Notes under the pieces: generated by a model | What the model saw: the letters and a program-made list of their open reading frames with translations, nothing else | The model's database searches: none | Told to the model about the DNA's origin: nothing | Position numbers and translations under genes: made by a program | Assembly (NCBI GenBank): GCA_001600495.1 | Contig: BCKE01000051.1 | Span: 249,516 to 309,380 of the forward strand | Direction: 5' to 3' | DNA: 59,865 nucleotides | Origin: Pilasporangium apinafurcum | Taxonomy: Eukaryota; Oomycota; Peronosporomycetes; Pythiales; Pythiaceae | Shown: positions 1 through 59,865 of the stretch, piece by piece | How positions within the stretch are numbered: position 1 is the first letter of the stretch | Layout: the number at the start of each line of letters is the position of its first letter

Positions 1-872
1 TTGTAGTTATCCATACTTCCAACGTGATTTTGTCTCTTCCAGAGATCCGAAAACTCTCCTTAAACGATAGTTTTTTTCTCTAATATGCATTTGTTTCGAT
101 GAGATGTCAAATGTGGAGGAATCCCAAAACACTCGGTTTTGACAAAATGCATTTCGCTCATCAGCTTAGATAGACTTGAGCAAATTTCGCATAGTTACAC
201 GGGTTACAAAAGAGGTTACGTTGATTTGTATTGAATGTGGTCCACATTTTTGACCCATGGGTACTGTTTTTGTGGCTGGTGACAGAGTAGGACACCAGTG
301 ACAATATGGCAGAGGTAGCCTCAAAATAATAAAGACAAAGGACAAAGAGCAGGACAACATTTCTCCCGTTCTTCATCGGCTGTCTTTATTCTCATCTGAT
401 CACATATCGATGGTATCTCACATATGCTGATGGATGTAAAGAATAATGATCACCGCTTCGATGATGTTGATTTGGAAGGACCTGAAGAAAGGATACTTTT
501 GTCTCATATCGAGAATCCATTTAATCCTGTAGGTTCACTGAGATTTCGTCTTTTTAAATTCACGACGTGGGTTACAGGGGTCGCGCCCAAGCGATTTTTT
601 TTGGAAGAGAGAGTGGATTCAATTGGTCCGACGGCTGTTTTTTTGGATAGGGTCAGGGTTCGTCCCCTCACACGAAAAAACCTTCTCCTTTCTTTCTCCT
701 CTCCTCTGTGGGCTCCTCTATCGACTTCGCTTGCGCCGACTCCCCACTCCAGTAAAAACCACATCAGTTGCGGTACAAAATACACGTAAAAAGCGTAACC
801 CGCGAACAAAAGAGAAAGTTACATCTCTTCCTATCCATCTACTTATATAGACAGAGAACAGCGGTGGGAAAG
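1..872. other. Left intergenic region, no supported gene
   Basis: Several short open frames overlap on both strands between about 160 and 850, but none has a recognisable domain, and the longest ones are antisense to each other. The last 100 bases before 873 should hold the promoter and 5' leader of the EGF-like gene. I see no clear initiator motif there. The left 400 bases show nothing that I can name. Confidence 0.5.
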
Positions 873-2029
873 ATGATGAAGCTACGGTCTCTAGCGGCAG
901 TCTTCTTCGCGACAATGATGCTCTACAGTAATGAGAACTTTGTGCGCGGTGAAGCACTGGGCAAGGAATGTGAAAACAACGACGACTGCAGTGATGGCGC
1001 CACTTGCGTCGCTGGCGACTCGGAAACGTCTATTCAGCGGTGTGTGGCAGGAACGCCCTGTGGTGGTGCGAACGCCGGTGGCTGTCCATCGGACACAGTT
1101 AGTGGTCAGTTGGCGTGTATTTGGCGGCCGGATGAGAAAACTTGTTCAGGTACAAACAGTGGGTGTATCAAAATGGACGGCGAGTGGGGGATCTACAAGT
1201 GCATCTCAATCGATCGCTGCGACCAGTATTTTGGTGGAACGACCTGCAGTGGATCATGTAGTGCGAGTAATGGCGAACAGTGCAATGGCCGCGGCACGTG
1301 CCAACTCAATTCGGACAGTGGTGGCGTGCCGACTTTTGCGTGTGAGTGTGATTCGGGGTGGAATGGCACCAAATGTGATAACGTCGTCGATGGTATGTGC
1401 AGACAAAATGGTAAACAGATGGAGAAAAAAGGGAGAACTAGTGCTTACATGTGTTTAAATTGACTGCCATCTAGACTCGTGTGTGACGGATGCTGGCCAG
1501 TGCGGTGATCATGGCACGTGCGTGGACAGTGCCTGTAAATGTACTGATGGGTACACAGGTGACCAATGCGAAGTCGCTCCTTCGGGTACGCTTCTCTTCA
1601 TCCCATTTTCCAACTCAAACTGATCTTCTTGCAGACAGATCTAATCACTATTGTTGTATATTAGGCTCTAGCAGTGGGTCAGTGAGTTTGAGCGGTTCAT
1701 CTTCGTCATCGTCTTCGAACTCGACGGATCCCGGTGCATCGAATGCTTCATCTGGCAAAGGATCAACTCAAAAGGGCTCAGCTCAATCGGACGAGTCTAA
1801 CACTGCATCAGCTAAAAAAGATGGCACGAACTCAGCTGTCTTTATAATCATTGGGCTCTTGGCGGCTGCAATCCTTGTGGCGGCGCTATTGTTTGCACTG
1901 TACTCACGGAAGAAGAAACGCGAGCAGGACTTGGCTGGCGGTGCTTTTGGACGTTCCAGTAGTGTGGATGAAGGCATTGAAGGAGCTGGCGGTCCCCCAA
2001 CACCCAAGGGCAATATTGTTACGATGTAG
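873..2029 (+). CDS. EGF-like, Ser-rich type I membrane protein (3 exons)
   Basis: The proposed exons are 873-1392, 1475-1585 and 1665-2029, giving about 331 residues. Both introns start GTA and end TAG, and reading phase is kept across each. The start is the ATG at 873, which begins a signal-peptide-like stretch of about 25 residues. A cysteine-rich ectodomain follows; it includes EGF-type modules ending in C-x-C-x5-G-x2-G-x2-C (a module near residue 165 and a second across exon 2). A Ser-rich stalk follows at about 212-262. A hydrophobic segment at about 268-290 precedes a basic stop-transfer (RKKK) and a short cytoplasmic tail. The role is unknown; adhesion or surface recognition is a guess from architecture. 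An alternative in-frame acceptor at about 1634 would add 10 residues. Confidence 0.75.
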
Positions 2030-2412
2030 ATACAGCTACAGTTCTGTAGCTCTCTCGTTAAAGCTATCAGTATTCATCAGCATATTTGTGTTAGGCGCCT
2101 AGCCAATTGGAAAATAGGCGACACCAGCTTCTTGAGATCGAGAAGGGAATAGCAGAGCAGTGAAACGTGGTTTCATTATGTACAAGTTTGTCGATACTGC
2201 TGCTAATTCAATCATCTCGATGGGCGACCGCACAAGCGCTGACTATTTACTTGTGTGATACACCTTAACAAAGCGCAATTTCTATCAAAAATTAGGATAT
2301 GCTCTATAATAGTCTTTTTTCCCTATTTTAAGGTGAATTCATAAATTTCGAAGGTGTTGAAGTGGTTGAACAGTCATTTTATAGCCTTGTAGAGAAACAG
2401 AGCAACACGTAC
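2030..2412. other. Intergenic region between the EGF-like and WD40 genes
   Basis: The region is AT-rich and includes the 3' flank of the EGF-like gene and the leader of the WD40 gene. The reading frame of the WD40 gene stays open for about 50 bases upstream of its first ATG, so a short upstream exon cannot be excluded. Nothing else is visible. Confidence 0.4.
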
Positions 2413-4983
2413 ATGCAGATCGAGGAAGTGGACGTGCTTTTCCTGATCGTGCAGCATCTGCGATCGCGTCAGCTATTCGGTAGCGCAGTGACGCTGCTAC
2501 GGGAAAGCGATATCGACACATGTTGGCTCGCGGGGCCGTCAAAGGAGATGCATTTGCTGCGTGAGTGGATCTTCACCGGGGAACTGGACCGTGTACGCGC
2601 ATTCATTGCGCCCTTGCAACGTGCACTCCCAACTGACGATTTTACCAATATGACTTTGTTGTTGGATAAACATGAGCGAATGGAGCGCTTTTTCACGAGC
2701 GAGACGTCTAAAAAGGAAAGACAACAGTTGCTGGAAGAGTTGCGGACAGGCAAATGGCCTTTGGAAAGACAGGAAGTGGCGCAATGTATCGAGTTACTGG
2801 TTTCAGCAGATGACGGATGGACCGAGAAAAATAAAGGCACACGGTATTCGACATGGAATCGAGAGGAAGCAAGGTGGAAATTCTATGAGCGATTAGTAGC
2901 ATTCTTTCGAGACGATATTACACCAGAAGACGATGAATATAAGTACCTAAAAATGCCTCCGCAGCAACTCGTGTATTTAATCGCCGATGCTATGCAGTAT
3001 CATAAAACGAAAGCTGAAGATGGCAGCTCTCATGAGAGCCAGATGGATTGTATCTCGTTGCAATGCAATACAGCTGGACAGAAAAATATACTGAAGATTT
3101 CAAATAATTCCTGTTTGCACATAGTGACAAGTGAAAAGAGAGATGGAGAAGCCCATAGCGATAGAGTCACGACAACAAAACTTACAAAATCAATGGACTG
3201 GTCAGCACAGTTAAAGCCATGTGAATGGAAAACCAATAATCCTGGAGAATCTGCTGCGAGATTGACTCAGCATAGACGTGATCCATATGTGCAATCGATC
3301 GATTTCGGAGCGTCTTCAGGGATGCGGAGATATTTGCCATTGCGATCGAAACCTATGAGAGCTTACGACGACATTGTGACAGAGGAAGAAGAGGAAGCCA
3401 TAGAACGCCTTGAAATAGAGATTAGGGAAGCGGCCGTGGTTGACAATCCGCCCTCACATCACGAGCAACGTCCCGTATATTGTGATTGCGCAACACAAAC
3501 CGACATAACAAAAGAAGAACATGTGCCAGATACTTCCGCTTTAAGTAAAGATATACAAGAAGAAGAGTACGTCGACAGCAATAATGCTGATGTGAATGCC
3601 CAGAATGTGAATGAGTCTATGAAGAGTATCACCAGCAGCATGTGGACGCATTCAACTACCAAAAATGACAACTCCGTCATCATTGGTACTTCAGAATCAC
3701 AGCATAGTGAATTAGTGTCTCCGTCATCTGTTCGTTATGGGGGAGAGAAGACAGTATCATCTCCACCGGACAATAGAATGGCTACGCCAAGTTTGCTGTA
3801 TTCATCCATCGCTTTTGAGAACAGCTCTAGCGAAGAGCCACCAAACAATGACGAATCTGGGGAAGATAGTGATGAGCATGAAGATCAAACCCAAAGTAAA
3901 ATGGAAGATGACAACAGAAACGGTCACAAACAGTTACGATATGGTCATTTGACGGTCGACAATATTGTCAAAGCACATGTTATCGCTGAAGTGAAAGAAG
4001 CACATGCTGTACGTGCCATGGATATTCGTCGTGATGGTATGCAAGTTGTGATCGGAACGAATGCACGCGCTGTGAGAGTGTTTGATTTATCGAAGTCATT
4101 GGGAACGTCGATGTCGACATCGTTGTCGACATCGTTAACGTCCAGCACCCATAATTTTCTTCCGTTATTACCAGTTGTTATGGAAAAGCACAAGCACCAT
4201 CAATCTGCTGTATATTGCGTTGCATTCAACGACTGCAAATCTTCGGTAATGGAAAATGTCTTAGTAGCTTCTGGCGCGGCCGATAATTCCATCAAAATAC
4301 TTTCAATGAAAACGAATCAAGAGCTATGGATACGAAATCATAATGGGAAAACCCGTGCGTTACAGTTTGCGCCCCAGGATTTGCTTTGGTCTGCGTCGTC
4401 GGCCGATATGCTCATTCGTTGTTGGGATATCAACCATTCGCTTACAGCTCCATATTTGCACCTTGACGGTCATGTCGGTGAAATCCAGGCCATAGCACTA
4501 CCAGATGCGGATAGAATGGATTTTACATCAAAGTCTCTGCTGTTGAGTGCAGCTTTGGACAACACAATTCGATTATGGGATGCGCGGAGTGGCCAATGCG
4601 AACGGATTGTAGCAAAAACTCCGCATTCGGTGTTCACACTAGCCTTCAATCCAGCAGACAACATGTACTTTGCTACAGGTTCTCAAGATGGAAGTGTATC
4701 GCTATGGGATTTGCGTGGTAAAAAGCGTGCCGTGGATACGATGACACATCACCAAGACGAATGCAGAGCGGTCTCCTGGTCGCCTGACGGCAATTGGCTA
4801 CTCAGCAGCTCTTTCGATGGCACATTGTGCATTATAGAATACACTGCACGAAAAGATTTGCAAGCTATCGCTTCTTTCCGCCAGCACCATGACAAAGTAT
4901 TGCAGGCACAGTGGCATCCCGTCACGCCAGCGATTGTCACAACTGGAGCAGACAAACTGGTAAAACTATGGACGTTTGCATGA
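2413..4983 (+). CDS. WDR47: WDR47/nemitin-like WD40-repeat protein
   Basis: This is a single-exon frame of 856 residues. I start at the ATG at 2413 because the frame upstream has only a GTG start. The first 60-70 residues look like a LisH/CTLH-type helical module (VDVLFLIVQHL, then LLREWIFTGELDRV). The middle, about residues 200-500, is low-complexity and acidic. From about residue 511 to the end are seven WD40 blades with recognisable GSQDGSVSLWD and SSSFDGT units. The last blade (HHDKVLQAQWHP ... ADKLVKLWTF) strongly resembles the C-terminal blade of animal WDR47, a microtubule-associated protein. LisH, CTLH and WD40 in that order support the family. Cytoskeletal function here is inferred, not shown. 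Confidence 0.75.
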   Translation: MQIEEVDVLFLIVQHLRSRQLFGSAVTLLRESDIDTCWLAGPSKEMHLLREWIFTGELDRVRAFIAPLQRALPTDDFTNMTLLLDKHERMERFFTSETSKKERQQLLEELRTGKWPLERQEVAQCIELLVSADDGWTEKNKGTRYSTWNREEARWKFYERLVAFFRDDITPEDDEYKYLKMPPQQLVYLIADAMQYHKTKAEDGSSHESQMDCISLQCNTAGQKNILKISNNSCLHIVTSEKRDGEAHSDRVTTTKLTKSMDWSAQLKPCEWKTNNPGESAARLTQHRRDPYVQSIDFGASSGMRRYLPLRSKPMRAYDDIVTEEEEEAIERLEIEIREAAVVDNPPSHHEQRPVYCDCATQTDITKEEHVPDTSALSKDIQEEEYVDSNNADVNAQNVNESMKSITSSMWTHSTTKNDNSVIIGTSESQHSELVSPSSVRYGGEKTVSSPPDNRMATPSLLYSSIAFENSSSEEPPNNDESGEDSDEHEDQTQSKMEDDNRNGHKQLRYGHLTVDNIVKAHVIAEVKEAHAVRAMDIRRDGMQVVIGTNARAVRVFDLSKSLGTSMSTSLSTSLTSSTHNFLPLLPVVMEKHKHHQSAVYCVAFNDCKSSVMENVLVASGAADNSIKILSMKTNQELWIRNHNGKTRALQFAPQDLLWSASSADMLIRCWDINHSLTAPYLHLDGHVGEIQAIALPDADRMDFTSKSLLLSAALDNTIRLWDARSGQCERIVAKTPHSVFTLAFNPADNMYFATGSQDGSVSLWDLRGKKRAVDTMTHHQDECRAVSWSPDGNWLLSSSFDGTLCIIEYTARKDLQAIASFRQHHDKVLQAQWHPVTPAIVTTGADKLVKLWTFA

Positions 4984-5214
4984 GCTGTACAGGTGTAAAT
5001 AATGATATATATGCAACTTCTGTCCTGGAGATCAAGTAATCAAACGCAAAAATCAACAGCGAGACGAACCAGCAAAGAGATAATATAAAAGATTAAAAGC
5101 GAGAAAAAAGAAAAGAAAAAAAAGCAAAAAGAAATTGAAGGGAATAAGCACCAACCGGGCATCGTCGAGTCGTCTCACAATGCGAAGAGCAGGAAAGAAA
5201 TGCATGCTTTCCTT

Positions 5215-6184
5215 CTATTTCGAGGATCCAGGTGACTTCGAACGGACTTTACTCTTCTTCTTCTTGCTCTGGAACGCAGCAAAGCCCTTCGGATCACACT
5301 CTGGACAGAGCCACGTATCCGGATGCCGGCCATCGGAGAAGCCCACGCATTCCAAGTGGTACCACTGCGATGGATTGGGGCATTTTTTGCCATCACATGC
5401 GATCATGTTGCCATAACTAGGCATGTGGCAGACGCAGTAGAGCTCATTGTCTTCGCCATTGTCGTCTTTCTTCTTCGACGATTCCTTCTTGGGTTTGCTA
5501 TTTGACGACCCTGAAGAAGATTTACGATCCACACTGGACCCACGTGTATTACTTCCTCCGCCACTCGCAGAAGACGAACCGCCTCCATTCTGGTGCTGGC
5601 TGCTGCCATTGCTGCTCCCATGGCCCGTGGAATGCACCGACGCACTCGACACTGACGAGTCACGCTGGCGTTTGCGGCTGGCACTTTTCTTACGCTTCTT
5701 TTCCTGGTTCTTGCGTTCTTTCTCCGATAATGACCGCTTGTTTGGATTGCGTTCGCCATTGCGGATTCGCTGGATAAATGACACGATCGATTCGTCTTCT
5801 TCGACCTCAAGTGAACAATCGAAATGTCGCGCAACCATCGCCGCGAGATCTTCTTTACCGTAATCATCACGCACATTCAAGTGATAGAACTGTGCATAGC
5901 GCTTCAGCGCATTCATCTAGGAAACCAACACACCGGCAAGATTTAACAACCTCTGTGGAGCACATTCGTGCGTTTGCACACGTACCCCTAGACTCTTGAA
6001 ATCCACCATCAAGCGAGGGGGGTATACGATCTTCTTCAGGTGGTGATTCAGTTGGTCCCCACGCTTCATGTCATCAATGTCTGCTCAAATCAACCATCAC
6101 ACGTTTAGATAAGCGCGCACATTTTGAGTCTGCGCATAGCTCTACTCTCACACAAACCTCACCTTCGTCCATCATGTCGTACAT
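5215..6184 (-). CDS. SAP30-like Sin3-binding domain fused to ING-type PHD finger
   Basis: On the minus strand the proposed exons are 6184-6163, 6080-5986 and 5916-5215, giving about 272 residues. Splice sites are GTGAGG/CAG and GTACGT/TAG and phases agree. The exon 2/3 junction joins VDFKSLG to MNALKRYAQFYHLNVR. This rebuilds the core of the Sin3-binding domain of SAP30, a subunit of the Sin3/HDAC complex, and continues to about residue 90. A basic and Ser/Gly-rich linker follows. The C-terminus is a PHD finger of ING type (CVCHMPSYGNMIACD ... WYHLECVG ... WLCPEC), a histone H3K4-methyl reader. The first exon may lie further upstream: frame remains open to a possible acceptor near 6199. A chromatin-repression role is inferred. 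Confidence 0.7.
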
Positions 6185-6199
6185 GTCGTCGTGATCGTC

Positions 6200-7072
6200 C
6201 TGATATACAGTCACACACGTGCATGCAATGTTAGTCTCCCATCCCTCCCTCGAATGCTCAGTTTCGTGTTCGAATGAGTATGTGAACGCCAAACCATTTT
6301 TCAGCCCTTACGCTTGCTCTCGTCGACTTTTCCCCTCTCCACTTGAATGTCGCGCGTTTGCTTGTCGATCTAAAAATTTCTTCAGTGTGTCCGCTCCACT
6401 CCTCTCGTCCGCTCTTTGCTCCGCTCCGCTCGTACGCTCACTATTGGTGGACTGGCCGTACCCTCTGCTATTTACAGTTGATAGGCGATGACGCTTCTTT
6501 ATCAGCTATAGTGCCCTCTCCCACGCACATACAAAATGGACCTTTCGTGCCTCTAAACGAGTACATGTAGTGGTTGCAGTACGAGAGGGCGGCGTCTCTT
6601 ACGCTGATAGAGCAGCCACTCCCAATAGGGTGTACGACGAGCGGACGAGGTTAAATGGTTGGGTCCACGAAATAATCATCAGTATCTTGCTGGCATTCTG
6701 TAGGTGACAGTAAATCGGTGTGGCCCACACATTTATTCATTTGATTGGGATCCGTGCACCATGAAGCGTCGCGAATCTTGTTGGGTGATCCTTCTGATAC
6801 TTCTTCCGCATTTTTTTTACTTTCGCCTTCAATTGAAACTTACAGTGGCGTCAGCAAGACTCACCAGTAAGCATTATCCAACCTGAGCCAAGATATCACA
6901 CTTCGCGTAGATGCATCGTCCAGTATGTGCCAATGAACACAAGCGGAGAATGGCAATGCCAATTGTAATGACTTGTTTCAAATATTTGGGGTGTTATTGT
7001 TTTGTGTGTGTGTGTTTTTTTTGTTTTTTTTTCTGAATCCATGCTCTGGATCCTCGTGCATTGCGTAGGAAG
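6200..7072. other. Intergenic region, possible unplaced exons
   Basis: The left part should be the divergent promoter and any missing 5' exon of the SAP30-PHD gene. The right part may hold an upstream exon of the acidic protein gene at 7073, because that frame enters through a likely splice acceptor (GCGTAG just before 7070). A poly-T and TG-rich tract near 7000-7030 fits a pyrimidine-rich intron end. I could not join an upstream exon in phase. Confidence 0.4.
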
Positions 7073-7941
7073 ATGTGTCTGATTGCGAGAGCGAAGAAAA
7101 GCACCGACCAAACAGTGGTTTACGGGATACGTCCGCAAAGATGGATACTGTATTATTTTCTCGCAATCGGATCACACCACTTGCATCTGAAAGTACCGAT
7201 TACGTTGATTGGAAACCGGAACAGCGGCAACGTGCAACCTATCGAGTTCTCTTTGGACGTCCTTCGTTCGCTTCGTTGAATCGAACTAAATTACCAGAGT
7301 CTCTTCATTCTTCCTGTCTATCTAACCAAGCGATACATGGATGTTTTTCAGAGAATACCACAAGCGTTGGATCGAAAGGCAAGAAGCGCAAACCACGAAC
7401 GTCTAGCACAACGCGAGAACCAAACTTCAGGCCACCTTCGCCAAAGATAACCAGGAAAGATACTGCCTCACTCGAAGAGAAAGGAATTATAACAGCAGAC
7501 TTCGTCATGGATTTGGATGTCACAACTCATGAAGAGATTCCGGATAATAATGACGACTTCGTGCCACTTGACGTGATAGATGAGCTGCTACTAGCTGATG
7601 ACACGACAAATTCCGTGCCTTTGTCAGATACTTCCCCACCTCTCGCTGTAGATTCGTCCGTACAGCTTCAGCAGCTGATCGAGATGGACGATCCGATAGC
7701 ACCAACTAACGGTAGCAGAGATGACTCTCGCCTGGATAGCCATGACACTTTTCTTTATATGTGCGGTGATGATACACGCTCTGGAGCTGTTGCTGAAGAA
7801 ATGGATTCAATAAATTCTGAAATCTGTCTGCTAAAGGACAGTGCAGTCAGTGCAAACACACCTACACGCCTGGACAGTTTAGAAGAGTTTTCTGAGATTC
7901 ACGGTGACGATTTATATAACTGCTCGCCAAGCAGCACGTAA
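7070..7941 (+). CDS. Acidic protein of unknown function, 5' end unresolved
   Basis: The frame is open from the likely acceptor near 7069 to a TAA at 7941, about 290 residues. The only in-track start is a GTG at 7075, so I treat the entry as the last exon of a gene rather than a complete CDS. The first residues read EDVSDCESEEKHRP. A basic patch (GKKRKPRTS, a possible nuclear signal) lies about 100 residues in, and the second half is strongly acidic with many Asp, Glu, Ser and Thr. I recognise no domain. Composition is compatible with a nuclear regulatory protein, but that is weak inference. Confidence 0.5.
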
Positions 7942-8239
7942 ATCGCTACAATGAATGAATGATGGTTCCTCCATGTTTCTGTCCCGAAATCCAGTCAGCT
8001 ATTTTTATCCGTCGATGAACCCAATTCAGAAATCTCAGTGCTGCAAGATATCAGCCTTTATTCCCTCATTTCTCCCACCGGTGGGATATACTTTGACGTG
8101 TTTTTTCTCCCTATCGATAGAAACTTGTTTTCAATTCTCCACAATGAGCGCCATGCTTCTTTTCAAGAAAGGATGGAAGGCGATGATAGTACATGCCCGA
8201 GGAGATCGACATTGGTTCCGATCTCAAGAACAGCAAGCC

Positions 8240-8590
8240 AGGATTGTCCATATTGGTAGAAATGCCACGCAAAAAGTAGATCTTGAGGATTGCGGTTACC
8301 GTCCAAGACCAATTTGAGTACGGGCTCCTTGCACAAATATGTAAAGAGCATAGCATCCAAATCGTGGTTCACGCTGACCAACAACTTCATGAAAGCAAGA
8401 ATGAAGACATGGACGCAAGAGAACAACAAGAAGACCGCTGGTTAAATATTAATCCTTACTGACAGAGATGTCAACGCTGCTAGAAACATCTTTTTCAAGA
8501 ATGAACACCTATTCTCCTGGACTCATCAAGTCCAGATATTGGAGATGCCTAGTCTGACTCTGGGCTTTAAATTCACATTATGAAGTTCAG
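8240..8590 (+). pseudogene. Decayed Fanzor/TnpB-like C-terminal fragment (copy A)
   Basis: Read in the frame containing 8460-8500, the sequence gives DRDVNAARNIFFKNEH, the RuvC-III signature of TnpB and eukaryotic Fanzor nucleases. Upstream, about 8285-8450, the frame reads LRLPSKTNL ... WFTLTNNF. These match, residue for residue in many places, the fragment at 54.24-54.66 kb on the other strand. Stop codons interrupt the frame (near 8290 and at about 8445). No N-terminus is visible. It is a relic, not a gene. The family assignment rests on the motif and on the similarity to the longer copy at 54.2-55.3 kb. Confidence 0.55.
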
Positions 8591-9070
8591 ATAGCCCACA
8601 CAACATTCTCTAGATAATCCGCTGCCTTCATGTGATGATGCTGAAGATGACGATGATACTGAAGATGATGTCGTAATGGATAGGAGTGGTGTAGTACAAT
8701 ACGGCATCAGCATTTGAGCAATGTTGTCGATTGGAATACTGGATATTCGTGTATAGTCTTCATAGGAATGTAAATGCGAGCACTGGAACTAGAATCTAGC
8801 AGAAAAGGATTATCCGAGTCGAGTAGCGACTAATTGCACTTAGACTGTATACTATCAGTAACACTCATACACATATGATGTCTCGTGGTGATTCTTGATT
8901 GACAAAGAATTGCAAATTGCCATGTGTATATGCATCTTAGACCTGTCAAATCTTGTAGATTTGAGTAAGATATGGTAAATAAGCAAGTAAAAAAGGATCA
9001 TGGATGGTGTCATGCAATGTAAATACATTCAACCATCCCACCATAGCCCACCAGTTGCCTCACAAGAACA
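8590..9070. other. Degenerate spacer between two nuclease relics
   Basis: One short acidic open stretch (around 8625-8718, rich in Asp and Glu) ends in a TGA. The rest has no open frame of note. It may be further remains of mobile DNA, but I see no terminal repeats. Confidence 0.3.
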
Positions 9071-9079
9071 AATTGTGCA

Positions 9080-9274
9080 TTGAGCATGTACACCAACTCG
9101 ATGAACCAGGGGTTCCGCCAGGTTCTCCGTTGCAACGACAGTGAGTGCAGAATCACGTGGGAGCGAGATGTGAATGCATCGAAGAACATCCTTACACTCG
9201 CTATGTGTCTCCTACATGGACTTTCAAGACCGCCAGAGTTGCAACGAAGAAGAAAGAATGTAGGAAGAGAATAG
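9080..9274 (+). pseudogene. Decayed Fanzor/TnpB-like C-terminal fragment (copy B)
   Basis: The 64-residue frame contains a Cys-x4-Cys pair followed by WERDVNASKNIL and then a GLSRPPEL segment. This is the zinc-ribbon to RuvC-III end of a Fanzor-type protein, with the catalytic Asp in RD. It differs from copy A but resembles the ending at 41.83-41.98 kb, which has the same Cys-x4-Cys and DRDINAAIDIL. No upstream coding region is recognisable. It is a truncated relic. Confidence 0.55.
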
Positions 9275-9428
9275 AGTGTAGGAAAAGTATCCGTGGACAT
9301 TGGGAGAGTCAACCAACTTTTCAAATGTGTCCACACAGTTAGGCCGTATTCTGGTAATCGTCAGTAAATCGAGTTATCATATATTAGAAGACGAAATAAG
9401 TATTCACAAATTCCTACCTCTGTGTACT

Positions 9429-12400
9429 CTAGCTGCTGTTATATTCCATGTACACAATATCGGGCTGCACTGTCAACGTGACTTCTTCTTCTTCATCATC
9501 GTTGTCAATAGCATCCTTTTCTGACGTTTTGCTACCATTGTTTCCATCCGTATGTCGTCGTCGACTGTTCTCTTTTTCGTATTCTCCCAATAGACTGTCT
9601 CGTTCTGCAACATAGGGTGAGACACTTTGATGTGCATTGCCGGAGGCAAGCCACCCGCGCGTGGCGTGCGAGTAGTGCAGTCGCTGCTGGAATCGATTCA
9701 AGATCATGCCAACAACAACTAGCTCCCATACCATTGCCAAGAACAAATCAAATAGGAACAAGAAGAAGAGTGATGTGCAAAACGAGCCTGGAAGCTTCAA
9801 AATGCCGAAACTCGTATCCACTCCAACTGTTTTCGTGGTCTGCTCGCTCTTGTAGCTGAAGAGTTGCACTTGTAAAATGATAAACAACACCACCAGGTAT
9901 ATCACAAACGGTTTGTTCGTGAAGATGGGTTTTCGGAAGACATCTTTGATGTTGAACGCTAGGGCGACGATCCAGTACTGCAAATGACCAAACAGCCAAA
10001 TGATGCTGTTTTCATAGGAATGTTGTGTTAAATCCTCTGGCTCTCCAGGCGAAAACACATAACAGGGTGGCTCGATGGCCGACTCATTGGATGCGAATTC
10101 CTTGGTAAGCTCATATGAGTGAGAGGCGGAGCAAAACCACGATTTAGACTTTGCAGCGGAAATGGCAATGCCAAGGCAAATGAACAAAAACATGATTTGT
10201 CCAACCAGTGAACAGACTATCGTCGGAGCAAATAACGTCTTCGCTGGCATATCCTTGGTGAGCGTCTCGGATGCAGCGGTGCGTACCATCAAAATCGATA
10301 GACCAAACACTACTACGAGGTCATCGAAGAGGAATTGGTTGTTACTCATTTGGGAGCTGTAATCGTTCATGAGTGACGACATCGTGAGCTGGATAATCGA
10401 GTAAAGCACCATGTACTTAAATGCGACAAAAGATGTGCTAAGTGCACAGCGACCCTCGCGAATCAAGTCCACAACATCCGTAATCAGCTTCTTCCGGCTT
10501 GTGAAGGGAGCAACAATAGATGCGTCTGCGTCAGAGAGAGCCACGCCAACGTGAGCAGCTTTCAACGCCCCGCAATCGTTTGTCCCATCTCCCACCATAC
10601 CAACGCATTTTCCACGTTGGATCAATGTTTCGATAATCCATGTCTTTTGGTGTGGTCGAATGCGCGCAAAAATTTTGGTGCGTAGTGTAATTTCCTCCAC
10701 ATACGTACTATTCTGAGTCGCAATCAAGCACTCTAGGGCTGATCCCGTCAATGCAAACTCGTTGTTATCTGCAAGTCCAAGAAATGTCTTGCTCTCCATA
10801 AGAGTCCAATATGGCCCCGATGGTTGTGCTAGGTCGTCCACATTCGCAAACATCACACAGTTCTCGGAAGGATTCACGACATCCAGCAGTAGCACACTAG
10901 GCTTCAGTTCCATATTGATCTTTCGCGCCACATGGATAGCTGTGAATGCGTTATCTCCTGTGATAATGCGCACGTCAACATGTGCCTCCTCTAATGAGCT
11001 GATTACATAAGGCGATTCCGTCTTAATTTTATTCAAGAACAAAATAAAGCCGATAAAATTGAGCCGACATTCCATTGCTTCACGCACAGGTACATCTGCT
11101 GTGACTGGATAGCTCTTTGATGCCAAAGCAACAACGTAGTAACCTTGATACGAGTAAGCACGCACCTTTTCATGGTAGTTCGCTGGAATGGTCGCAAGAT
11201 TACAGATTGACATAATGGCCTCGGGAGAACCTTTTGTGTATACCACACGTTGTCCGGATTCAAAATCTTCAATCAGCACGGATGATCGCTGCAGTGATGC
11301 ATCAAAAAGATATCGCTTGACAACGCCAAATGTCTTGCCGATAGGAGAAGAGATCAATACAGAAAACGGAGCATTTGGAGTGTGCTTCTTGTGTACATTG
11401 CTTTCAATAGAATATCCTGTCGCGCGAAACATATCACGCTCCAGAGCATACCCCGTGACATGACCACCGCGCTCGTTGAGTCCATGACATGTTGCAAGAC
11501 CGACAATCGCAGTATGCGAGAGCACATCGACTTCACTTTGCAAACCTATAAATGTGGCTGATGTCGCTTGGGACACACATTCATCAACTCCTTGGAAATC
11601 CAAGTGATCACTGGACAATGTACCAGTCTTATCAAAGCAGAAACAGTCGAGATGCCCCGCCAGGTTAATGCGCTGCGAGTTAATGCAGAAAATATCAGCA
11701 GCTTCGAGCCTCGTCAGCGCAAACCCCACACCAATTGTCAATACAAGAGGAAGAGCCGGTGGTACAGCAATTGTCACCAAATCTAGCGACGATACCACAG
11801 CATCGCTTGTTGCAATATCCGACTTTGTAGCCTGGACAAGGCGTTTGATAAACGCTAAGAGCGCCACAAACGATAATGCAGCAAGGAAGCGGTAACTATC
11901 TCTCTCGATCTTGAAGTTGATCGGTTTGGGAAACAAAATTGAACGGAAAAGTTCTCCTTTCGAAGTGGAAAATCCCGTGCACAACACGACACCACGACTC
12001 GAATTATCTGCCTTGGCCTGTAAGACAGTCGATCCAGCGTAGAGCACGGATTCTTTCGCCTTAGTTTTGATGTTATTGTCAATACGTGTGTCCTTGTTTA
12101 TGCCGTGCAAATATTGCTTTGTAATAGGGATGGCTTCCCCTGTGAGCGTGGACTCATCGACCGTACATTCACCTGCAATCATGAGGATATCTGCTGGCAC
12201 GAATCCTTCTTCTACATGTACAATATCCCCAACTACCAAATTCGAGACTGAGATGGACTGGGTATGCTGGTCGCGGATTACCTTCACGCTCGCGTCCACC
12301 TTAACGAGATCGTGGAGCTTCTTATCGTTCGAGACCTGCGAATACACTTCCCACAGAATAGAGATCGCCGACATGATCATGATAATGAGCGCATACGTCG

Positions 12401-13097
12401 TGTAGTCTTCACTAAGCCAGATTAAAGCGCTTGCGACCTGGAACAGGTAAAACGGATGCAGCACTTTTCGTAGCAGCACGCGTTGCCATAGTTGTGGGGC
12501 GATATTGATCTCGTTTGGTCCATAGATCGCAGCCAATTCCGCCGCACGAACGCCTGTAAATCCCATCATGAATCGCTTTTCAGTGTCCATGTATCGCTCC
12601 TGCATGGTGTTCTCCAATTTCACAAATGCGCGCTTCTTGTTGTCAAAAAAATGGCGACTGCGTCGATATTCAAACCACTTGCTGTCCTGTAGTTGCTGCA
12701 ATGAGCATTCTTCCCACAGGAATGCATTTCTCCCATGCTCACCACCAGTAGTGCTACGTCCCTTGACAAGCACGAAATCTGCGTCTTCGATACTCGCGAC
12801 CTGCTGCTTCGTCAGCCGTGTGTACCACTGCGGCACCCACATCGTGACGATGGGCAATGCGCCAAAGGTCGCGACGCTCAGCACCACAAAGAGTGCGTAT
12901 TGTGTACGACTGCTGCGGTAAAAGAACACATTTGCGTACTCTGGTGCGGTCGTCACGACTTCTGTCAACATCTGGCTGATTGAAGAAGAAGAGGAAGAAG
13001 ATGTTGGTGATGGAAACCCCATCGCTGGGCTAGTGCTGGTGACGGTGGAGGAACGAATGAGCGCCGATGCTTCTTCTACTCCCACCGTCATCTGCAT
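9429..13097 (-). CDS. P5B-type ATPase (ATP13A family), likely polyamine or related transporter
   Basis: This is a single exon of 1,222 residues starting MQMTVGVEE. The phosphorylation motif CFDKTGTLSSD places the catalytic Asp at about residue 489. The P5B signature PPALP lies at about 446 (P5A enzymes have PPELP), and the hinge motif GDGTNDCGALKAAHVGVALS at about 836. The actuator loop reads LTGEA where many P-ATPases have TGES. Ten or so hydrophobic segments flank these. Known P5B members act in endolysosomal membranes and several export polyamines. Substrate here is not readable from sequence. The first 20 residues before the first membrane segment are Ser-rich, and antisense frames inside are shadows. 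Confidence 0.9.
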   Translation of the reverse strand: MQMTVGVEEASALIRSSTVTSTSPAMGFPSPTSSSSSSSISQMLTEVVTTAPEYANVFFYRSSRTQYALFVVLSVATFGALPIVTMWVPQWYTRLTKQQVASIEDADFVLVKGRSTTGGEHGRNAFLWEECSLQQLQDSKWFEYRRSRHFFDNKKRAFVKLENTMQERYMDTEKRFMMGFTGVRAAELAAIYGPNEINIAPQLWQRVLLRKVLHPFYLFQVASALIWLSEDYTTYALIIMIMSAISILWEVYSQVSNDKKLHDLVKVDASVKVIRDQHTQSISVSNLVVGDIVHVEEGFVPADILMIAGECTVDESTLTGEAIPITKQYLHGINKDTRIDNNIKTKAKESVLYAGSTVLQAKADNSSRGVVLCTGFSTSKGELFRSILFPKPINFKIERDSYRFLAALSFVALLAFIKRLVQATKSDIATSDAVVSSLDLVTIAVPPALPLVLTIGVGFALTRLEAADIFCINSQRINLAGHLDCFCFDKTGTLSSDHLDFQGVDECVSQATSATFIGLQSEVDVLSHTAIVGLATCHGLNERGGHVTGYALERDMFRATGYSIESNVHKKHTPNAPFSVLISSPIGKTFGVVKRYLFDASLQRSSVLIEDFESGQRVVYTKGSPEAIMSICNLATIPANYHEKVRAYSYQGYYVVALASKSYPVTADVPVREAMECRLNFIGFILFLNKIKTESPYVISSLEEAHVDVRIITGDNAFTAIHVARKINMELKPSVLLLDVVNPSENCVMFANVDDLAQPSGPYWTLMESKTFLGLADNNEFALTGSALECLIATQNSTYVEEITLRTKIFARIRPHQKTWIIETLIQRGKCVGMVGDGTNDCGALKAAHVGVALSDADASIVAPFTSRKKLITDVVDLIREGRCALSTSFVAFKYMVLYSIIQLTMSSLMNDYSSQMSNNQFLFDDLVVVFGLSILMVRTAASETLTKDMPAKTLFAPTIVCSLVGQIMFLFICLGIAISAAKSKSWFCSASHSYELTKEFASNESAIEPPCYVFSPGEPEDLTQHSYENSIIWLFGHLQYWIVALAFNIKDVFRKPIFTNKPFVIYLVVLFIILQVQLFSYKSEQTTKTVGVDTSFGILKLPGSFCTSLFFLFLFDLFLAMVWELVVVGMILNRFQQRLHYSHATRGWLASGNAHQSVSPYVAERDSLLGEYEKENSRRRHTDGNNGSKTSEKDAIDNDDEEEEVTLTVQPDIVYMEYNSS

Positions 13098-13392
13098 TCG
13101 CTCGTCTGTTCGTTTTCCTTTGCGAAATCGCTATAAATACACTGAAACTAACTATAGACGCTCGCATGCTCAGCCCCTGGATTCGAACGAAATGGGCACA
13201 TCAACCGTTTCGCTTTTTGCAAAAACACCTTCAAAATAGCACTCACTAGGGAACCAGGTATGCTATTCGATAGGCTCCTTAGCCAATATACCGGTAAAAC
13301 TACCGGTAAAATTGTCCCGAAATGTATTTAAGTAAACGAGGAACAAATTACTTTTGCCCTTTTTGGTGTGACCTAGACTTTTTGAATAAACG

Positions 13393-15761
13393 ATGGAAGA
13401 AGATCTGGAGACATCGTGCGCGATTGAGTTCCATGGCGTGGCGTACGTAGCAACAGTGGGCGTGCGTGAACAACAGCTTTGTGTGCAGGTAGAAGTAGAC
13501 GACCAAATCAAACCCTCTACCTCAATGGAGTTCACCTGCTGGACCGGCCAGTTCCCTGCTGCATGTCCGTCTACACACTTCTATTGACAATAATTACAAC
13601 TGCATTATTTTTCCTAATGTGCTCGTTGCTTTGTTCAAATGCTATAGACATTGAAGAACTAACGCGCAAAACGGGCAACTTTAAACGCTTTCCAGTATTT
13701 GTCAATATGCTATTGTCGGCCATTGCGCGCAAGAGCGACGCTGTCTTTGTCGACTTACTCACTACGGCCGATCTGGTACCGATGCATGCCTTCTCTTTGC
13801 CCGATATTTCTCTAGATGACAAGCTTGTGTATTGACACAATTTACTACACACAGGAATTGTATAGGAAGAGGAAGATGGGCACCGTACAGGGTGCTATGA
13901 AGCCGTCGGACTCGTTTGAGAGGTGGCAATGCGCATGAGGTGACATTATTTTTAGTTGTATGTTTCATTGACTCTAATCACTCAATTTTGTGCTTGTCAA
14001 TAGTGGTGTATCACATGCAAATGGATCAATTGTAAACGCTAGCAAGCGATATCTCATTTTGACGTATGCTGTGGAGTTCGATCGTGTGCATTACCCTTTG
14101 CCACTCACACTGGTGCAAACACCAACGCCAGAGATTCTTCAGCGTACGATTCGCCGGCTTCGTCAGGCACTAGTAATCGCTACCAGTGGAGGTAGCAAAA
14201 GTCACCAACTGGCGGAGGAAAATGCGACGTTGAAGGAAGAAAATCAATACTTGAAAAATACGTTGAAACAATACTATAGCACAGACGACGAGAACATCGA
14301 TGGTAGCAATATCGACTTTCGTGTAGATTTACATCAAGAGCTCCAAGTGAGTACTCTTCTGTGTGTTTGTCTTCACTGATGATATTTATGACCGCTGATA
14401 ATTCGGCTCGGATTCTAGGCATCGATCAAAGAGAATAAGGAACTGATTGAGATTTATCATCAATATCGCGAAGAATCTACGGCTGAGATCGCACGCTTAA
14501 AGGCAGAGATCAAGTGAGTAGAACGAACGCGTCTCTTGCTTCCAATTGGACGCCGATAAGATTACTGTGACTACTTTATCAGGCAACTCAAAGTAGCACA
14601 AATAACCAGCCGAACTGGTACTATAGACGACCAAGAAAGAGTGCGTTTTCTGGAGAAAACGATAGAGCAGGAGCGCATAGAGGCTAGACTGAAAATGGTA
14701 TGATTCCCACCTACATTTATCTACAAGGATTTGAGGTGAAGAAGCTCTGAATCCCCATTGTTAACTGATTGTAGGACGAGAGCTCTGTGTCGTTGCAGGA
14801 AGCGCTTTCGGAGCTTATGCAAATGAAAACACAGCTAGAGGAAACACAATTGAAAAACAGAGAACTGCTACGACAACTCGCAATTGCGAGAACTAAAGCA
14901 GGAACAAGCACGTCAAGACCACCCGGTGCTGCAAATGGGACTCGGTATGGTAGTTCTGCCAGGGGGAGAGGGTCGCAGTCTACCTATGAGCATAGAGATG
15001 TTTTGAGTGCCCCTTTTCGACACATAGCCCACGACTATGGCTCCTCTGATAACGAGGACGGTTCCGATACTGGTGTAACTGGACGCAGGTCCACAAAGTC
15101 CACGCACGGTCGAACCTTCCGACGATTCGACCCTACCGCATATCAATTAGAAAAAGAGCGGAAACAGCGATTGTCTCGATCTACGTCTCCTCATGGGAAT
15201 ACAATAGTACGGTCTGGACGCAAATCAAACCCTGGTGGTGGTTATACATCGGATAGTTCGGCGGGAGGAGGGTACTCCTCTGCGGGCTCAACTGGCACTA
15301 GGAATTCCACGAGCTCCGCTCGATCTAGAGGACGATCGAGGGTGTCTGCAGCACATCAACGCGAGGTAGATGCTCGGCTTTCATCTCCAAAGAAAGTTAT
15401 TCCTGTTTCTGAAGATCCACCAGCCAAGACTCCACGATTTCGAGCACCACTATCGCGACCGGCAGCGTCCAGGTCAATCAGCCACAGACGACGTTCATCA
15501 TCGCCAGGCAAGGGTCAGAACAATAGCCAACCGCCCAAAACTGCTTCGCGTAATGCAAAAGGTGGAGATACAGAAGGTCAGCCATCACTACCTCCTCCTC
15601 CTCCTCCTCCAACATCGAAGAAGCGCTTATCTCAAGGTACGAAGAAAAGCACAACGAATTCATTGCTGTTTAATACATCGGTGGACTCGTTTAGCGACAT
15701 CGACGATCGCTTGACAGCGTTACAGCAATTTCTCAGAGAAGCAAGAAGCAAAGAAAGTTGA
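13393..15761 (+). CDS. CCDC61: CCDC61/VFL3 homologue, basal-body assembly protein (7 exons)
   Basis: The proposed exons are 13393-13564, 13648-13775, 13855-13922, 14004-14346, 14419-14513, 14583-14697 and 14775-15761, giving 635 residues. Every junction has a GT/AG pair and keeps phase. Splicing rebuilds diagnostic CCDC61 segments: IEELTRKTGNFKRFPVF, then DLLTTADLELYRKRKMG across exons 2/3, then SKRYLILTYAVEFDRVHYP in exon 4. This N-terminal part corresponds to the XRCC4-like head domain. A coiled coil runs through exons 4-7, and the tail after about residue 345 is Ser/Arg-rich and disordered. In animals and Chlamydomonas the family positions basal bodies and their rootlets, so a role in zoospore flagella is a reasonable inference. 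Confidence 0.9.
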
Positions 15762-15931
15762 AATATGTAACGTTGGTCGGGTCAAATTCGTGAAACAAAA
15801 CAGCAATACAATTCCATGAGCTACTGAAAGCGTAACAATGCTTGGGATCGTATTGTACTAATAATAACGAACGCGTTTGCGTGGAATACCTACAGATGGT
15901 GAGGAGACGGATGAGGGGGACTTTTCAACTA

Positions 15932-17128
15932 CTATTCTGTCCATCCAGTTGTATAGCTGTTACTGTAGTCGCCCTCATCTCGATAAGATGAAAAGGGGTT
16001 TAGTTTAGAGTCCCAGGGCTGCTCGGAACTGAGACCGTCGCAGTTGGACTGCAATGTTGAACTTCCCATCATGGCATCCATCGGATTTAGCATTGAGCTA
16101 GATGGGCTGGATATCTTTGTGAGTCGTCGTCTCTTGTAGAAAGAAGAAGTGAATAAGTCAGTATCACTCGAAACGAATGAGTTCTCGTCTTCGCTTCTAA
16201 GTGAGCAAGGGTAATAACCCGCATTGTAATCGCTCCGGTAATCCCTAACAACTTGCTCATCGTGCAGGAATTGTTCAGGCTTGTTCCAACAGGCGTTAGG
16301 CTCCACTTTATCATGAGACCTTGAAGATAGCCAAGATGAAGTCGGATCCGACTCAGGAAAGTGCATGGGTACCGAAAATGCTTCCCTTATTGCTGCTTCC
16401 GGCTCAGCATCAGTGGTTAGATGGCTACATAAGGAAGGACTGGCTATTGCTGGTTGAAGCTCGGCTTTCGCTGCCTCCACTGCTTTTTGGGCAGACTTGG
16501 TTTGCTTCTGAAGATACTTCTGGGCATGCGTCCGGATTTGCACGAGCGTTCGTGTGACCACAAGCGCTGAGATTTTCTTCCACGACTTCCCATAAAGTTG
16601 CAACCCTTGAAGAAAGAGTTCGTGCTCTTTCTTGGTCCATCGACCCACATGGCGACTAGATTTCGATAGGGAGGATGTAGCTACGAGACCAGTAGGGGGC
16701 ACTGTATCACTACCACTCTCTGGCATTATGGGAAGATGTGATGTTGGATGCTTGCTACATCGCTTGTGCGGATTAATCTGTTGCTTCTGTTGGTGATAGT
16801 TGATGGAGGAAACGGAAGGTGGAGGTGGGAGCCAGTGATCGTCATCGCCAAACGTATCCATGAAGGGTGAGGATGGACGTGCAGAAGAGGCCCAAACATC
16901 TTCAAGCCTTGCAACCGCGCGGCACTCGGTGGTCGGCAGTGTCTCACCAGGAAAATCCAGATGCTTTTCGTCAAATGTTGTGACGAAATCACAACCAAAC
17001 TCCAATGGCATCAAGTTGCCGACCAGAAGATCCGCCGAATTATTATTACTGCTGGTGCTCAGCAAGAACTCGTCAAGATCCCCCAGACTTGCGCCACCGA
17101 ATTCGCTGGACATACCCGATGCATACAT
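15932..17128 (-). CDS. Single-repeat MYB (SHAQKYF-like) transcription factor
   Basis: This is a single exon of 398 residues starting MYASGMSSEF. At about residues 161-212 is one MYB repeat, GRWTKKEHELFLQGLQLYG, ending in the variant THAQKYLQK of the SHAQKYF signature that defines the MYB-related 1R class. The flanks are Ser/Pro-rich with no other domain. It converges with the CCDC61 gene, with 170 bases between the two stop codons. It likely binds DNA as a transcription factor. Target genes cannot be read here. Confidence 0.85.
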   Translation of the reverse strand: MYASGMSSEFGGASLGDLDEFLLSTSSNNNSADLLVGNLMPLEFGCDFVTTFDEKHLDFPGETLPTTECRAVARLEDVWASSARPSSPFMDTFGDDDHWLPPPPSVSSINYHQQKQQINPHKRCSKHPTSHLPIMPESGSDTVPPTGLVATSSLSKSSRHVGRWTKKEHELFLQGLQLYGKSWKKISALVVTRTLVQIRTHAQKYLQKQTKSAQKAVEAAKAELQPAIASPSLCSHLTTDAEPEAAIREAFSVPMHFPESDPTSSWLSSRSHDKVEPNACWNKPEQFLHDEQVVRDYRSDYNAGYYPCSLRSEDENSFVSSDTDLFTSSFYKRRRLTKISSPSSSMLNPMDAMMGSSTLQSNCDGLSSEQPWDSKLNPFSSYRDEGDYSNSYTTGWTE

Positions 17129-18580
17129 TTCTCAGCCAAGGCCAAGTCGGCCAGTGCAGTTAGTTAATTTTTCGGAAATGGTGAGCCTTGTAGACAAACA
17201 CCATAGTAGACAAATGCAGAATGCTCATCATCGCATACGAATCAAGCAAAAATGCCAACTTGGCTAATTTCCAGCTATCAATAAAATCACATGGGCTATA
17301 TTTACTGGGTTTTAGAACCAGACGAAACGACCGCTAACTTTATCATCATTTTTGTGTAGGTCTTCTGACGAAAACTAGTAATGCAGTACAAACATGGAAA
17401 TGGGCCTAATTACATTTCTCTACTACAGCTTTCTTGTATTTCATGACTCACGAGCAATCGATGAGAAAAAAATGAGCGCGCTAATGAGATTCAGATAAAG
17501 TTTCATAATTGAGACAAGTTTCTCAACCTGGATCTGCAGAAAGAATTATGATTCCTCCGCCAACTGACTCTCTCCCCTTGTAATGTGGTGCATCCGTCTA
17601 CATGGTAAGAGAAGCATCCTCATGTAAATGGATGTGGTGGGAAGACACCGTTTCATCTCCTCTTCTCTTCTTCCCCCATGTTAAACAGCATTCAACAAAG
17701 CAACGTTCTGCCATGCCCCCATTCCGATACATCATCCCATCCTTTGCTCTGGAGACGATCGCCAAAACGAGGAGGAGGTGGGTAAGTGAATCTATTGCGT
17801 ACTTCCAGATGTGGGCAGATCTACCCAGCACGACGTGCAAACGTAACGTCAATTTCAACTACTAAATGGTTTTGTCTTCAACGATGTTGTGAGATCACTC
17901 GATGCGTAAGAGACGCGTACACCTCTTTTCATCTGAGTTTACAAGCTCCGCATTTATGAACTTTACAACGTACTTATCTCAATGTGTTGTGGTGGCAAAC
18001 ACGACTTTTTTGCTCGTTGTCTCCACGCAGGACTGAATTTCTCTATGCTCATCAAGGAAGCACAAATAGCGATACACTGGAATGTGAGGAATAGCTATAG
18101 AGTGTCTGAACTGATCCCCTCAAACCTTGATGAACTAATGTCGAGCCTCGTTTGCAGAACTCAGTATATAATATGTCGACTATTTCTTAAGAGAGGAATG
18201 TTTATAAATTGATAGCCTGCAAAATCAAATATACAAAATGAAGTGAAATTACACCATCGAGTTCTGAATCGATGGCCTTTTCTTGACGAAAATGGGTTCA
18301 GAGTGGCCAAGTCTTTTCCTAAGAGTTCTCGCATGTGAGGGGGATGGCCAGAGTGGTGCGAGAGGGGATCTATTCATGCACACAAAACACAACTCGTCGC
18401 TTCTCTAACCTTCTCTCCAGTGTAGTTTATTATGTTTTACCCTCTATCCCTTACAGATTTCCCCTTCTCGCTACCAACTGGTTCATCACCAGCCAGTCCC
18501 AAAGCCTCCATTACGTGAGGTTGTGACTTCTTGCAGCTGTAGGACTAGGACTACATCGCTTCGGAAGTGATGTCAACGCG
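17129..18580. other. Intergenic region of about 1.45 kb
   Basis: The left few hundred bases should be the promoter of the MYB gene. Two short frames at 17.60-17.86 kb lie on opposite strands over the same bases, and a 76-codon frame sits at 17.98-18.21 kb. None has a recognisable domain or flanking splice signals that I trust. I see no RNA gene or repeat. Confidence 0.4.
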
Positions 18581-18584
18581 CTTA

Positions 18585-18600
18585 GCTCATCATTTTTCTT
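18585..18600 (+). promoter_or_regulatory. Oomycete-type initiator
   Basis: The sequence GCTCATCATTTTTCTT resembles the oomycete initiator consensus (GCTCATT, pyrimidines, CA, W, T-rich). It lies about 54 bases before the preferred start codon of the first Cys/His-repeat gene. Confidence 0.45.
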
Positions 18601-18653
18601 TTTTTATCGTTGGACACACTACTCTCGACCAACCAACCAGCTTTAGCACAAAA

Positions 18654-19466
18654 ATGACCGGAATACCACGCAGCGGTAATCGCGCACGTTGTCAATTCGC
18701 GAACTGTGATAAATTCGCTCAAACGAGAGGTCTTTGCAAGGCACATGGCGGAGGATCACGTTGCCGTGATCCTGCTTGCAACAAACTAGCCCAAAGTCGT
18801 GGCTTATGCATCGCTCATGGCGGGGGCCGTCGGTGCCAACAGGACGGCTGTATCAGGCTTGCACAAAGCAAAGGCTACTGCATCTCACATGGCGGTGGAC
18901 GTCGGTGTATCGTCACCAACTGCGAAAAGTTTTCCCAGGTGCGCGGACGGTGTAAATCTCATTCCAAGCTGACAGCAGTCACATCACAGTCTTCTCCGTC
19001 TGTGTCGACCAAGTTCAGTATCGACTTTCTCGTCAACCCCCTGTCATTACGAAACACTGTATGTGATAATGCAAACCCGCAGCAGTCAGCAGTGGATCAT
19101 CACGATCACATGGATCAGAACGTCTCTTTAAGTCGTGTGTCTCGTCGAGGATCTGTGGAGGAAGTTGTGGATCCTTATCGACGCATTCCAGAAATGGCAC
19201 CTCGTGAAGATATTCGTCGTCATCCTATCCATACAATTACTGGCCCAAATGACTCTGCATTACCCAGCCACCTCACTCTTCACTTTGGCCATTATAATCA
19301 TCGGAGTTTCTCGCCTGAGAGCTATGTCAAGCAGCCACAGCTTCCCCAACGACGCTCACTTCTCTCATTCCTTGACACACATCGTCCAACGCCATCATCG
19401 GTACCGATGATGATGCCACCTCCGCATCCACCTCTAGCATTGCCCTCCTTGGGTCAGCATCTTTAA
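18654..19466 (+). CDS. WRKY19-like Cys/His-repeat protein, copy 1
   Basis: The protein has 270 residues if it starts at the ATG at 18654. I prefer this to an in-frame upstream ATG at 18567 because an initiator-like site lies between them and because the paralogue at 20908 starts at the matching place (SRARC versus NRARC). Residues about 12-105 hold four tandem units of pattern C-x4-C-x9-C-x2-H followed by GGG-R-C, with FAQT/LAQS cores. Similar repeats occur in plant WRKY19-type proteins and are frequent in oomycetes; they look like small zinc-binding units. The C-terminal half is less conserved but shares SRRGSVEEVVDP with copy 2. Function is unknown; DNA or protein binding is possible. Confidence 0.8.
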   Translation: MTGIPRSGNRARCQFANCDKFAQTRGLCKAHGGGSRCRDPACNKLAQSRGLCIAHGGGRRCQQDGCIRLAQSKGYCISHGGGRRCIVTNCEKFSQVRGRCKSHSKLTAVTSQSSPSVSTKFSIDFLVNPLSLRNTVCDNANPQQSAVDHHDHMDQNVSLSRVSRRGSVEEVVDPYRRIPEMAPREDIRRHPIHTITGPNDSALPSHLTLHFGHYNHRSFSPESYVKQPQLPQRRSLLSFLDTHRPTPSSVPMMMPPPHPPLALPSLGQHL

Positions 19467-20907
19467 AGCCACCAAGACAATACCGGATTAGATCCGAGTG
19501 GAACAGTACCTATTTGCTATTTAAGTTTTAAATTGGGATAAAGTTGTATAAAGAATGTAATAAACATGCATGAATGAGGTTATCTGACACTACTTTTTAT
19601 TCAGTAAGTATCAGCTCATGCATTGTGCATCCATCTCTTTCGTGAACGGATACTGAGTTGAAGTCTCGTTGGTGCAACTCTCATCTATACTACTGTCTCA
19701 GATACTTTCTTCTCGCTCTCTTACGTATGAAATCGTGGGTTCCTTTCTTCCATCACTCGGAAGCTACACAGCAAATCAGCCACGAAATACCACTTAGAAT
19801 TTGAATACATCGGTTCCGTACCTATCTTTCATTCTAATCGGTGTTGTTTGTATAGCGTTAGGTCATTCAGACAACATACAGAGTGATCCATATATTTACC
19901 GTTTTTGCGCCCACCACTGAATTTCACAGAAAATGCGGAATGTCCATTGAGAAACGATTCAGTCGTGTACAACAGACTATCTAAGCAATTGCATGGATCT
20001 TGTGAGTAGCAAGCAAACAAGCAAGTCCTGATGAGAGCGAGAGAGAGAAAGAGATGTTGTGCAGTAGTATACAAATAGGCGTAAATCCTATTAAAAAAGC
20101 TTGGGTACAACACCATACAACCCTCAAAGCAAGGATAGAAAATTCACAATAACGTGCAATTAGTGGGGATGAATCCATACTCATTAGATACACTGAGCTT
20201 TCTAATAATATGTATATCTCGAATATATATACTTCAATGGCAATTAAACCGCTGATAAGCAGATTTCAGCGTTTTTGTGACTTACACTATGGTTACGTCA
20301 CAATCTGCTACACCAACTCAAGCTTACTCGCTTACAAATCCATCCGGAGCCGCTGTACTCAGCTCAGTGTGAACATTCTGAACTTTCTTTCGATCGGACA
20401 GGAGCGATCAGATGAAATGGATGTCCTTACTCTATTCCTTAACATATATACATACAAGCATAGCTTTTGTCTCATCGGTATATCAGAACACCGTTCGCCA
20501 TGCTTGCACCGTAACTTGGCGGCGATTTTACATAAAGTCGGAAAAGCATTGGTAATAGCTACCTTAACTGTATCTACCCCAGCAAAAGTGCCCCTTCATT
20601 GAGTTGCACTTGGTGGTCGCCTTTACCGTTTCCCGGTTTATGGGGCACAAGAGTGTGGGACGATGTGCCTTCGACATGTCGATTGATCCCGTCTTCCCTA
20701 ATTTTATGTGGGTTTTGTCAACTGAATGCAAGAGATGCGGAGTGTTTCACTCTCCGCAGATAGCCACGAACAGCTCCTCCACCTTCCTTCTCTTCCTCTG
20801 GATCCACAGGCTACATACAACATCCTCTCCATTCATCTCATTATGGATTCTTCCGAGTTCCCAAACAAGCAATCGAGTCAAAGATATTACTTCCCGTCAC
20901 TTTCATC
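19467..20907. other. Intergenic region between the two Cys/His-repeat genes
   Basis: This stretch of about 1.4 kb is AT-rich. The longest frames (20210-20602 plus; 19829-20116 minus) show no domain or compositional sign of being real. The last 100 bases carry the promoter of copy 2, with a TCATCTCATTATGG stretch near 20835 as a weak initiator candidate. Confidence 0.4.
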
Positions 20908-21714
20908 ATGTCAAGTTTACGACGTAATCTCAGTCGCGCACGATGTCACCATATCGACTGCGACAAATTCGCGCAGACCAAAGGGCTTTGCAAGGCGCAT
21001 GGCGGTGGCACGCGTTGTCGTGAGCTCAATTGCCACAAATTGGCGCAAAGTCGAGGTTTATGCATCGCCCACGGTGGTGGCCGTCGTTGCCAAGAAGAGA
21101 ACTGCCAGAAGCTTGCACAAAGCAAAGGTTTTTGCATTTCACATGGTGGTGGACGGCGGTGCAACTTGACCAATTGCAAGAAGTTTGCCCAAGTCAAAGG
21201 CCGCTGCAAAGCGCATTCGCGGCTCATCGAAGTGCAATCGCATGCTCAGCAGCCTATTGAGACAAAGCCATGCTCACCGTTGACAATGAAGCTAAGCATC
21301 GACTACCTTGTCCACTCTTGCGACAGCATCAATGAAGACAGTCCTACTATTGGATCGCTGCCACCAATGACGCAATTTGTTCTCCCTACTGAGCGGATCT
21401 CGCGGCGCTACTCCGTGGAGGAAGTCGTCAATCCGTTCCAGCGTGTACCGGACATGAAGCCTTGTGATGACATTCATCGCCTTGCACTTCAACCAACTGC
21501 TCACCCTGAAACTTCGTTTCTTGATCCCAAACATGAGACCATCCAGTTACAGTCTATTACCATCAACTCCACTGAGCGCGTCCTCCCAATACGCCGCTCT
21601 TTACTTTCGTTTCTGGAAACGCATCAGTCAAAACTACCAGTGGTAACGACTTCGATGTTGATGCCGCCATTATTTCCACAGCGAATGCTCCCACGCTTAG
21701 ACCAACTCCACTAA
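20908..21714 (+). CDS. WRKY19-like Cys/His-repeat protein, copy 2
   Basis: The protein has 268 residues starting MSSLRRNLSRARC. It carries the same four C-x4-C-x9-C-x2-H units as copy 1 (residues about 10-100), with cores KFAQTKGLCKAHGGG and KLAQSRGLCIAHGGG. Downstream it shares SIDYLV, SRRYSVEEVVNPFQRVPDM and RRSLLSFLETH with copy 1. The two genes are therefore a tandem duplication whose repeats and tail motifs have been kept while the linkers diverged. Role unknown; the conserved C-terminal motifs suggest a shared partner. Confidence 0.8.
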   Translation: MSSLRRNLSRARCHHIDCDKFAQTKGLCKAHGGGTRCRELNCHKLAQSRGLCIAHGGGRRCQEENCQKLAQSKGFCISHGGGRRCNLTNCKKFAQVKGRCKAHSRLIEVQSHAQQPIETKPCSPLTMKLSIDYLVHSCDSINEDSPTIGSLPPMTQFVLPTERISRRYSVEEVVNPFQRVPDMKPCDDIHRLALQPTAHPETSFLDPKHETIQLQSITINSTERVLPIRRSLLSFLETHQSKLPVVTTSMLMPPLFPQRMLPRLDQLH

Positions 21715-21965
21715 ATGGAAGAGCAGGTGATTTCTCTAAAACTAAGATAGTAGACCACCTATTTAAGTGTCCAAGTCCAATGTAGTATAGCAATAGAGTG
21801 CGGATACCATTGAAGAATGGTACATGAATAAATAGCATCATCTAAATGAAAAATTGGTTTTCTTTCTGTTCCAGTACCAGCCGTTTACAAAGATCAATAG
21901 TGTGGACAACTGCATCCTAAAGTGAATAGGATAGTTGCTCCTAATACCAAATTTAGATTTTAGAG

Positions 21966-22433
21966 CTATTGGGTAGTCTGAACAAGCGTAGATTCTTTGA
22001 CGAAACATCGGCCCACAAATCCCATGGCAGCCATGTCGTAAATGTCTACAGAGACGTAGTTAGAGACATTGCATCTAAAGCGATACGTTTCAAAGATTAG
22101 AACTGCATTTTGACGTGGTAAGCGCGGACGTGTAATCCATTCAGATAGCCAGCCGTCTGGTTCTATCGTCTTTTTGTTGAAGTTGTCATAAACAAAATCC
22201 TAAGAAAAAACGCAAACACTTTTACCCTTTTCAGCTAGAGAGTGTCCCTGCATGTGAAGCTTCAGAGATAGACAATGTCCTGAGAGATCTGCTTTGATGA
22301 GCCGTTTCACACGAACATTCTCAAATCTTGCTCCATCCCTGTGTTTTGCTTTATGTCTTTGGTCATATCGCCTATGATTGCCAAGCACAATATAGTCGGA
22401 CTGTTCATAAAATTGACAGAGTCCATTGCTCAT
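21966..22433 (-). CDS. Unknown protein, two in-frame blocks separated by a stop or a small intron
   Basis: From an ATG at 22433 the minus strand is open to a TAG at 22202-22200. The same frame then continues for 77 codons, DFVYDNFNKKTIEPDGWL onward, to a TAG at 21968-21966. The TAG at the break sits in TTTTTTCTTAG, a typical splice acceptor. A phase-0 intron beginning GTTCGTGTG or GTGCTTGG in the first block would remove it. Alternatively this is a pseudogene with one stop. Neither block matches a family I know. It lies just downstream of the transglutaminase gene on the same strand, after an AATAAA near 22435. Confidence 0.45.
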
Positions 22434-22547
22434 TTTTTATTGAATACACACAAACCTACAACGCCATCGCGAAAAAACAAACATACAAAAGCAATTCTCC
22501 TCCTCTACATCTACTCTCTCGAGCTATGGAAGAGTCGGTAAATACGC

Positions 22548-25115
22548 TCACCATTGTTTGTGTGGATGTTGCGAAGGTGATGGCACCTGATTGTGGCTTC
22601 GTACGATGCCTGAGACCGCACCGTCGACCCGACGTGCATGACGCGCATGTCTCTTGAGGAAGCACGTGCCGCCACGTCGGAAGCGTACGAAAGTATAGGC
22701 ATTGCAGTGTTTGACAGCTGAGCAGGCTGCGCAGCAATCGCCTTGATTTTTCGTTTGTAAAATCTTCACATTTTGCCCAAAGTACCCGACACCATCTTGA
22801 GTTTGACTGCATTGAGAGGAAGATGGTGGCGAAGTGGGTTGTGATGTGGGATACGCGGAGCTGGTAGGCTCTGGTGTTGCAGTCGGCACTGGATATGGTG
22901 ATTCAGTGATCGGCTCTTGGCCTGGTTCGTCGGTAGTAGGGTTAGGCTCAACGGTACCAGGTTGCTCTGTTTGGTCTGGTGTTGGCTTTTGTGTTGGTGT
23001 CTCCGTTGGAGCTTGAGTTGGACTTTCAGTTGGAGCTTCGGAAGGAGTTTGAGATGGCTCTTGTGTTGGTCCCACTGTAGGTTCTATGGTTGGTGCTTCA
23101 GTAGGGCTTTCAGTCGGTGCTTGCGTTGGTCCCTGCGTTGGGGTTTCAGTTGGAGCCACTGTTGGGGATTGCGTTGGGGATTGCGTTGGGGATTGCGTTG
23201 GGGATTGCGTTGGTGATTGTGTTGGAGATTGTGTTGGCTTCGCCGTCGGAGTCTCAGTTGGCGATTGAGTTGGGGCTTCTGTTGGGGACTGCGTTGGTTC
23301 CTCAGATGGAGATTGACTTGGTTCCTGTGTTGGAGTTTCCGTTGGCTCCGCTGTTGGTTCTTGCGATGGAGATTGTGTTGGCTCCTCTGTTGGAGTCTCA
23401 GTAGGCTCTTGAGCTGGTTCCTCTGTTGGAGCGTCTGTCGGTTCCTGTGTTGGTGTCTCAGTCGGTTGCTCAGTTGGTGCCTCCGTTGGTGCCTCCGTTG
23501 GTACTTCGGATGGGGTCTCGGTTGGAGTTTCAGTTGGCTCCTCAGTCGGTTGCTCAGTTGGGGCCTCAGTCGGACTTTCAGTTGGTGCCTCAGTCGGACT
23601 TTCAGTTGGCTCCTCGGTTGGAGTTTCAGTTGGCGCCTCTGTTGGAGTTTCAGTTGGCGCCTCGGTTGGAGCTTCAGTTGGTTCCTCGGTTGGAGTTTCA
23701 GTTGGTTCCTCAGGCTGGTGCGTGATAGGGAAATCTACACATCTAGAGGAAACGTCCAATAGTTCACTGACGTCTTTATAGCTCAAGCCGATATCCGTGA
23801 CCGCGCTGATATCCGGGCGGCCCGTAGGGAACCACAAGAAATCAGGATGCTCCTCCATCGATTCGCCGACCCACTCACCACCCAAGATCATGTATTCATC
23901 ATCCAGTTCCAGCAAGTACGTGTAGTCAGCACTGGCCGTGAATGAATCGACAAGACCAGTTTCGACTAACGGTCCATTGGTCATGGATTCGACAACCCAA
24001 TGGAATTGCATGTGCACGTAAGCGAGCTTCGTAGCGGCATTATTAAATGGGTAGACGCTTGTGCCAAAGTATTGCTGAGATCCCGTGGCCAAGTCCAGTT
24101 CTTGCATCTCCACGATCTTAAACCCTCGCACCGGTTGGTTCCACACCTCAGCACCAGCAGTGACATCAACAATGCACGACTTGTTGAACTTACCCATGAT
24201 ATTAGTGATTGCGATGTGGAAGAATCCTGCACCCAAGTCACGACGAGCAGCGTTTGTGAATCTTCCGTAGGCATCCTTGCTGGCAGGGGAATCTGGTCCA
24301 TTAAACCGCACACCAGTGAATACCGTCTCAATTTCAGCACCATCGTAGATTTGGGTGATTAGTGCCTTGATGTCAAAGACCTCAAAATACACTCCATCTT
24401 TCTCAACACCGCAACGCGGCTCTGGTTCTAGGATCGCTGCGGGTGCCCACGCGTGACAGATACCAAACCAGCCAGGGATGCAGTAGCCACGGGACTCTCC
24501 CTCACGAATACTACAAATGCTGCCGTCGTTTAAGCTCGAGCAGTCGCTTGTGGAAGTGCATTTGCGGCGTGAGCTTTGTGAGAGTACGCCAGATGTGCGG
24601 GAGACTTTGTCCTTAAACTCTTGTACGTCTAAGCCATAGGCTGTGGCGTATTTCTCGGCGGGACTTGGGTCATTGCCGTTCCAACGGTAGTTGATGCCGT
24701 CCATGTATACAGGCCAGTAGCTGCTCGGCCAAGGCGCGGGTAAGAACTCGGCCGAGTGGAAAGCATCAGTGTTAAGCACTTGGAAGTTGCGCTCTAAAGT
24801 TTCGCCAAAGAACTTCTCCAGTCGGTCCAAGTCCGTATTGGTGGTTTCCAAGACGCGCGTGGTGGTAGTTGTCGTAGTAGCGTTGACGTCCAGCACTTCG
24901 ACCTCTGGCGTGTAAATGCGATAGGCGACTGAGTCGCTCGGGATGGCGGCGCCGAACGCTGGATGCTTGTGATCAAGTTCAACGACTTCGTTTCCTGTGA
25001 CGGTGACAGGATTCGTCTCCAAAGGGGCACCATATGTGGTCTCGAAGCGAAGAAGGAGAGAGGTGTAGTAACACGCAGCGGCGGCTGCGTAAGAAGAGAA
25101 GGTGACCGCGCGCAT
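22548..25115 (-). CDS. Transglutaminase-elicitor protein with Pro/Thr repeat stalk and PAN/Apple-like C-terminus
   Basis: The protein has 855 residues. The N-terminus has a hydrophobic stretch that could be a signal peptide. Residues about 105-460 match the oomycete transglutaminase-elicitor family: YWPVYMDGINYRWNGNDPSP, then GICHAWAPAAILEPEP, where the Cys in ICHAW is the likely active-site Cys. VWNQPVRGFK at about residue 323 corresponds to the Pep-13 segment known from Phytophthora GP42. Residues about 468-728 are tandem xPTx repeats. The last 90 residues contain a six-Cys module (GVGYFG, CCAACSAVKHCNAYTF, GTCFLK) that looks like a PAN/Apple domain. The family cross-links wall proteins and is a known plant-recognised pattern. 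The repeat stalk and PAN end suggest cell-wall attachment (inference). Confidence 0.9.
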   Translation of the reverse strand: MRAVTFSSYAAAAACYYTSLLLRFETTYGAPLETNPVTVTGNEVVELDHKHPAFGAAIPSDSVAYRIYTPEVEVLDVNATTTTTTTRVLETTNTDLDRLEKFFGETLERNFQVLNTDAFHSAEFLPAPWPSSYWPVYMDGINYRWNGNDPSPAEKYATAYGLDVQEFKDKVSRTSGVLSQSSRRKCTSTSDCSSLNDGSICSIREGESRGYCIPGWFGICHAWAPAAILEPEPRCGVEKDGVYFEVFDIKALITQIYDGAEIETVFTGVRFNGPDSPASKDAYGRFTNAARRDLGAGFFHIAITNIMGKFNKSCIVDVTAGAEVWNQPVRGFKIVEMQELDLATGSQQYFGTSVYPFNNAATKLAYVHMQFHWVVESMTNGPLVETGLVDSFTASADYTYLLELDDEYMILGGEWVGESMEEHPDFLWFPTGRPDISAVTDIGLSYKDVSELLDVSSRCVDFPITHQPEEPTETPTEEPTEAPTEAPTETPTEAPTETPTEEPTESPTEAPTESPTEAPTEQPTEEPTETPTETPSEVPTEAPTEAPTEQPTETPTQEPTDAPTEEPAQEPTETPTEEPTQSPSQEPTAEPTETPTQEPSQSPSEEPTQSPTEAPTQSPTETPTAKPTQSPTQSPTQSPTQSPTQSPTQSPTVAPTETPTQGPTQAPTESPTEAPTIEPTVGPTQEPSQTPSEAPTESPTQAPTETPTQKPTPDQTEQPGTVEPNPTTDEPGQEPITESPYPVPTATPEPTSSAYPTSQPTSPPSSSQCSQTQDGVGYFGQNVKILQTKNQGDCCAACSAVKHCNAYTFVRFRRGGTCFLKRHARHARRVDGAVSGIVRSHNQVPSPSQHPHKQW
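22960..23715. repeat. Pro/Thr-coding minisatellite inside the transglutaminase gene
   Basis: The stretch is built from 12-base units encoding xPTx tetrapeptides (EPTE, APTE, SPTE, QSPT). An almost perfect run of at least five units of GTTGGGGATTGC (plus-strand reading) lies at about 23163-23223. All reading frames on the plus strand are open across it, which creates long false frames. Unit number is likely variable between strains. Confidence 0.85.
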
Positions 25116-26738
25116 CTTCCAGTAGGTGAGCAGCTACAATAAGGAAAAGATGCAATGGAAGCGGTAGAAGGCAAATTGCAAAGTGATTAAATTGGCGGTG
25201 ATTGAGATGTGGTCATCCATGTGGAGAGGTAAACACGCAGGACAAGAGAGAGACAGAGACATCGTGGAAGCATCTGTCGTATGCAATGAAAGCGCAAGGG
25301 AAGCGCGCTATTTTACAGGGTATAAGTAGAAGCGGCGGGCAGTTTTCTCCTAGCGGTCCAATGGTGGCTTTAGCGCTAGAACAGATGGGTCATTGGATGA
25401 AAAATTTGTTGTTTTCGCCAGATGGCATCCGTGTCATCTATTTGATATACTAGTAAAATGGCTTGTCACTCAAAAGTAGCAGTTCATGAACAGCAAAAAA
25501 GAAATGGTCTTTACTCTGGATGAATCCATTCAGAATATGCCGCCGGCCTGTGCTTGCATTAGTACCACAGAAGGACGCGTATGGGTGCAGTGTTATTCAG
25601 TCAAAGGATGCTCCGTATACTTTTAATTCCCACTGTCCCAGCTACTGCATAGACAAACCAGGAGACCATGACACAGGAGGTTGAACCATGCGTGAACGTA
25701 AAGGCAGTCGGGGTTTGGATGCAAGTCAGACAGTCTGGTAAACCCATCCAACATTGACTGGATACCCGTCCTTTGACATTTTTTACTGTTTGAGACTACA
25801 ATACGTGCTCGTTTGTAGTAGACGACTGAAATGGATGGTGACCAATACTGGATGAGAAACATGCGTCATTTCGAGTTTTGTCGCATGGATTTCTGTGGCT
25901 GCCATGGCGACGGCCACGCACGCCAAGCATCTGTACTTACATGACCGTCAGACATGGCAATGGGGATTGATGAGCTAGTCAGCTCCAACGCACTATCCAT
26001 TCTTTTCGGTAGAGCGCAAGTATTGTTTTCCACTTTTTGTATCATTCGCTGGAGTGACACGCACATTTTTGCTACAGCTAACGAATGAGTCTGCCTCGCC
26101 TTTACTTCTAAAACGTATAGCAGCGTATTTTTTTGTCGCATCCATTCCAGTCGAACGATGGCTGGTACGCTACATTGTGACTGTGTGGTCTCGTACGTTG
26201 TGGCAAGCATTGAGTGTGAGTACAACATGAGCAAGCTAGCGCTAGCGGTCTATAACACCATTCTGGATATAAACTTTGCTCTACATTCTCCTTTACAAAT
26301 CAAAGCCTGATATCATCCGTGGGAACAAATTAAATCGATCCTGACCAATCTACTTCCTTGTTATAAATCTTTTTGTTGATATCTGTTGCTACGCATAGAT
26401 CTTCACACCATATTGCATGAATTGGACGGTATTCATTTGGTCCATCATTCTTATTCTGCAGTTCATGGATCTTTTTGAACAGATTAGTAATGTTCGTGCA
26501 CAATCGTAAAGCTCTGCTCGAGGATATTACATGAAAGGACCAGTCTAACAACACAGGAATACCAATGAGAAGCGCCTGAACACCCAGAATATCGCTACCA
26601 ACATCCATCAGCGACTTTAAAATATCTTTTTTCGAAAACAGTCACAATCTAATATTTATCAATAGTTTCTCAATCTTGAGTACATAATTAAGGAGACAGC
26701 AACACACGTAAGACCACGACTGATATACCATCTCCCAC
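25116..26738. other. Intergenic region with decayed or unrecognised coding stretches
   Basis: The first 300 bases should be the promoter of the transglutaminase gene. At 25856-26230 the plus strand reads through as a hydrophobic protein interrupted by one TAG (25976-25978), including HYPFFSVERKYCFPLFVSF and ASIPVERWLVRYIVTVW. The antisense strand is also open (25866-26234). At 26330-26608 the minus strand encodes 92 residues with a hydrophobic start (LLIGIPVLLDWSFHVISSS). None matches a family I know. These may be pieces of a decayed membrane-protein gene or unplaced exons. Confidence 0.35.
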
Positions 26739-28106
26739 TCATGGAACATACGTCGGTATTTGCTCCTCAGAAGCTGTCGCAACTTTCTTCTCGCTGTTGG
26801 CGATTGCTTTCGCCGCGCGTTTCTGATAAATACGGTGAAGTATGAGCGAACGAAACATCGAGCGGTGCTGGCGGATCAGCTGATTCAATCGAATTTCGCG
26901 TTTCGTGGTCGGTAACGCTTGGATCTTCGTCAACGTCGAAGCCATGCGATCCCCCCAATGTAGCCATTCGTCGTAAACATTTGCATCTGTTGGTGCGAGC
27001 TGTTTCCGTTGCGACCGCTGTTTCGCCATCTCCCAAGGCCAATCAATCGAGTAGCCACACAAGCAGCTCACGGCGTCACAACCATCGACCTTGACGAGTG
27101 TCACATGACAGCCTGGACACTGCAATACACAGTCGTCTTCAATGAAGTCATTGCACTGGCCATCGTGATGCACACTTGCTTTGCATTTGAAACAGACGAT
27201 GGCATTACAGCACCGCGTGTGCGTGTTTGGATGCAAAAAGAGATGTAATAGCAACAGCGTTGCTCGTCGTTCATCATCTTCAATCTGTGGCAACAACAGC
27301 CAAAAAATCTCCTCGGCGTTCTCTTGGAACGTGGCAAAGATAAACTCGTACAACGCGCTCGGTTCTTCCAAATGGAAGCAAAATGCTTCGCAACGGCGCT
27401 GTAGAGTCTCCATCTCTGCAGCCTGTGATCGAGGTAGCTTAATAATTGCACTTTCGGACGACTGAGTCATTGGCAGCATTGTATACTCAGTGTTATGGCA
27501 ACACGGCGACTGAAACCCGCAGCTTTGCTTGCAAAGGATCTCGTACTTGTCCAATACATGCGAATTATCGTACTTCCAGGTGTCGTCATCCGTCACTGGT
27601 GGTGCTTCTGTTTCTGGTGGTGTTGCTGTTTCTGACGGTGTTTCTGTTTCTGGTGTATCTCCATTCGCCGTCGATGGCGAAGGAGCGGTCGCATGGGCAA
27701 GAACTGGTTTCGTTTGCACATATTTTTGCCACTGAGATTTATTCAGCAATGTTAAGCAGACTGGACAGCGCACTTTCGGTAGCACACCGGGGTAGTACGA
27801 GTACACCATCGCGGTCAAGTGCTGCACCACACATAACTCGCAAAGTTCCGCCTGGCAACTGTCACCACAGATTCGCATGATCGCTGCTTTCTTCGGCACA
27901 ACGTCCATACAGATCTGGCAAATCACGATCAAATGGTCTTCGTCTTCTGGCTGCTCTACTCGTTCTCCGGTTGCTCTGTTGGCTGAAATGGGTTCATTTT
28001 TCGGAAATTGTAGTGTGAGGTCGACATCAATCAGTGGGTCGTCTTCCACTTGAGCTTCTTCATGCGGTACAAACGCGTTCTCGTCGTTTTCTTCTGTGCC
28101 ACCCAT
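26739..28106 (-). CDS. RBR-like RING protein, probable E3 ubiquitin ligase
   Basis: This is a single exon of 455 residues starting MGGTEENDEN. A RING-like Cys/His cluster starts at about residue 63 (CQICMDVVP ... CELCVVQHL ... VRCPVC). A Thr/Glu/Pro-rich linker of about 40 residues follows. A Cys pair cluster (CKQSCGFQSPCC) and, about 90 residues later, a second half (CCNAIVCFKCKASVHHDGQC) look like a split IBR. A RING2-like motif CPGCHVTLVKVDGCDAVSCLCG lies at about 330-351. In RBR ligases the Cys in the DGC...C segment of RING2 carries ubiquitin. Function as a ligase is inferred from this order. Confidence 0.75.
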   Translation of the reverse strand: MGGTEENDENAFVPHEEAQVEDDPLIDVDLTLQFPKNEPISANRATGERVEQPEDEDHLIVICQICMDVVPKKAAIMRICGDSCQAELCELCVVQHLTAMVYSYYPGVLPKVRCPVCLTLLNKSQWQKYVQTKPVLAHATAPSPSTANGDTPETETPSETATPPETEAPPVTDDDTWKYDNSHVLDKYEILCKQSCGFQSPCCHNTEYTMLPMTQSSESAIIKLPRSQAAEMETLQRRCEAFCFHLEEPSALYEFIFATFQENAEEIFWLLLPQIEDDERRATLLLLHLFLHPNTHTRCCNAIVCFKCKASVHHDGQCNDFIEDDCVLQCPGCHVTLVKVDGCDAVSCLCGYSIDWPWEMAKQRSQRKQLAPTDANVYDEWLHWGDRMASTLTKIQALPTTKREIRLNQLIRQHRSMFRSLILHRIYQKRAAKAIANSEKKVATASEEQIPTYVP

Positions 28107-28487
28107 GGTTTATGTGATTCAGATAGCGCGTCCTGGAGAATAAAGGAATGGACGAAATGCTATGCGTTTTCTCTCTGATGGGTCTCTTTCTTTCTTCCAG
28201 ATTTTTTTTGAAGAAAAGAGGAAGGTACAATACTGGTTACAGAGTGAAGGTACATTGGAAAATGAGTGAAGGTGGATTGGAAAATGAGTGACGGTCATTT
28301 GTACCTGCATGAAGACACACGTTATTTGATCATAATGCAGCACTGATACAAGCTACGTAGGTTCTAGGGTCATGATTCCAAATCCTCCTTCTTCTCAAGA
28401 GAAATCCAACGAATCTGTAGTCATATATTTATATAATGGGGACCACAATTGATACAAATACAATCCACGCTATCTAGTTTGTTTTAC

Positions 28488-29942
28488 CTACGAAGGAACC
28501 AAGTAAGGCGTGGCTGTGCTCTTATATCCTCCAGCAGCAGGCGGAGTCAAATCGGATGGTCCTTTCATGGACATCACATCAAAATTCACATCGGCAAAAA
28601 AGTCTGCTTCGTGTAGCAACTCAAAGAACTCCTCATCCATGTCGTCAATGCTCTGCTCACTATCAAACATGCAGAACCATGTGAGTGGGATGGAGATCAG
28701 ACAGATTCCTGCAAAGACGTAAAACGCTCCGGAATATCCGAAATGCGGATTCGTAGACCAGATACCAAAACCAAACGAGCCGATGGCTGCGCCAGCTTTG
28801 CCACAAGCAGCCGAGAACCCATGACAGGAGCTTCGGATCGGAGTAGGGAACATCTCTGTGGGCATCACAAATGTTGACATATTGGGTCCAAAGTTGGAGA
28901 AAAACAGCGCCAGACCATACAACAAGATGAATGCGATAGGATCTTTCGTCAAATCGTGCCAGAGCGTCGCCAGACATAGAAAAATGACCGTCATGAATGC
29001 AAAGCCTTGCATTTGAATCGATTTCCGACCGATCGAGTTGATGAAAAAGACTGCAGCGTAGTATCCCGGAAGTGCCATAAGTGCCACGAACATGTTCTGT
29101 GTGGTCACGACTTGTAGCGATAGGTTATCGACACCGATGACGGATAGTGTCGATGCTGAGAACATATTTTGTGCGTAAAAGACAATATCGAACAGGAACC
29201 ACGTGCCAGCTGTGCCCAGTAATCCCCACCCGTAGTTCTTGATGATGAACCAAATACTCACACGTTTGACGCGTCCACCGTTACGTTGTGCCTCGATCTT
29301 CCGTCGCTCTTGCACGGCTTTGTAAGCGATCGTTTCTTCAGCTGTGATACGTGAGTAGCAGACAATTGTTGCTGGTAACACGCCAATTCCGAAAAGCACA
29401 CGCCAGATGATCTCGAGCTTGACTGGATCGTTCGTGCCTTTGGAATCATTTGCCAACAAGCGAATGAGCAGATTGCCTAGCACTGCCGCTGTCAAGGAGC
29501 CAACGCCCTGAAGTGAGAACGTGAGCGCCACGCGCGTGTTTCGTTGGGAAACCGAAGAAGCGTCTTCCACCATCGTTGTCGCCGCCAATGGATACTCTCC
29601 GCCAATACCAATGCCCAGTAAACCACGGGATATGACCAGAAACCAGAGCGTGCTGCGTGGTGAACCACCGTAGGCACAGGCACAAAGCACTTCGCCAACG
29701 ATGAGCAGCACACACGTAGCGACCATATTGGCTTTGCGGCCGTAGATATCGCCTAAAACTCCGAAAAACAACTGTCCAACAGCAGCGCCGATCAATGCAG
29801 CGGCGGAGACTGCAGATTTCATGTGCGTATCGTAGACATCGCTGCCGTATAATTCAGTGAGCACGACATTGACGACGTTCATGACGAAGAGATCGTACGA
29901 GCCATTGAAGAAGCCCAACCCGCGTACGATAAAGTTCTTCAT
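28488..29942 (-). CDS. Phosphate transporter, MFS PHT1/Pho84-like, copy 1
   Basis: The protein has 484 residues and 12 predicted membrane segments. The sugar-transporter-like loop GDIYGRKAN lies after segment 2. The segment 4 signature GIGGEYPLAATTMVEDAS corresponds to the PHT1 motif GGDYPLSATIMSE. The C-terminal MPTEMFPTPIRSSCHGFSAACGKAGAAIG is typical of the family. It likely imports inorganic phosphate with protons at the plasma membrane. It diverges at about 75-80% from the other full copies by eye and is the parent of the truncated copy at 31.0 kb. It ends 40 bases from a GAATCT-poor spacer and runs opposite to the next full copy. Confidence 0.85.
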   Translation of the reverse strand: MKNFIVRGLGFFNGSYDLFVMNVVNVVLTELYGSDVYDTHMKSAVSAAALIGAAVGQLFFGVLGDIYGRKANMVATCVLLIVGEVLCACAYGGSPRSTLWFLVISRGLLGIGIGGEYPLAATTMVEDASSVSQRNTRVALTFSLQGVGSLTAAVLGNLLIRLLANDSKGTNDPVKLEIIWRVLFGIGVLPATIVCYSRITAEETIAYKAVQERRKIEAQRNGGRVKRVSIWFIIKNYGWGLLGTAGTWFLFDIVFYAQNMFSASTLSVIGVDNLSLQVVTTQNMFVALMALPGYYAAVFFINSIGRKSIQMQGFAFMTVIFLCLATLWHDLTKDPIAFILLYGLALFFSNFGPNMSTFVMPTEMFPTPIRSSCHGFSAACGKAGAAIGSFGFGIWSTNPHFGYSGAFYVFAGICLISIPLTWFCMFDSEQSIDDMDEEFFELLHEADFFADVNFDVMSMKGPSDLTPPAAGGYKSTATPYLVPS

Positions 29943-30990
29943 CTTTGTCTTGCTTTCTCTCTTTCTCCTTTTTTTCGTGGACTACGAGATGTGGTTTAGA
30001 AGTACCGAGTAGTAGAATGGACACAGAAAAGAAAGTAAGTAGTGGTGGTAACACATAGAGAACGCTCCTATGCTCGAGACGAAAGATTCGTGTCGCCAGT
30101 ACTGGTACTTTAGAGGGTGAGTCTGTTTTGTGAAGATTCAAGTTTTATAATTGACTGATGACCAACCAAAAGCAGGAAGAGCGGAAAAGCATCATAACTC
30201 CTCGTGTTTCAATGAAAATAAACGCGCCGCTTTGCGGGTGGCAAAACGGACTCAGCGAACAGCATCGCAACGCGTAGCCCATCGTGCAAATTGGTGGTTA
30301 ATCGTTCATGGCGTTGCGAATTCTCATGCCGGGAAGCTTTGCATGTTTCTTTTAACGTGTTCCTTGAGATCGAATCTTGCCTGACTAGCACAGGGTGATG
30401 TGGCAATTTTGCACAGTGCTACAATGGCCAAGTCCACTGTACAGTATCGGTGGCCAAGTGGCTATAATTGCAATTACTTATTAGCGGTTATCAAATGCTA
30501 CTATCACAATAGTTAAGTACAGTTTCATTTAGCCATTTGCGTGGTTATCGCCATGCTAAAGTTCGGTGCAAACCAGTTTTGGGTCGAATGAGACCCAAAA
30601 TAATAAGCATTACATCTAGACCACATATGTATTTGAAATTCATCAACTATAACAAATGAATCTTCCAATGCTAGTCCTCAAGACCCCGGCTCATCTACTT
30701 TTGCTCCGAATGCTTTCCGTTACATCGCAATTCAAAGCGCCACATCATTCGTATCATCATATCCTTTGCAATCAATATACAGGATTAATTATTCTTTCAC
30801 TTTTCCCGGGACGCTAACAACAGTGTAGGACAAGGATTTAACTGCTATAAGAGATTTTTAGAACGATCCTTCGCCAAAGTCTTTGTTAATAGTTCTTTTT
30901 TAGTTTCACAATTAACGAGATGGTGAAGCACATACGTTCACAATGAATCAACTACCTTTTGTTCACGGAGCCGATGTCAATATTTGCTCC
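29943..30990. other. Intergenic region upstream of transporter copy 1
   Basis: The left part is the promoter of copy 1. A stretch at about 30683-30713 (CCCCGGCTCA ... TTTTGCTCC) recurs in diverged form at about 31776-31806, on the far side of the truncated transporter. No gene is recognisable. Confidence 0.45.
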
Positions 30991-30995
30991 TCACA

Positions 30996-31440
30996 GGTGG
31001 GGATTACTGGGCACAGCTGGCACGTGGTTCCTGTTCGATATTGTCTTTTACGCACAAAATATGTTCTCAGCATCGACACTATCCGTCATCGGTGTCGATA
31101 ACCTATCGCTACAAGTCGTGACCACACAGAACATGTTCGTGGCACTTATGGCACTTCCGGGATACTACGCTGCAGTCTTTTTCATCAACTCGATCGGTCG
31201 GAAATCGATTCAAATGCAAGGCTTTGCATTCATGACGGTCATTTTTCTATGTCTGGCGACGCTCTGGCACGATTTGACGAAAGATCCTATCGCATTCATC
31301 TTGTTGTATGGTCTGGCGCTGTTTTTCTCCAACTTTGGACCCAATATGTCAACATTTGTGATGCCCACAGAGATGGCATAAGAGCACAGCCACACCTTAC
31401 TTGGTTCCTTCATAGGCAAAACGGGCTAGATAGCGTAGCT
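30996..31440 (+). pseudogene. Truncated, internally deleted phosphate-transporter copy
   Basis: From about 30996 the sequence follows copy 1 almost exactly, starting inside the codons for YGWGLLGTAGTW, through to MPTEM at about 31378. It then jumps to the last codons and 3' flank of copy 1 (ATAAGAGCACAGCCAC ... TTGGTTCC ... AGATAGCGT), ending about 31437. It lacks the first half of the gene and about 320 bases near the end. The retained part codes for 130 residues with copy 1 sequence, so the event is recent. It lies in opposite orientation to copy 1. Confidence 0.85.
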
Positions 31441-32699
31441 GTTTTTCGTCATCGCAGATCTATATAAAAATGTATGTCGTTGTTCTTCTCTGGAAAATGA
31501 ACATCACTATCAAATGAAATGAGATTGTGCATCGTTTCTACTTTTAAAAATGGTAACAAGTATCAACAATCGTCTCAAATCTATCGAAGTTACTGTGCAG
31601 GAAGAGACGCTTGGACTATTTCCTCCAAGTATCTTGAAATATGTACTCTGATGACATATATTGCCGTTCTTGAATTTTGAGCAACGCTCTAATATACAGA
31701 TTCTCCTACCATATTTAATGAATCTTCTATAGTGATCATATTTGTGCATTGAGTACCTAAGATAAAAAGAATCCCTAGCAACCCCGGCTCACTTTCGTTT
31801 GCTCCAGTCGTCCATCTGGATTGTGGAGACTTACAATAACAGATCCACTCCAACTCAGAGCCGCTCATCACCCAAATTGTGAAAGATCCGTTTGCTTTCA
31901 CCATGGCTCAGTTGTGTTGAAGTTTGAGGTTGTTTTAACTCGTCTTAACGAGAGAGTTTCCATTGATGATAGTCAACCCTCATACTATCCTTGTGATGCA
32001 GAGGCCTCGATTATAAGTCATGTTAGAATAACACATCAAAACAATATCCAGCCAATCACCATTGGCCAAAACAAACGTTGAGAACGCAACACTAATCCTG
32101 AAGCGGCAATAAATACGCTGCGTATCTTTCTCCATGTATCAGTTTTAGTGACCTGACTACAATTAAATATGCTGTAACGACAGCACGAAACGCTGCATAG
32201 GTGCACTATTTTGACGTGTTTCCTGATGTCTATAGTAGCACAATTCACCACACGATCTATCTATTTCGTGTTCCAAAACTCAAAAGAGCGGTTTTCTCGT
32301 TATTGGAGGTGAGCCATACACGCCACCTCTAGCAATTATCAGTTACAACATGTTGACCTATATTAGTGTAGAGTGGTCAAACACAGCATTACATATCGAC
32401 TGTGAAGATTCATTTAATATTATCAACGAATCTTATCGAATCTTTAAGAGATTCATTTACAATAATAAAAGAATCTTTTTTTTGTCTATAGCCACTATGT
32501 ATACCAAACACTGGCAATAGCCAGTGATGACGTTCATCATCAAATTTGCTCATCTCACCCATAGCCAATCATCTACAAGACAGCCTGTATCAACCACCAA
32601 CTGATCAAGTACAACTGCGATCTTCGTTTCTCAACAAAGAAAACGGAACAAGAATTCGGAACCCTCTCTCACTAGATCATGTCCTTTTGTCAAGTTGAT
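31441..32699. other. AT-rich intergenic region before transporter copy 2
   Basis: There is no credible gene. A second, diverged copy of the CCCCGGCTCA...TTTGCTCC stretch lies at about 31776-31806. A hairpin GAATCT-TTAAG-AGATTC occupies 32438-32454, and GAATCT recurs nearby at about 32429 and 32472. The last 60 bases lead into an initiator. Confidence 0.4.
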
Positions 32700-32716
32700 G
32701 CTCATTTCTCCATTTC
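32700..32716 (+). promoter_or_regulatory. Oomycete-type initiator of transporter copy 2
   Basis: GCTCATTTCTCCATTTC matches the oomycete initiator consensus with one extra pyrimidine and lies about 55 bases before the ATG at 32771. Copies 3 and 4 have related sequences at similar distances. Confidence 0.55.
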
Positions 32717-32770
32717 ATTGCTGACCAACAACACAACTCTCCTCGCCTACGGAAGTAAACAAGTGTGAAG

Positions 32771-34198
32771 ATGAACAAGTTTTTGGTGCGCGGTCTCGGC
32801 TTCTTCAATGATGCCTATGATTTGTTTGTCATGAACGTCGTCAACGTCGTGCTCACGGAGCAATACGGGTCCGATGTCTACACCTCGCACATGAAGTCAG
32901 CGGTCTCGGCGGCAGCTCTTATCGGTGCTGTCATTGGGCAGTTACTCTTTGGCTTTTTGGGTGACATCTTTGGTCGCCGCGTTAACATGATCGCTACTTG
33001 TGTGCTGCTCATCGTCGGTGGGTTGCTCTGCACATGCGCCTACGGTGGATCGCCCGAAGGAACGCTGTGGTTTTTGGTCATCGCACGCGGTATCTTGGGC
33101 GTTGGAATTGGTGGGGAATACCCTTTAGCAGCTTCCTCGACAGCGGAAGATGCGAGTGACGTTGCCGACCGCAACAAGCGTGTGGCGATGACGTTTTCGC
33201 TGCAGGGGGTGGGATCGTTGACGGCGTCAATACTCGGTAACTTGTTGATTGAAGCCCTCGCTGATGGTGACAAAGGCGAGAACAACTCGAGCCGACTGGA
33301 AACCGTCTGGCGATTGCTTTTTGGAATTGGTGTCATCCCAGCGTGCATCGTCTGCTACTACCGCATCACAGCCGAAGAAACGGAAGCGTATAAAGCGGCT
33401 GAAGAGCGACGTGCTGCTCATACTACTAGCAGTGCCCCCGCTGCGCGCACTCAACTACTGTTCATCCTAAAGAACTACGGCTGGGGATTGCTTGGTACGG
33501 CTGGTACCTGGTTCTTGTTTGATATTGTCTACTATGCGCAAAACTTGTTCTCGGCCAGTATTCTTTCGGTTGTGGGCGTGGAAAATGCGTCGCTACAACA
33601 AGTCACGACCGAGAACGCATTCGTGGCACTCATGGCACTTCCAGGTTACTATGTTGCTGTCTGCTTCATCAACAAGCTTGGTCGTAAGCTCATCCAATTG
33701 CAAGGTTTCGCGATCATGACGATCTTGTTCTTGGTTTTGGCCATCTGGTGGGATGATATTAAGGGACACTCAGTGTTGTTCATCATTCTCTTCGGTCTGT
33801 CGCTCTTCTTCTCCAACTTTGGTCCCAACACTTCCACCTTCGTCATGCCTACGGAAATGTTCCCTACGCCTATTCGTAGTACTTGCCACGGTTTCTCAGC
33901 TGCCTGTGGTAAGGCTGGTGCTGCTATTGGTTCATTTGGGTTCTCCATCTGGGTCGAAAACGAAAGTTTTGGTTACGATGGTGCATTCTACACTTTTGCC
34001 GCCATCTCGTTCATCTCGATCCCGTTGACCTATTTCTGCATGTTTGACAACGAGCAAGGTATTGACGAGATGGATGCAGAGTTCTACCGCAAGCTAAATG
34101 GCTCGGATGAATTTACACGCGAATCCTTTTCGTCAGTCATTAAACACGATGTGGAACGCGATGCCGGTTTGTACAAACAAGTCACAACGCCAAAGTAA
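32771..34198 (+). CDS. Phosphate transporter, MFS PHT1/Pho84-like, copy 2
   Basis: The protein has 475 residues. I start at the ATG at 32771 (MNKFLVRGLGFFNDAYD) because the paralogues begin with MNKFLIRG; the frame also has a GTG two codons upstream. It has the 12-segment layout, the GDIFGRRVN loop, the GVGIGGEYPLAASSTAEDAS signature and a variable central cytoplasmic loop (TSSAPAARTQ). From about 33805 to 34028 the bases are nearly identical to copies 3 and 4, although the rest has diverged, a sign of gene conversion. It converges with copy 3, with 456 bases between stops. Proton-coupled phosphate uptake is inferred from the family. Confidence 0.88.
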   Translation: MNKFLVRGLGFFNDAYDLFVMNVVNVVLTEQYGSDVYTSHMKSAVSAAALIGAVIGQLLFGFLGDIFGRRVNMIATCVLLIVGGLLCTCAYGGSPEGTLWFLVIARGILGVGIGGEYPLAASSTAEDASDVADRNKRVAMTFSLQGVGSLTASILGNLLIEALADGDKGENNSSRLETVWRLLFGIGVIPACIVCYYRITAEETEAYKAAEERRAAHTTSSAPAARTQLLFILKNYGWGLLGTAGTWFLFDIVYYAQNLFSASILSVVGVENASLQQVTTENAFVALMALPGYYVAVCFINKLGRKLIQLQGFAIMTILFLVLAIWWDDIKGHSVLFIILFGLSLFFSNFGPNTSTFVMPTEMFPTPIRSTCHGFSAACGKAGAAIGSFGFSIWVENESFGYDGAFYTFAAISFISIPLTYFCMFDNEQGIDEMDAEFYRKLNGSDEFTRESFSSVIKHDVERDAGLYKQVTTPK

Positions 34199-34654
34199 AG
34201 TTTTGGTTGTATACATTCAGATAGATTATATAGTTGTAGTATAAACCCCAAGAATGAACATATTGATATTTACGTTTCAATTTTGTGTCTTAGACATTTT
34301 TATCAATGATTCTTTAGCATCAACGTGATGGATGAATTTCCTTCTATTCATAATGCAAAAAATCTATTTGCTACATGTGCTCATTAAAAAGAGTTCAATT
34401 GGGATGTACTTGACTTGTCTTGCTATTACAGATGCTTTGATGAGAGTCTCTAACATTTGCGAATCTTCCGCTTCCAAGGAATCACTCACCAGCCACAGCA
34501 GATCACGTTTTGCCATAATAAAACTCTTTTGAAACAGGGAAAGACCACAACTTACTACAGAAAACAATACAAAGAATCGCAATTCATTTGTGTCTGAAGC
34601 TTACACATACATATTTACACAAAGAAGAAGAGCTTCTACCAACTATTTTCTAGC
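34199..34654. other. Spacer between convergent transporter genes
   Basis: It holds two 3' ends. Short frames at 34.33-34.58 kb on both strands have no recognisable product. Nothing else is seen. Confidence 0.4.
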
Positions 34655-36085
34655 TTACTTGGGAGTTTCCACGGGGTTGTACACACCCGTAACGTTCTTT
34701 TCCAAGTCATTAGGCTTGGCAACCGACGAGAACGACTCACGTGTAAATTCATCAGCACCGTTGAGCTTGGCATAAAATTCGGCGTCCATTTCGTCCATAT
34801 GTTGATTGTTGTCAAACATGCAGAAATAGGTCAACGGGATCGAGATGAGCGAGATGGCGGCAAAAGTGTAGAATGCACCATCGTAACCAAAACTTTCGTT
34901 TTCGACCCAGATGGAGAACCCAAATGAACCAATAGCAGCACCAGCCTTACCACAGGCAGCTGAGAAACCGTGGCAAGTACTACGAATAGGCGTAGGGAAC
35001 ATTTCCGTAGGCATGACGAAGGTGGAAGTGTTGGGACCAAAGTTGGAGAAGAAGAGTGCCAAACCGTACAAGATGATGAAAAGCACCGATTTCTTCTGAA
35101 TATCATCCCACCAGATGGCCAAAACCAAGAACAAGATCGTCATGATCGCGAAACCTTGCAGTTGAATGTACTTACGACCAAGCTTGTTGATGAACATGAT
35201 CGCAACATAGTAACCTGGAAGCGCCATGAGTGCCACGAATGCGTTTTGAGTCGTAGTTTGTTGCAGCGACGCATTTTTCACACCGACAACAGTCAGGATA
35301 CTGGCCGAGAACAAGTTTTGAGCGTAGAAGACAATATCAAACAAGAACCAGGTACCAGCCGTACCAAGCAATCCCCAGCCGTAGTTCTTCAAGATGAAAG
35401 AGAATCGAGCCTTCTTTTCCGAGGTGGCATGTGCGACAGTCTGACCACGAGTTTGGATGGCCTTGTACGCTTCCGTTTCTTCAGCCGTGAAGCGGTAGTA
35501 GCAGATAATGCAGGCAGGGACAATACCAAGACCGAAAAGCAGACGCCAAACGATTTCAAGACGTTCCTTGTCGTTCTCACCCTTTGGACCATCAGCAAGT
35601 GCCTGCACTAACAGGTTACCGAGCAAAGCAGCAGTTACTGAACCAACACCCTGAAGCGAGAACGTGAGAGCCACACGCTTGTTACGTTCAGCAGGGGAGG
35701 ACGAGTCTTCAGCAGTGGATGAGGCAGCAAGTGGATATTCACCACCAATACCGACACCCAAAATACCACGAGCGATGACCAAGAACCACAACGTGTCCGA
35801 AGCATCACCAGCGTACGCAACCGTACAAAGGATACCACCAAAGATGAGCAGACAGCACGTAATAATCATATTGACCTTACGACCAAAGACATCACCCAAG
35901 AAGCCGAAGAGGAGCTGACCGACGACAGCACCAATGATGGCAGCAGCAGAGACTGCTGACTTCATATACGACGTATAGACGGCCTTGGTGTATTGCTCTG
36001 TGAGCACGACGTTGACGACGTTCATAACGAACAAATCGTAGGCATCATTAAAGAAGCCGAGACCTCGGATCAAAAACTTGTTCAT
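34655..36085 (-). CDS. Phosphate transporter, MFS PHT1/Pho84-like, copy 3 (left arm of inverted repeat)
   Basis: The protein has 476 residues starting MNKFLIRGLGFFNDAYD. Its protein is identical to copy 4 over about 415 residues. The antisense frames inside the two genes are also identical for hundreds of bases, so the identity is at the base level, not only the protein level. They part company in the last 40 residues (DNNQHMDEM versus NNDQHMDEM, then KNVTGVYNPVETPK versus KNTTAFNPMVTPQ). Signature motifs are GDVFGRKVN and GVGIGGEYPLAASSTAEDSS. The 5' and 3' flanks of copies 3 and 4 do not match. An initiator-like stretch lies about 60-75 bases upstream. Confidence 0.9.
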   Translation of the reverse strand: MNKFLIRGLGFFNDAYDLFVMNVVNVVLTEQYTKAVYTSYMKSAVSAAAIIGAVVGQLLFGFLGDVFGRKVNMIITCCLLIFGGILCTVAYAGDASDTLWFLVIARGILGVGIGGEYPLAASSTAEDSSSPAERNKRVALTFSLQGVGSVTAALLGNLLVQALADGPKGENDKERLEIVWRLLFGLGIVPACIICYYRFTAEETEAYKAIQTRGQTVAHATSEKKARFSFILKNYGWGLLGTAGTWFLFDIVFYAQNLFSASILTVVGVKNASLQQTTTQNAFVALMALPGYYVAIMFINKLGRKYIQLQGFAIMTILFLVLAIWWDDIQKKSVLFIILYGLALFFSNFGPNTSTFVMPTEMFPTPIRSTCHGFSAACGKAGAAIGSFGFSIWVENESFGYDGAFYTFAAISLISIPLTYFCMFDNNQHMDEMDAEFYAKLNGADEFTRESFSSVAKPNDLEKNVTGVYNPVETPK

Positions 36086-36143
36086 GACTTGACTTGTGGC
36101 AGTGGATCAAGAGAAGAAGACTTGGAGGCACTTGCACTGGATC

Positions 36144-36162
36144 GAGGAAGTTGGAGAATGAG
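36144..36162 (-). promoter_or_regulatory. Initiator-like sequence of transporter copy 3
   Basis: On the minus strand the stretch reads CTCATTCTCCAACTTCCTC, close to the oomycete initiator and to the sites before copies 2 and 4. It lies about 60-75 bases upstream of the ATG at 36085. Confidence 0.45.
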
Positions 36163-38760
36163 AAAATATAAAGAGGAAAAAATGTCGAGGACGTCGTTGG
36201 ACGAAAAGAGCAATGGATCAGACTCGTGGCTCTGTGAAGAGCAGCATCACCAAATGGAAGGGATGTGGTGATTAATGGTAGTCCTTTTTTTTTTGCATTG
36301 CTGACCAGTCAGTACTGACCGCATTCAGCCTAAACTAAGAGCCTGATCGTGATTTGAAGACCAGCACATTTTACCCAAAATAAACGTCTGAGAATCTGTG
36401 ACGTGTGCATGCTTGAAGAGCTCTTGGTGTTCTTCATCATCGTTCTTTGCGAACTTTTTCCACTGCAGTTCTCTGCGATTTATGTTAGCATGTTTCGATA
36501 TACCAAGTTACCATTTCTCATCCGCCATATATGTAGTATTGTATGAGTGTAACTATCATGCTGAGCAGGGCCACATACTATTTAGAATATCATAGTTGTG
36601 GGTGGCCGGTCTCACTGCTTCAGTGGCTATTGAGTTTCTAAGCGATTCTAGCTTCCCGTCTCACTGAGCAGGTTCAATTGTATGTATGTACTTAGATCTC
36701 CGTTGGTTCTTTGAGGCGATTTCAAAGGGAGATGGTTTTGAATCTCCAAGGCGAAGAAGTGTTGGGTTGCGACGATGATACCATGTCAAACCAAAAGCTT
36801 AACAGAAAAAAAGAAGCCTCGGTCCTCAGATTATGCGCTGGGGTTCATAGATTAGTATAGGGGCATCGTACGTGTCTGAGAGCGCAGTGCGTTGCGAAAA
36901 GAGTATTACAATCGCAGCATACTAGCTGTAAAATGCCCCTCCCGATTAAATGGTTTATACAACGTACATTAACAAATTAATCACTGCTGCAGCAACGCAT
37001 ACAAATTAAAAAAAAAGAGGAGGAAAATACACCACCGATTTTAATCAATCTACGAAAAGCAGAGCAAGTTGAACACACATACGCATTGCGACTTGAGTTC
37101 CTAATGCGTCAAATCCTTCAGCAAAGAACGCATATATCGCTCCCAAATTAAATAATTGCCCAAAATAAAGAGAACCCAATCGTAAAAAGATTCAAAATGG
37201 CCTCTTTTTGTACTAGTTCCATCTCTTTAGGCGAATCTTAATCAGTGGAAATGAATCTCATGAGATTCAAACATCGTAGCAAAGAAATCTTTCCCCCAAA
37301 GGTGGCAGCACCTTGAAGCACGTAAGTTGGATTCAAGGTGGAGGGGTCAGAAGGAAATGAAAAAGAGCACGAGGAAGATGTCCAGTCTCCCTATTTACCG
37401 TCTCTCCCCCCGTTGGATAGATGTAGATAAATAGAGGGATAGACTGATGGGAGAAGAGCAAGTTTTTGTACCACCAATCAATGTGTCGCTGTGCGTGTTA
37501 TGCATGCTTTCCTCTGCGTCCATACGCACACATACACATACATACACACACACACATGAAGGAGTCAAAAGCCATGTAACAACTCTTCGGTGATGCATTC
37601 ATTAGATTCATGCACTTTCATTTTGATCAGTCATAAGCGGGGATTATAGTGGATAATACTGTCGTAACCCTGATGCATCAGAAAAGAATATATTAGTCTG
37701 TTAGTAGGTAAAACCAGTCGCAATGGCTTACGTTTCTCACGCAACCTTTTCCCAGAAACGAAGTGACTAAAGTAGCGCTTTTCTAATCAATCGCTGCACA
37801 TATCCGTATGTATATCCATTGATTGATGTGGTAGTCTACAGAGCTTGCCTCAGTTTCTGAAGCAGCTCCAAATGTCCATTTCTCCCTAATAGTCTCGTAT
37901 AGCTTATCAACCAGCAGACACATCTAACTCTTGCTGTTCTGGACGCCATAATAAGAGTTGGGAAATATCTAAACTGTCTAAATCATCATTGCTTCATGCA
38001 TCATCCTTACCATCGAACCAATTGCGTCTTCAATCGCATTTTGCTACTCCTTCGAATCAGCCTTTCACATTATCATACTCACTGAATATGAACTTCTGAG
38101 TAACTTAGAGGCAAGCAATCATCCTCTTAAACTGACAAGACTATCGTCGACGTTACGAGTGGGTAAATCTGATACCCTAAGGCGGTATTAGATCGTTTCA
38201 CAATTATTTACTCAGAGGCTGTCTCAATAAACGGTCACACAAGATGTCTATCCAACGAGTAATGTCTGCAGCACTGGTTAAGTCCGCAGGCAGCACCACA
38301 CAACCAACGTAGAAATGAAGACAACGTGGCGATGGAACTAAATGCACTGGTTGGTAGAGTTTGATTTCCTCTTCCAAAAATGCATGCTCTCCCAGAAAAG
38401 CAGAAAAGGACTCCCTGTCACTTGTTGTGGTCGGTAAATTAGGCGACATCACATAAGCTGGACATGTTCATCTATGAAACAATGGATACCCTTCCTCCCT
38501 TTGGAGTAAATATACTTGGGTTCACTATGCCCCATATGACTGGGGGCCGATCTTGAATCTCGAACAAGATTCCGCCGTGACGGATCTGTTTTGTGCTCTT
38601 CGTGTCTTGGTTGAGACAGGAGCCCCACCCCCATCAATGCGTACGGTACCTTGGAGAGTTGCCTGAGGTTGCACACGAGCTGACCCGTCTTGAGAAGGGC
38701 AGTCTCCCACGCACCGTAGCTCTTCAAATAAAATGGACCTGGTCTCACCAACAGAACACT
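36163..38760. other. Spacer of the transporter inverted repeat
   Basis: This stretch of about 2.6 kb separates the divergent copies 3 and 4. It has a 16-base perfect palindrome GAATCTCATGAGATTC (37253-37268), a short CA-rich tract at about 37528-37557 and A-rich tracts near 37005. Two overlapping minus-strand frames at 38204-38763 (82 and 104 codons) have no family that I recognise. They overlap by a few bases at ATGTGATG and could be one broken gene. No other coding region is supported. Confidence 0.45.
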
Positions 38761-38763
38761 CAC
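38204..38763 (-). other. Two overlapping unknown frames, possibly one broken gene
   Basis: The upstream frame (38763-38449) contains KYIYSKGRKGIHCFIDEHVQLM and ends where the second frame (38452-38204) begins, which contains CLHFYVGCVVLPADLTSAADITRWIDIL. The transition needs a frame change. I know no homologue. The 5' end of the first frame sits only 76 bases from the start of transporter copy 4 and overlaps its promoter, which argues against a functional gene. Confidence 0.25.
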
Positions 38764-38767
38764 TTCA

Positions 38768-38784
38768 GCTCAGTTCTCAACTTT
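38768..38784 (+). promoter_or_regulatory. Initiator-like sequence of transporter copy 4
   Basis: GCTCAGTTCTCAACTTTC resembles the oomycete initiator and the site before copy 2. It lies about 56-72 bases before the ATG at 38840. Confidence 0.45.
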
Positions 38785-38839
38785 CTCACTGCCTCAACAG
38801 TCTTCATCCAGAAAAAGCGCGACCACATCCGCCAGAACG

Positions 38840-40267
38840 ATGAACAAGTTTTTGATCCGAGGTCTCGGCTTCTTTAATGATGCCTACGATTTGTTCGTTA
38901 TGAACGTCGTCAACGTCGTGCTCACAGAGCAATACACCAAGGCCGTCTATACGTCGTATATGAAGTCAGCAGTCTCTGCTGCTGCCATCATTGGTGCTGT
39001 CGTCGGTCAGCTCCTCTTCGGCTTCTTGGGTGATGTCTTTGGTCGTAAGGTCAATATGATTATTACGTGCTGTCTGCTCATCTTTGGTGGTATCCTTTGT
39101 ACGGTTGCGTACGCTGGTGATGCTTCGGACACGTTGTGGTTCTTGGTCATCGCTCGTGGTATTTTGGGTGTCGGTATTGGTGGTGAATATCCACTTGCTG
39201 CCTCATCCACTGCTGAAGACTCGTCCTCCCCTGCTGAACGTAACAAGCGTGTGGCTCTCACGTTCTCGCTTCAGGGTGTTGGTTCAGTAACTGCTGCTTT
39301 GCTCGGTAACCTGTTAGTGCAGGCACTTGCTGATGGTCCAAAGGGTGAGAACGACAAGGAACGTCTTGAAATCGTTTGGCGTCTGCTTTTCGGTCTTGGT
39401 ATTGTCCCTGCCTGCATTATCTGCTACTACCGCTTCACGGCTGAAGAAACGGAAGCGTACAAGGCCATCCAAACTCGTGGTCAGACTGTCGCACATGCCA
39501 CCTCGGAAAAGAAGGCTCGATTCTCTTTCATCTTGAAGAACTACGGCTGGGGATTGCTTGGTACGGCTGGTACCTGGTTCTTGTTTGATATTGTCTTCTA
39601 CGCTCAAAACTTGTTCTCGGCCAGTATCCTGACTGTTGTCGGTGTGAAAAATGCGTCGCTGCAACAAACTACGACTCAAAACGCATTCGTGGCACTCATG
39701 GCGCTTCCAGGTTACTATGTTGCGATCATGTTCATCAACAAGCTTGGTCGTAAGTACATTCAACTGCAAGGTTTCGCGATCATGACGATCTTGTTCTTGG
39801 TTTTGGCCATCTGGTGGGATGATATTCAGAAGAAATCGGTGCTTTTCATCATCTTGTACGGTTTGGCACTCTTCTTCTCCAACTTTGGTCCCAACACTTC
39901 CACCTTCGTCATGCCTACGGAAATGTTCCCTACGCCTATTCGTAGTACTTGCCACGGTTTCTCAGCTGCCTGTGGTAAGGCTGGTGCTGCTATTGGTTCA
40001 TTTGGGTTCTCCATCTGGGTCGAAAACGAAAGTTTTGGTTACGATGGTGCATTCTACACTTTTGCCGCCATCTCGTTCATCTCGATCCCGTTGACCTATT
40101 TCTGCATGTTCAACAACGATCAACATATGGATGAAATGGACGCCGAATTTTATGCCAAGCTCAATGGTGCTGATGAATTTACACGTGAGTCGTTCTCGTC
40201 GGTTGCCAAGCCTAATGACTTGGAAAAGAACACAACAGCGTTCAACCCAATGGTGACTCCTCAATAA
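38840..40267 (+). CDS. Phosphate transporter, MFS PHT1/Pho84-like, copy 4 (right arm of inverted repeat)
   Basis: The protein has 475 residues and is near-identical to copy 3, in the opposite orientation, 2.75 kb away. All family motifs listed for copy 3 are present. The match stops close to the start codon on one side and about 35 codons before the stop on the other, so promoters and tails are private to each gene while the transport core is shared. This may keep one protein under two different regulatory regions (inference). Confidence 0.9.
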   Translation: MNKFLIRGLGFFNDAYDLFVMNVVNVVLTEQYTKAVYTSYMKSAVSAAAIIGAVVGQLLFGFLGDVFGRKVNMIITCCLLIFGGILCTVAYAGDASDTLWFLVIARGILGVGIGGEYPLAASSTAEDSSSPAERNKRVALTFSLQGVGSVTAALLGNLLVQALADGPKGENDKERLEIVWRLLFGLGIVPACIICYYRFTAEETEAYKAIQTRGQTVAHATSEKKARFSFILKNYGWGLLGTAGTWFLFDIVFYAQNLFSASILTVVGVKNASLQQTTTQNAFVALMALPGYYVAIMFINKLGRKYIQLQGFAIMTILFLVLAIWWDDIQKKSVLFIILYGLALFFSNFGPNTSTFVMPTEMFPTPIRSTCHGFSAACGKAGAAIGSFGFSIWVENESFGYDGAFYTFAAISFISIPLTYFCMFNNDQHMDEMDAEFYAKLNGADEFTRESFSSVAKPNDLEKNTTAFNPMVTPQ

Positions 40268-40599
40268 GTGCTGAGGTCGATTGGTAATCTCTGTGTATGA
40301 AAAGAATGCAACAAATATACTTTTGTTCTTACATTTAACTCTTATTCGAGCCACTCTCATTTCGTTTTTTTCTCTGTTTGATGCCCGCAACAAGTGGCTT
40401 ATATCAGCATTAATGATTTCCAAATACAATACCCACAGCCAAAACACAAGATGTGCTTTGATTTCAATGTGTATTATCTAACTCTTTAACCTTTAGCCTT
40501 TATTCCCCACTTGTACAACACGTTGTAGAAATGATGTAGGGAATAAAGATTAAGACTAAGATTGCCTTGAGAGTAGACTTTAGGATTCATTGGATGGAG

Positions 40600-40760
40600 A
40601 GACCCTTTGGTGGCTCTTGCTGNGTGCNCAATCATCTTGAAAGNCCATGTTGACNATCAATCGCGTTTCCAGAAAAATNAAATTATACACCTTGGGTGGG
40701 GAGAAAAGGTTAAGATATATGGAGTTNNAANNATNNAGTATACATCNCAAGGTACTTCTC
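40600..40760. other. Low-quality sequence with N bases
   Basis: At least a dozen N bases are scattered between about 40622 and 40747. The flanking sequence shows no gene. This is probably a weakly supported consensus at a repeat edge rather than a sized gap, since the N positions are single or short. Confidence 0.8.
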
Positions 40761-40877
40761 AGAAGTTTGAGAGTTTCTCATTTCGATGGCATCTTTTGAA
40801 TGAATCCTTTCGGGCTTCTCAATAGCGAAGCGTATTGAATTGAAGTATTTACCACCTCACGTCCTAGTAGTCATCTA

Positions 40878-41985
40878 TTGAGTATTGCTTCAACACCATT
40901 TGCCAAGATAGAAAGAACTGCAGCTTTGAGAAACAGGATAATCAAAAAATCAAACCAACTACGAGGCGTCCTTGTTTTTGAACGTTGTGATAAAATAGCA
41001 TCAACGAGCGACGATATCGAAGAAAACACCACTAAAAAGCGGAGAGCCCGCCCGGATTATGCGGAACGGAAAGTTCGATAAAAGCAAAGCGTATACACCA
41101 CTGTGAAGACTGGGTGGCGAAAGTTTTGCAAAGACAAACAAATGGCGGGAAAGATTGATAAGACTGTGCGACTTTGTTCAAGAATAGCATGTGAGGCATC
41201 TATGCTGATATCCATCCATGTTCTGCGATTATTGGAAGCTGGCGAAGAACTTCCTCCATTGGATAATAACTTCTTCAGTCGATGCTCATCTGCAATAGTC
41301 AACTTGGCCGGCAGCGGAAAGGTTCATTCTGACTTGGAGACCAGTCAGAATATTTACATGGCCCAGCACCCTTCAGTTTATGAACCGACAGAGAAGAAAC
41401 CCTGTATGAGTCAGATGTTGGTTATGATCGCTCAACAAGTAAGGCAGAATTTTCAAGTCAGCAACCGATTGACGTTCTACTCCCGGTTGTGTAAGTGGAT
41501 GCGCCTGCAGATACGTCTTCACAACAGTGACTATTTCGAAAAGCACCAAGGCAAGATAATCAAGAGTGCTGCTTCACTGCTGGTCCATGCAAGCACCCAA
41601 ACTCAGCATAGCTTATTCGGCCAGATGCTCGCGTATGGAAACGCAAGTTTCACAAGCTCAGCTAAAGGCAACATTAATGTTCCCACAACGACCCTACAGA
41701 AGAAAATTGGTTTTAGATGTCGTGTTGCTGATGTGGACGAGCAAGCTGTGTTGTGCTTGTTAGAAGAAGATGAAGGGGTTCGGCCTTGACGGAAAAATTG
41801 TCAGTGACGGTCTTTATAGTGTGCAACATTGCAAAAATAGTTAATGTCATCGCACATTGTAGGATCGTGACATCAACGCCGCAATCGACATTTTGAGACT
41901 ATTCATCGACCAAGTGAAGAAAAAGAGGAGACTTAAGGCCATCACGAGGAAAGAGAATGAATTGGTACTCGAAATCAAAAACTGA
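40878..41985 (+). pseudogene. Internally deleted Fanzor-like nuclease gene (copy C)
   Basis: An open frame at 41103-41789 (228 codons) contains DKTVRLCSRIACEASMLIS, VLRLLEAGEELPPLDNNFF and FYSRLCKWMRLQIRLHN. To my reading this is the helical N-terminal region of oomycete Fanzor-type proteins. A frame at 40878-41081 just before it may be its first part. About 40 bases after its stop, in another frame, comes Cys (41830), x4, Cys (41845), then DRDINAAIDILRLF (41863 on) and a basic tail to a TGA at 41983-41985. That is the zinc-ribbon and RuvC-III end. TAA at 41842 and TAG at 41860 interrupt it; the TAG stands where related copies have Trp. RuvC-I and RuvC-II are absent, so most of the middle has been lost. 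Confidence 0.6.
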
Positions 41986-42523
41986 GGTGATAAACGACCT
42001 CATTGCTATGATTCCAGAAACGGATGAGTGTAACTATTTTCTCCACATGTTCTGTACCGCGTGTGGTGCAAAAGGACAATAAAGGTTAAACGATAACTTT
42101 CATGTGTGCAGTCAATAAGATGGAAGGACAAAGAATCATCTCTCTGTATTTACAAAACCCATTTCAAAGAAGGGGAAAGGTGCAACTGTTGTAATTCGCT
42201 AAAGAAGACTATAAACTCTCCATCTTCCATGTTCGTCTGAGTGTCCACCTTCAAAGCAGAAGAAGATGTATGATATCCATTATGCACCGAGTCTTTAAGT
42301 TCGTATCTTCCTTGTGAACTTATTGTATTAAGTACGTTTTGTACCAACTTAAGTTCGCTTGTTTCAGATTTCGATAGAGGCCAGCAAGGTACGTGAAGGC
42401 GACCATCACTCTGATTGTCCAGTCCGCCGTTTATTACCAAAGAAACCACAATACTGACAGTGGCGCGAAACCCTCACACATACACACACGTTTACGTTCG
42501 AGCGCGTGGGAAACGTGCGCGCG
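41986..42523. other. Intergenic region before the giant PDZ gene
   Basis: It holds the 3' flank of the nuclease relic and the promoter of the gene at 42524. A minus-strand frame (42150-42449) has no recognisable domain. A CA-rich stretch lies at about 42475-42490. Confidence 0.4.
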
Positions 42524-45500
42524 ATGGATTCAACGAGCGACGGCGCGCGGGTGGATGTGTCACCGCCATTAATCTCCGTCGATCCAGAAGATGCAAATCG
42601 ACGAGAGCACGCGATTGCAGTTCAAAACACAAGCGATTTTACAGTGACCGACACTCCTGTGTCCGCATCTGCTAGTGAGTGCGGGAGCGTGAAACGACAG
42701 CGCAACTCAGACACTGATAGCGATGAGAAGAAAACTATAGATATAGAGGTACAAGAACGAGGATCGGAAGAAGCAGAGGACCAACAGGATGCAGTGGAGC
42801 TCCAATCGCGAAATAACCAAGGTTCTGGCGCATATGATGTACCTACATCAAACGTGGATGCGGACGATGCGGATATGTTGACGGAAAATACCGAAGAGTA
42901 CGAGTCAAAAGATGAGGAAAATAGTGCGACAGACGAAATTGATTCGGCCAATGACACACCGAATGACACACCGTCCAAACGCCGCAATGGTAGCATTGAG
43001 GACGACGCGGAACGAAAGGAAGGTTTGGATGACAATACACCTCTAGACGAGGGAGCTGTGACTGCGATCGAGCGCGATAACGACAATGGAGAAAAGCCAG
43101 TAACGACAGCATCAAATACAGAAGCAGTGGGATCAGAACACGTCGCTGACACTGTCGACAACTCCATCGCGTCTCTCAGGCGAATGATACAGGAGGTACG
43201 TTGCTCATACATTGATGTGTATTGTAAAGCTACATCTCCGGTGGATTTAACGTGGAATTTCATTGTAGCGTGGGTTGGACACGACATCATTGGATCAATG
43301 GAGCGTCCGCTCAGACGGAAAGCTTGTGGATGCATCTGGAAAGAAATATCGCGACGTTCAGGATGCGTTTCGAGCGTATACTTTTGCCCTAACGGGTATG
43401 ATTCCACGAGAGGACATATACTTTTTGGCAATCCTTCGCAGAACTCTAGCGGAGCAGGAACTACCCCTTCATGACGGTCCTATAAGTGTGTTGTCGTTGG
43501 GTAAGGTGGTTCCAGAGCCCCTTTTCTACAGTCCCAAGAAACTTTTTCCGGTACTGATGTGATGAAGAAGGCATAATATCAGAACTGCAAAACTGATGTA
43601 TTCTTGTGTCCATAGATTGGGTACGAAACGCTTGTAAACGTGCAGGTTACCAAACCAACCACGCTGTCGTTCCGTTTGCGCTGTAGTACGTACATCCATA
43701 ACGCATATTTGTCTAACTGTGTAAGGTTGATTTGATTTGTTTATCTGAATTGTTTTATTTGTAGAAATTGTCCATGGAAACAAGAAGAAGTCTCCTATAT
43801 TTGTGGTGGAAATGGAGAAAACGACAGGTTTAATGGGAATTTCTACTCTGTGATGATGTCTTCATATTAATAAATCTGCTCATGTGTCTATAGACATCGT
43901 CTTTCGATCTTATGTTGCAAGCAAAGCATGGAAAAAAGCGCTGGCTCATTTTGAGAATTTGACAACGGAAGAACTTACGGCTTTAGTAGGGGACTATGAA
44001 ATGTACCCATCGACAGAAGCAAACGATTCTCGGGAATATCTATCGATTGCAAGCTCAGAGGATGGTTTTGGGCTGCTTCGTCGAAATGTAACACGAGTAT
44101 TGGAAGGGCTACCTCAAGTGTTAAAGTGCAAAGATTATCAATTTTGGGAAGAACGGCACCCTGTTACGGCTGATGTCCATACTAAACTTCGATCTCGATT
44201 AAAAGCACAAGTAAAGACGTCGCTTAAAGCTCAAGATAGTTTCTCGAAAGAGGATATCAAACAGATCATTTCACAAGAGGTGGCGTTGCACATCCATTCA
44301 CAGGATCCGGATGAATTAGCTCGAATCCAGCTGCAAAAGGATAAAGAGAAACGGGAAGCTGAAAAAAGAAGCGTTCGTGAAGCAGCTCGTAAACTTTTAG
44401 AAATTGAGATGAAGGCACAAGAAGATGCAAAAGAAGCGCAGCGGAGGGAGAAGGAAGAGAAAAAAAATGCAATTTTGGAAGCGAAGATGGAGGCGTTAAG
44501 ACAAAAAGAAGCGCGAAAAGAAGCATCGCGGTTAGCAAAGGAAGAAGAACGGCGTATGCGAGAAGAGGAGAAGGAAATGAAGCGTGCATTAAAAGAGGAG
44601 GAAAAGCGAAAAAAGCTCGAAGAGAAGGAAAACCTAATGAAGCGCCGAATAGAAGAGCTAAGGCAACGACGAAAGATGAGGGAGGAGCAACGATCTATTT
44701 TAGAAAATGGCGTGGTTACAACGTCAAGTCATGCTCAACCTGTTGCCGTGAGTGGCAACGATAGCGTCGAAACTAGTGACTGTAATGAGCCGGCAGCTCA
44801 TAGGGGGATCGAATCTTCAGCCACAACACCTTCTGGAAGTGCGAAGACTTCAGGTTCCTCGATTCGTCAACAGCGCCTTGCTTTGCTCAAGTTTGTTGAG
44901 GAAGAAAAGGATCGAAGGCGACGAATACGCATCTGGGAAAAGAAAAATCATGTGGAAAAGTGTATTTGGACCTCTGTAAAGTCAAGATATCAGCGTGATG
45001 TCAAGTGTACCGACAAGCTCTCTTGTTCTGACGATGAGACAACAAATTCTGGCGGTTCTACTGATCAATCTGTCGAGAATTTAAATAAAAAATCTAGCTC
45101 ATTTCCGCAGAACATCATTTGTTCTTCAAAGGAATTAGATTTGGTACCAGAGGAACTTCAAGCGGATTTGTTGTTCATTTGGGACTTCATTTCGACGTTT
45201 GCTGACTGTTTGAGATTGACGGTTGTTCCTTCACTTGGCATCTTTGCTAAAATGATGGCTCTCAGTGACGGCTCAAGTCCAGTGGGTGATGGTGCATTGG
45301 AAGATGGTTCGCTTGGACAATTATTCGCTGGTATTCATGCTGAGCTCATAAAAGTACTTGTCGCTGAGTATTTCCCAGTGTTACAAATGGGCACGCGGTT
45401 GGATGAATTTTATCGAACACGGCCATTGAATATATTTAGTTGGCCGGAACTTGCTCGGCAGGTTTGCTTATTGTTCATTGAAGTTAAGCATCCTAGTCCA

Positions 45501-48500
45501 GATGAGCAGATACTTAAATCACTGAAGGGGTCAAAATCGTATCGAGATGATTCAGTCGTAATACCAGTGAGACAGAAGCTACAGAGAAGAGGTTTGCATC
45601 TACTAACTGGTGTTCAGTATGAAGAAAGATCGTCAGATTTAAACTCAAGCCTCCCGTTAGAGAAAAACACTGATATGACGACTGATGTAGTCAATGCGAA
45701 CTCATCGTCTGCTATGAGCGCGTACTATGGAGTCGTAATTCCTGATGGAATATCAAGCAGAATAGAAGTGACCGAAAGAGATGGGCATCTTGTCATTAAA
45801 AATGTGGCAGATGTCTCCAATACGACTGATCCCAATACCGCTGCAGATGAATCAAAGCCATCTGACGCAACCAACGATGATGGGAACGACAACGTTGGAA
45901 GTATGAAGGTTGGAGACTACCTCGTGAGTATCAATGGTCAGAATGTGAAGACAATGACAATGAGTGAATTTAATACTCTGCTGGAAACGCTGCCTCCTCC
46001 TCATGGGGTGCTGTTGTCTTCTTCTATTCCACAGACAAAAGTTTCTCTCAAGCATATACCAACGACAACGAGCTCATCATTATTGAAGCGGTGTGCGCAT
46101 GTGCTGAAAATATTACGTGCTAAAGAGATTTCGTCTCCGTTTAATCAACCGGTAGATGCTGAGCTCTATCCTGATTATTACTCAAGCGGCATTATCGCGG
46201 AGCCGATGGATCTGGGCACTATTGCTGAAAAACTTGAGGATGAGGACTACGAAAATGACGATGTAGAATCATTTGTGGAAGACGTGGCGCTCGTGTGGAA
46301 GAATTGTTACACATACAACTCTGTAAAGGCAGAAATTTCGAATCTCGCACGAAAACTCTCTGCTATCTTCGACCGGCTAATGAATGAATGGGTGTATACG
46401 ACTGTGACTCGGCCATTAATAGCAAGCGAAGAAGACTTTTGTCGTAATTGTCAGACGAATCATGTGAAAGACCGTTTGCTGTTATGTGACAGATGCGATG
46501 CCCCTTATCACACGTTTTGCCTCGCAAGTCCGTTGTCAAAGGTTCCAACTGAGGAATGGTTTTGTCCAGCATGCGTTAAAGATCCCGAATTTTCTCCAGA
46601 TCTGTTTCGAAGAAAGCCATCAGACGCTGTTGGTGTGGGAAAAGAAAATGGAAGTCTACAAGACCAAGATTTCACCGAGTTCGAAAAACGGGTCCAAACA
46701 GTAATTGAATTACTATCTAAGGAAAATTACGCGGAACTGGTGATTGATGAAAGATTAAATATTCTGAAGGTGCTGTGTGAGCTCGTTCAGGGAACAGCAG
46801 TAGTTCAATCGATATACCACTCCCTAGAAGAAAAAGCCAATGAAGCACGAAGGGATTTTGGTGACGCACTAGCTGATTTGAGGCGTGAGTGGGATCATTT
46901 CTCTCCTCCACGAAGCAATCACGGCATCGAGCGTACTAACAAGTTCTTCATTGACGGAGTGGAACATGAACTAACTGATGAACTATTGCAATATTTGGGT
47001 GACAAGGCGACAGCTGAATTGGAGAATCGGCCGATTCCAACCTTACCAACGAGTGCACTGCATCGACTCCATCACCAATACCATGATGTTGAAACTATAT
47101 TTGGTTCAGAAGTACCTGAATCTTTGACAGAACCGAATGACAGCACCTCAGATGACTCCGATTCGGATGAAGACCATTTGTTGGAAAAGTTTGGCGATGA
47201 TTTCTTATGTACATTCATACAAAAGGTAGAACCAACTATCCCTCGTCCTGATATTGGCAACGATGTGCAGTCGAATTCATCGTGTATGTTTTGCGGTTTG
47301 GAGGATGGAATCCTTAATGGGTCCTTGCATGTTTGCAAAGTTTCCCCACTGACGCACCAGGTAACAGAACTTCGCCAGTATGAAATTCCAGAATTTCTTG
47401 CGGGTGAGAGCCACGCAACATTTAGAGTGGAGAGTATCGTCGACAACAATTTATTGAATATTAATATTGCACCCGTACCTGAAGGTGCCCAGCTTCGAAA
47501 GCATCAAAATCGTGCAGGAATGGATATATCTCATGTTCCTTTCCCCAATCAGAATGGTGGAATGGATCAACAAATTCGTATGGATATAGATGCGACAAAG
47601 CAAGAAGAGATGACAGAAGATGTTATTTATGCAGTTAATGATCGCGTTGTTCACGGAATGGATCTCAACAAGGTTATGGAGGTGATACAGAACGCGGATA
47701 AACCTGCACTGATCTATTCGACGACTCTCCCAGGTGAGGCATTGAAGGCATCTGTGTCGATCGTCAAGTATTATTCAATTCCATTGGCGCTGGATTTTGA
47801 TATCTTCGAATCATATATATTTGTTCAATCATATCAGTCTTCTCCTGAAGTTCCAGTTGGATTTGGAGAACTTTGCGGACAAATATTTCCTGGCGATATC
47901 TTGCTGATGGTAAACGAGATCTCAACAACAGGCATGGATTTGCCTGAACTACTAGAGTTATTACGCGCTGACAGCTCAATCGTCAAGTATCTCGTGTTCG
48001 CTCGTCCACCTTGTGGTGATATGAAAGCTTTAGTTAAGCAATGGCAGCGCATTTCGAATGATAACACTATCCAACGCTCTATACAAGATAAAATCAGGGC
48101 CGAAATGATAGAAAATACCCAGGGCAACGGTGCAAATGATCGATATTATTACGAAGTTACTTTTCATGACGGACCGCTTGGGTTAGCACTATCACTTGAA
48201 GATAAGGGTGTGATTGTGAAATCTCTGAATGATCACTCGAATGGAATGCTGAGCCAAGCATCATTAAGTCGCCAAATTCGTCCTGGTGATTTGGTGGAAA
48301 CGGTGAATGGTGAAGTCTATGGACCCTTACGCGATCTATCGCAATTTACTTCAGCACTGCTTCGTTTACCTCGGCCGTTAGTGATCGGGTTTTCCAGAGA
48401 TATCAAACTAAGTAATCTCAATCAGGTCGACGCCATGAATGAAGTGAGTAAAAAATCCAGTACATCTTATTTAGAATTGATTGGTGATTCAAGCCGACTC

Positions 48501-51500
48501 CGTAGAAGTCTTGATCTTCCTCCAAAATCAGAGGTGAAGACTTTCCGTGTATTGGCATTCCCATTTCCTTTCGTCGTTGCAGAATTTGTGAATTCACTTC
48601 GTGTGATTGCTACAAATGGAACCGTTCATTGTGAATCTGTGGAACTGAAGCATAATAGCGGCCAACAAGATGAATGTGCGACTTCAGTGATAAATGTTGG
48701 GGATCGCATTGTTGGGCTAAATGGGAAGCCATTGTCTGGGTTGAGCTGGCTTTCCGTTCAGACTCTCTGTAGAGATTTATTAGCGGGAACTCCGCTGTAT
48801 CTGCACTTAGTTCCACATATCCGTCAGGCGACGTTATTGATGGCGCATACGCATTGTGCTCAAGCTGCAAACATGGCATGGTCAGAGTGTGAATATTTGG
48901 CTTCTAAGCTCCAGAAAGCACGCCGTCTGGAAACTTTCCTTAATTGGATGGTGGTACCTCGAACGCTACCGCTAGGAAGATGTCGAAGTGGCTTCACATA
49001 TTATCGGTTTTTTGGTGATCGGCAACGTGTGTACTTGGTATCTTCAGAGAAAAAATGGTTCTCCATTCAGCAAAAAGTTCATTTTACGAACCTACTATCA
49101 TACTTAGAAGCAAACTCCAGGGATTTGGTAATTGCAACACGTATACGTGCGTGCTTTCATCTTATTCTCCACGGTGACACTAGTATAAAACTAAGTGTCC
49201 CATCCCACAAGGTTACCAGTGCGAGTGGCTCAGCATCTGCAAAGTTGTGCTGTGAGTTTTCTGATGTTTCATTTTTACAAAGTGGTCCTTTTGCTGTCCG
49301 ACGAGAGATCATTTTGTCCGTTTCTGAAAGCGAAATGGAAAGTCATGAGGCATCACTTACCTACTGTGGCCGAAAGTTCTATGTCGGTACTTTCAGTACT
49401 CGAGATCAAGCTGAAAAAGCGTTACAAATTGCCGAAGCTGGTATGTATTCCACCGGTTTACATATCGCTCCGGCATCTGATGTGTCTTCACTAGTTGCCG
49501 CTCGGTTTCCGTCGCTTGATGTACCGGTTCTAAAGGCGGAGACTGTGGTCAGGCGCAACTTGGCTCGAAAGTACGAATATGGGAGTGTTCTGGATACCTC
49601 AGGTAGGCCAAGAGGTATTCCACTATCTCAGTCCGTCTACCATACACTTCGTCGTGGCTTGAAATTCGGCTCAAGCTCAATGCCACAGAATTCTATGTTG
49701 GAACCCTCAAGAGCATATTATCACGAAGTCAACAACAACAAGGGACGTATGAGCAATGTTTCGTCTCAGCTATCGTCAAATGCGTATGAACAAATGAAAC
49801 GAAAGAGGAGTCAGTACGACAACATTGAAATGTCGATGTATCAAAATTTTGACCAGCTAAAGCGATCAAAACAGCATGCGGGGAATGTGTCACAACAACT
49901 CTTGCAAAGTTCGGCTGCACAGCCATCAACAAGAGTCTCACCTGGACACGCAACAGAAGGTAATGGATCTGTTTTGTTTAAGCGTTCTCTTCAATCGCTC
50001 GGAGATCAAGGAAGAGCAATGCTATCTGCGTGGAACCAGTTTGCTACTTCTCCAAATGTTGCAGCTAGCAATGGACTGGCGTTTGCTTGTCTGTCAAGCT
50101 TTGAGGAAGTGAAAAAAGCACTCTCAAGGATCATTGTTGATCGTAATGGGCCGCTTCCTGATCCAAAAACATTTGTTTGCTTGCATCATACGTATGTGAT
50201 TGGTTTGATTTGCGCAATGACCACTCAAGCTTTAACTAGAAGTCGTAAAACAACAGGTGATTCGGCGTTTGCGAAACTGATTGCTGATGCATTCGCTACG
50301 GCTATTCTCAGTTGTATGGATCCCTCAACAATGCTACGCACTAGAGCATTACACGGCTTTGCTATCGCTGCCAAGCATTGTGAACATTCAGTGCGATCGA
50401 GTGATTTGTCAGATGAGCTTCATCATGTGGCAAATTTCATCCTTCAATTTTTGCGAACGACCCAATATCTTGCCGAAGGAAACTTTGAAGATATGACGCG
50501 TTGCCGCTCCATCCTCCCACCTTTAAATCGAGGAATGGAGACTTTACCGGCTTCATTTTTTCAACAAATTAAGCTTCTGGACAGCATCCGTGAGTCTTAT
50601 TCTCAAAGAACTGCTCGACTATCTTCAGTAGCAAGTCGCAAACTCCCAGGTCCTACTGCAAAGTCTTCGCCTCATGGAATGGCTCATCTTTCTCCATCAG
50701 TATCAGTAGGAGCGGGGAGTTCAGGTCCTAATGTCGCCAACGGCACTTTTATCAACGTCGATTTCGGTAAGGGACCATTGGGAATTGTGATCAACTATTC
50801 CAGTCGCGGCACGATAGTTGTCACTGAATTTTCAAACGACAGCGGTATGATGGGCCAGGCACAAGCAAGTGGAAAAGTGCTAATCGGCGATGAGGTATAT
50901 GCAGTCAATGGTGATCGTCTTGAAGTCATTGGAATGGAAGGGTTTAAGATGGCGGTTGCCACCGCCGCCCGACCACTACGCGTTACATTTCGTCGATTGT
51001 CGTCAATTGCTAGAGCACCGTATGTAGCCAGTGCACGGTCTAACACTAGCACAACTGGATTACCTCTGCGGCAACAAACTCAAAATACTGTACCTGTTTT
51101 GAAATACCCACAAGGTATTCCGACGGCTCCGCAAAATCAATATTCTGCATCGTCGGCTCGTGACGCAATGTATTCTCCTGCCCCATTACCGGGAGTAATG
51201 AATGGGTACTTCAATGGACAGCAAGGAACTGCAATGGCAATGCCCACCGAAAATATGAATAGGGCCTATCAACAACAGAATGTGAACGCATATCCTGATA
51301 ATGAAATTGATATCAATCCAATTCCATTTCAAGCTTCTGCACCTCAAAGCTCTGGTGCTGGAAATGATGGAAAGATACCATCGTATGGAATGGCTGCACC
51401 ATCCACTCTCGGTCCGTACGCGGATAACATGTCAGTACCTTATCCTGCGGCACCAAATGACAACAATTATGGAGTTTTACCAAATATATTCGACAGTAAT

Positions 51501-54046
51501 GCAGCTCTTCCACCTCCAACCGAATGGCAAGCTCCAGCGAGTGCAGCAATGAATTACGGTGCTGGTAGACCAATCGCATCAGTGTCAACATACTCATCGA
51601 ACCCGACTACAGGCGAATTGAATGGTCCTACCAGCATGCCACAGCAAATGAATCCTTCTCAGTACCCTACGACATCGATGTCATTTGCGACGGCGTCATC
51701 TCTAGTACCGAATGCTTCTCAAGACTCGACAGGTTCATACATGGGCAATTCGTCGTCTGACTATGTCCAATTCGTCGCTCCAAATGATCAAACAAATGTG
51801 CAACCCAATTCAAATCAACTAACTTTCTATGATGCAAATGATACCACATTTCGGGGTGTGTCTGGATTTGAAGTGGATACGAGTACGCTGACTGGTGCCG
51901 CGTCGGGAGCCTCACAAACTGCACAAGACGTGGAGACGGAACCAGAATCGCCGTCAGTATCGCAACTGACAACTCCTGCTCAGTCGGATACAGAAGGAGA
52001 AGGAGGAAGCAAGGGTACGTCGCTTATGCGTGAAGCGCAACTGATGAGGCTAAGGGCTGTTTCAAATGCGTTGGAAACCAGTATAGCAACAACCCATTCA
52101 GCACAAACGCCTATAATATCGATGAATACGACTAATGGTATCCATACTTCAGCAAACCCCAATGTTGGAAGTGCTCCATATTCGTCATCAAGCATCACAG
52201 AATCGGTTTCGATACCAGTGAACGAACAAGAAGTCACCCTTGGTTCGAGGGACAATCATGATGTGGATACGGCAGAAGGAACTGGTGCCAGACGATCTTC
52301 ACGTGTTTCCAGGAAAATCACGACCAACATTGCGGATTTGTACGATCCTGAACTTGCAAAAAGCAGTCAGCTCAAATCAGGAACTGGTCGAATAAATAAC
52401 AAAATTGTGGAACCTACGAGTGGTGAAGTCGGGGAACTGGCCACGGAACTGCTGGAGCCATTCCAAGTAACAATTCGACCACTCAAGTCTGATATCCCAT
52501 ATGCGTTATCACTTCTGAGAGCACAGCTACTGACAGTGGAAGCCGCTATGCCACGTGATGCCTTTCGCACGGGCCGGTGGATCCGCTCAATCCGTGCAGC
52601 GTGGGCAGAAATGGTATATTCTTGTGATTCTGCAGCAATGTTGTTGGAGGCGATTTTGTTTTTGGAGTCGAATATCGAAGCGGAGTGGTTGGACCCGTGC
52701 TGGAAAGCGTCTCCGTTACAAACTGCCAGGAACGCACTAGCCAGTGCTACGATAGCGTCCGCCGCAATGCGATTATATGCACTGGATGATGCTGTCGCAT
52801 ACGTGCGAGTCAAACGGTCTGGGAAGCGTAAACAAAAAGCACCATCAATTGTAAGCACCAGCCGCCCGTCATCACCAGCAAATGGTGCTATATCCAGTTC
52901 GCCAATCACACATCCATCAGAATTACCATTTATGAATATGCTATCAAGTGGAACTATTGCACTAGCCAATAAGATTATCAATCGGATTGTTGCTGGAGTT
53001 CGTGACAAGACGATGAGTGCTTATATGCAACGAAAGGTAAGTGATTACAGTTACTTCTACACTCCAATGTTGGTTGAGTTATGTAATATATTGTTGCTGA
53101 TATAGGCAAAGAGTGAGCTTTCTGCAATCACGTCGCTTTCGGATGAGCAAATCGATCAGTGGGTCAAAGTTTGTGTATCACAAGCACAGCAACAGCCATT
53201 ACGTGGCCTCGCAGTCATGACAAGTCAGTCAACTCAGGGAGCTGTCGCATCGCGCCAAGCGACACCGAAGCGCAAAAATCCTGGAGCGCAAGTTAGTCCT
53301 TCGGGCCAACCGTCGACTCGAAAACGAAAGAATGCCCGGTCAGGCGGTAGCTCCAGTGGTCAGCACCAGCGGGTGGAGTTTCGATGTTTCCAAATGAAAA
53401 CTACCACGTATCAATTTCACACAGGCGTACTGGATGCAACGTTATCAAGTCGATTGGAGCACATCATGACTACACTGCTGAGAAATGAGCTGGCATTGCC
53501 ATTTGCGCAACCGGTGAACCCAAACGACGTACCTGGGTATACAGATATCATCAAAACTTCAATGGATCTAGGAACCATCAAGACGCGGTTGACCAGAGGC
53601 TATTATGAGCAACGGTATCAACTCTTTATCTCGGACGTGAATCTCGTCTGGACGAACTGTTTTACATTCAATCGCCTCGACTCGGAGATCTCCAAGTGTG
53701 CGAATCGTCTGAAATGTGAGTTTATGTGTCATGATGTGTCATGGACATGATGAAGGCAAACTGTACTCATTTCATATTCGTTCTGTGTGTGTATCCTGAT
53801 GCAGCAATCTTTAATCGTCTTTTTGAGCAATGGATATCAGACATCCCTCCAGGCACACCCGTCGCCCAATTACCCACTGAAGAGCAATGTCGACAGTGCC
53901 AGCAAGACAACGCCACAGACAGCATGCTTCTCTGTGATAGTTGTGATGCAGCGTATCATATTTTCTGTCTGAATCCGCCGTTGTCAGTAATTCCACCTGG
54001 TAACTGGTACTGTCCGCGGTGTCCACTTCAGCAGGTGACCATGTAA
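42524..54046 (+). CDS. Giant chromatin-reader scaffold: FYRN-FYRC, DDT, PDZ array, two bromodomain-PHD pairs (7 exons)
   Basis: The proposed exons are 42524-43195, 43269-43550, 43616-43685, 43765-43827, 43894-53036, 53106-53715 and 53805-54046, giving about 3,693 residues with phase kept at every junction. After an acidic N-terminus, exons 2-4 rebuild an FYRN (LFPIGYETL, RLRCKIVHG, PIFVVEME). Exon 5 opens with an FYRC (GFGLLRRNVTRVLEGLP, CKDYQFWEE; about 363-450). A charged coiled coil follows (about 510-640). A DDT domain (LLFIWDFISTFADCL) lies at about 780-855, a PDZ at about 969-1075, a bromodomain at 1090-1195 and a PHD at 1211-1260. Four PDZ-like units lie in 47.4-48.8 kb and a clear one (GKGPLGIVINYSSRG) at about 2649-2732. 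A second bromodomain spans exons 6/7 and a second PHD ends the protein. DDT-bromo-PHD resembles BAZ/BPTF remodeller subunits. Confidence 0.85.
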
Positions 54047-54235
54047 TTGCATCAAACGATTGCGCACAGGAATCTTTGTTTGTCGATGTAGTATGTATGG
54101 GAATCCATGTTTAGATTACTCGAGTCGTCATTTTGTTCTTTTGATTGCCCATGCTTTCTAATCCCCTTCTCTACCCCGAAGAGATCATATGAGATGCGAA
54201 AGTATCTCAGGAAGGACCTTCTGTTTTTTTCTTTG
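54047..54235. other. 3' flank of the giant gene
   Basis: This is short spacer up to the start of the mobile-element remains. Nothing is recognisable. Confidence 0.4.
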
Positions 54236-55325
54236 AGTCCGACCTGACTAGCAAAAACTAGCTAAGACTAAACAGCCGCAGAGTAGCCATCTCCAACACC
54301 TGGAGTCGATGAGTGTGTTGATTCTTGAGAAAGATGTTTCTAGCAGCGTTGACATTTCTATCAAGGACGAACTTACAGTGAGGATTTAGTTTGTTTATCT
54401 TGCGTCATTTGACTCTTTCGGAGTCGTCTGAGTATTCCAGTCCTCTTCCCATTTTTTTCTGGCAACGGAGACGTTAATACGAGATGAGAGGTCTTCTTGG
54501 CGTTCTTGCGCTTCCATGTCCTCACTCTTGTCTTGGTAAAGTTGTTGGTCAGTGTGAACCACAACTTGGACGCTATACGCTTTAGACGTTTATGCAAACA
54601 GTCTGTATCTAAATTGATCTTGGATGGTAACCACAATCCTCAAGATCTACATACCATTTCCATCAATCTGGACAGTTTGAAGTCGCCCACGAGGTACACC
54701 GAGTAGCCGGTTTTCCTCAACCGAGTCCTGAGTCCCTTGCCCTTGGTGGGCTCCTTGAACTTGCGATGCTTCTTCTGCTCCCAGTCACCGATGCCCATCA
54801 CTACCTTGTCTGGGGCACCGAGGGCGCTGAAGATCTCCTTGAAGCGTTGCATCAGCCACTGTTCGGACTTGTGTATGTTGTAAAAGTTGTTCAATCGTAT
54901 CTTGCGATATAACCCGCCCTCGTAAAACTCAGTCGCCTTGCTGTTCACCAGCAGCTTCCTAGTAGCTCTGATGCGCTCTACCAGGTAGTCCTTCTGCCAC
55001 ACCGTGTTGACATATGTCTCTACATACTCGACGAAGTGCTGCTTGTAGAACGCAGTCAATTTGTCCCGCAGGGTTTTGGCGGTGGCCGAAGGCGGTCTAC
55101 CTATAACCCTCTACTGACAAACCGTCTTAAACATCGTATCCACCAGCTCGGCATTCACAATTGGTGGTGTATCCTTGTGGTGCATCAAGTACAGCCTGAG
55201 GAACAGGAGTGATCGAATGATGATGCAGTTGATCGTTGCCGCTGCCTGACTGATCACCGGCTGCTTCTCCGGACTCTTGAGAGCAGAGGCGAGGCTGGTC
55301 TTGACCGTTTTGTAGTATGGTAGGT
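54236..55325 (-). pseudogene. Fanzor-like nuclease relic, longest copy (copy D)
   Basis: Read on the minus strand from 55323, one frame gives YYKTVKTSLASALKSPEKQP, LLFLRLYLMHHKDTPPIV, VDTMFKTVCQ, a TAG (55113-55111), GRPPSATAKTLRDKLTAFYKQHF and then GIGDWEQKKHRKF, GLRTRLRKTGYSVYLVGDFKLSR. The last two are the region around RuvC-II of Fanzor proteins. After a TGA near 54640 the frame goes on (LPSKINLD, WFTLTNNFTKTRVRTW). In a shifted frame it ends with LDRNVNAARNIFLKNQ, the RuvC-III motif, at about 54300-54350. Stops and a shift make it non-functional. The end matches copy A at 8.24-8.59 kb. The 5' part is lost at the poly-G tract. Confidence 0.6.
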
Positions 55326-55332
55326 TAGGGTC

Positions 55333-55350
55333 GGGGGGGGGGGGGGGGGA
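55333..55350 (+). repeat. Poly-G tract
   Basis: A run of about 16 G bases marks the junction between the Fanzor-like relic and the transposase fragment. It reads as poly-Pro in the minus-strand frame of the transposase piece. Confidence 0.85.
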
Positions 55351-55560
55351 GGCTGTCCCTGAACTCCATCCGACTATAAGCTACGGATGGGCTGTTGTGC
55401 CTCTGCACCCGACATGTCTGCTGATACTTGTCGATCCACCGGCTCAGAGGCCTCCAAGAGTAATGCAGGGCTCTATAGATCGCTTCACGTGAATGAGACA
55501 CCTCCAGGAAGTGCCTGACAGCAGCTAGCTTGTAGTCTTCGGCTTTGTGCTTCATGGCCT
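55350..55560 (-). mobile_element. IS630/Tc1-type transposase N-terminal fragment
   Basis: From an ATG near 55556 the minus strand reads MKHKAEDYKLAAVRHFLE, then LSRWIDKYQQTCRVQRHNSP and SVAYSRMEF. This is the helix-turn-helix and linker seen at the start of IS630/Tc1-mariner transposases (KAEDYKLAAV ... SLRRWV.KY ... AYK). The catalytic DDE domain is missing: the frame runs into the poly-G tract. It is a truncated, dead fragment that now abuts copy D of the nuclease relics. I see no terminal inverted repeats. Confidence 0.55.
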
Positions 55561-56405
55561 TGGTACTATATGACAATATAACACCAACAACTAGAGGGCT
55601 GACCCGCTGGGCGTTTGGAATCTTCAACGGTGTAAATGCCTGTGCGACCCAACAGCTGCAGACGGTTTCGGGATCCGTTAGGATACAGATCCCTCTCACC
55701 CAAGCACTAAGCGTTTCATCTAGTAAAGCTCATGATGTGTCGCAACAATTTACATCTGAACCTTACAAATGTGGGGGGTGAAATTGATGTCGATTACAGT
55801 GTTGGGTGATGACGATACGAGAGATGCCAACTTGTTCGTAGTTGTACTTCTTTGGTTGACTTGAAGTGCTCATCGCAGGTTCTACTCGCTTTCTTTTTTC
55901 TGTATGGGAGAAATTTTCTTCAAGTAGATGTGGAGATATGGTGACCAAAAACCCAATAAAGATTTGCAAGATCTCATATACATATATTTCAGTCATAGCC
56001 ACAGCAAAATTGATTTCATAAAGGCAGCTATAGCTACACCGAGTTTTTCTTTCTTTCTGATAAACTGACTCATTTTATTAGGATCCTGGATCGCTCAACA
56101 TCGATTTTATCGTCAAAGCGTTCAGGCACATCTTCTCTTTCTCTCCTTGTGCTCATCTCATCACACACGCATGGGGTTGACTGTCCGTTCCCTCCGAAAT
56201 TCACCACTTGCGTGCGCTCGTGAAGAATTTTTTGGTTCTCTTCCCCCCTGATTGATTTCTCGTCGACTTAGTCAAAATCATTCCGATTACGCATTGCATA
56301 CCTGAGAATGCGACATTTGTATACTTAATCAGCCTCCCACGTAAACCTGAGCAGAACCTGTACTCTTCGTAATACCAACCATGTTTATTTCACATGATCA
56401 CTCAC
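55561..56405. other. Region between mobile-element remains and the PX gene
   Basis: On the minus strand at about 55765-55880 a short frame reads MSTSSQPKKYNYEQVGISR and is followed by RHQFHPPHL. It may be the N-terminus of nuclease copy D, separated from the rest by the transposase fragment, but that is a guess. The rest of the region shows no gene. A possible initiator of the PX gene lies at 56406. Confidence 0.3.
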
Positions 56406-56420
56406 GCTCATTCTCTAAAG
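56406..56420 (+). promoter_or_regulatory. Possible initiator of the PX gene
   Basis: GCTCATTCTCTAAAG resembles the oomycete initiator and lies about 80-90 bases before the ATG at 56497. Confidence 0.35.
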
Positions 56421-56496
56421 AGCTCCATAACTCAGAGGAAGCGGAGAGAAGACGCTTCCTTCCTTCCTCCCTTGCTTGCTTGCTTTACCTTCCTAA

Positions 56497-57375
56497 ATGA
56501 CTACACCGAGAACAGAGACGTCATCTTCGTCCTTCCGCATGCAGGCACGCGCGTTGCGGCCTGTGTCAGCCACGATCATCTCATACGGCCGCTCGTCCAA
56601 GATCGATGACCACCAAATCGACAAGTCGACCACATTGTATGTCATCCGCGTTTCGCGTGGCGGTCAGCACTGGTTCGTTGCCAAGCGCTACTCAGAATTT
56701 CGCGCGCTCTATGAACTACTACGCGTGCAATTGGCGGTCAAAACCTGCCCTACTTGTCGTGAATTGGCGAGTTTCTACGGCCATCTGCAGTTTCCATCGC
56801 GGCATCGGCTGCGATCGAGCGTTGGATTTGCGAAACACAAACTTGCGGCTGAACGAATGGACGATCTCAATCAGTTCGTGCGAGTCTTGATGGAGATGAC
56901 CCAGGGTCTGTTGGATGATGACGAAGAGGAAATTGACGGCGACGGTGGTAGTACAGGGGGCTGTGAAGCTACAATCCTCATTCGCGAGTTTTTGATGGTC
57001 CCAGACGACTATGAAGACATTCGAACACAATCACAGCGTCATATAGACAACAAAACAGCCACAGAAGAAGAAGCACCGCATGTGATGCAGCCACCTCCTC
57101 CACCACGCCTGAGCCGCAAAGGCTCGTCAGTATCAAGCTTTCGCGTCCAGGAGTTGGATATTTTGTATAAAGAGAAGGAGCCGCAGTGGAAAGACGACTC
57201 GCTAGGCAAATCGAGTGGTGGGGATGAACGAACGTATCCATTGCTGGCAGATGTGTTTGCTGACGATGACCTGTCGCCACCCGATGATGCGTTTATCCAC
57301 CGACAGAGCACTGTCGACGAGCGGATCCGTTCATTACGAACTCATCCATTAGGCCGCCATAGTTACCGACGGTAA
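56497..57375 (+). CDS. PX-domain phosphoinositide-binding protein
   Basis: The protein has 292 residues starting MTTPRTETSS. A PX domain covers about residues 22-175: TLYVIRVSRGGQHWFVAKRYSEFRALYELL contains the RYSEF motif used for phosphoinositide binding. A Pro-rich FPSRHRLRSS loop and an R-x2-x-L-x2-FVRVLMEM helix follow. An acidic insert (DDDEEEIDGDGG) interrupts the last helix. The C-terminal 100 residues are disordered, with a PPPPP stretch. No second domain such as BAR is visible. Endosomal membrane targeting is the usual role of the family. It converges on the carrier gene, with about 200 bases between the stops. Confidence 0.85.
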   Translation: MTTPRTETSSSSFRMQARALRPVSATIISYGRSSKIDDHQIDKSTTLYVIRVSRGGQHWFVAKRYSEFRALYELLRVQLAVKTCPTCRELASFYGHLQFPSRHRLRSSVGFAKHKLAAERMDDLNQFVRVLMEMTQGLLDDDEEEIDGDGGSTGGCEATILIREFLMVPDDYEDIRTQSQRHIDNKTATEEEAPHVMQPPPPPRLSRKGSSVSSFRVQELDILYKEKEPQWKDDSLGKSSGGDERTYPLLADVFADDDLSPPDDAFIHRQSTVDERIRSLRTHPLGRHSYRR

Positions 57376-57579
57376 AATACTGATTACACTAATGAGTATG
57401 TAGAAAAGTAGATAGAAAATGGTCCACACATTATAATGAATTTAGCACCATACTTGAGTTTTTGTTCTTGGCTGTGTCCATTATATTTTCACTGCTTGTT
57501 TTTCATACATCACATACAGCTCTCACTATGGTCATCCTCTCGTCTCTTCCTTCTTCATTCCATTTTATCACTATTTTTT

Positions 57580-58821
57580 TTATGCCTTGGCAGCGATCGC
57601 AGCAGCTTTCGGCGCGGCATCCCGTCGCAACGCGTAGAGGATGCGCATGGTATACTTTGTGATTTGTTCCTTCGTCATCACCAACAGTGCGCTTTTCAGC
57701 ACCGTATTGAACAATTGTGCCGAGCAGCCTTTGAAATACCCTGCTGGTCCTTCCACTTCTCCAATACGCTTGAGCACTTGGACCATCGACGTGCCCATTT
57801 CTGGCGAGTGATGATGATGATGATGATGCTGTCCATCCTTCGCTTCCGAGGATACTGTAAGTTGCTTCTTCTGTGCCTGCATCAGTACCTTCGCACGAAT
57901 GACAGGATATGTGATGATGGTCGCGATCGCCTTCGCAATCGCTGCCAACACAAACGCTTCCCAGGCGGTTAACGCACTCAATCGCGTCGCCTGACTGGCC
58001 GCCATCTTGGACTGTTGCAGCCGCAATTTCAGTTTATCAAACACTGTGAAATTGATAGACGGGTTGCTAACCAGCACGAGCGACGGGATGAATCCTTTCC
58101 AGAACGAAAGGAGTCCGTCTTCCGCATAAATTTCCTTCACAAGTTCCCACATCCCCTTGTGGTGCATCGAAGACGCCTTCGATGGCTTATTCACAGTCAC
58201 GGTGTCATCTTCATCGCTTTCTTCATCGTCGCTCGGCTGGATCTGCGCACGCGTGTTGATCATCTCCAACGGCAAGGTCATCGTCATATTCAATGCACCT
58301 GCTGCTGAACCAATCAGTAAGTTCATGCCTGTGGTGATTGCCTTGCCTGTTCGCTTCTCCGCAGCCTGTTTGAGGATCGAATACCAATAGAAATACGCAA
58401 AATTTGAGATCAACGTGTACACGACCTTGGAACTAAGCCCAGCGAAGAGCCCTTCAATTCCTTCAGATCGGTAGAGTAGCCAGCACGTGACTAGTATGTT
58501 GCGTTGTTTCCGCTTCTGGAGCTGCACGGCAAGCTCTTCCTTCGTGTCCGCACCATTGGATGAGGGAGATGTGGATTCCGAAGTGGAAGCAGGCGCTCTC
58601 TCGTCCACAGCGACCTGCTGTCGTGTCTTGACCACATCCAGCGGGTAGAGCAACACGGCGGCAAAGAGCGCGCCCATGGCGCCAGCCTACATACAAAGAG
58701 GCATGCAACATCACATGATCACTAAAGGATGTGAAGAGCAAGAGATAGAGAAAGCGACACTTACGGAGGCATCGACGAAGGCCCTGAACGCCTGTGCAGT
58801 GGGTTTCTTCACGTCAGCCAT
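57580..58821 (-). CDS. Mitochondrial-carrier-family protein, peroxisomal adenine-nucleotide type (2 exons)
   Basis: On the minus strand the exons are 58821-58765 and 58686-57580, joined in phase (GTAAGT donor, GTAG acceptor), giving 387 residues. Exon 1 supplies MADVKKPTAQAFRAFVDAS, which leads into AGAMGALFAAVLLYPLDVVKTRQQ, the first carrier signature (PxDxxKxR). The second repeat has LPLEMINTRAQ and the third has TYPVIRAKVLMQAQ, both variants of the signature. There are six membrane segments in three repeats. A Ser/Thr-rich insert (about 45-65), an acidic insert (SDDEESDEDD) and a seven-His run interrupt the loops. The sequence resembles PMP34/ANT1-type carriers, which bring ATP or CoA into peroxisomes. 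The exact substrate is an inference. Confidence 0.85.
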
Positions 58822-59865
58822 TGTGGGATTCTTTATAACTTGGTGAGTGAACTGCAAGGTTAACACTGCATCCCCTATATTACGCAAGCAAAAAAAAACA
58901 CGGGATGTTCCTAGTTTTACCGTCAACTCTTATTTAAGGTAGACAACACTAAAAATACAATAGGTATTGTAAATAGGGCATGTAATGGGTCTCCACTACA
59001 TATCAGACCCATAGGGTCTGAAAACGGGATAACCCCGAACGGGTTTGATAAAGTACGATTTTTTACTGTGTGTCAAGACGCGAACTTCTGCTAGATGCGA
59101 TAGTTCATTGTTTATGGTTATGTTCGAATTGGACACTCAAACATCAGTCATTCTTTCTTTTACTTTCTGGGTAGCTTTATTAAAGGAAAAGTTCAATTCG
59201 CCCCTTGTTTTGGCTAATGCACCCCCTAAAAAAATTTTGTTGCACTGGTTGAATTGAGAAAACCAAGGCAAACAAAATTTCATGAAGAATAACTTTTGTA
59301 AGGATTAAAGACTTTTTATATCTTGACGTCCCTGGTTCAAATCCCACAAGTTCATAATTTTGCATATCAAGCTACATATCTGATATTGTTATGATTTCTA
59401 CATTTACGAAAGCGTAATTATTGTATTTACGAAAGTGTAATTACTATATTTACGAAAACGTAATTACTAATTTACGAAAGCGTAATTACGAGGTAATCAT
59501 TGCATGTTTATGTGTAAGGAAGAATGGTTGGTTCTTAGGCCAATAAGAAAATGAATGGTTAGAAAGAAAGAGAGTAGTGCAAGCTAAAACAATAATCTCA
59601 CTTTTCAATTTACCTTCAAACACTCAAGTTCCTTACACGTATTGTGTTACTTAACTAACTACGAGTAACTTAAGCAAATCTAAAGTTACTCCTGATTGTA
59701 TAGGAAGTATGCAATCAGTGGAAAATTTGAGAGTGTATTATTTGGTGAGTTATAAAGGGAAATCTAGGCTAAGATAAGCATGTAAAATAACCTAAAACCT
59801 TGATATATCTGCCAATGAGTGGCTCTCAGCATTTAGAATGCAAAGTAACATGTAATTGGTTAAAA
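58822..59865. other. AT-rich right end with hairpins and short repeats
   Basis: There is no credible gene. A perfect hairpin CAGACCC-ATA-GGGTCTG lies at about 59003-59019. GGTTCAAATCC at about 59334 resembles a tRNA B box, but no matching A box or cloverleaf is present. The tandem hairpin array is listed separately. Together these look like the edge of a repeat or mobile element that continues outside the window. Confidence 0.45.
59402..59492 (+). repeat. Tandem array of 22-23-base hairpin units
   Basis: Four units start at 59402, 59425, 59448 and 59470, each of the form ATTTACGAAAGCGTAATTA plus 3-4 variable bases. Within a unit TTACG and CGTAA are inverted around AAAG, so each can form a small hairpin; units 2 and 3 have one change in the stem or loop. 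Confidence 0.85.

What the first reader, a model, noticed from the sequence alone, without database searches (positions are those of the whole stretch)
42524..54046. A 3,693-residue protein that joins histone-reader modules to a multi-PDZ array
Splicing by eye gives one continuous gene with FYRN-FYRC, DDT, two bromodomain-PHD pairs and about six PDZ-like units. DDT plus PHD plus bromodomain is the layout of ISWI/NURF accessory subunits, and FYR domains are typical of MLL-type and related chromatin proteins. I know of no characterised chromatin protein that also carries a PDZ array. PDZ domains bind C-terminal peptides, so the protein could tether chromatin complexes to partners with PDZ ligands. 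This would be a new kind of reader scaffold if the gene model holds.
Basis: partly seen in the sequence, partly recalled or inferred. Interest (0 to 1): 0.8.

Follow-up and report, generated by a model that had tools for sequence, protein, structure and literature searches.

The report
Chromatin-remodeler subunit carrying PDZ array
One very large gene in an oomycete-like genome appears to encode a chromatin-reading partner of nucleosome-sliding motors with peptide-binding PDZ modules built into it, a combination better known from cell-junction scaffolds than from the nucleus.

Summary
Splicing six GT-AG introns gives 3,693 residues, and the surprising linkage needs no splicing: one 3,082-codon frame (43857-53105) holds the FYRC tail, DDT, bromodomain 1, PHD 1 and all PDZ units. 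A PDZ profile from 25 other loci of this genome finds six units: four firm (20.9-36.8 bits), two weak (9.2, 9.9); 200 shuffles reach 0.6 at most. Unit 4 folds confidently as PDZ. I add WHIM1 and a weak WSD motif: this is probably a DDT-WHIM protein, the class that binds ISWI motors, interrupted by PDZ and reader domains. DDT and WSD stay below Pfam cut-offs. Two SLIDE-bearing ISWI-type motors exist here. Only PDZ4 and PDZ6 keep a canonical carboxylate loop. PDZ in oomycete chromatin proteins is not wholly new: two chromodomain-SNF2 proteins with a bracketed PDZ are tabulated for Phytophthora infestans (PMC4030286), and one such gene lies here. A DDT-WHIM/FYR protein with a PDZ array was not seen in my searches. 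New variant of a known kind; function inferred, not shown.

The parts
42524..54046 (+). whole gene model, 7 exons, 3,693 aa
   Evidence: open after splicing six GT-AG introns of 65-89 nt
43894..53036 (+). exon 5 (within the open frame 43857-53105): FYRC tail through PDZ6
43461..43636 (+). FYRN (spans intron 43551-43615)
   Evidence: 25.6 bits, cut-off 24, on the spliced protein; 17.7 bits on the exon alone
43794..44144 (+). FYRC (spans intron 43828-43893)
   Evidence: 38.6 bits spliced; 19.9 bits unspliced; cut-off 21
44259..44702 (+). charged, probably helical linker
   Evidence: sequence read; no Pfam family above cut-off
45162..45365 (+). DDT domain (sub-threshold)
   Evidence: E 0.0012, 19.3 bits against cut-off 22; not among the 3 candidates of the genome search
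45723..46040 (+). PDZ1 (no canonical carboxylate loop)
   Evidence: 22.3 bits; PDZ_6 1.6e-5, 25.0 bits against cut-off 27
46092..46352 (+). bromodomain 1 (acetyl-lysine Asn present, CYTYN)
   Evidence: 4.2e-18; PDB bromodomains, BRD4 chains first
46440..46574 (+). PHD finger 1
   Evidence: 1.7e-9
46707..46787 (+). WHIM1 motif
   Evidence: 3.6e-5, 23.7 bits against cut-off 19.1; 24.1 bits; 18.4 bits on the whole frame
47601..47741 (+). PDZ2 (degenerate, weak)
   Evidence: 9.2 bits; second half pLDDT 74-90 by blocks of ten, first half low; listed top 50 are PDZ-containing chains by title but E 0.07 or worse
47784..48023 (+). PDZ3 (loop reads PLAL)
   Evidence: 20.9 bits; PDZ_6 2.2e-6, 27.7 bits against cut-off 27; low confidence
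48135..48407 (+). PDZ4 (canonical loop PLGL)
   Evidence: 29.4 bits; pLDDT 81-97 by blocks of ten; no PDZ match in Pfam
48609..48818 (+). PDZ5 (degenerate, weak)
   Evidence: 9.9 bits; PDZ 0.0051; low pLDDT
48960..49112 (+). WSD (WHIM2) motif, GxD reads GRC
   Evidence: E 0.0021, 18.6 bits against cut-off 25.4; 0.045 on a shorter cut; 0.093 on the whole frame
50736..51011 (+). PDZ6 (canonical loop PLGI)
   Evidence: 36.8 bits; PDZ 0.0048, below cut-off; PDB X11/APBA1 PDZ 5.5e-4
53454..53705 (+). bromodomain 2 (CFTFN)
   Evidence: 3.7e-20
53888..54022 (+). PHD finger 2
   Evidence: 2.7e-13
54032..54046 (+). C-terminal tail QVTM and stop (fits the class II PDZ-ligand pattern Phi-x-Phi)
   Evidence: sequence; the ligand class is recalled

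Best explanation
It is a giant accessory subunit of an ISWI-type nucleosome-remodelling complex. Shown: one open frame links DDT-like, BRD, PHD, WHIM1, WSD-like and PDZ modules; two ISWI-type motors with SLIDE domains are in the genome. Inferred: the DDT-WHIM parts clasp the SLIDE domain of an ISWI motor, the two BRD-PHD pairs read acetylated histones and probably unmodified H3 tails, the FYR domain adds a further chromatin or partner contact, and the PDZ units, chiefly PDZ4 and PDZ6, bind short peptides, most likely C-termini of other nuclear proteins, and so recruit or cross-link the remodeller. The PDZ set would do by another fold what the WAC domain does in yeast Itc1, which binds short epitopes in transcription factors. 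PDZ1, 2, 3 and 5 are more likely structural or binders of another kind.
For: Single frame. WHIM1 with DDT and WSD in the family's order. Two SLIDE-domain motors. A conventional set of WHIM1-WSD-PHD in one frame with a DDT just upstream on C5 shows that the family is present. PDZ profile and fold evidence. Bromodomain Asn kept in both units (CYTYN, CFTFN; sequence). K-K/R-x-K/R clusters at aa 57, 249, 600, 2331 and 2352 fit nuclear import. No WAC match in the scans that together cover the protein. Itc1/ACF1: DDT and WHIM1-2 contact SLIDE in predicted complexes (PMC12093815 passages); the Itc1 WAC domain binds recruitment epitopes (PMC7968928 abstract and passages).
Against: DDT and WSD are below Pfam's curated cut-offs, WHIM1 is just below on the whole frame, and the Asp of the GxD signature in WSD is Cys here. 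The whole-genome DDT search did not list the window's DDT among its 3 candidates. The DDT-WHIM1 and WHIM1-WSD distances (about 450 and 725 aa) are large, so one module must tolerate big insertions. Four of six PDZ units lack a canonical carboxylate loop. No ortholog from another species could be examined (searches found none, in collections of prokaryote genomes and viral contigs), so conservation of the architecture is unknown. No expression or localisation data.
Confidence: 0.5

Rival explanations
1. It is a chromatin reader scaffold that does not bind ISWI: the DDT-WHIM remnants are degenerate, and BRD-PHD pairs plus FYR plus PDZ act in a histone-modifying or transcription complex.
For: DDT and WSD sub-threshold; GxD Asp not kept; FYRN and FYRC, typical of MLL/SET1-type proteins (recalled), above cut-off.
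Against: Three DDT-WHIM family motifs in the right order in one protein are unlikely by chance (inference, not computed); no SET or HAT family appeared in the scans.
Confidence: 0.25
2. The PDZ units have lost ligand binding and serve only as structural spacers inside the DDT-WHIM module.
For: Only PDZ4 (PLGL) and PDZ6 (PLGI) keep a canonical loop; PDZ2 and PDZ5 score 9-10 bits and PDZ2 gives no significant fold match.
Against: PDZ4 and PDZ6 score highest and match nearly the whole profile, and PDZ4 folds confidently; PDZ6 lies outside the DDT-WHIM span, so it is no spacer there.
Confidence: 0.2
3. Two genes: a PDZ-DDT-BRD-PHD gene ending at the stop 53103-53105, and a separate BRD-PHD gene downstream.
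For: The frame meets a stop at 53103-53105 if intron 5 is retained; intron 5 has no independent support.
Against: Donor GTAAGT and acceptor TATAG, a length like the other five introns, frame open across the join; a separate downstream gene would start close behind the stop. Even if true, DDT, BRD, PHD and PDZ remain in one frame.
Confidence: 0.1

Closest known systems
BAZ1A/ACF1 and yeast Itc1 (ISWI accessory subunits; PMC12093815 passages)
   Same: DDT, WHIM1, WHIM2-like motifs in order; PHD and bromodomain present (ACF1)
   Different: no WAC match here; PDZ and BRD-PHD inserted within the DDT-WHIM span; FYR at the N-terminus; BRD before PHD; two BRD-PHD pairs
P. infestans PITG_03401, chromodomain-containing protein D (PMC4030286 Table 2, passages) and its look-alike here, C2:257561-263407
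   Same: bromodomain-PHD pair and a PDZ in one chromatin protein; here in one open frame
   Different: has its own SNF2 motor and chromodomain; a single PDZ; no DDT, WHIM or FYR match
P. infestans PITG_10083, chromodomain-containing protein B (same table)
   Same: PDZ (in brackets: missing or non-significant in some species) in a remodeller with PHD
   Different: chromodomain-SNF2 motor; single PDZ; no PDZ found at the one candidate locus that I looked at here (7 kb, L081)
BPTF/NURF301 (recalled)
   Same: DDT with PHD and bromodomain
   Different: no PDZ, no FYR known to me
Multi-PDZ scaffolds GRIP1, PSD-95, syntenin
   Same: PDZ units in tandem; best fold matches of units 3-5
   Different: cytoplasmic junction/synapse scaffolds without chromatin modules (recalled)

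Membership tests
DDT-WHIM ISWI accessory subunits | DDT domain | tested here: inconclusive
   E 0.0012, 19.3 bits against cut-off 22; 17.8, 13.6; not listed
DDT-WHIM ISWI accessory subunits | WHIM1 motif | tested here: met
   23.7 bits against cut-off 19.1; 24.1 bits, one of 5 places in the genome (4 over cut-off); but 18.4 on the whole frame
DDT-WHIM ISWI accessory subunits | WSD (WHIM2) with GxD signature | tested here: inconclusive
   E 0.0021, below cut-off; signature reads GRC (Asp not kept); Ioc3 has GIQ (PMC11789628 passages)
DDT-WHIM ISWI accessory subunits | physical binding to an ISWI motor | not testable with these tools
   two SLIDE motors exist; binding not tested
ACF1/Itc1 subfamily | N-terminal WAC domain | tested here: not met
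   no WAC match; aa 1-224 scanned within window:42458-43471 and exon 5 onward, aa 225-420
PDZ domain family | PDZ profile and fold | tested here: met
   whole frame PDZ_6 2.1e-18; four of six units firm, two weak; PDZ4 model and PDB matches; PDZ2 fold not confirmed
PDZ domain family | carboxylate-binding loop Phi-Gly-Phi (recalled motif) | tested here: inconclusive
   present in PDZ4 and PDZ6 only, 2 of 6 (sequences)
FYR (FYRN-FYRC) proteins | FYRN and FYRC adjacent | tested here: met
   25.6 and 38.6 bits, cut-offs 24 and 21, on the spliced protein
MLL/SET1 methyltransferases | SET domain | tested here: not met
   no SET match
Bromodomain readers | fold family plus acetyl-lysine Asn (recalled) | tested here: met
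   CYTYN and CFTFN

The most novel reading that the evidence does not exclude
Oomycete remodellers are wired to each other by PDZ-peptide contacts: a PDZ array took the place of the WAC domain as the recruitment module of an ISWI complex, and the tails of the two PDZ-bearing chromatin proteins (this one ends in VTM, the chromodomain-SNF2 one in VRL) are themselves PDZ ligands, so that ISWI- and CHD-type complexes could self-associate or join each other on acetylated chromatin.
Probability: 0.12. Interest if true: 0.85.

Novelty: new variant of a known kind. Interest (0 to 1): 0.55.

Why it matters
PDZ modules are the textbook organisers of cell junctions and synapses. A set of them built into the presumed ISWI-binding part of a chromatin reader suggests a peptide-addressed way to recruit nucleosome remodelling that I do not know from animals, fungi or plants, and it offers two concrete domains (PDZ4, PDZ6) whose ligands can be screened. 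With the chromodomain-SNF2 gene that also holds a PDZ, it hints at a lineage-wide habit rather than one odd gene.

Tried and rejected
An AP2-like reading of aa 2160-2220 was tested by two Pfam scans of that stretch: no AP2 match, dropped. A WHIM3-like reading of aa 3210-3350 gave no family. Orthologs were sought in prokaryote genome contigs and viral contigs: none, as expected for a eukaryote gene. A joint alignment of PDZ1-BRD1-PHD1 with PDZ and BRD rows was misaligned (PDZ rows fell on the bromodomain) and not used for folding. A sequence search of PDZ4 against the PDB gave three non-PDZ weak matches only.

Survey of PDZ and chromatin domains. 42 PDZ places (23, 18 more, one, merged by hand) were set against bromodomain, PHD, SNF2 and WHIM1 places: 3 places in two genes (this one and C2) share a frame with chromatin domains; 4 more (C17, C88 twice, C37) have such a domain within 15 kb but not in the same frame, and whether introns join them was not tested; 35 have none. 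A PDZ scan of 1,521 frames in 43 held loci (30 bromodomain loci with 1.5 kb either side, 13 others, several of them fetched because they hold PDZ) hit five loci: L049 (this gene), L071 (chromodomain-SNF2), L072, L076 and L077. No third PDZ-chromatin gene was shown. Counts are lower bounds, since the genome search ignores introns and scores only the best candidates.

For the PDZ profile I used 25 of 38 PDZ loci; 13 were left out: five duplicates, two that are this gene, and six short or weak ones dropped without a test. The shuffles keep composition only.
Full report
Observation. I placed the junctions by GT-AG signals, phase and domain fit, knowing that total, and got 11,082 nt, 3,693 residues and one terminal stop. 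Introns are 65-89 nt with G+C 0.30-0.40. The surprising part does not depend on splicing: an uninterrupted frame of 3,082 codons, 43857-53105, contains the FYRC tail, DDT, bromodomain 1, PHD 1 and every PDZ unit. Some junctions have independent support: FYRC rises from 19.9 bits on the unspliced frame to 38.6 on the spliced protein, FYRN from 17.7 on its exon to 25.6, and the two BRD-PHD units align at 41% identity over 169 aa with no gap where intron 6 was removed. Introns 1 and 5 rest on their signals and phase alone.

Modules. In order: FYRN, FYRC, charged linker, DDT, PDZ1, BRD1, PHD1, WHIM1, PDZ2-PDZ5, WSD, a long low-complexity-looking stretch with PDZ6, then BRD2 and PHD2. FYRN, FYRC, both bromodomains and both PHDs pass Pfam's cut-offs. 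WHIM1 passes on its segment (23.7 bits) and in the genome search (24.1) but falls just short on the whole frame (18.4 of 19.1). DDT (E 0.0012) and WSD (E 0.0021) do not pass; I accept them as likely because they are the partners of WHIM1 in the same family and stand in the family's order, but as formal tests they are inconclusive. The GxD signature of WSD reads GRC. If they are real, PDZ and reader domains sit between DDT and WHIM1 and between WHIM1 and WSD, that is, within the span that in Itc1 and ACF1 is predicted to contact the SLIDE domain of the motor (PMC12093815, passages).

PDZ identity. Pfam matches the frame strongly as a whole (PDZ_6 2.1e-18), but unit by unit only PDZ3 passes a cut-off and unit 4 has no PDZ match. 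A profile from 25 PDZ loci elsewhere in this genome, with this gene left out, finds exactly six units at 22.3, 9.2, 20.9, 29.4, 9.9 and 36.8 bits; the best score in 200 shuffles of the protein was 0.6. An AlphaFold2 model of units 3-5, with alignment depth only at unit 4, gives unit 4 at pLDDT 81-97 by blocks of ten and units 3 and 5 at low confidence (mean of the whole model 60.3). The 50 listed Foldseek matches are PDZ-containing chains by their titles; 27 of 758 matches have E 0.001 or better, led by GRIP1 PDZ1-2 at 6.8e-6. Unit 2 was folded alone on an alignment of PDZ rows: good second half, poor first half, and none of 675 matches at E 0.001 or better, the best at 0.07. So four units are firm by profile and two are weak or degenerate. 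PDZ1 and PDZ6 were not folded. In a comparison with the other PDZ units at hand, the best match of PDZ6 outside the gene is the PDZ of a kinase-PDZ-laminin G frame at C23; the chromodomain-SNF2 PDZ is not among its eight best others.

Binding capacity. By the recalled Phi-Gly-Phi criterion only PDZ4 (PLGL) and PDZ6 (PLGI) keep a canonical carboxylate loop; PDZ3 reads PLAL and the other three are unlike it (sequences). Both bromodomains keep the acetyl-lysine asparagine. The PHD fingers lack the tryptophan of the H3K4me3-type aromatic cage and look more like the unmodified-H3K4 type; this is a recalled motif, untested. Of four C-termini looked at, two fit a class II PDZ ligand (this protein VTM, the chromodomain-SNF2 protein VRL) and two do not clearly (ISWI-type C31 RTK, C7 TPA); downstream introns were not excluded for the latter three. 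That is suggestive at most.

Context. Two SLIDE-domain motors and a WHIM1-WSD-PHD frame with a DDT just upstream on C5 show that ISWI-type biology is present. Among 42 PDZ places, 3 places in 2 genes share a frame with chromatin domains: this gene and the C2 gene.

Novelty. PDZ in oomycete chromatin proteins is in print as table entries: PMC4030286 Table 2, seen in passages, lists a bracketed PDZ in two chromodomain-SNF2 proteins, brackets meaning missing or non-significant matches in some species. I saw no paper on a DDT-WHIM or FYR protein with PDZ, nor on a PDZ array in a chromatin protein, in the searches. I read their listings only, some of them cut (20 of 30, 20 of 22, 12 of 79, 12 of 47), and the library holds open-licence papers only. 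Hence: new variant of a known kind.

Mechanism. The likeliest reading is an ISWI accessory subunit with peptide-addressed recruitment. The parallel is yeast Itc1, whose WAC domain binds short epitopes of sequence-specific factors and so aims Isw2 (PMC7968928, abstract and passages). This protein shows no WAC match and instead carries PDZ units. Motor binding, histone binding and peptide binding are all inferred here; none is shown.

Noticed in passing
L071 (G000:C2:256000-265999), frame 1538-7432 on the - strand: A second PDZ-bearing chromatin gene: bromodomain, PHD, chromo, PDZ, SNF2, helicase C and several PHDs in one 1,965-aa frame, tail VRL.
   Followed up: partly
L072 (G000:C23:343500-348000), 1758-4499 on the - strand: A protein kinase joined to PDZ and a laminin G-like domain in one frame; of the units compared, its PDZ is the best match to PDZ6 outside this gene.
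   Followed up: partly
window 22551-25133 on the - strand: Transglutaminase-elicitor family gene (PF16683, 6e-173) with a PT repeat and PAN domain, an oomycete-type marker (recalled).
   Followed up: no
G000:C82:100590-104208 on the - strand: Six bromodomain matches within about 3.6 kb on one strand, four of them in a 958-aa frame and two in a 564-aa frame.
   Followed up: no
G000:C20:208053-208703 on the - strand: A sub-threshold DDT (19.3 bits) followed by a bromodomain in a 420-aa frame, reminiscent of CECR2 (recalled).
   Followed up: no
window 46092-46574 and 53454-54022: Both pairs have the bromodomain before the PHD, the reverse of the usual PHD-bromodomain order (recalled); the C2 gene shows the same order, while C14:478446-478895 has PHD first.
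   Followed up: partly
window 32759-34195 and 38732-40264: Two sugar-transporter frames of similar length about 4.5 kb apart.
   Followed up: no
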